From Opisthocomus hoazin (Eukaryota; Chordata; Aves; Opisthocomiformes; Opisthocomidae): a stretch of DNA of 64,000 nucleotides. The notes beneath the pieces were generated by a model. That model was not told the DNA's origin, searched no databases, and saw only the letters and a program-made list of their open reading frames with translations. The stretch spans positions 25,955,320 to 26,019,319 of the forward strand of contig NC_134428.1 of assembly GCF_030867145.1 (NCBI RefSeq), read 5' to 3'. This document shows, in pieces, positions 1-64,000 of the stretch; the first letter of the stretch is position 1, and each line of letters opens with the position of its first letter. Made by a program: the position numbers and the translations under genes.

Positions 1-566
1 AAGCTTCCCCGCCAGCACTGCCCTTGCTTGGTGCAGTGGGTGCCGCGGGCTGGGCGGTTGCTGCGGCACCGGCGCGGTGCTGAGCCGGGGTGCTGGGGCA
101 GCGCTGCCCATCCGACGCCTGCTGTGAGCACGGGACAGAGGGGCAGGAGGGGAGATGTCCACAGCATCGCTGCAGCCAAGAAGGGCTTGGTCGGTACTCG
201 GCTGGGCGTGTGGTGCCTGCGCCTGACGGCCGTGCTGACTGAGGCACCCCTGGGTGCTCGGAGGGCGGTGCTGGTGTGCGCCCAGGCTCTTGCTCCTGGG
301 GGATTTGAGCAACTCGCCCAGAGGCAGCTCAGCGCATCCGAATTTTATTTTCCACCCTGAAAATCTCATTTGGCCTGTGCTTAATTCAAGGGAGAAGGGG
401 AAGTGTGTTGTCTGGGGGTGTGCTAAGGCAGCTCCCTGCCTGTCCATCTCCTTCTGTAAAGTTCTGGGGAGGAGTGAAGGAACTAGGTGCAAAATCCAAT
501 GCGCTGTTGAACGTTGGTGTTTTAACAGCTCAGGTATCACTGAACCAACACGGTTATCCTTTCCAG
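1..566 (+). other. GGA2: GGA2 intron, 3' part (no exon seen)
   Basis: The stretch before the first recognisable GGA2 exon reads as intron. It is GC-rich in the first 300 bases and shows no segment with family similarity bounded by splice sites. It ends in a pyrimidine-rich tract and a cag acceptor at 564-566. The preceding exons (VHS domain and start codon) must lie to the left of the window. Confidence 0.7.
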
Positions 567-3500
567 GGATTGTAAAAGAAGACCCCAAAGTTCCAGAAGA
601 CAAAATTTTACCTCCTCCTTCTCCGAGACCTCAGAATTCTATTTTTGACACCGATGAAGAGAAATCCAAGGTAAACCTTTGGGTTTTCATGCCTACCCCC
701 CCCTCTGACTTGTACTGATGAGAAAACAGGCTCAGGCATATTTTGGGGCGTTTGCTGTTTCAGATTGTCCTCAGGATAATGCCAATCCCTCTTGCTGTAC
801 AACAGCTGGAGAATTCTGTGATGCTTTGTCAGAAAATTTTGCTTAGTAAAAAGTGAAACTCTTTTACAGAAATGCATCTGTTTCTATTAAAATTTCCCAA
901 GGGAGGGTTTCTCCAGGTCCTACAGAAGTTCTGCAGAGCCAGAGTTCCTGTTCCTGAACAGCCAGACAGTGTGTGCAGGCAGCTGTAAGAGGCAGCAGTA
1001 TAATCTGGGTTAGATTATGGGCCACGAGCACACTTATTTCCAGGATTATAGAAGCTGTTACGACAGTGGGGGTGTCTCAAGAGCTGCTCTTACGCGATGT
1101 CTGCCAGTAGTGTAGTGCCTAGAGGCTGCTGCTCGCTGCTGACCAGTGCTCTCCCCTCAACAGCTCCTAGCGAGGCTTTTAAAGAGCAACCACTCTGAGG
1201 ACCTGCAGGCTGCCAACCGTCTGATCAAGAGCATGATTAAAGAGGTGGGCACTGGCGAGAGCTGGCAGCTCCTTGGCTCAGGAGCTGTGTTTGCAGCTGG
1301 GGACGGTGGGAGGGGACCTGGCAATTCAGCTTTTGACAGTGGGCCCCCTATACCCGATCTCCCTAATGCTGCCCCAGAGGAGGGACGGTTTTCCGTATTT
1401 GTTATTCCGAAGTTACTGTGCGGGACGGTTTGGTTTCATTTCCCTGAAATATGCCATTGCCAGGAAGAGGGAGTATGTATACCCAGGAGCCTGTGTGGCG
1501 GGACACTTCCACGTCAGTGGAATCCTGCACTAGTGATAGAAAGTTTCTGAAAAGAAACTCAGTTCCCGGGTGGAAAAAAGCCACGTCTGTGCAGCACTGC
1601 CTCTTCTCTGCACGCAGCGTGTGTGTGCACGCCTGATGTGTCTGTTTTCATTTCCCATCTGAAGGAGCACCCCACTTCTCTGCATAAATAGGAGATTTGG
1701 TCTGGTTTAACAAAATCCCTGGAGTTGTTTTGAGAGTGTCCTTCTGCATGGCAGAAGCTACCAACTCCCAACTCTAATTTTGAAGCCTTGCTCATGCCAG
1801 TGATGCAATAAATTCCCTCGGCAGCAGCGCCCTGGCCAGGAGGTTTCTGTCTTCGCCCTTGGCAGTGAGGTGTGGTGCAGCACTGGTAGTGGAGCTGCTG
1901 GAGGGAGAGCCCTTACCCGCGCTGCCTCGCTCCTCCTCGACCTGCAGCAAGATACTAGCAGGAAACATGTCCCCAGCAAGTCTGATCCAGAGTGACCCAG
2001 CCAAGCACGTGCACTGGCTCTATTAACCACATCATAATCTACTTTTTATTTAATTTCTCATCGAAGGAACAAGAAAAGTCGGCTAAGGTGTCCAGAAGAG
2101 TGCATACCATCAGCGAGGTTTCCGAGAATGTTAAACGTATGGATGAATTACTGGAAAACTACAAGAGACAAGAACTATCCACATCTGACCATGAGACCCT
2201 ACAGGTAAACGCTCTTTTTCCTGCATAAGAGGTTCTTCTGTCTGGCGATGGCTGGGAGGGCCCACGACAACGGGATTCAAAGGGCAGCACTGTGCGCTCA
2301 GCTTGTGTGAGGGAAAGAGCGTTACATGTGTGTTTCCAGCTTATTTGGCGGAGAACGGTCCCTCCTGTCAGTGTAACAGAATGGAACGGAACCGTCTCCT
2401 GCCGTGCTGGTTTGCGTTTCTGCCCAGGTTAACTGCCCTTCTTGTGGTGCCTCATGGGGAAATGGTTCTTCCTCCAGCAGTGGTGGAACACACGGGACTC
2501 CCCGTGTGCCCGGGCATGGTCAGGTGCATGTCATGAGATCTGACCAGAACAGCTCAAAGCTGTGGGCTGTGCAGCTTGTACTGTGGTTTCTGTGATTCCC
2601 CTTTTTCTGCCCAGAGCTCACTGGTCTGCTGCTGCTGCTCGTAAGTATCGGGGAATGAGGAAAAATTTGGTGTCACTAACAGGACTGTCAGAATAGCTTT
2701 ATGGCCTCCAAATACCTGAAACTCCACTAGGACGCCTACCAGACTCTCAAGTTAAAAAAAAATGTTAGACAGCTGAATTTTTGTAGTTAAGAACCTCTCC
2801 TGTGGCTATGTGTGACAGCAGAGTTTGGAGTTAGGTCCCTTTGGGGAGGGCTGCTGCTGTAGATGGAAGAGACTCTACTTTCAGGCTGGAGAATTGGCTG
2901 TCTCCATGCCTCCTCACTGCCTGAAACACTGAGAAGAGAGCCGTAAGGGGCTCTGCATTCTTTGATGGTAGTTGCAACTGATGGTCGTGAATAGTTTTCT
3001 CTGACTACTGTAATTCATCTGGTCACTCCTGGTACTTTTTCTTTTAAATTGAGTAATTGTACACTGATCCATCTTACATCTGTATGCATGGAGAGGATGT
3101 GGCTGCTGAGGAGATACCTCCTTGTTCCAGTGGCTGTACTTCCAGGCCACTGTGGATTTTTAAGAGTGCAGCAACATGCAGCACTGATAGCCTTTGGACC
3201 TGGGCAGAAAGGGCATCTTCCTTGTCGAGAGGCAGCTTCGCTTGCAGGTGGTCACGGGGACAGAGCAGTGTGCGAGTGTCTGGGATTCAGTGACGTGAAA
3301 CGTTCCCTTCCACAGGCTCTGTTTCAACGCTGCGAGAAGCTCAGGCCGCTGCTCTTCCGCCTTGCCAGTGAGACAGTTGATGACGATGAGGCTCTAGGTA
3401 AGAGCCAAGGCTGTCCTTGGATTTCTTTGCGGTGAAGTTTGTCTGCCTTTCCTTTGACACGTGGGGTATGCCCTTCCTCTGCGGAGGGGAACGCTTAGGC

Positions 3501-4466
3501 ACTTGCCGCCCTTCTGGCAAACCCTTCCACTTTCACCTTTAAACCATGCCCAGGGGAAGCGGCACGAGTGTCCTCCCACTCCTCTCAAGGAAGCTATTCA
3601 TTTGCACTCGGAGCCCCAGATTGAACAGTGACTCCAGTTTCTTCCAGCCAAGGTGGTTTTCAGAGTTTTTGGAGTTCTGATATTCAGAGGACTGAAGGCT
3701 TTTGAGGTCTTGTCTCTACGGAGACTGACGCTCTCCCTGTCAATTGACACAGAAGGAAGAATACTTTTTAAAATTTCTTAAGTAGTATACTGAGGAGGGT
3801 CATATGAGCAGAATCTTTGAATTCCAGAGTTGTGAAATTTAGCCCTTCCCAGAGGATTGCATTTCACAGTCTTGTCCATATGCCTTGAAAACCTGACTGA
3901 AGTGATGCCTCGCTGAACAGACATCTTAAACAGCAACCACAAGAGCTCAGCTGTGCCTCAAACATTTCATTCGTACCTGAGTGGCAGGGTTCTTCAGCTG
4001 GGGAGTGCTGGATTATAGACTCAAGTACATCTGGAAAACCTGTCGAGAACAACAAAGTGCACAAGAGATGGCAGGAACTGCAAGTGCTTTGGGGGTAGGA
4101 TGAGATTTCAGAGGGATCTTGATAAATGAGAGAGGCCTGAAATCAGCAGATGTATGTGCAGAATGCTGCACTTCAGAAAATGGAATTAAAAACTAGTCAG
4201 GAGCTTAAGGCAGATCACCCCACGAGCCTTTGCTCCAGGCAGGTCCTCAGATGCACTGTCCCTTTCTCATAAGCAGTTTGGGGAGTGCTGTGGAACTGAC
4301 CCTCCTGTTAGAACATTAATATTTGGTTTCTTCTCTGGTGTTCCAGCTGAGATCCTGCAGGCCAATGACAAGCTCACCCAGGCACTCGGACAGTACAAGC
4401 AGGTTGTAGCCAGCCATGAAAACGGTGGAGGAGGAGGTGCAGCCACCAGCGCTGCTGACGCACCAG
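567..4466 (+). CDS. GGA2: GGA2 GAT-domain exons (first five exons in window)
   Basis: These five exons encode the linker and the helical GAT (GGA and TOM1) domain, which binds ARF-GTP and ubiquitin. Visible landmarks are the proline-rich linker KILPPPSP, LLARLLKSNHSEDLQAANRL, a coiled-coil-like helix in the 2067-2204 exon, and the strongly conserved RCEKLRPLLFRLAS followed by LAEILQANDKLTQ across the 3397/4347 junction. Junction phases agree: the 82-base exon leaves one base, and the codon for Ala is completed in the next exon. The last exon ends in a Gly-rich run starting the hinge. Confidence 0.92.
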
Positions 4467-7400
4467 GTAACGAGCACCCTGCAGCCTTCCACAGCAGCTC
4501 TGCTCCCACATGTCACGTATGCGTGGAGTGTGGAGGGGAAGCGCTCCTCGGGGGATAAATGTGGAGAAAATCCTATAAGACAGGAAAACTACTGTGCGAC
4601 CATTGCTTTCCTTTACATATGGTTGATAGAATATTCCTGAAGTTCTTCGCCCGTGAGTCCTTTCGGGCATGCCTGCACCCACGCACACACTGCTCCTCTC
4701 AGGTTCCTCTTTAACTCCTCCTGCTGTTTCCAAAGCACTCCGGACAGCCCCGAGGCGCATGAAGAGCTATACACTGATTGACTTCTCCGAACTGGAGGCG
4801 ACGTCCCGGTCGCCTACAGACCAGTTTGCCAGCATAGCCACCGCCTCCCGGCACAGCAGCACAACCTCGGCCTGTCTGCTCGATGAGGAGCTGAATTCAC
4901 CAGGTTTGTGTGTGCAATTCAGTACAGCGTCGTCCTTGTTACTAGGGTTCGTGGTGTTACAGAAAGATAGGAGACCTCTGACTCTAATGTTGGTCCTAAG
5001 AGAAAGCAGACCCTTTCAGCCAGTGTCATAGGTTTTCAAGAATGTAGTTTCTTTAATGGTGTTAGACGGTAGTGAAACTGCTGTTAGACAGCAAAGAAAG
5101 AACCTATGGAAAACTCTTGTTTTCTGTAACTGATCTGTGGCATTCTGGCATCTTTCTTAGGTCTCAGTGACTCTCCTGTTGTACAGAAACCACCACCTGA
5201 TTTTGGCTTCACAGAGGTGAGTGATCCTCAGACACTTCAGTCCATAAAGTACACAGCGCAAAAATCAGACATGATTCTTGATTTAGCTTTCTCTGGCAGC
5301 CCTTTTTTACACCGCTCTGTTCTGAAGGGAAACTGTAATCCTCCTGCTCTGTAGTGAATTTCTCAGTTGCAGTCTGCAACCACATTAGTCATATTTATTT
5401 CTGTTTTAAGCAGGTTATTAAAAACAAGGTTCTTTTCAGTGGAACAGGTCTGATTTTTGGTGATGTTCTACAGCATGAACCAGAAGCATCTTATTTTTCA
5501 GACTGCTGCACACAACGGGTATAGTGAAATCGTAAGTGCTGTCCAAACGCTGGGACTGCAGGAGAGCTGGGAAGGCGGCTGTTCAGAGAAGAATGAATTT
5601 CAGGGCCTGGTTGATCAGCTCTCTCCACCATCCAGGACCAAGACATTATCCTTGTAAGCAAACTCTGCATGGTACAGTCTGACTTTGGAGATGAGGAATA
5701 CTGTTTTACAGCAGTGAGGCTCAGGAAAACCTTTCAGCTACGCCTGGTTAGTGATGGCGAGCTATCCGTCCGCGCCTCGCCTCTCAGGCAGCAGTTATGC
5801 ACCTGTTAATTGCACTTTGTGTAATTGCACAGCAGGACCTTCCAAGGGTCAGAAACTGAGAGAGACAAATACCATGGCTGAGTAACAAGGTGATCTTGAG
5901 CTAAAGGAACAAAAACCTTACAGTCAGGTCTTTTTATAATAACCTGCGACTCCAAAAATACTTTGCCCAGCTTTCTTCAGGCTGTGACAAAGTAGTTGCC
6001 AGCATTTGGTGGAAGCCCAACAGTTCGTGAACCAAATCAATCATCCACAGATCTTCAGAGCAGGTGACCATTACGATACGCTTATCCAGTCTGCCATAAT
6101 ACAATTTTAATAATAATACAGTTTTACTGGAGATTCCCAGCTTCTTGCATTGTTTTGAGCTACATCTTTAGTCTCACTAGCTAGAGCTCCAGAGAGTCTG
6201 TGCGTGGGGAGAGGAGACTTCCAAAGCCCTGGGGTGGTTTTGTGTTAGTAACAGAAATCAAGGTCTGCCTTAATGAATGCTGAAACAGCAGCTTCTTCCA
6301 TATAAAATAGAGACAGTTTTTGAATTTCTTAAGAACTCAGAGAGTGTAAGCTTGTTCTTTCTTTATACAAAAAGTGAGGAGGGATTGGGAACACGAAATG
6401 GACACAGCAGAAGGTGGTATACACCAAGGAGTCTCCCCAGTTAATATAAGCTTTCTACATGCTTTTCTTTCCAGGGAATTATCACCAATGAAATTGCCCT
6501 TTCCAGATCTTCCAAATAGCTCAATGGCAGATACTTCATTCTCCAACCTAGGCTACGAGCTGAAGCCTCCTGCCTCTTTGCATCCAGCCTCCCATGATGC
6601 TTCTCTAGAAAACCTTTTTGTCCCTTTAATTTCAATTACACCGAGTAAGTGCAATGATTTCTGTGCCCCAGCACTGCTTACTAGAGCTCTTCTGTGATTT
6701 TTGCAGGGGAGCAAGCCAAAGTAGCTTCATGCTGTGTGGGTTGGCTGGAGAAAAGTAATGACTGCTCTATGAAGGACTTAACGCATCTGAGACTTTGAGC
6801 AAGTGCTATGGATCGTACCATGGAAATGTCCTTGTGCTCCCTACCCAGTAGTCGGGAGCTTCCTGCCCTGGCTAACCTCGGAGATGTGCTTCTGTGCTGT
6901 TTGCCCTTAGCACCTTTAATCAAGGTTCAAGCAGTTCTCCAAAGGGTTAAAAGGCATCTATGGGTGGGAGTTGTCCCACTTCCTAAAGCAGAGCTGTTAT
7001 TTCCACCTCTGCTTTTCCATTCAACACTGTATGGCCCACCCCTGCGCTCGATGGGGTGTTAGCCTGGGTACAGAGCACCTCAGGGTCCCAGAGCAGGGCA
7101 CGTCCTCTTAAGAGGGCTGCAGAGCCTTGGCCATCGCTATTTTGGAAGAGGACAGGTGTAAAGACACTCTGACCTGACTGTCTTCTGACTTCAGTCTCTC
7201 AAGTGAGGGATTGACCAGATTTTGGAATGGCTGGATGGTGATACTGGTGTGGATTTGCCAGGCAACGGTGATAAGGGGCTAAGTCTCGTGTGTTTCAGAG
7301 AGTTGCATTTTGCTTTTCCTGTTGTATCTGTTGGATCCACACCTGACATCTCTAGCTGGCTGTTGAAGTCTGAGCTGCTAGATCTCCGGTTCAGACATTC

Positions 7401-8977
7401 AGATTCCTTTCTCCGCCTTGGAGGCGAAATGTGAATCACAGGCGGGTGCTGTATGCTGCTTGGTCTGTGAGTCTGCAAGTAAAAGCTGGTGTGCATGTTT
7501 CCTTTCTGCTGCTCCTCATCCTGTCCCTGCTGTTCTGCCCTCAGACGGGAGGGGAATCCACGCTTTGTTTCTGATTCTCCCTTTGTCTCTGGCAGGCAGT
7601 ATCTGTCCACTGACCGTGTACGACAGGAATGGTTTCAAGGCTATGCTCCACTTCTCCAGGGACCCGGCTCCTGGCCGACCAGATGTGCTGGTGATGGTTC
7701 TTTCCATGCTGAGCACATCAGCTCAGCCAATTAAGGACATAGCATTCCAGGCTGCAGTCCCAAAGGTGAGAAGCCTGTGACAGGTGGAGGAGTGTGGGAC
7801 TACTCAGAAATGTCCTGAGGAGAAGGTTCGCCATTTCTTGCTTAGGATTTGCCTTGCTCTTCGGAAGTTGCATGGCTCGCTTTCTCTGAACGTGAACCTG
7901 TTGTGTGCTGGTGCCTGTGGCCCCAGTGCCTGTTTCACATCATCCCTGGCCTTGAGAGACCCGGACAGGGCTCCGGGCACGCTGCTTTGGCCTCCCGGGT
8001 AAGGCACTCGCTCTGCCTGTGTATGTGCAGCACAGAATTCTCTATTTAGGAATATCTTTCTTTAGATGTAGGCTGTGGAAAGGCACGCACCTCATTAAAT
8101 GACAAAAGCTGGCTGACGTATCTTTAACCAGCTCTGTGCCTTTTTCAGCATAGGCCAAAAAGCATTCCTTTTGTTTTCTCTTTCAGACCATGAAAATAAA
8201 GTTACAGCCAGCGTCTGGCTCCGAGCTGCCTGCCTTCAGCCCTCTTCTCCCCCCCGTGGTTGTGTCCCAGGTCCTGCTGCTCGCCAATCCACACAAGGTG
8301 TGTGTGGTGACGGAGTCTGAGCGTCACTGTCGTGGCTGGGGTTTTTGTATGAAACACGGAGGGAGGGTTATTAGTGGGGAGATGCAGGGGAGAGCCAGAG
8401 CGATCTGGGCTGTGCTGGGAAGACCTCTTTACCACTGAAACACCGTTTCAGAGCTATGACCTGAAGGAGGGAATGGGGCAGTTGCTGCAGGGGCCTGTGC
8501 CTGCAGTGATGGCTCCTGGTAGACATTGCGCAGATGTCTGCAACTGGTGGAACGTGAGGCCACCCAAGGCAAAACCCTAACTCTGAGACTGAGGACTGGT
8601 GTAAGGAATCCTCTGTGACTGAGAAGGCTGGCCAGACCTGGATTGCCAAGCCTGCCCTTGGGCAGCTTGCACAGGTCTCCCAGTCCCTCCTTATACATCT
8701 TATGAATATCCAGGTCTTGCTCTGCGTGGAGCTTCCGCCTGGCTGAAGTGTTACTGTCCCCTTTCAGAGGGTGATTCGCTGTGGTGCGGCTGTGCGGGGT
8801 GAGGCTGAGGGGGCCCAGGAATCTGCAGCCGTGACGTGCGCCTCTCTCTGTTCCTTTCTCTCCCAGGACCCCATCCAGCTGAGATACAGACTAGCGTTCA
8901 CGCAAGGTGTGCAGCCCTTCAGGGAGGGGGGAGTGGTGACTGGCTTCCCCGAAGCGGAGCTCTGGGGCAGGAGCTGA
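567..8977 (+). CDS. GGA2: GGA2, Golgi-localised gamma-ear-containing ARF-binding adaptor (5' end outside window)
   Basis: Monomeric clathrin adaptor that sorts cargo such as mannose-6-phosphate receptors at the trans-Golgi network, recruited by ARF-GTP. Twelve exons keep one frame: 567-670, 1164-1244, 2067-2204, 3316-3397, 4347-4466, 4703-4903, 5161-5216, 5502-5653, 6475-6644, 7596-7765, 8187-8297 and 8867-8977, ending at TGA 8975-8977. All introns are GT-AG. The first exon starts with two bases of a split glycine codon, so the N-terminal VHS domain is missing here. Order is GAT domain, low-complexity hinge, GAE ear. I chose GGA2 over GGA1 or GGA3 mainly because COG7 follows immediately, as in human 16p12; hinge similarity alone would not separate the paralogues. 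The 498 codons in the window (stop included) plus an off-window VHS region imply a protein slightly longer than the roughly 610-residue human one. Confidence 0.93.
4703..6644 (+). CDS. GGA2: GGA2 hinge exons
   Basis: Four exons (4703-4903, 5161-5216, 5502-5653, 6475-6644) encode the Ser/Pro-rich unstructured hinge. It contains SYTLIDFSELE, which resembles a clathrin-box (LIDF), and CLLDEELNSPGLSD, which aligns with the internal dileucine region of GGA1 and GGA3. The hinge is the least conserved part of the family, so these exons rest mainly on frame continuity and splice consensus. The short 56-base exon is supported by matching phases on both sides. Confidence 0.82.
7596..8977 (+). CDS. GGA2: GGA2 GAE (gamma-adaptin ear) exons
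   Basis: Three exons encode the C-terminal immunoglobulin-like ear that binds accessory proteins through short acidic-phenylalanine motifs. Landmarks are LTVYDRNGFKAMLHFS, IAFQAAVPK joined to TMKIKLQPASGSELPAFSP, LLLANPHK joined to DPIQLRYRLAFTQG, and a short tail ending GRS before TGA. The joins at 7765/8187 and 8297/8867 fall between whole codons. Length (about 130 residues) fits a complete ear domain. Confidence 0.94.
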
Positions 8978-9320
8978 AGTTCAGCAGGCTTGGACATTGC
9001 CGTGTTGCCTTAGCGGTGGACAGGGAGGGACTGTGTGCCAGCAATGCTGGCCTGGACTCCATAACGGCTCCTTTCCTTGGGACCCGCCGTCTCCTCCTTC
9101 CTTTGGTTTCTGTGCAGGTGGCTGGCAGGAGGGATCTAAACTGGCTGCTTCGGCCACGGCCGCCTTCTGCAGCTGACGCGGCTTTACAGGACCCTGCTGC
9201 GGGGCCCTGCAGCCCGGGAGCCCTAATGCGTCTTCCACACAAGTGCTGTATCCCTGCTTCTGCTTTCTGGGCCGGCTTCCCTCTCTGCCGTTACCTTTGC
9301 TTTTTGGATTAAAAGAAGGC
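8978..9320 (+). other. GGA2: GGA2 3' UTR (predicted)
   Basis: The bases after the GGA2 stop contain no other gene. An ATTAAA signal at 9308-9313 is the first plausible polyadenylation hexamer, giving a 3' UTR of about 350 bases that ends just before the COG7 CpG island. Confidence 0.5.
9308..9313 (+). terminator. GGA2: Candidate GGA2 polyadenylation signal (ATTAAA)
   Basis: This is the common variant hexamer, about 330 bases after the stop codon. No AATAAA was seen earlier in the gap. Cleavage would fall roughly 500 bases before the COG7 start codon. Confidence 0.45.
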
Positions 9321-9827
9321 AAACCGCCCCCAGGAGTCAGCCCCTGCGCCAGACGGCCGGCCCGCCTCGGTGGTGGGGCCCGGGCCCACGGACGCGCAGG
9401 CCGCAGCACAACCGGGGCCGAGCCGGGCTGCCGGCGGCTCACAGGCACCGGCGCGGCGGGGAGCGCGGGGGCCGCGCTGCGGGGGCCGCCGCCACCGGGC
9501 CGGCCGCCCCTCCCCAGGCCCCGGTTCCCTCCGTGGCGCCCCGCGGGGCTCGGGGCGGGCCTGGGGCCTCTCCTCCCGCGCGGGGCCGGCGGAGAACCGG
9601 CCGGGAACAGGCAGCCTGCATAGCCCCGCGGCGGGCCGCGTCCCGGGGCCTCGGAGCCGCCGCCGGGCCCCGGGGCCTCCCACCAGGCCGCGGCGCTGGC
9701 GCCAGGCGCAGCGGGTACGGTGGCCGGGAGGGGCGGGGTGGCGCGGAGCGCTTCCGGGTGCGCGCCGGGGCCGGGGCCTGCCCGTCCCTCCCTCCCCGCG
9801 GGTGCCCGGCGGGGCCGGGGCGCGGCG

Positions 9828-29684
<19,857 letters not shown>

Positions 29685-29835
29685 CTGTGATGTCCCGGCT
29701 GCTGGACGCCCTGCAAGGGCTGAGCTGTGCGGGTTGCTTTGATTTCCCTCTGAACTGTGCAAGGACAGTGAAAATGTCTCGGGGATTAGGGGACTTTATT
29801 TCTGAATAACTTTTAATAAATGTCTTTGTCTAGGA
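29685..29835 (+). other. COG7: COG7 3' UTR
   Basis: A short 3' UTR of about 150 bases runs from the TAG to just past the AATAAA at 29815-29820. GT-rich sequence downstream (TGTCTTTGTCT) fits a cleavage-site element. Confidence 0.75.
29815..29820 (+). terminator. COG7: COG7 polyadenylation signal (AATAAA)
   Basis: Canonical hexamer 130 bases after the COG7 stop, with a T/G-rich tract immediately following. It is the only close match near the end of the gene. Confidence 0.8.
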
Positions 29836-32800
29836 GAAGCTTGTTCCGTTTTTCCATCTTTAGAAATGGGGAAAGATTGTCCTACAGCCAAATTTACCAA
29901 AAACTACCTGCGTGGCCTTGAGTAGGCTGAGCAGTGCTGGCTTCTGACTAGAAATGTTCTGCCGGCTGCTGGAGAGTTCATGCTTCATGGCGGTGAGATG
30001 ACGGGCTTTTTCAGAAAATTTAATCAATTCTGAATCGAAAATTATGGGGTAGGTGCAACAAAGATTGACTGATTGGAAGCTCTTCTACCTGGAGGCAATC
30101 GTCATTGCTCAAGTCTGTCATTATTCACAAAGTCAAGAAGACATTCTCATCAATTAGTGGATGAGGCATGATCAAGCTCAACCCTGAGAAGAAAACCAGT
30201 TTTGTAGGTTGTTCCTGGTGCGATTAATGCATTCTACTGAAAGCTGTGGCCTTTATAAGAAATTTAATGGGACTGTTGCTTTCCTGTAAGGTTTATTAAA
30301 GGTTGGTGTGTAGATCTTTGTAAAGCAACTTGTCTAGTCCGAGTATGCTTTCTTAGGAGAAAACTGGGCAGAACACAAAGAGGTTCCAGAGCTGGAATGC
30401 CAGCTGTGTGAGACTGCTGGAGAAAACATCACAAACAAACTCTTCTCTTTTTGCAGGGAAAAAAACATCTTTCTTCCCCTTATCTGTATCTACTGCTGCA
30501 GTTTTCTCCGTTTTGCCACCAGATGCCTTGGGGGAGCAATTCTTTTCCCAGTCTCCATGTCTTTACCTCTTCTTTCCTTGGTTCAGGCTGCTGTAGTCAG
30601 TGTTCGGCCCAATCCACAGATCTTCCTGCTGTCTCTGCTTTCCGGCCGTGTTTCTCCCTGGCGGGCTCTGCCTGCTGGACAGCTGTCCTTCCTCATCGCC
30701 GTGTTGCTGCCTTTGCGGCTCTGCTTCTGGGACTCGTCAGTCCGATGCGTTCTCCCCCGTAGGACAGGGCTTGGCTGCCAGATCTGCTGCTTTGCTCGGC
30801 AGTCCCACATCTGGTTTTTTGTCATACCAGCATCTTTTCTCTGTTTTGCAGCACATGTGTAACATGCTGATAGGGGCTTACATTTTAGCAGCGGTATGTT
30901 TTTTGAGTGAAACTCTATTTCTTTGCTGTTCTCAGCTGGGCTTTGGTGATGTTTTACAGCCAAAACTGCAGTCTGGGCAGGTGAGGAGAGCAGAGGTGCC
31001 TTATAAACAGCTTTTGGGTTTCATGAATCTTGGTACCTAAAAAAAATTCAGAGCAGGGCAGCAAAATGTGTCTTCTGGAATGTTTTTTTTTCTTGATGAG
31101 GTTTTAAGTTAGATGTTTACTCTTTTGTTTCAGAGTATGAGAAGTCTATTTAAAAATCCCCAAATGAATTGGAAATTGGCTACTGTTTGGTTGGGACTTC
31201 TCGAGTGTCTCGCCGGGCTGTGATTTGTGAAGCCTTTTCCCCGCGCGTGCTGTGCCCGGTCCCATGCAGTGCTCGGCTCAGTCTGCAGCTGCGCTGCTGC
31301 TGCTGCAGCGAGGAAAAAGCCCCTCGGCGCACAAACGCTTACCGGCAGTCAGTCCGCTTCGGGAGCGAGCCAAGCTGGTACAGAGCCCAAGTCAAGTACC
31401 TGAGGACACTTTCAACTTTTATTAGTTGTCAGACGCCCTCTATAAACCAACAGTAACTGGAATAGTAAACTGTCCGTGTCCTGCCAGGGAACACGCTGTT
31501 CCGATTTACCCGTGGTGTGAGATGGGTGCATCTCGCTGTCGGTGCCTCTCCCATCCTCCTCCTGCCTCGTCGCCAGAGGTGCGGATTTTTGAGGCTGCGC
31601 TTTGCTGCTGCGGTTGCGTTTCGCAGGGCGGGTGGCCCCGGGCAGGCCCCGGCTGGGGCTGGAGGCGTGGGGAGCTGCGAGGTGCAGCCCACCCTGCAGC
31701 CGAGACCTGCTGCCCGCCCCGGGCTGTCGGCAGCCGAGCGCTCCCTTCCAGGGTGCCCTGGAGCGGGCTGGCCTGGGCAGACAGCTCTGCCTTCCCCGCT
31801 CTGCAGCGAGCTCCTCGCCGATGCCGCGGCTTCGTCGGCACAGGGAGCAGGCTCAGGGCAGTTGTTTTGCCGTCCGGAAAAGCATCTGATGTCTCTGCAG
31901 TGTCTTTGTGTTAGAACAGCTATCTGGGCTCCCGCACGACCGGGCTGAGCGGTAGTGGTGTTGGCAGCGTTGTCTGACGGTGAGCGTGTGGGAACAGATG
32001 CCCAGGTTCTTGTTCTCGGCTCTCCTGGTGTGTTAAGCAAATTGCTCTGTTGTGTCTTCTGCAGGGAGCAGTGTTTTTTCACTGTTGCAAAATCGTTTGG
32101 AGATCTTTGTCGAGGTGCGTGTTGGCTCGCCTGCGTACACGGAGTCGGGAGGGGAGGGCGTCAGGTGCTTGCTTCCGTCTCGGCTGCGATGGGGTGAAGT
32201 GCTGTCTCTCCTTTTTGGCGAAGGAGGCTGTACCGTGGGTTTGGGGTGCTCAGGGAGGGAAGCATCCCTGTAGGGAGAAGGGGAGTGACGAGCCGGGCAG
32301 GAGAAGCCTAGGACGACTCTCGCAAGAGCTGGATTCTTCTGTCTTTACAAGAGTCCTGACCACCTTTCGTCTGCCCTGTCGCTGCTCGGGTTCGTTTTAT
32401 GCGTTGCTGACGTGCCCGGGGTTCAGTGGTTTCCTTACAGGGCAGCGTGTTTGTGGGCGGTTGGTCCGTGGCTCTTGCAGACAAGAACCAGCTGACAGCA
32501 TGTGAATTTGGTCAGGAGGTGCTCCCCGAATCAGGATTTTTATTCTTCATATCACGTAATTTAGGTATTTTCTGCCTGCAGGTGACTGTAAATTCCCCCT
32601 GTTTTTGCACTCCTCATCCCAGTCAAGATCAGAGGCAGGTGTGGTTGCCCACCAGCCCGGGAAGGCCGGTGGTGAGGGGTGAGTTCTGTGTGCCGAGTCC
32701 TCGCTTAACTGTTCCAGTTCATAAGGAGTCTGGTGCTGAAGGGTGCAAGTGTCATCTCCTCCTCCTCCGACTGTAACGTAGCAGGTCTGTTGTTTGCTTC

Positions 32801-33779
32801 ATGTATAAAAGATAATCATACGTTGTTTCTGAGGCAAAACTTCTGGAGGAGTTGTTCTAGATGCTAAAAAGCCCGTAAAACACTAGTTAGTTCCAGTGGA
32901 TTGAGTAGGAGGTTCTGCAAATGAGACTGCTCTGCCAAGAGGCACAGCTTCAGCTTCTAAATAGCCTCCTTATCTCCTGACTTCCAAGCAGTGGCAACTA
33001 AAACAAACACAGCCTCCAGCTGAGGAGGTCCATGAAGGGCGGGCTGCCAGGAGGCCGAACCAGAGGAAGCTGCTCCGCACATGCCCCGGGCGCGGGATTT
33101 TCCCCGTGCGCCGTGTTCTGGGCACTCTCAGGATGGAAAGCCTCAGCCAGGTGGGTTGCTGGAGCGCCGAGCAAGAGGCAGCAGTGAAACCTCTACATGG
33201 TGTCTAAACCTGCTCTCAGGTGTGGTGTCCTGCACGCGCTGAGTGAGAAGTGGTGGGACCCCAGTCGCTGAGCTGGGACCCGGGAGGACGAGAAGGAGCA
33301 CGCCGTGGGTGCGCGCCGAACTCTCCTGATCCTCACCCCTCTTTCTCAGCAGCAGAAAGCCCAAACAGGCCGAGAATGTGATTTCCAAAGAGGTTTCGTT
33401 ATTTAAGAATCTGAATTTAGTTCAAAAAAAAGTGGTGAAGCTTCCTGTTCTTATGATCACCAAGTGAAATTGGAAAATGTCTGTAAAAATTCAGGTAGCA
33501 GAAGTAATAGAAAATCAAAACTCTATTTAAGTTGCCATTACTTTTGGAGCTGATCATAAAATTTTTAAAATTTATAGATCAAGTCTTAAAAATTAAGGCT
33601 GCAGATACGTTACACGTTATTATCTTGTAACTACTGCAGCAGTGTTTGAGCAGCTGTACGCCGGTTATTAAGGGTTTGACTTTTTCAGTGAGTTTCGAAC
33701 GCAGAATTTCCCCCATGTTGGGGCAGCACCAGCCATGCTGGTGGCATCTCGCCCGACAGATCGTCCCAGGATTCCTCCG

Positions 33780-34140
33780 TCCTGCTCATGGAGGTCGTCA
33801 GCAGCCAGAGCCCCCCTTCCACCGCCGCCGAGGGGGCTGGAGAGACCCCGGGCTGGCTCTGCCGGCAGCTCTGCCCCAGCGCACCCTGTGCTCGGGGAGC
33901 GTCGAGTGGAGAAGCGGCGTGGAGCCCCCTCGCCGCGGCAGCTGCCCCGCGCTGGGCGCCGCGCCCGGAACGCCGTGTTCCCAGTCGTGTGATTTAACCA
34001 CACGATCCTGTTTCCTCTTGAAGCTTTGCAAAAGCACTTCAGCAAGGCAGGTCCCCGGGGGGCTGTGGTGGGCTCCTGCGGGAGCTCGCCGCCCCGCGCA
34101 GCCCAGCCCCCGGGACCGGAGGACCCCCCGGCTTCCGTCA
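33780..34140. other. CG-rich patch between gene 3' ends (possible orphan CpG island)
   Basis: A stretch with dense CG dinucleotides lies between two convergent genes, where no promoter is expected. Sequence on both sides is AT-rich (33400-33640 and 34240-34265). No start codon with a recognisable product follows in either direction. Confidence 0.4.
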
Positions 34141-34647
34141 CGTGGCGGCGAGCACAGCACCTCCCCTCCTTGCACCCCGCAGCCATCAGCCTCTGGCCCG
34201 CGCTGAACTGCGCCTGCTGCCAACAGGAAACTTACCGGCAACTTTTTAATTAATTTATTTATTGCCGAGAGTGGTACTGTGAAATGGCCTGGCACTTCCT
34301 CCCGGTGCCGGAGTCGTTACGGAGGCTGGAGGGTTTATCTCCCCCCCACATCGAACGGCTGTGCCCACCTGCGGGCGAGCCTGGACAGACCCCGAGCAGC
34401 AAACGCGAGCAGGGCACCCGCGGGCTGCGAAAGCAAAGGGCCGGGTTTCTGTCGCTCGCTTTCCACGGTAGCTGTTTAGAGGTGGAAACACTGCGACCTC
34501 CGGAGTCAGAAGTAGCTGGGGGCCCGAGCCCGGGGCCCGAGCCTCAGTGCAGCACCGCGGCAGCACGCGCTGTGCCGTGCCTCGGCGTCCGTCAGGCCAC
34601 GGCCCTGCAGCTGCCGTTGGGACACCGGGGCTTCTCCCCGTCACCAG

Positions 34648-35460
34648 GAGCCCTGCACGAGATCCCGGCCGCGGAGCCCTGCATGGGATCCCGGCCTCGG
34701 AGCCCTGCGTGGGATCCTGGCCGTGGAGCCCTGCACGGGATCCCGGCCTCGGCGCCCTGCATGGGATCCCGGCTGCGGAGCCCTGCGTGGGATCCCGGCC
34801 TCGGTGCCCTGCGTGGGATCCTGGCCGCGGAGCCCTGCACGGGATCCTGGCCTCGGAGCCCTGCACGGGATCCCGGCCTCGGCGCCCTGCATGGGATCCC
34901 GGCTGCGGAGCCCTGCGTGGGATCCCGGCCTCGGTGCCCTGCGTGGGATCCTGGCCGCGGAGCCCTGCACGGGATCCCGGCCTCGGCGCCCTGCGTGGGA
35001 TCCCGGCCTCGGCGCCCTGCGTGGGATCCTGGCCTCGGCGCCCTGCGTGGGATCCTGGCCTCGGCGCCCTGCGTGGGATCCCGGCCTCGGCGCCCTGCAC
35101 GGGATCCCGGCCTCGGCACCCTGCACGGGATCCCGGCCTCGGAGCCCTGCATGGGATCCCGGCCTCGGAGCCCTGCGTGGGATCCCGGCCTCGGGGCCCT
35201 GCATGGGATCCCGGCCTCGGAGCCCTGCGTGGGATCCCGGCCTCGGAGCCCTCGTGGGATCCTGGCCTCGGAGCCCTGCGTGGGATCCTGGCCTCGGAGC
35301 CCTGCGTGGGATCCCAGCCGCGGAGCCCTGCGTGGGATCCCGGCCTCGGAGCCCTGCGTGGGATCCTGGCCTCGGAGCCCTGCACGGGATCCCGGCCACG
35401 GAGCCCTGCGTGGGATCCCGGCCGCGGAGCCCTGCGTGGGATCCTGGCCGCGGAGCCCGG
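34648..35460. repeat. 26-bp minisatellite with BamHI site, about 31 copies
   Basis: Tandem 26-base units of the form GGAGCCCTGCGTGGGATCCC followed by GGCCTC. Almost every unit carries GGATCC. Variants mostly alternate at a few positions (GCAC, GCAT or GCGT; CCTCG or CCGCG), and one unit near 35250 is shortened. Because 26 is not a multiple of three and the unit has no stop, several frames on both strands stay open for 250-420 codons with a 26-residue periodicity. That is the signature of a non-coding array. Confidence 0.97.
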
Positions 35461-35631
35461 CCCCTGCCCTTGGCAGCTGCCCCCGCCCCGCTCGGCTGCC
35501 TGGGACATGCTTCCCACTCACAGGTGAGCGAAAGCCCTTGTTAAAAAGAAAGCGTGACTTGTGACTACGTGGCAATACTGATTTATACGAGGTCGATACA
35601 CGCAGCAAGAGCCTGACGTGACTCCGTGGGG

Positions 35632-35637
35632 TTTATT
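35632..35637 (-). terminator. SCNN1B: SCNN1B polyadenylation signal (AATAAA on minus strand)
   Basis: TTTATT on the plus strand gives AATAAA on the minus strand, 185 bases after the SCNN1B stop codon. It fits a short 3' UTR (35821 down to about 35615). Confidence 0.75.
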
Positions 35638-35821
35638 ACAGGGTTTATCAGACAGAGCGTCCTCACGGTGAACACCAAGTCGGGGAGGGGAGGGGAGGGC
35701 AGCCAAGGGCGTTTTAGTTCCTTCCTAATTTGGGCAGAGACGAGGAGATTGCTCAGCAAGTGACGAGCCGCGCGCGGCGACGGCAGCCGGCTGTCGGTGG
35801 CCCATGGCGGGTGGCCGCTGC
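35638..35821 (-). other. SCNN1B: SCNN1B 3' UTR
   Basis: Non-coding stretch between the SCNN1B stop and its polyadenylation signal. The proximal half is CG-rich, and the distal part contains a run of GGGGA units (35679-35697). I recognise no binding site with confidence. Confidence 0.7.
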
Positions 35822-36187
35822 TCACTCGGGTTCGGCGTCGCTGTCGGGACCGAGGGCGTCGAGCGGCTGGACGCGCAGCGAGTCGTAGTTGGGCGGGGGG
35901 GTGCCGGGCTCGGGGGGCAGCGCCTCGTCCCGGGGGAGGGCACCCGCGTCCTCGTGCTGGAAGCCCAGGTTGGTGTGAGCCTCCACCAGCTCCGACACGG
36001 TCGGGGGCGCGTCCGGGTACCGCGCCTGCGCCCGCTTCTGCTTCAGGCCTTTGCACCAGCTGATGACGTTAATGACGGTGATCCACAGCGAGTCGATGAT
36101 GATTTCCCCGAACTCGATGAGGCACAGCACCGAGCCCCCCATCCAGAACCCGAACTGGCCTCCCAGGCTCGACAGCAGCCAGACGAT
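35822..36187 (-). CDS. SCNN1B: SCNN1B last exon: TM2, pore and PY motif
   Basis: 121 residues plus stop. They begin [20 protein letters not shown], the pre-TM2 and pore region containing the degenerin-site serine area and the GGS selectivity filter. [10 protein letters not shown] follows at the inner membrane face, then the conserved [12 protein letters not shown]. The PY motif PPPNYDSL (673-680) recruits NEDD4-family ubiquitin ligases for endocytosis; mutations here cause Liddle syndrome in humans. The tail ends in an acidic run. Confidence 0.97.
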
Positions 36188-39100
36188 CTGCGGGGAGGAG
36201 AGCGGAGTGAGCCAGGGCGGTGGGCTCCGGTCCCTGATCCACCCCCGCCGATCACCGCGGTGCTGGTGCCGCGCTGGGTGATGCCCTTCGTGCCCCCGGG
36301 ACCTGCCTGCCGAGCCCCTCGCCTTGCCGGTGCTGCTTCGCAGCGACCTGCCCCGCACCGCGGACATGAGAAGCGGCAGCGCCGAGGGGCTCGGCAGACT
36401 CCCAGTGAGGGGCATCTCCGGACGGGTCTGATCGGCCCCGTGGAGCTGCGCCCTGTTTCTGCGTCTGCTGGCCAGGCGCTTGCAGCGCGCGGTGGCACCG
36501 AGCGGCGCGGGTGGGCACTCACCGTCGTGGCGGCGGACTCCGAGATGGTGCGGTAGTTGTACTCCTGGAAGTAAATGTTGAGCTTGATGATCCCGTTCCT
36601 GTAAGGGAGAGAGGGCAGCTCAGCACAGAGCCGGGCTGCGGGCACCCCACGCCTCTGCTCCGACTCCTGCCCGCGGGGAGGGCTCCTGCCCAGCCGGAGC
36701 TGCTCATGAGCGTCACAGAATCACAGAATGGTAGGGGTTGGAAGGGACCTCTGTGGGTCATCTAGTCCAACCCTCCTGCCGAAGCAGGGTCACCCAGAGC
36801 AGGCTGCACAGGACCTTGTCCAGGCAGGTCTTGAATATCTCCAGAGAAGGAGACTCCACAACCTCCCTGGGCAGCCTGTTCCAGTGCTCCGTCACCCTCA
36901 GAGGGAAGAAGTTCTTCCTCATCTTCAGCTGGAACTTCCTGTGCCTCAGTTTGTGCCCATTGCCCCTTGTCCACTGGGACTTCTGCCGGGCACGTGGGAG
37001 AAGTTAAAAGTGCCACTGGCTGCGAAGGGAAGAGAGGCGGTTCTGGAGTTCCTCCTGAAGAACCACCTGGGCACCTGGAAGCTCCTTTGGGGCTGTTTGC
37101 TTTGTCTTGCCAAGTGCCCTGGTTGGTCTCAAAGGGCCATCACCCCTCCTCGGTGCCCTGCACCTCGTGTTCCCGAGTGCCCGCGCGGAGCAGCTGCGTC
37201 ACGAATGACCGCGTTACAGGGGCGTAAGGTGTACAGATCCGCCAGCATCTGTGCAGCCATTTCCTGCTTCCCCAGGGGGTTTTGCCTTGGGGAAAAAACC
37301 TCCTTCTTTCCCCCTAATTCAGGGTTGAGGTTGTCAAAGGGTAACTCAGCAGTTACCCCAATTTTGGTGCATCCCCGACTGCTGCTGGCAGGTTCAGAGA
37401 TGTCAGCACGAAGGGATGAACGTTACGATCCAGGAGCTGTGGACCCTGGCGCTCGTAGCTTCAGAGCTTCCAGGCTCCTGTGTGCAAACTGTTAGGAGGA
37501 CTGCAGTTAACGTTGATTTTAACTTCACTCACGTTGGTCTGACCTGGTTTGTCACTGCCGAGAGCGGAGGATCCGCACGAGGGGCATTTCAGATTTGCTT
37601 TGTGTACCTTCCAGGCAAACATGTGCCAGATCTTGTCCTCCCTTTGCATCAGCACACGTGCGCTCTGGCCCATCGCCAAGGCTGGTGTTAATCTAACGTT
37701 AACAGGCTCGGTAGAGAAGATAAAGTGGCTGTTCCTTTCGCTTACCTGTCCAGAGTCACATTTGTTGACATATCTCTTTCATAAGACAGAATATGGAAAA
37801 TCCAGTCCTAGGAAAACACAGTTTGTTCAGAACCGGGCAGAAGCATCCTCTCTGGGTGCCTGCGGGGCAGGACCCGAGGGAGCCGCAGGACCCCCGGGGA
37901 GGAGGGGCTGCCGGGGGGGTGTCCCTCCCCCCCGCCCATGCCCCCGCACTAGGGTTTGTCTGCGCGCTGGGAATGCGTGAGTGAGCAGAGAGGCACTTGC
38001 TGCTCTGGAAATGCTGAGTGACTCAGGTGGCTGGGGACAGGTAGTTATTAGTGAACGTTTCAAAACAAGGAACCGGTGTTACCTCCGAGGCCTCGGACGG
38101 CCAGTCCGCCATGGAGATGGTCATCTTGTACTGGGTGTCGCTGGGGAGGGGAAAGGAGAACATTGCTCAGAAGCGTGCCCTCCTCTGAAGTCACTGGAAC
38201 TTCAGTTCCCATGCAGGAAAGCAGCCTCGCTTGATTTGCTGCCATTTCAGAGAGGTCGGAAGTCATGGGAGACGAAATGCAGGATCCCCTCCACCGTCAC
38301 AGCTGCCAGAAACGGCGTGTGTACTTACTTGCACGTTTCCTTACAAGAGTCAATACAAATCTGTCTGTGTTTTATACTCGATCTCAGTGAGGAATAGCAA
38401 TATGCTGTTTGGTGAAAACAAAAAATCAAAGCATCTGTTTAGATAAGGACCCCACTTACTGGCTTATATCAGTTTCACGTAATAAAATAAATATTTAGGT
38501 GCTGCCTTCCCCTCTAACCTTCCTTTCCTCGAGAAGCTTGGGCAAAGCGGTCAGACCATATAACAATAAATTCAAAATAAACTTCAGTTTTCTGCAGGCA
38601 GTTTCTAGGAGCCAGCTCGCCCGACGTCAGTGGGTTTGGCACAGCCCTGGCCAGCTGCCGGGGGCACCGGTGCTGCCGGGCTCTGTCCGGCCGTGGCGGA
38701 GCACCGACCCCCCGGGTCCTTGCAGCAGCCCCTTGCCCCTGCTGCACACACCTTGTCTCTGGGCTCTGCGGGCGCGGAGGCCTGGAGCATTGCCCCTTTT
38801 CCTCTTCCTTGCGTACCCAGAGGCTCCCGTTGCCTCCCCGGCCGGAGCCAGCCCTGCCCCGGGTCAGCGCGGGGCCCGAGGCCCGCGGCCAGGGCCGAGG
38901 TTTCCCCCCTTTTCCCCGGCACTGACCCAACGGCCGCGGGGACATTGGACACAGGCAAAAGCCATTCCGCTCCCGTCCCTCCTGCGTGCCGGCACGCCGG
39001 GCAGGCTCTGCAGCTGGCTTTGTTCGTGTGCTTACCCCAACCCGGGTTATCTTCGTTATTGCAGTAATTCACCCCTTCGGGCAGAGGAAACATATAGTGC

Positions 39101-42100
39101 CCACATCCACAGAGTTCGACCATGTCATTCTGGAAGCAAGAGCGCAGGCAAGCCTGGAAAGAGGGAAGAGGGAGCTGCTCAGACGTGGGCTGCAGCCCCT
39201 GCCCGCCTCGGTGCTGCCGGCGGCTGCGCGGCTCTGCGGCGTTTGCTCCCTCTGGCACTGGGCAGCTGACGGGGGCCGCGCACGGGGAAGGCCGAAGCGG
39301 CAGAGCCCGAGTCCGTCCCCGCGCAACAGCACGATCCCGTCCTCCAGCGCCCGCCGAGCATCGCCTGGCGGGCTCTGGCAGCCGGCACACGTGGCACTGC
39401 CGACGGCGAGACGAGGTGGGCGGATGAGCTGCCGCCTGCAGAGCTGCGCTGCAGGTACCGGGTTTAGGATGCTCAGGTGTTCGGGGACATCCCGGCTGTG
39501 CGCTGCCCCTGGGTCAGCCACCTCGCAGGAGCAGCGGGAACTCAGTTTCTGCTTCCAGTCGCGCAAGAAACTGCTCATTTCTTAACTATTTAGGGCTTCG
39601 CGGAAGTAATACAGAGTTTCCAAGAAGGGATAAAAACGTTCTGCGACACCCATAGACGCTGCTGTTGTCTCCAGGCTTTGTACTGACAAAGGGCTGGCTT
39701 CCACTTTAAAGCTGGGACTCTAAAAATACTTCAGCATAAAGAGCAGGTTCTAGAAATCTGAATTATCTTATCTGTGCATCTGCTGCTCTCCGCGAAAGGA
39801 CTGCAGCCGCCGCTCGGGCAGCGTGCGAGCCGGGCTGCAGCGCTGCCGTGAGCTCAGCGAGGCATGACGTTAATCACCCGAGACCGGAGCGGGGTTCTGG
39901 ACGAAACGGTGCACAAAGCAATAACAAACTCTGAGAGAAGATAATTAAATTTAACAGCTCCAGCTAGGCAGAGCGACCAGAGAATTTCTGTGCGACACAA
40001 AGCGCTTACAAAGTTCACTGCAGTCAGGGAGCGAGGGGAAGGTCTGATGCTGCTGAGAGGTCTCTGAAGTGACGTGAATTATGCGGACGCAGAACCCCGG
40101 TCAGCGTTCAGCAACATTTAAGTAATAATGCAATCATTTCAAGCATTTGCTTAAACGCTATACAAGCATCTTAAAAAACAGGGCAAAGTGGTCCAATCGT
40201 TGGAGTTACATAAAGGCAGAAATATGAAACCACCCGTGCTGGAGCAAAGCCCTCCCGCTGGCCTGGGGTGTATTCTGCAGGCTTTGGTAAATCACCCCCA
40301 AAATGGTTTTGCTCTTTTCCTTATTGCCAGATCTCGCCCTCCAGAAATGCTTCTGCCTTATGTTATAGCCTGTTACAAATTAACCAGTGCTTAATGTTTA
40401 CACTGTATTTTCCTACAGATTCAAGGGTTACAAACACTCGACTTTCTCATCCCGATTTTAAAGTGAAGAAAAGGCAAAGGTCTGTCTGCATTTCCTATAC
40501 AAAACAAGCAGGCATTTTCAGGCTGAAAAATGGCTTCATTCCCATAAAGAGAAAAGGATTAGAAAGAGTAGGAGCGTCCAGGAGAGGAGTCCCCTCCTCG
40601 CAGGGTGACCATTACCTGCGCACACGGCATCGGAGCTGCTCTGCCCGTGAGCGCGATGCCGCGGCGGCAGCCCGGAGCACGGCAGCTGCCCGGAGAGCTT
40701 CCACCCTGCCAGAGCTGCCCGGGCCCAGCCGCAGGAGCTCCCGTGGCCGTCGCAGCAGCGGTGACGGCGGCAGAGGCAGCTGTGGTGGCTGCTCGGTAAC
40801 CCCCGGGCAGCACAGGGACCGTGGTGGGCTGCAGAGCTGCTCCCGCGGGAGCCTCGAGGGGTTCAGCAAGGCCACGCGCGAGGTCCTGCCCACGGGTCGG
40901 GGCAGTGCCCAGCACAGACACCGGCTGGGTGGAGAACGGACCGAGAGCAGCCCTGAGGAGAAGGACTTGGGGTGCTGGGGGACCAGAAGCTCAGCATGAC
41001 CCAGCAGTGTGCACTGCCAGCCCCAAAAGCCAACCGTGCCCCGGGCTGCATCTCCAGCAGCGTGGGCACGGGGTGAGGGGGGGATTCTGCCCCTCTGCCC
41101 CACTCTGCTGAGACCCCCCGGGAGTCCCGCGCCCAGCTCCGGAGCCCTCAGCACAGGACAGAGCTGGAGCTGTGGGAGCGGGGCCAGAGGAGGCCCCAGC
41201 AATGATCCGAGGGCTGGAACCCCTCTGCTGGGAGGAGAGGCTGGGAGAGCTGGGGCTGCTCAGCCTGGGGAGGAGAAGGCACCGGGGAGACCTCAGAGCA
41301 GCTGCCAGGGCCTGGAGGGGCTGCGAGAGAGCTGGAGAGGGGCTGGGACAAGGGCAGGGGGTGACGGGACGAGGGGTGATGGCTTTAGACTGAAAGTGGG
41401 CAGATTTAGGTTAAATATAAGAAAGAAATTCTTCCCCGTGAGGGTGGTGAAACACTGGCCCAGGTTCCCCAGAGGAGCTGGGGCTGCCCCCTCCCCGGCA
41501 GGGCTCAAGGCCAGGCTGGACGGGACTGGGAGCACCCTGGGCTGGGGGAAGGGGTCCCTGCCCAGGGCAGGGGGGTGGAAAGAGGTGTTGTGTAAGGTCC
41601 CTTCCAACCCAACGCGTTCTGTGATTCTACAACTCGAGGTTAGCCTGACGGCGTGGGGAACGACTAGACTCTACCCCTTGCTGGTTGAGCTGCCTGTAGT
41701 TAAAAGGTTCCAGCCAAGCATGAAAATTGTAGAGAAGAAAGATATTCTCACAGCTGCAAAAGAAATTAATTGCCTTAACAACATGGCTTGAGCAGTTATT
41801 CTTTTTAAAGGGGAAAATCTGCTCTGCAGCCTCCTGCGGCCGCGGTGGGCAGCCGGCAGAGCAGCGTCGGGTCCCCGGGGAGGACGGGCAGCTCCGCGCT
41901 CCCAACCGGACGCTCGGGAAGAGATATTTTCCTGGTGTTCCCTACGTTACTAAGGAACTGGCATTAGCCAAAGCTGTTGGGAGTTTCAGCCCGTTTCAGA
42001 TGCTCTGCCCTGCACCTAAGGAAGGGGCTGGGGCTCAGTGGTCCCCAGCTCCCCAGGGAGCGAGGCCAGGTGGGATGGGAGCCCGAGGTCTCCTTGGCCG

Positions 42101-45100
42101 ACGCTGCGGTTCTGCCGTCCGAGCCGAGGCAGTAACTGACTGGTGTGAGACGGCAGCCGGGGCTGCTCGGGGAGCCCGAAGGGGAGGAAACTGCAGAACC
42201 GGGGGTTCTTAAGGGCCCGAGGGGCCCAGGCAATCCCTGCTGTCACTCTGTTTGCTTTGCAGGGTGAGCGGGAACCGTCGGCTCTGGGGAGCCGAGCCCG
42301 GAGGTGGCAGGGTGCAAGGAGGGACCAGCATTAAACTGCGCTCCTGTCTGGAGGTAAAAATGTTTGCGTTTTTGTTGGGCAGTTAGCACATGGCAGGGTC
42401 CCGTTAACAGCAGAGATCCCGGGGGCTTCGCTGTGGTTTGGCTTTTGAGAAAATTACAGAAATGACCGTTTTCATCTCTCTCAAAATGAAACAAACTTCA
42501 TGCCTGGATAAGGGAACAAGACCTGCTGATGCCCTTTCCTGGGTGTAGGAGCTGTTTCAGTGCGAGAATGAAAACTGAACATTACACTGCACTGTGCTGC
42601 CTGCCAGAGCAAAGTTCCTGATCTTCTGATGCCAGTTTTAGTACCCGCATCATCAGATCTGGCTCCTGCAAGACACAGTGATTTCCACTGGATCCACGGG
42701 GATCGTTTCCAAGCCTGGGGCTACGGAGTGCTCAGACAGAGTGCTGGTTTACTACCAGAGAAGAAGGTTTAGGTTTTGCTTTCTGCTTTATCATTGCTGA
42801 CACTGCAGTAGTCCTGCATGCTAGTCAAAGATTTTAACTGCTTCGATGATTTTTCCTAAACAGCCTCGTTTGATTTAAAAACGTGTTTTACCTGTATGGA
42901 ATAGGAAGTATTATACTGGCTGTAGAGATTTTTGACGGGGACATCAGACCCGTTCATGGTGCAGTCACTGTAGGGATAGCCCATCCGTTCCAGCTCGTCC
43001 TGAAAGAAAACCCAAACAGCACACTTCAGCGGTCATCGCTCCTCCCCAGATCCCTGGTGCCCATGTTCTAGAGACTCTGTCATTCCTGTATTCCCTGCTG
43101 GCTTTGGAAAAAATCAGAGCACGGTGGGCGGCAGAGCTGAAGGAGATGCAGCCCGTTCCCAGGGCCGCTGGAGGCAGATGAGGGTGTTCAAGAGCAGCAT
43201 GTTTTAGCAAGGCACCTTCTGACATGCCAAAGGAAGAGGGAACAATGACCTGAGCTCAATATTTTGGCTTCAATAAAGCACTTTGCCAGGACAGTTACAT
43301 AAAAGTCTCCATAAACTGATCCAGCCCACAGCTAGCGTATACCTTGACCCTTTTGGTTTGAGCCAGTTCAGCCAAGACTTAAAACAAACTTGGTTGCAGT
43401 CCCATCAGATAACATTATTCTCAGACAATCTGCTCCAGAGGAATGCCACACATACCACTAACACGCCGATGGAGGTTTCCGTCCCGGCCATTGCATAGAT
43501 GCCCTGGTCCTTAAGGAAGGGGAAGCTCTTCTGTTGGTGCAGCATGAGCCTGGCCCCGGCAGCGGACGACAGGTAGGGGATATAGTCCTGCTGGCTGATG
43601 TCCAGAATTAGCTTCAGCCCTGGGACAGCAGACAAAGCACTCAGAACAAGAACCGTACCGAAATGCGAGTCTTTGGAAGAAAACAGAGGCTGCTTTCTTC
43701 TCGCTGTGCACAGGCATCTCTGTTCCTTGGGGAAGAGCTGGGGCCTGGCTGTCACAGCAGCCCTGCGTGGGCACAGATACGCACGACGGTGAATGCACAG
43801 GGTGGAAATGTCTGGGTGAACGTTCAGACATTGCCTCAGATATTTCAGCTATCCAGATGTTACCCTTCTGCTACGTGCAACAGCTGGATCATACTGTGAC
43901 ACATCTCCCTTTTGGGAGCTTACGCCCTGCTGGAAAGCCGCTCCTCCCTGCTGCAGAGCTCCAGCGACACGGGAATTGTCACCCTGGGATATCGGACAGA
44001 AATGGCCGCTGAGAGACAGAGTAACCCCCAGCACTGCTGCTGCTTCGGCTCCTTCCTCAGCAGAGATCTCTCTTACCAAACTCGGCTCCAGGGTTGGAAG
44101 AATTCAAAGCCTCTTCGTCCATGCCCCAGTTAAAGATGTAGCAGTTACCGTGGTCTGGGTGATAGATTTGGGTGAAATTCCTGGAAGAATCATGCACATA
44201 AGACTGTGACTCTCGGGGAGGACTAAAGGGTTATAGAATAATACATCTGGTGGGACCGGTACTTGGTGGTTAGGTCTGGGATTCACTTTAAATTGCGTCG
44301 TTTGCTGAATGCCTGTATAGAAATTTCAGCTGATATAATTTCAATCAATCTGCTGCTGAAAAAAAGAGCAAAGCAAGGTACGGGTGTGTGCTGTGACACA
44401 GCCGCTGGGAATAACGCTTTGTCGGAGTGCAGAGGAGTCGTTTGTCACACAGATGAGACAGGAATAATTGCTCGATCCGAGCTGTGGTAACGGGTTTTGG
44501 CTGGTGCTGTAGCTCATTCTTTGATACCAATTCTCTGTTGCCCTCTTTGCAGAAGGGGCGTTGCAGAAGGGCAGGACTCCGTGCAGCCCCGGGTGCTGCT
44601 CTGCGCCCACGTTTCTCCAAACTGGATAGAGAAGTTTGGCGTTCACAAGAAACAACGGTGGCTAAAAAGCATTTCTCAGAGCCTTGTGTGAAAAGAGGAG
44701 GGGCTGTAACCGGGGGCCGCACTGCTGTGCCGGGCACGCGGCCTCAGCACCTGGCTGGCAGCGCGGCATCACCAAATGCCCTGGGCAGCTCTCATGGGTG
44801 CTGTTAGTCTGGATGTGTCCAAAACTAAAACTCAAGCCAGCACTATCCCAAAATGACCTGTTTCAGCCAGGATCACATCCAGAAACGCTCTGGGAGATGC
44901 TGTTAGCGTTAAGGACCAGCAGAAGTCTCTTTATTAACTGATACATACCTTAAAAAGAGAAAAGAAAAAGGCTGCCATGCCTTTAGCATCCTGTACCGTT
45001 CCTGGTGTGACAGAATAGGGCAGGGAGCTCTGTGTGCACCTACTTGTAGTTGCAGGGCTCGGCCCCATAGAGACAGGCCAGGATCATGTCTTCGGCCTGG

Positions 45101-47619
45101 TAGCCCATCCTGATTCTCTCCTGCAGTGGCACTTTGGAGAGGATGCTGGTGGACTGCAGGATGTACCACTCGGTCACCGCCTGCGCCGCGCTGGTGAAGT
45201 TCCGGTAGGTGCAGTTGTCGGAGCCCTGATGGCTGCACTGGGGACACAACGCAGGCAGGTGGGACCCCCATCCTGGCGGGACGTGTGCCGTGCCCCCTCC
45301 CCACGCGCTCGGCTCGATGCTGGCCCAGCTGCTCCCGGGGAACGGAGGAGGCGCGGCCAGATGGGAGCTGTGGTCACATCTGCATGTGCTTACAGTTGGG
45401 TCCCTCCCCAGGGAGGTTTCCCAGCTGGGCAGATTCTCCATCGGCCTCTCCCCCCATGGCAGAGCGGCCGCAGGCAGCTGGTGGGGAAGAGACGCCAATC
45501 TCCACGCCGCATCCCTGCTGAGGCACCCAGCGCTGCCCGTCCCTCCCCGGCTGCCTCCCGTGGGACCCCCCTCACCAGCTTCACTGCCAGCTTGTACTTC
45601 TTCTCCTCCGATGTCATGTTGGCTGGGGCAGGTGGAGTAGCCGTTTGGTTGTCCTCAGACGTTTGGTTGCCGTCAGCCGTTTGGTTGCCTGCAGAGGCTT
45701 GGCTGTCCTCAGCCGTTTGGTTGTCCTGAGCCGTTTGGCTGTCCTCAGATGTTTGGTTGCCTGCAGAGGCTTGGCTGTCCTCAGCTGTTCGGTTGCCCGC
45801 AGCCGTTTGGTTTGCCCCAGCAGCCTGGTTGCTCTCAAAGATGTCCAGGATGACGGGGTTGTCTTTGTCGTGCTCGTCGATGAGCACCAGGGGTATCTGG
45901 TGCCAGAGCTGCAGGTCGAGCGGTGGGGACGTGTTCTCGCTGCTGTTGCCCGGTGTGGGCTGCAGGATCCTCTCCAGCGCCGCTTCGATGAGCCTGTCCA
46001 GCTCTTTCAGCAGATGCTTCACCTCTGAGTACCTGCGGGACAAAGCGCAGTTACCGGGCCGTGTCGAGGCGGTGGGGACGTGCAGCAGCTCGTCTGCCGC
46101 TCCGCTGGCCTGGGGACCTCAGGCTGCTGCCCAAGGGTTTACTGGAGGACGGCGGGAGCCTCTGTGCAGAGCACGGAGCTCAGACACGGGCATCCCAGCA
46201 GCTGCGACCGGGCGGAAAACCAGCGGGAGGGTAAGCAGAGTGCTGCGGTGGTGACCCTGCCCGCGCAGAACCGATGTGGGTGCATTTCAGTAATTCACTG
46301 TAGTTTACACAAAACACCTCTAGCAAGCAAGGAGAGAAAACCACCCCGAAGTAATTCCTGTGTGTTGGCTGAGAGCATCTTGCCTTGGGCTACACTGTTG
46401 CACGGATACAAGTGTAAAGCAACAGAAATGAGTTACTGCTTTGAAATTACGATCGAGTTCTGTCACTGCAGCTCCCGGCCAGTGCTGCTGTTTAAGCAGC
46501 CCTTAATGGCCGGAGCGTAAGCGATAAGAGGTGCGTTCACGGCGAGGAAGGAGAACGAAGGGAATTGTGGCAAAAGATCAAGAGACTGCTTTTGTTTGCG
46601 ACAAGTGAGTTGACCTTTGAGTTTCCCCTGAGCCAGGGAAAGTTTTCAGGGAGGCAATAACCATCCTCAGGTTAGCTGGCACAGTGAGGAGGAACAGGCA
46701 GCCTCACAGGCACACGGACCCTGCTCTGGACCCGAGCTGTCTGCCTGCTCATAGTTCTCATTTCATAGAATCACAGAATCATAGAAAGTTTTGGGTCGGA
46801 AGGGACCCCCAGAGGTCATCTAGTCCAACCCCCCCGCAGCGAGCAGGGACACCGCTAACTAGATCAGGGTGCTCAGAGCCCTGTCCAACCTGGTCTTGAA
46901 TGTTTCCAGGGATGGGGCCTCCACTGCCTCTCTGGGCAACCCGTTCCAGTGTTTCATCACCCTCATTGTAAAGAATTTCTTCCTTCTATCCAGCCTAAAC
47001 CTACCCTGTTTTAGTTTAAAACCATCACCCCTCGTCCTGTCACTGCTGTCTCTGCTAAAAAGATTGTCCCCACCTTTCCTATGGGCTCCCTGTAAGTACT
47101 GAAAGGCTGCAGTCAGGTCTCCCTGCAGCCTTCTCTTCTCCAGGCTGAAATGGTTGGCTTTGGCGCTCCTTGGTGAGCCCAAGGCTCATTTCCATGGATG
47201 CTCCTCGCGCGATACCTGGGGCAGGAGCAGACCCGCAGTGCCTTATGCCAGCAGCGTAACTGAGGGTGCTAAAGCGCGGCGGGGTAAATTAGGCAAAGAA
47301 AAACTTACTTGAAAGGGCTGGCATTGCAGACCGTGACTGCTGGGAACTTCATGGTCTTAAAGCCAATGGAGAGCGATGACGTGACGTTGTAGGAGAGGTA
47401 GGTGTTGATGAGGATGCCCCACTGCCAGAAGACCAGAGACGCAAAGAGCAGCGTTAGGAAGAACCACATAAATTTCTTCTTGGGCCCCTCTTTGATGATG
47501 CGCTTCGGGCCGTGGGTGTTGGTGTTGTCGCAGTACCAGACCAGCAGCTCCTTGTAGGTGTAGCCAGGGCCCTTCTGCAGGCGGTGCAGCGCCCGGACGA
47601 AGTACTTCTTCAGGTTCAT
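35822..47619 (-). CDS. SCNN1B: SCNN1B, epithelial sodium channel beta subunit
   Basis: Beta subunit of the amiloride-sensitive ENaC channel, which brings Na+ across the apical membrane of kidney, gut and lung epithelia. Twelve coding exons on the minus strand: 47619-47309, 46032-45576, 45237-45044, 44180-44077, 43619-43456, 42999-42892, 39153-39036, 38404-38329, 38140-38083, 37807-37746, 36598-36523 and 36187-35822. They total 2094 bases, 697 residues; human is about 640. Phases and GT-AG sites all agree. Order: cytoplasmic N-terminus with the HG gating motif (His36-Gly37), TM1 about 51-71, large extracellular domain with Cys-rich thumb, TM2 from about 577 with the G-G-S filter (593-595), cytoplasmic tail with PY motif. 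The extra length comes mainly from the exon 3 repeat. Introns hold three CR1 fragments, one each in introns 2, 7 and 11, counting the predicted non-coding exon as exon 1. Confidence 0.96.
36713..36978 (-). mobile_element. CR1 LINE 3' fragment, minus orientation, SCNN1B intron 11
   Basis: It starts CGTCACAGAATCACAGAATG, then GTAGGGGTTGGAAGGGACCT, and ends near CCCCTTGTCC. It is in the same orientation as SCNN1B and lies between the exons at 37746 and 36598. It is nearly the same as the copies at 11938 and 53427. Confidence 0.93.
40858..41634 (+). mobile_element. CR1 LINE 3' fragment, about 780 bp, plus orientation
   Basis: The longest CR1 piece here. It covers the end of the reverse transcriptase reading frame and the 3' UTR, with CCTGAGGAGAAGGACTTGGG near the start, GGCTGGGAGAGCTGGGGCTG, GGTGATGGCTTTAGACTGAA and the tail CTTCCAACCCAACGCGTTCT before GTGATTCT. 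The reading frame is broken by deletions and stops. It lies antisense to SCNN1B in intron 7. Confidence 0.93.
45576..46032 (-). CDS. SCNN1B: SCNN1B exon 3, expanded extracellular finger exon
   Basis: Encodes residues 105-256, starting [14 protein letters not shown] and including the conserved [13 protein letters not shown]. From residue 178 it departs from the mammalian pattern: ten hexapeptide units, then [14 protein letters not shown], before rejoining at YKLAVKL. At 152 residues it is about 60 longer than the human exon by my recollection of that protein. The splice sites (cag|G at 46033/46032; CTG|gtgagg at 45576/45575) are sound and the frame is open throughout, so it looks like a functional coding expansion. 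Confidence 0.93.
45633..45812 (-). repeat. SCNN1B: 18-bp coding repeat, 10 units, SCNN1B exon 3
   Basis: Ten 18-base units encode the hexapeptide pattern [N/S]-[Q/R]-[T/A]-[A/S]-x-[D/G] (residues 178-237; the last unit is degenerate). Seven units begin with an N-x-T glycosylation sequon and three begin with Ser. A 72-base higher-order copy is visible: the stretch near 45688-45719 recurs near 45759-45790 with at most a few changes, pointing to recent duplication of four-unit blocks. Confidence 0.95.
46763..47170 (-). mobile_element. CR1 LINE 3' fragment, minus orientation, SCNN1B intron 2
   Basis: Inverted CR1 tail TCATAGAATCACAGAATCAT, then GGGTCGGAAGGGACCC and TAGTCCAACCCCCC. It extends about 400 bases to CAGGCTGAAATGGTTGGC. 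It belongs to a different subfamily from the three short copies: it keeps the TTTCTTCCTTCTATCCAGCC segment. Confidence 0.92.
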
Positions 47620-47627
47620 CCTGCTGT
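47309..47627 (-). CDS. SCNN1B: SCNN1B exon 2: start codon, N-terminus and TM1
   Basis: The acceptor ttgcag ends at 47628, so only 8 untranslated bases precede ATG 47619-47617 (A at -3). A non-coding first exon upstream is therefore required. The longer reading frame running up to 48000 is intronic. Residues 1-104 include [18 protein letters not shown], the gating HG pair (36-37), TM1 and the conserved [12 protein letters not shown]. Position 43 is Lys (AAA, 47493-47491), where mammals have Cys. Confidence 0.94.
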
Positions 47628-50600
47628 CTGCAAGTGGGAGGAAAGCCATCAGAACAGCTGGGTCGAGACGCAGGGCTTGCTTTACCCCAGGTGTACTCGT
47701 ACTGCCAGCAAAGCAGAACCGCAGCGGTTCTGTGATGGCACCACCGTGGGTTTGTAACCCAGCAGAAACCCAGGGCGGGGGTTCTGCAGGGTCACGCCAT
47801 GGCAGCGAGATGGCACGGAGCCCCTCGCCCCACGGGAGGGTGCGAGGAGGGGGCTGGTGCTTTGCCGTTCCTAAAGCGGCGAATGTTTCGCTGTGACCCT
47901 GCGGGGTCTTGCAGTTCGTAGCCAGGTAACTGCTTCGGAAGCTGGTGTTTGGTGTGCAAACCCGTACGTCTCTAACGGCGTCCAAAGCCTTTGCCACCAT
48001 CGGTGGACCAAGCAGTGCCCACGTGAGCTGGTTCCAGGTAGAACTCAGGCTAACAGTGTTTAGTATTCAAGCTAATACAGGGCTGAGGACAATTTTTCTT
48101 AAAAATAAAAAGCGTTAGAGTGCACGAGACTATCGGAGGGGGCTGGAGAAGAGGACCTGGAGCAGCAGCACCTTTCCCAGGACCAGGAATGCTGCTCAGC
48201 GCTGCTGCCCGCCAGAGGAACGACACCGGATTGGTTTTTTCCACCAGATTCCTTTGTCTTTCAGATACTATCGGTATGCTTCCACTGCTCATGTGAGGGA
48301 TGCTGCATATTTTACATTCATATTGTGAGTAAACAGAACACTTTGTGCTGCTATTTTAAGGTGAGAATTTGTGTTACTAAATCTTCATATCCTGAGGCAG
48401 GATTTCAAAACAAACCCAAGTCAGCTGCTTAGAACATTTTTCAGATTTAAAATGTAGGAGAATGGAATTAAAGATTAATGCTGTGTGCAATTCAGCATCC
48501 TAGAAGAACAATGCTGAAATAATACAGCGATGTTTCAGTAACGGCCAGTACTCAGCAATGCAGGAACTGGATGAACCCGAAGCCGCTTGCAGACCGACTG
48601 CCGGGGTGCCCGAGGGAGCGGAAGGGTGCGCGCAGGCCTCGTGGGGAGCGGGAGCAATGGCGTCCTTCTGACTGTTCCGAAAAAATAAAGGTAATACTGG
48701 TTCATTGATTTATTGGCCAGCTCTGCAACACCTCCCGAGCAGTATATACAGAGTTTGATGAAAGTATAAGCCCAATAGATTTTTATGATGTCTCACTCCA
48801 TGACGCAGAGACGATGTTTTCATTCCACACCCTATTACACGCGATGTTGGATGTAGGCTAACACCCCGAGGTCTCGATGGGAGAGTGCTTTGGGAAGGAG
48901 AAAGCCCAGCGGCTTCCTCCAGGATCTGAGGGCAGGCTCTGATCTCATCTGAGAGCATTTTATTCTCCAAGGAACACACGTCCTGGGACTCGGACCTCCC
49001 GGACCTCCCGACTTCCCAGACCCCAGCCCACCAGCGCATCGTTGGCTCCGGGACCTTGTGCCCCAGGGGTTCCCACCCACAGCTGCCTGCAGAAGGTTTG
49101 TTCACGGACGGAGCTTGCATTGCATCAGATGCTTGCTGGCTTTTGGGCAGGACTGAAATGAAAACAGGAGCAACGACCTTGGCCTCTGCTTAATTACGCG
49201 CGGCGGAAGGGACGATGTGGAACACGCGCGGCCGTTCTGCCCGAGCCTCCTGCTGCCGGGTGTGAACACAAACCCGTCCCGAGGCGCAGCCGCAAGACGC
49301 GTCTCTGCTTTATGAAACCGCATCGTCAAAATACAGAGGGACTAGCGGGGCAGACTAGTAAATATTTTCCGACTTTTGAGAATTCCAACAAAAGATTCAG
49401 ATTAGATTAAAATTTAAAAGACACCTACACCGCACCGGGCAAAACCCAGCCCGGCTGGACCTGCCCGGCCGCATGCCCTGCAGCCGCTGTTTGCTCTGCC
49501 GCTTGCAGACCGCGCCGGCCGAACGCGGCGCGTGGGCTCCTGCCGACAGGCTGCGGCGGCCACGGAGCGACCCCAGCTTGTCCTGCGGATCTGTGTGGGC
49601 TGCTCAGCACCTGGCATTGCTGGAAGAAGTTATTATTCCTTTTCATATTGTTGCCCGAGGCTGAATTTTACTTTGATTTTTTTGCCTGATGGCAATGTTG
49701 AGACACAGGGGCTCAGGAGCACACACAGAGTAAAAGCTCTACTTTCATAACTGAGTAAAGTTAAAGATACTGAACAGCTAATTCTGATGCTGCTTTATAT
49801 TTGTTCACAGTTTTGCGGAAGTCATCGATACACTTGTTCTCCACCTTGAGTTTATCTCCATTTGACCCCCTAACCTGAGAGCTGGCGGAGGCACGGTGTG
49901 CTTGCTGGTGACAGCAAGGGGAAGATGCTGCGCTAGGAAAGGAAGAGCAGCTCCAAATTCATTCTGAGCAAGGACTGGAGTGCTTCCAGCTCGCTTTATC
50001 TCTTCAGCTCACCAACCGTAAAACCACTGTGCTGAAGGGCAGCATTTTCACATTTTTGAGTTAGATCCAGGCAACACTGTGGAAAATAAGATTAAACTAG
50101 CTTTTAGATAGGTTTTCAATGGATTCAGAACGTTTTTTTCCCTGAGGTCGAAGCTATGGGACCTGTTCTTTGCAAGCGCTGCTCCATCCCGGGGCCCTGC
50201 AGGGCACCTGCCAGCGGGAGCACGGGGACGGGGATGGGGACGGCTGGGAGAGCATCCTCGGGCAGCCTCCCTCCCCGCCGCGCCGTGAAAACACACGGAG
50301 CCCGAAAGAGAAAAACCAAGTTAACACGGGTGTGCTGGCAATACAGCCAAGCAAAAAGAGTCACAGGTTTTGCAGGGGACATCCTAGCACGGCAGCAGAG
50401 TGACGGACTCAGGTTTGCTCTCCCTTTGGGCATGAGCTGTGCCTGTGAACAGGTCGTTTGATAAAAGAAGCACCATTAAGCAAAAGCTACGCTTGACCAT
50501 ACTTGCATGACTTTTTTCAATCTTTTTTCTCAATGTAACGGTTTTCTTCTTACCTTTATTTCCAGAATGTTTCCAGATAGACTTCTTGTTTCTTTCTCAC

Positions 50601-53029
50601 TGCTGAAATCCGCTCTGCGCAAGGTGCCTTGCCCGATGGGAAGCCAAAGCCCCTGCTACTGGGGGGCTCCTTGCCGCGGGCACAGGGGCTCAGTGCTCGG
50701 ATGCCGTAGCTGTCTGGAGGGGTTTGCTGCCGGTCTTGGTGCCAGCCTCGAGCCTGTCCTGCTCTCCCCCATCAGCGGGCTGTGCCTGGGGCAGAGGAGT
50801 GACAAATGAGGGACGACAAGACCGACCCTCCATCGGTGCACAGATAACCGTCACCCCTTCCCAAACCCCCCGGAGAAGGGGAGCGGAGCCTGCGGTGGGG
50901 CTGGAGCCGAGGTGGAGGAGGTCAGGGCTGGGGACTCAGGAGGTGCTTCCCCCGGTGGACACGCAGCCTGGGTCCTGCTGGCGAGCGGCACGCTGGGCAG
51001 CCTCGCGGTCACCAAAACCCGTCCCTCAGATCCCCCGTTACTCGCACAGCGCGTGAAGCTGGAGGGCCCGGACGCTTGGCAGCTCCCAGCTGCCGCTCAC
51101 TGGTTTTATTTCTTGCTTGGCTGCCCCACTGCCGAGGCCCTGGTCGGGGACGGGGAACACGCACCCGTTAGGCTCCCTCGCTCCTCTTTCTGCTTTGCAT
51201 TTTTATCGTCGCGCTGCTCCGTTTGCAGAGCCGGTCTCGAACGTGCGGCTAAGAACCGGCTGTGTCTCGGTTGCAGGTGGTTCCAGGGAACCACCGCCGC
51301 GTCCCTCGCTGCCCTGCTTTGCCCTGGGCTGCCCCTCGTCAGCACTCCGGTGTCATCTGAAGTGACATCTGAAGTGACATCTGAAGCCAGGAGCCGGCCC
51401 AGGGGACACGCGATCCCTGCGGTGCGCAGGGTCCCACGCGCCCCTCTCCTGGCAGGACCCCCATCCCCGTGATGGCCGAGGGCCTCCCAAAAGCCGCCTG
51501 CGCCTGGCTCTAACGTGGCTGGCTTTGGGCTGCGAAGGAGGTGTCCTCACCTTCCCCCACCGTGAGCCCAGCCCTGCCTAATCCCAGCATCATCCCCAGT
51601 GAAACTCCTCCACCTTACGCGTGAGATCAGACTCCCACGTTGCGAAATGTCTGTGTTGAATCTCCTCTGGGTTTTTCCTAGGGCAATTGCCACTTGAAGG
51701 AAATAAAGACACAAGCAAAACTCAGCAGACTCCTGGAAGCTCCAGGGTGGCACCTCGGCTGCAAAACCACTCCAGCACTGCCGGGCCTGATGCTGCACTT
51801 ACTCAGTACCTTCTCTGCTGGGACAGATGACAGTCATTCCGCTTTGATCACCGGCTGCTCATCTGCCGTCTTCTCCAGAGCCTGACCAAAAGACCCTGTT
51901 TTCCCAGAGAAGGCATTTATGCTACCTAGTGGGTTTTTCTCAAATTAGAGGAAACTTTTTTATTACATCACAAGTTTACAGGTTGGCAGCTGAAAACGTG
52001 GAGCTGTAAGGCGTCAGCGAGCAATGACAGCCCTGCACGAGCGCGGGGTCCCAGAGTGCCCAGCAGAAGCTTTGCCTCGCTGTTACGTGTGAGGCAAGAG
52101 CGGCCGCCCCGATCTGGGCAGGCGTCTCCGACGGGCACACGTACAGCCCTCGAAGAGTATTTACAGCCTGGAAATTCAGATAGTGTTTCCCTGACTCTCC
52201 GTTCCGCGTGTTAGGCGCTCCATCCCCTCTTCCCCCGCCTGCCTGACCCCGTGCTTCCCGTGCCGTCCCTGTCTCCCGGGAGGATGACAAGCCTTCCTCC
52301 TCACGTGCCACTAAGGTCACGTTGCTGGGAGTGAACTCTGCTGCTTGTGCAATGAACGCCGCGAATCCTGGAATGCGAGAGGGGCGAAGCCCTGACCCAG
52401 CCGATCTCCCGTTCGCGATCGGGCCGGTGTCCCGGAGAGGGAGCATCCTCTGCCGCCGCGGACAGCACGTTTCCCGCAGCGACGGAAACGGACAGCGAAA
52501 TACTCAGAGAGCTGCAGTCTGCTTCCACGCCTTCTATCAGGGAGATTAAAGACAACCCTGTGTAAACAGAGCCGAAAGAAGAACCTGCCAGCGCGCCGCA
52601 CACGGCCCGAACGCCTGACTGGCACGAAAACCCGCGCCGCCGTTGCGAAAGCGAGCGAGGATCGGACGAGTCCGGGTCCGTATCGGCGCGGAAAGGTTCC
52701 ACGACCCCACGGGAGATGGTCGCTCCATCTCCCCCCGCCCCGAAAATATGACTCCCTTGACTTTCCTCCCTCTTTAAAGCATATTATTGCTGTAAAGCCG
52801 CATCCCCTGCTGCAAGAAGCATGGGGGGGGAATGCAGTAATGGTTACAGGGTGATGTTTTATCTGACCCACGCAGGTCCAGCCCCACTCGCGCCGGTCCC
52901 GTCGGTCCAGAGGCGACGCCCGCGGGCATCCCTCCGCGTCGCCTCTGGACCGACGGGACCGGCCAGCCCCGACCCCTCCCCGCCTCCCCACGACCCCCCC
53001 GCCATCCCCGGTGTCCCCCCCCCCCGTAC
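47628..53029 (-). other. SCNN1B: SCNN1B intron 1 (predicted)
   Basis: The stretch between the exon 2 acceptor and the predicted exon 1 donor holds no recognisable exon. It includes an AT-rich block (48300-48560), a small 12-bp triplicate (TGACATCTGAAG, 51351-51386) and the 28-bp inverted repeat near its 5' end. Its upper limit depends on the exon 1 prediction being right. Confidence 0.45.
52892..52963. repeat. Perfect 28-bp inverted repeat with 16-base loop
   Basis: The left arm 52892-52919 (GCCGGTCCCGTCGGTCCAGA then GGCGACGC) is the exact reverse complement of 52936-52963. The spacer is CCGCGGGCATCCCTCC. It lies in a CpG island about 70 bases downstream, on the minus strand, of the predicted SCNN1B exon 1 donor. 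It could be a real cruciform or hairpin element or a fold-back assembly artefact. Confidence 0.9.
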
Positions 53030-53250
53030 CTGCCGCCCTCGCCACGCCGACCGCGCTCCCCGCCGAGAGCGGGACCGGCCCCGCCGCCGCGCCCGCCCCG
53101 CTCCCGCCCCATCCCGCCCCTTCGCATCTCCCGGCCGCGCGTCCCAACCCTCCCTCCCTGCGGGCTGGGCTCGCTCCCCGTTCGGCAGTGGCTCCTCCAA
53201 GGTTTTTCTGGGATTTCTTTCTCCCGGAAAGCTGGGGTTTTCTCCTAACG
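53030..53250 (-). promoter_or_regulatory. SCNN1B: Candidate SCNN1B promoter and non-coding exon 1 (CpG island)
   Basis: A CpG-dense block of about 300 bases spans 52880-53200. On the minus strand it offers a strong donor, GGCAG|gtacgg, with the exon ending at 53030. Such an exon would join the 8-base leader before the SCNN1B start. No TATA box is seen. The location is an inference from GC content, the donor, and the known non-coding exon 1 of mammalian SCNN1B. Confidence 0.35.
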
Positions 53251-53426
53251 CTGCTGCTGACCCTGCCCCCCCCTCTAACCAAGCCCACCGGACATGGGCA
53301 GCGTGGAGACAGCGGCACAAACCCGCTGCGCAAGGTGCCGAGGGCCTTCTGCCTCCGTCCCGCTGCTGAGAGATGAGCACCCGTCCTTTTTTTTCCCCCA
53401 AAAAAAATCAGAAGAAAAATCCCCTA

Positions 53427-53780
53427 TCAGAATCATAGAATCCCAGCATGGTGGGGTTGGCAGGGACCTCTGTGGGTCACCCAGCCCAACCCCCTGCCCA
53501 AGCAGGGTCACCCAGAGCAGGGGGCACAGCACCGCGGCCAGGCGGGGCTGGAATATCTCCAGAGAAGGAGACTCCACAGCCTCCCTGGGCAGCCTGGGCC
53601 AGGGCTCCGTCACCCTCAGAGGGAAGAAGTTCTTCCTCGGGTTCAGCTGGAGCTTCCTCGGCTTCAGTTTGTGCCCGTTGCCCCTTGTCCTGTCGCTGGG
53701 CACCACTGGAAAGAGTCTGGCCCCGTCCTCCTGACACCCACCCTGTAGATATTTATAAGCAGTTATAAGCTCCCCAGCAT
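53427..53780 (-). mobile_element. CR1 LINE 3' fragment, minus orientation, upstream of SCNN1B
   Basis: TCAGAATCATAGAATCCCAG, GGTGGGGTTGGCAGGGACCT and CACCCAGCCCAACCCC mark the inverted 3' end. It extends about 350 bases to TATAAGCTCCCCAGCATGG. It lies just beyond the predicted SCNN1B first exon and matches the 11938 and 36713 copies closely. Confidence 0.92.
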
Positions 53781-56700
53781 GGTGGGTGCAGGGGAAGGAG
53801 CGTGGGGGTCGTGGCTGGGCTGCGGGTGGTCGCTTGGGGGGTGCGGGGGGACCAGGTCTCACGGCAGGACCAGGTCTCGTGGCCGCTGTGCCGACCCCTG
53901 TGCTGCAGCAGCTCCCGGTCTGGTCAGACACGTCCCAGGCACCAGGACATCACCTCCTGCTTTGGCTTCCCTCGTGCCAACTGTCACGCGCGGCAAGGCT
54001 TTGACGCTGGGTCAATGCCTGCAGGTCAGCTGCACCGGTGCTTTGAAACAGTTTCATAATCTTTCTCTTAAAAGATCTTACAATCTTTTTTTTTGAAGAA
54101 ATGTATGGTCTTCTAATTGTTTTTTGCCCCCAGAAAAAGCCTCCCCGAGCAGGGCGTGCGTGCTCTCCTGGCAGCGCGCTGTGCGCCGTGCGCCCGTCCA
54201 CTGTGGGCGACGGAAGATGTCGGTGCTCAAACGCAAGGGCCCGGGCTCTGCCTCGGCGGCACCGGCAGGTGGGTCTGCACGGGGACGGTCTCTTGCCAGG
54301 AGAAATGGCAGCGAAACCGAAAGATGAATCAGCTCTGCTGTTTGCATCTGAGGGTGGAAGGCGAGCGGCTCGGACGGGGCCGTGCGCCCGCATGAACGTG
54401 CTTGTAGCCCGCTTGGCTGCGGTTCTCATGGTGCTGGGCACGCGCTTTTGCACGCTATGACTTCATCTCACACACCGATTGCTGTTGACCCCACAATTAA
54501 TCCCTCAGGGGGGCTGGGGAGATGCACCCCCCCCTCCATTTATTTTCTGTATTTTCCTACCCTGGGGCCGGCGCACTGCACGCCGTGGGGTGGCAGCCCC
54601 GAACCCAGCGCTGCTGCACAGACTCGGCTTGGAGGTAAAACCCTGAGCATCTCGAGCGGCTGCGGGAGACGCCGGCTCCTCACAACAGAACAGTAAACGT
54701 GTATAAACCTCCGTGGAGCTATAAATCACCGCGGCGCAGCAAAGCATTGTAAAAGGCAACGATTGCCTCTTGCTAGGAAGAGTAATCACAGGTTCTTGTT
54801 CGATCAGGACGTGGCCAGACTTTCCCAAATGTCCCCGTGTTTCGTTGTTCGGGAACAAAAGGGATTTTTATTTTTAAATTGCACAAGTGTACCTCCTGCC
54901 ATTATGTCGGGAGCGGAATGCGGGATTGTGTTTAAAGAGTGTTTCCAAGGGAAGCTAGACCGAACAGGTTTGGTGGCGAGCACTAGGACTCACCTGGTTT
55001 CTAACCTCTGTCCTGTCAAAATAATTGCCCCGCTATCGCTGCCGATTTCCCCGGAGAACAATGTCTGCGACCAGCACTGGCAGCTCCAGCGCTGGACATG
55101 GAGCTGGCTGCACTTGTTCGGGGTTTGAAACATCAGCTGCGACGCCCGCGGAGCCGAATGACCTTGAGTTTGGCCTGACTTTGCGTTGCCGCTCTCATCT
55201 GCTGCAGGAGAAAGTTTATTTTATAAGCAAAAGCCTCCTGCTAAAAATACAGCTGAAAAACACCGTGGAAAGCCCTGCTGCAGCCCAGGCTTTGTGCTGC
55301 GCGTCGGGGTGTCGTGCTGGCGCGAGGCACCGCTGCCAGCAGCTAAATACAGCTGAGAAACCGGGCACAGGGGCCAGCCAGCCCCGACAACGGCACCGGC
55401 CGTCTCCTCTGCGGTGTTTTGGAAATATCAGCTGGGCCTAAATTTACCTGGCAAAACGAAAATATTTCAGTGGTGACTGGGGTGAAGGCAAAGAAGGCTG
55501 AAAAGGTTTCTGGGCTGGTTTTTAGGCCTGTACGTAAGGACGAAGAGGAGCGAAGGTGTTTGTGCTGGAGCCCAGTGCAGAGACCCAAGGACAGCTCCGC
55601 AGGGAGGAAATCGCCCCAAAATTACAACTCTGTTGGGAGAAGTGAGCTCAGGTCACCGAAGAAACATCTGGCTTGTTCACACCTGGTTCTGTGTAAATCT
55701 GCGCTGCTTTTGGCCGAATTCTGGCGTTCGGCGGGGCGGGGGTGGGTGAGGTCCCGGTGCGGGGTCCCAGCCCGGCACAGCCGTGGTGGCAGCCGTCAGA
55801 CCCGAGCTCTCGGGGAATTCATGAGGATTTGGGAAGGCTCCGTGGGCTCAGGAACGGGAGGGCAGCGGTGCTGTGGCTTTGCCGTCCCGCGTCGCCTGCC
55901 TGGCCTCTGCCGTGGTCCCCTCCCCGGGGCAGGAGCTGCGAGGTGGTCGAGCTAAATCCCAGTCACGCCGGCAGCCCTGCTGCCAGGGCAGCATGCCGGG
56001 CCCCCGCGCCATCGCTCGCCCGCGCCGGCGGCCAGCGCGCAGCCCCGGCAGCTCCTGCTCCGCGCTGCCGAGGGAAGCCGGGCATCACCCGTTCCCGTGC
56101 AGGGCGCAAACAGGCTCATTCAGCCCGGTAATTGCGGGGTTTATCAGGTGCACTTTCAGAGACACGCTGTCACTAAACAAAATAGAGTAATTTAGTTGTG
56201 ACCAGTAAAATCAGTCGAATGATAGCGAGCATCTCGCCAGCCAACCTATACCGGTAACCGCTGCGTATAAAACCTTTTTAACTGACCTGTGTTTGCGTTA
56301 CAAAGATCAGGCAGTAAAACCCGGACTGGTTTTGTTTTACAAGCAGCAGCCGAGGGAGGGACGCGGCCCCCTGGGCCCGGCGCAGCCGCCCTGGCACGGC
56401 GCGGTCAGCCGGCGGCCATGGGCTGCCGCAGAGGGGCTCGGCCGTGCCGGCGTGGCCGGGCTGCGGGCACCGCGGCTGCGGGCACCCTGCGAGCTAAGCT
56501 GCAGGCCCCAGCGCGGGAGGCGTGCGGCAAACCCCGCTCGGGCACATGGACACCACCGATCACCGACCCTCGACTTGCCCCGCCGCGGCGGGCGGCACGG
56601 GGCAGGCGCTGGGCACGGGGCTGCGGCGGGCTGTGGGCTCAGGGAGTGGGTAGGGTGCTCAGGGCCCCGCTCCGTGGCTAACTGGCGTGACTGGGAATCG

Positions 56701-59700
56701 GCTGTGCTCATCTGCCTTTCCTGCTGTAGGAGTTTACCGGAGCAGCCAGCCAGCCGGCCATCGCTCCGGCACCCACCGAGGCGGCCGCTGCGGCGGGCTG
56801 CGGCGCCGGGGATGCCACGCAGCGGCGGCACGGGCCAGGGAGCGGCAGCACGGCGCCAGCCAGGGCTCAGCACCATAAAGAGCCCCATGAGCAAGTGCTT
56901 TATGGTCCTCTCCCATGTTCTGGGGGAAATGTGAAATATTTTGTGACTGATGAGTTTTTATAACAAGAACAAGAGGGAGGGATGATTACCCCTCGTGATT
57001 AGCCAGGGGAACAGGTTGTACCTTTCAGGATTCGTTATGTAAACTTGGGTGAGAAGGTCTTAAAACGCTGCAGCAAGAGGCGTTGTGAAAACAGTGTGAT
57101 TCACCGCGGCGCCGGGCAGCGCCCGCACGCAGCCACGCGCCGTGGCGATCGCACCTCCGCGGGGACCGGGGCACTGCCAGGCTGCGCGTGAACAAACCCA
57201 GAGCACACACACGTCTTCCCACTTCTAGAAACACGAGGGGAAGCAGACAGAAGCGGTCCCGTCTCAGCGTGCTGGTGGGGCTGGGCTTGTGCTTGGGGAC
57301 ACGGGGGTTTGCTTTCGGGTGGCAGGAGCCGGGCCGGGGGTGGCATGGCTGCCTCTTCCCCAACCCAACAGGGCTTTGCCGGCGAGCGGCCCCGCTGCGT
57401 TTTGCGTCCCGCTGCCTTCGCGGGGGAAACGCTGGCGGGGCAGCGCGGGGCACGGTGCCGGGGCAGCGTGGTGGGAAGAGGGGTTCGTTCCCCGGGGTTC
57501 GTCAGCAGCAGCCAGTGCCGCCGGCCCATCTGCGCTGCCGGCGTTACCCGCGTGTGCCGGCAGAGGCTTGGGGAACCGGTGACGACTCCGCACGTCCCGG
57601 TCCGTCCTGTTCGCAGGGAGATGCCGGCGTCGGGATTAGCGCCGGAGCCGTGTCACGGCGCGTCACCGCAGAGGGCAGCGGCTGCAGTCACGGGCAGACC
57701 TCTGACTCACGCGTGCCTGAAACTGCGCTGCTGCTGCCCCGGCTTGGGCCTGTGTGCGGGATGCTCCTGCTGCCGCCAGCCCTGCCGGGGCTCAGCCTGC
57801 TCAAAAACGCTTCCGCCACGTGCTGAGCATGGGCCGGGCCGGGGGGTGGCTCAGCCCCAGCGTCCGGCCGAGGGGAATCGCTCCAGGGGCTGCCCAGCTC
57901 CGGCTGCGCGGTGCTCACCACTGCGGTGTCGCCCGAGATGGGCAGCGGGACTTTCAAGCCAAGGCAACGAGTTTGTACAAGGAAGCACCCACGTGCCATC
58001 ACCCTCCATGCCACCCGCCCGGCCGCCGCAGCCTCCCGAGCTGGTCTGAGCCCGGCAGCAGCGCTGGCCCGGGGCTCTGGCTGCGGGCCCAGGCAGGGGG
58101 AAGTCGCTGCTCCCTATGGAGAACGCGCCTTGCTTTGCCGTGCCATCGGCCGGCCGCGGGGCTCTGCGGCAGCGGCGGCTGCTTGGGACCGGCTCCCGGC
58201 CCGCGGGGCTCTGCCTGGGCGGGAGGCACGGGTGGGCTCTGGTGGGGCAGAGCCCCTCGCCTGCGGGCTTCCTGCGAGCTCTGACTGCTGGAGCTGCCGC
58301 AGCCCCCCGAGCCCCTTCGTGGGTGTCCGGAGGAGAAACCTCCCGATGCCGGTAGTTACGGAGCTGGCTCACCCTGCCCCGAAGGTGCAAGGGCAAAATC
58401 CATTCACCCAGAAGCTCCAGCCCTGTCCCGGCCCCCCGGCGCTGCGCCTTGCGGCGGGGCACCAGCTCGCCTGGAGCCTGGAGCCTGGAGCCTGGAAGGG
58501 TTTTCCATTGGCATGTGCCGGAGATGCCTTTCCCCAGCCCAGCCCCATTTACATTAATGCGGCATTTAACTCCCAAACCTGTTTGTGGACCACTGCAATG
58601 TCACCCAGCGTGGAAGGGGCCTGGGCAGCCCTTAACCCCGTCGGTGCTGCCCGGCTGCGTCTGCTGGAGCTGCCCGGAGCAGCCGGCCCTGTGCTCGGGG
58701 GCGGCTGAGGTCACCCCCACGCTGACGTCCCCGGGGTGCTGGGCAGCAGTGCTGGGCCAGCTGGGATCGGGATGGGGCCGGGCTGTGGCTCAGGTGTGTT
58801 TCCCAAGGAATCGGTGACTTACTGCTCATTGTCACATCCTGGGCAAGGTTTTCATCCCGGTTGACTGGGAGGTTGGGTGTTCCCATTTTCCTCTGGATTA
58901 CCCGGTGAAATTCTGTCTGACGGGAACCACATATCGCTCCCGCGTTTGGCCACTGTGCCTTTGAGTCACTCGTGTGCCAGCTCTTGGTGCCGAGCCGTGA
59001 AACGAGCAGAGTCGGGGTCGGAGCCTTGCTTTCCGCCCAGGGAAAGCCTTTGCCCAGCAGTTCTGATTCTCAAAAGGACTTCAGCAGCAAATCCCGCTAC
59101 TGCAACCAGCGTTTGTCTCCGCACGGCTGCCCTCGCTCCGCGCTCCTCACCCCAGGGGTTTGCACACTTGTGTCGGGAGCTGGGAGCACTGGAAAGCCAC
59201 CAGCAGGCGAGGCCGGCGGTGGGACTGATGCCAGCTCTGTGCTCCCATCGGACCCGCCGGTGTCCCAGCGCCCGGTGGCACGGCGAGAGCCTGCCTTGCC
59301 TTTGCGGTGCTCCTTCGGGGGCAGCTCAGGGCAGCTGCAGGAATCGGGCCCCCTCCCAAGCCAACGCCGGAGCTATTGGGGTTAGCGTTGGTTGGGAAGG
59401 TTTCTCTGAATAAACCAGGTTTGGTCCGTGCCCCCGAAGGCTGTTACGGGGCAATCGAGTCTTCGGCGAGCCAAAGCCAGTCCCGGGTACAGCCAGCAGA
59501 CCCCGCAACGTGGTGTACGGGGGGGTCCGCTCCCCGGCAGGACGGAGAAGGGCCGGTGGGCTCCGTGTGTTTTCAGACCCTGTTTCTGTCTGGGCTTCAC
59601 TTGCTGGGAGAGGCACCGGCAGATTCCTGCCACCCTTCTCCGTGCAGCTGGATTTTCCTCCTCCTCAGCCCCCCGGCAGCTCCTCCGTCACCTGCCGCTT

Positions 59701-60858
59701 TCTCCCCTCCGGCCGCGGCGTCTGCCGGGAGCTGCGAAGGCTGAGCGAGGTTTGCCCCCTGCATCCCCTCCGCTCCGAAGGGCCGGTCCCGGCGCGCAGG
59801 CAGCCTTCCCCGTGGGTCACCGGCAGCTGCCCGCTGCGGGGCTGCTTCGACACCTCTGCCCAGCCCGTCCCCGCTCCGGCGCCGAGGCAGCACCGTGCCT
59901 GCGATGCTGCCCGCGCCTTCGCCGCGTCCTCGGGTGCCGCAGCCGCTCCCCTGCAGCCCCGTGGTGCCGGCGAGCGGGGGCTGCCTGGGGCTGGCCGGGT
60001 CCCCGCGTGCACCACGAGTCTCCTGGGAATAATGCTCCCACGGGAAGAGGAGAGCGGGGTCCCCGTGGGAAGAGAGCGGGGTCCCCACCGACCCTCGGAG
60101 CAGCGGCTGCAGCAGCAGAGGATGTTGCCAAACCACAAACTTTCCTGCTTGTTGTTGCCATAAACTCCAGGGTGAGCTTCTCAAGCGCTTTGAGTTTATG
60201 GTGTTTAGCACGTGTCAGACCTGATCCTCATACCGTCCCGGGTAGTTTTCTGGGTTTCAGATGACTCAGGAGTTCGCCAGAGTTCAGCATTTAATTCTCG
60301 ATGAAGTAATCCGTTTCTGTAGCCACTCCGTGGCTTTCTGCCTCCCGAGGATTGTTCACACAAGGAGAGAAGGTGCTGTGCCTGCCCTGAGCAGCAGATG
60401 CAAAAAGCACCCCCAGAAAACCTGCGCTTTTCCAAAGAGTTCAAAGCGACTGCTCAGGCCAGAGAGCGTCTGGCAGGACACTCGTCCCGGGTTCTCGGCC
60501 GGCGAGGCCTCCCAGGCGCGCTGCGGGGGGGTGCTACGCGGCAGCCGCTTTGCTCTCCACCAAATGATGTTTTCCTCGTTAGACCTGCAAGGTTTGGCCA
60601 GTCAATACCCCTGCTTTCTTGCAGGATTGGCACCACGGAGTTCGTTTTAAAAGGCTTTTGTTTTGCTCTGGGAAGCCTTTAAAAATACAGGCCTTTCCAA
60701 AACTAGCATTGGTTGAAGTGTGGTCGGCTGTGCAGCTCTCACCGAGGTCTGGTTTTGCCCTAACGAGTGCTTTGCTGCGGGGCTCCGTCTGCCCTGTGAA
60801 TTCCCAGAGAAAGACCTGGGAACCGGCCTGCGGCACCCGCACGGCTCCTGCCCGCCGC

Positions 60859-61018
60859 TGTGACGGGACATGTGGTGGTGGGACGCGTGGTGACGGGACG
60901 CGTGGTGACGGGACGCATGGCAGTGGGATGCGTGGTGACGGGATGCATGGTGACAGGACGCGTGGCGGTGGGACGCGTGGCAGTGGGACGCATGGCGGCG
61001 GGACGCGTGGCGGCTGCC
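60859..61018. repeat. 15-bp minisatellite, about 10 copies
   Basis: Units of the form GTGACGGGACGCGTG (variants GCAGTGGGACGCATG and GCGGTGGGACGCGTG). The period is a multiple of three, so both strands read open; the minus strand gives a His/Ser/Arg-rich periodic peptide. It is about 1.2 kb beyond the SCNN1G polyadenylation site. Unit-to-unit changes are mostly C/T and A/G. Confidence 0.92.
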
Positions 61019-62186
61019 AAGCACCAGACCAGCACTGAGCCCGGCACGGAGCGGGCAGCAGCTGCAGGGGCTTCCCTCCTCTCCGGGGGTTAATTGCGTG
61101 ATTAGCGCCTGCTGATTTAACCCAGCTCCGGGGTGTGGCTGGGAGTGGGGCAGAGTCACCTGAGTGGTCTGTGAGGAAGAGGAGTCCCTGTGGGAGCCGT
61201 GGGGAAGGTCCCGTCCTGCAGCGAGCTGAGACCCCGCAGCCGCTGCTGGCGCTGCCCGCGGGTGGAGGTGAGCAAACCTTGCGGTCCCCGCGGAGAGCTG
61301 CGGTTTGTCGAGCGCTGTGCGTGCACCGGGACGGAGGAGGAACAGGAGAATTGCGGAACGCCCCGCTTTGCAGCGCTGCCTTGCTTTTTCCCAGGGTGGT
61401 GTTTTCTTCCCCCCCGCCGATGCTCCCAGGCAGCCGTGCTCTGTAGGAGCTGGAGTCAAACCTGACCCTCGCAGCTCTCTGCGCCTGGAAGAAGGTCCTG
61501 AGTCAGGTGCTGCTGAGCCGAACCAGCTCCTGTGTAAAGCAGCAGCTGGCAAGGAAGGAGCTCGTTGTGAGCCATGACCTAGCTCTGAAGTTTGCTGTTC
61601 TGTCCACTGCTGCTGTCGCTGCGACAGCCCGCGCTGCGGTGGCAGGGGAGGTGGCCCCGGTGTGCCCCGGCCCCACGTGGGCTGCCCCAGCCCCTCTCCC
61701 AGGGCTGTTTTGCCACTGCAGCAAGCGGGGCCAGCCCAGTGTCCCCAGCACCGTTACTCGCCGCTGTGTCGGAGTGGTGACGGGGACAAGCGATGGTTTG
61801 CTGCGAGCCTTCCCCTGGGAGCAGGGGCTCTGTGGCAGGGCGAACCCAGGTCTCCCCTCTCCTACGGTCCCCAAGGACTGACCTGGAGTGGAGCTGTCTG
61901 GGGACACCTGAGGCTCCAGCGTTTTCGGTCACCTTGCTGGCTAACGCTGCTTTCTGACAGGCATTTTCACCACGCACCCCCGGCTCCCCCCGCCTGCTCC
62001 CCAGCTGGGTCTCACAGCGCGATGCAGCCCAGCCCCACGGCTGCAGCGAGCTCGGGGCAGGCAGCCCCGGGGCAGGCACAAGCGAGTCCCATAGTCTCTT
62101 GGGATGCCTGCATGGAAGTAACTCGCATACTGCTGATTAAAAAAGAAAAAAAAAAAAATCCAAAAGCAATTACTCAAAAATATATC

Positions 62187-62192
62187 TTTATT
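62187..62192 (-). terminator. SCNN1G: SCNN1G polyadenylation signal (AATAAA on minus strand)
   Basis: TTTATT on the plus strand gives AATAAA about 1.4 kb after the SCNN1G stop, followed on the minus strand by an A-rich then T-rich tract. No closer canonical hexamer was noticed between it and the stop. Confidence 0.65.
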
Positions 62193-63630
62193 TTTTCAGT
62201 TTATCAGCTATTTAAATAATCCAGTTAAAATATCTGTTATTGCACATTTAAGAACCTTCCGGATTCTCGCTGTCCTATAGAAAATAAGCTTATCTAGAGA
62301 AAGGAAAAGACTCGCACACACTCACTCTCACTCTACAACAGCCCTAAGCAGCCAAGCCAGCGCAGGCACCCTGTCCCTCGGGTGCGTACGGTGCGCTCGA
62401 GGCAGCTACGGGTCGTTACAGTGGGGCAGGGCCGGGTGCGGGTCTGGGAGCAAGGGAAGGTGCCGCCGCGCAGCGTGGCCCTGGAGCCCTCGCCGCAGCC
62501 GTGCGGGCGCGGGCAGCCGCTCTGCGTGCGGCGAGGCTCCGGCACGTGGAAGGGTCACGGCGTGGCGCGCAGGAGGTACAATGCGGGTGTCGATGCAGCG
62601 CTGTGGGACGGAGGGGGTGCCAGCAAGGCGGACGATGTACCGGCGGGGCGGACGCGTGCTCCAGCCCCCTCGCTGCGGGGCCAGGGCAGCCCCAGCAGCC
62701 CTGCGCGCTCCATCCCCGGCACGGCCGGCTCCGGGGTGAACTGAGCGGCTGCAGGAGGGAAGCCCTTGCCCAGGGCTGAGCAGGACAAGAGCAGCCAGCT
62801 CCCTCTGAGGCTTCTGGGAAGCCACGTGTGGCCAAGGCCACGCGCTGCTCAGCGAGCTCCTCTGAGGTTACGTTTAATGGCAGGCTTGAGCAACGTGAAA
62901 CGAAACAGGCTTGCAGAGTGTGCAGTTCACTGCAACCCGAATTAGATTTCCTGCCTTCTTCAGATGATTCTTTTGGGAGGACTGAGGTTCTCCTACTCAG
63001 GCTGTGCAATAACTTGCTCTAGAAGCACATCTATGGCTATCCTAACTTTTCATCTTGGAGTAACGAGCTCCTCAGGCCACCTTTGCAATCGGGTTCCTAA
63101 TGACAGTTCAGCTCCAGAGCTTTCCTTTTATCCATTTTGTGCTCCTCCCAAACCTCTGTCATGCCCCTTCCCCCAGACGTCATGCTGCGTTCCTGAAGGC
63201 CCGGGGTTTTTCCCCACTGGTCAAGCTGCACAGCAGAGAGCAATTAGCGTTAATACTCAGTGTGGCATCAGGCTTCTGCTGTGGAGTAATTCCTGCCCAC
63301 GTGCAATGGGGTGTGTGCAGTCGGCTGCTAATGTGTGCCTCTGTCTGGCAAGACAGCCCAGCCCAGCTCGGTGCCACATCCTGCCCCAGCCATCCCCTGC
63401 GATGATTAACTCGAGAACTGATGTTGCCTGAAGTTCCTAACGCCTCTGAGCTGCTGGCTTTTGTCTCTGAGCTTTGCTCAGAGCAGCTTTGTCTGCAAGT
63501 TCAATCCCTGAACAAGGGTCTGACCCCAGAGCCCTTCAGTGCTCGTCTGGATGCGTGCCCCTCGCCCCAGGACACGTGGGTCCAGCACCCACCTCCTACG
63601 CTCGCGCCTGGACGGGTGGACGACCACGCG
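62193..63630 (-). other. SCNN1G: SCNN1G 3' UTR (predicted)
   Basis: About 1.4 kb of non-coding sequence follows the SCNN1G stop on the minus strand. It is AT-richer near 62880-63300, with CG-rich sequence at 62340-62760. Its extent depends on use of the 62187-62192 signal. Confidence 0.55.
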
Positions 63631-64000
63631 TCAGTGCTGCCCAGCCTCCAGCGTGTCGGGCAGCTGCTCGGTGAAGGCAGCCTCTAGCCGCAAAGTGCTG
63701 TAATTGGGGGGGGGAGTCCTGGGCAGGGGGCTGTCCTGGGGCAGCGGCAGGCGCAGGGCGGTGTTGAAGGTGGGCAGGTCCTCGTCCATGCAGACCGGGT
63801 TATCGTGGCCCTGCCTCTCCGGATCCCCAGCCTGGGGGGGCTTCCCCAACCGCTCCTGCTGTCGGTGGTTCCACCACCTCTTCGCCTTCTGCCACTGGCG
63901 CCGCATGACGATGGAGAGCGAGTCGATGAAGAAGACCTCGACGATCTCAATGACGCAAACGACTGAGCAGCTCATCCAAAGGCCCAGCTGGCCTCCGAAG
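63631..64000 (-). CDS. SCNN1G: SCNN1G last exon, epithelial sodium channel gamma subunit (5' part outside window)
   Basis: Gamma subunit of ENaC. The window edge cuts the exon inside the pore region, so the reading begins FGGQLGLWMSCSVVCVIEIV, with the S-C-S selectivity filter. The inner TM2 end and RRQWQKAKRWW at the membrane face follow. The tail carries DEDLPTFNTALRL and the PY motif PPPNYSTLRLE, the NEDD4-family binding site, and ends at TGA 63633-63631. About 123 codons are visible including the stop. It is in the same orientation as SCNN1B and lies upstream of it, as in other tetrapods. Confidence 0.95.
   Translation of the reverse strand, partial: FGGQLGLWMSCSVVCVIEIVEVFFIDSLSIVMRRQWQKAKRWWNHRQQERLGKPPQAGDPERQGHDNPVCMDEDLPTFNTALRLPLPQDSPLPRTPPPNYSTLRLEAAFTEQLPDTLEAGQH

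Follow-up and report, generated by a model that had tools for sequence, protein, structure and literature searches.

What does a sequon-rich tandem repeat inside a conserved ion channel gene represent: a glycan feature kept by selection, or a minisatellite that the protein tolerates? The question arises in a 64,000-nucleotide stretch of the genome of the hoazin, Opisthocomus hoazin (the window), where a sequence-only reading had placed such a repeat in SCNN1B, the gene coding for beta-ENaC. That reading pictured a dense glycan collar able to shield the channel or alter its mechanical or protease gating.

The identity of the gene was examined at several levels. A tblastn search with the human beta sequence matched the minus strand from 47619 to about 35831. 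In the gene model all 11 introns were of the GT-AG type, and the joined frame of 697 residues contained no internal stop codon. The Pfam ASC profile (PF00858) covered residues 29–604 (E=2.2e-109; profile positions 1–454 of 455), and 431 of 634 aligned residues were identical to a working human beta sequence. The gene, frame and extracellular position given by the sequence-only reading are right. Nine PDB sequences were matched, the top three being beta-ENaC; for the repeat exon plus the next exon the best E values were 1.6e-40 (beta), 1.3e-13 (gamma), 4.2e-06 (alpha) and 7.4e-05 (delta). These values, together with the tblastn match, rule out a gamma-ENaC gene mislabelled as beta, while a pseudogene is ruled out because each of the 12 coding exons is intact, as are the splice sites. 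The forward primer for chicken SCNN1B given in an excerpt of PMC3851161 matched the exon preceding the repeat exon at 22 of 23 bases; the reverse primer, which that paper places in the next exon, matched the window coding sequence at 13 of 20 bases at best. The forward-primer match marks this SCNN1B as closely related to known bird genes, and it appears to be the bird beta-ENaC gene.

The window also contains a GGA-type gene and COG7 (plus strand; 1143–10172), followed by SCNN1B and SCNN1G (minus strand; 35822–63999), an order of neighbours that we take to be the same on human 16p12. Pfam matches placed the COG7 start near 9.8 kb and a GGA_N-GAT region near 1.2 kb; a GAT match near 4.3 kb was below the cut-off (17.8 versus 31 bits), as was the match for SCNN1G, whose last coding stretch was located by tblastn at 63999–63652 on the minus strand. 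Open frames at 53275–53949 (minus strand; no Pfam match) and 41000–41791 (plus strand) encode retroelement-like peptides, presumably remnants of the CR1-type elements common in birds. Rfam (gathering thresholds) and tRNA scans of the 64-kb window found nothing. Among other tandem arrays reported by TRF were a 26-bp array of about 31 copies at 34647–35458, the near edge of which lies some 360 bases past the stop codon of SCNN1B, a 53-bp array just downstream of the stretch coding for the COG7 N-terminus (11.3 copies, 94% matches; 10142–10745), and, in the interval that separates SCNN1G from SCNN1B, a 15-bp array whose higher-order period is 45 bp (60860–61014).

The features of the SCNN1B repeat are collected in Table 1. 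TRF detected a period of 18 at 45639–45812 and a period of 72 at 45639–45832. The array had earlier been placed at 45633..45812; it is real, and the ten in-frame units at 45818–45639 represent it in a different register. The count of seven N-x-T sequons also held: seven of the ten units carry one (N178, 184, 196, 208, 220, 226 and 232), always N-Q-T or N-R-T, and in the other three S replaces N (S-Q-A or S-Q-T). The tandem in-frame array is not due to chance; the best identity at a lag of 18 over 162 exon bases was 0.735, compared with a mean of 0.347 and a maximum of 0.432 in 300 codon-shuffled exons. Shuffling the 60 repeat residues never produced seven or more sequons (0 of 10,000; mean 1.7), although this excess is a by-product of repetition and not independent evidence. 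The 72-base block duplication proposed earlier was recovered as well, and similarity between units peaked at a spacing of four (mean 0.852, versus means between 0.722 and 0.764 for all other spacings up to 8). The growth that had been called recent can be called so in a relative sense only, in that units four apart, i.e. one 72-bp period, are the most alike. As to the repeat being a known domain, a PDB search found no match at E values up to 1, and the sole Pfam match, to the Gp5_C repeat (E=0.29), was rejected at 11.8 bits against a cut-off of 20.4. The array is a real, in-frame, sequon-rich coding minisatellite.

Table 1. Coordinates of SCNN1B and of the repeat features within it (positions in the window)
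Feature	Position	Strand	Remarks
SCNN1B (beta-ENaC), complete coding region	35822..47619	-	12 coding exons, 697 aa
Second coding exon: alpha1 helix region, P1, P2, expanded loop and start of P3	45576..46032	-	457 nt; from alignment to human, domain names as in an excerpt of PMC6197857
Ten 18-bp units, GANQTA...EDNQTA, residues 176–235, seven N-x-T sequons	45639..45818	-	In frame; TRF
First copy of the 72-bp block (units 3–6)	45711..45782	-	Comparison with units 7–10
Second copy of the 72-bp block (units 7–10)	45639..45710	-	65/72 identical to units 3–6
Degenerate edge unit ESNQAA, without sequon	45819..45836	-	13/18 to the consensus
Possible degenerate edge unit PANMTS, sequon N242, after a TPPA spacer	45609..45626	-	12/18 to the best-matching unit

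The array may continue into a degenerate unit at each edge. The score of PANMTS was the best of 43 offsets compared with all the units and the consensus; as a background for both edge units, the scores of 611 other in-frame 18-mers from the coding sequence peaked at 11/18. Degenerate edges suggest an array older than its central blocks, a point that would suit an ancestral or widespread trait in which birds generally carry a variable repeat in this loop, the hoazin sequence being one allele of a common coding VNTR. The close relationship to known bird genes indicated by the 22/23 forward-primer match (PMC3851161, excerpt) fits the same idea. However, a thin check of the literature, covering titles and the opening lines of abstracts, found no tandem repeat described in avian SCNN1B, in itself a weak point against it, and overall we regard a widespread avian trait as improbable.

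Whether the repeat reaches the mature protein depends on splicing and on the assembly. The second coding exon is flanked by AG and GT and the coding sequence is open across it, so the earlier statement that its frame and splice sites are intact stands; that it is an SCNN1B exon also stands, although it is the second coding exon here and the label 'exon 3' presupposes a non-coding first exon. The repeat might be removed as an exitron, since it contains 13 AG dinucleotides and since a GT near the start of the exon (46022) has a donor score of 2.6, above that of the weakest real donor. Donor scores were obtained with an approximate matrix, and on this scale the 11 real SCNN1B donors range from 1.9 to 7.1. 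A splice from 46022 into the repeat, however, would also delete alpha1 and P1, and the GT sites lying between alpha1 and the repeat (45930, 45887 and 45854; scores of -8.7, -2.4 and -7.5) all fall below every real donor; the GT within the repeat (45660) scores -4.5. Alternatively, the copy number might be an assembly artefact, an error known from tandem repeats (PMC6868369, excerpt), but the units are non-identical and so do not represent one stretch copied exactly. Absence of the repeat from the mature protein, by either route, is very improbable.

Where the repeat lies in the channel could be specified by comparison with the human subunit. In human ENaC, the alpha1 and alpha2 helices flank the GRIP domain, which contains strands P1 to P4 (PMC6197857, excerpt). 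In the alignment of the window protein with human beta all four strands were recognisable, P1 and P2 before the insertion and P3 and P4 after it, the strand limits being our assignment from that alignment and from the description in the excerpt. The 'finger region near proteolysis' of the sequence-only reading was right in being extracellular; more precisely, the site is the loop that joins P2 and P3 in the GRIP domain of beta. This loop has 81 residues in the window protein (170–250), compared with 22 in human beta (168–189). Sixteen of the human beta extracellular cysteines each had a match in the alignment; the other two, C184 and C189, had no counterpart, and there is no cysteine between C98 and C257 of the window protein (for C184 and the central part of the human loop, the working human beta sequence was used). 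By elimination, the human C184-C189 pair would be the extra, ninth disulfide of beta, a bond described for beta only in the excerpted account of the human ENaC structure. The P3-P4 cysteine pair is kept (C257 and C265 for human C196-C203), and a C257-C265 disulfide would be expected in the window protein.

The composition of the P2-P3 loop (2 of 81 residues are V, I, L, M, F, W or Y; 13 are acidic and 3 basic) suggests an exposed, flexible chain. An AlphaFold2 model of the exon alone gave a mean pLDDT of 48.5 and a pTM of 0.19, values too low to bear on its structure. Sequons also vary elsewhere in the exon (46032–45576). In the alpha1-P1 linker (residues 133–139) they are NSS and NTS, where those of human beta are NAT, NFS and NHT. 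Read in frame, the chicken reverse primer of PMC3851161 (excerpt) suggests a linker of LNNSNAT. The linker sequons differ between species, and sequon turnover is therefore not confined to the repeat.

The second protease site of alpha and gamma ENaC probably lies at the place that matches the insertion, following P2. The beta GRIP domain, according to the excerpt of PMC6197857, has no known proteolytic gating, which leaves the proposal that the repeat alters protease gating of beta itself unsupported. An alternative is a selected tether or shield, in which dense N-glycans on the beta GRIP loop would couple the channel to extracellular matrix or cover the gamma GRIP domain and so alter the response to shear or proteases. 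NXS sites were skipped more often than NXT sites by the cotranslational enzyme in SHBG, and the sites that STT3A passes over include closely spaced NXS sites (PMC4750078, excerpt). Since all seven repeat sites are NXT, several of the N-Q/R-T sites are probably glycosylated. A structural paper (PMC9701220, excerpt) makes the case that efficient processing is possible at closely spaced sites; taken with PMC4750078, occupancy could go either way.

In delta ENaC, added N-glycosylation motifs raised the shear response, with matrix dependence seen for the N292/487 construct (PMC7958617, excerpt). This gives the earlier shear idea an engineered precedent, but position matters: in the same excerpt alpha N232, 293 and 397 and delta N166, 211 and 384 had no effect, and its authors concluded that glycans must occupy certain positions. 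Because alpha Gly225 and Thr240 are placed on P3-P4 in an excerpt of another ENaC paper, alpha N232 would lie in the P3-P4 loop of the GRIP domain, and its lack of effect argues against a simple GRIP tether.

The divergence of the units bears on the same alternative. Among the 45 unit pairs pN was 0.23 and pS 0.28, and the two 72-bp blocks differ by six nonsynonymous changes and one synonymous change. This divergence shows no clear protein-level constraint, a reading that concerns ten non-independent units of one sequence. Amino-acid differences among the pairs were fewer at sequon codons 3, 4 and 5 (21, 9 and 16) than at codons 1, 2 and 6 (36, 29 and 24), which, with N-x-T kept in seven of ten units, favours the tether or shield and leaves room for weak selection for glycosylation. 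Random mutation of the consensus, however, retained a mean of 4.7 sequons (P 0.10 for the seven of ten retained; a crude model, with non-independent units), and selection for sequon retention is not claimed. With Asn missing from three of the ten units and a clear purifying signal absent, the glycan collar is unproven, and a selected tether or shield seems unlikely, if less so than the widespread trait considered above.

The best explanation, to which we give a probability of roughly 0.6, is a coding minisatellite that has enlarged a tolerant, exposed loop, with little constraint on its sequence and with any effect on gating being secondary. An 18-bp minisatellite would have arisen in the part of SCNN1B that codes for the turn between P2 and P3 in the GRIP domain and grown by duplication of units and of the 72-bp block, giving ten clear units plus degenerate edges. 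With a unit length divisible by three and an exposed loop, its growth would have been tolerated. The product would be a beta subunit in which an acidic, very hydrophilic and probably unstructured loop of 81 residues replaces the disulfide-stapled loop of the human type, and probable N-glycans at several repeat sites would add bulk near the beta-gamma interface. TRF listed 13 rows, or 11 distinct arrays, over the 64-kb window; a local tendency to form minisatellites would be a sufficient cause of the repeat.

If the enlarged loop is expressed and glycosylated, it would offer a test of why beta-ENaC retains a GRIP domain without known protease gating and of whether mechanical gating can be altered by N-glycans that lie elsewhere than on the palm and knuckle. 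The amount of additional glycosylated chain that the P2-P3 loop can accommodate would also become apparent, and the human beta-specific disulfide would be dispensable in at least one bird. More speculatively, and with little probability in our estimate, the coding VNTR might determine how many N-glycans lie at the beta-gamma interface and thereby tune the shear or protease sensitivity of ENaC between alleles or species; such a variable glycan arm would amount to a dose series, supplied by nature, for channel gating that depends on glycans. If the expansion of the loop is simply tolerated, it would still be a clear case of glycosylation motifs multiplied by a minisatellite in a conserved channel.

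Among known systems, the closest is human beta-ENaC itself (PDB 6BQN, 6WTH and 9BLR). It is the same subunit, and TM1, alpha1, P1, P2, the P3-P4 cysteine pair and the downstream domains align; the differences lie in the human 22-residue P2-P3 loop with its C184/C189 pair, absent from the 81-residue loop of the window protein, and in the total of sequons, 20 in the window protein versus 11 in human beta (the excerpted structure paper also predicts 11). The protease-sensitive GRIP segments of alpha and gamma ENaC resemble the hoazin loop in that their P1 to P3 region is disordered in the human maps, as far as these are described in excerpt. Unlike them, the window SCNN1B protein has no furin-type R-x-x-R site, and beta has no known protease gating. 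The engineered delta ENaC of PMC7958617 (excerpt) likewise bears extra N-glycosylation motifs on the extracellular domain; these, however, are one or two sites made by mutagenesis that mimic the alpha palm and knuckle, whereas the hoazin sites belong to a natural repeat in the beta GRIP domain. Finally, vertebrate coding minisatellites (VNTRs) typically have a period divisible by three, units that are imperfect copies, block duplication of higher order and degenerate edges. The window array shares all four traits but differs in that its unit encodes an N-glycosylation sequon.
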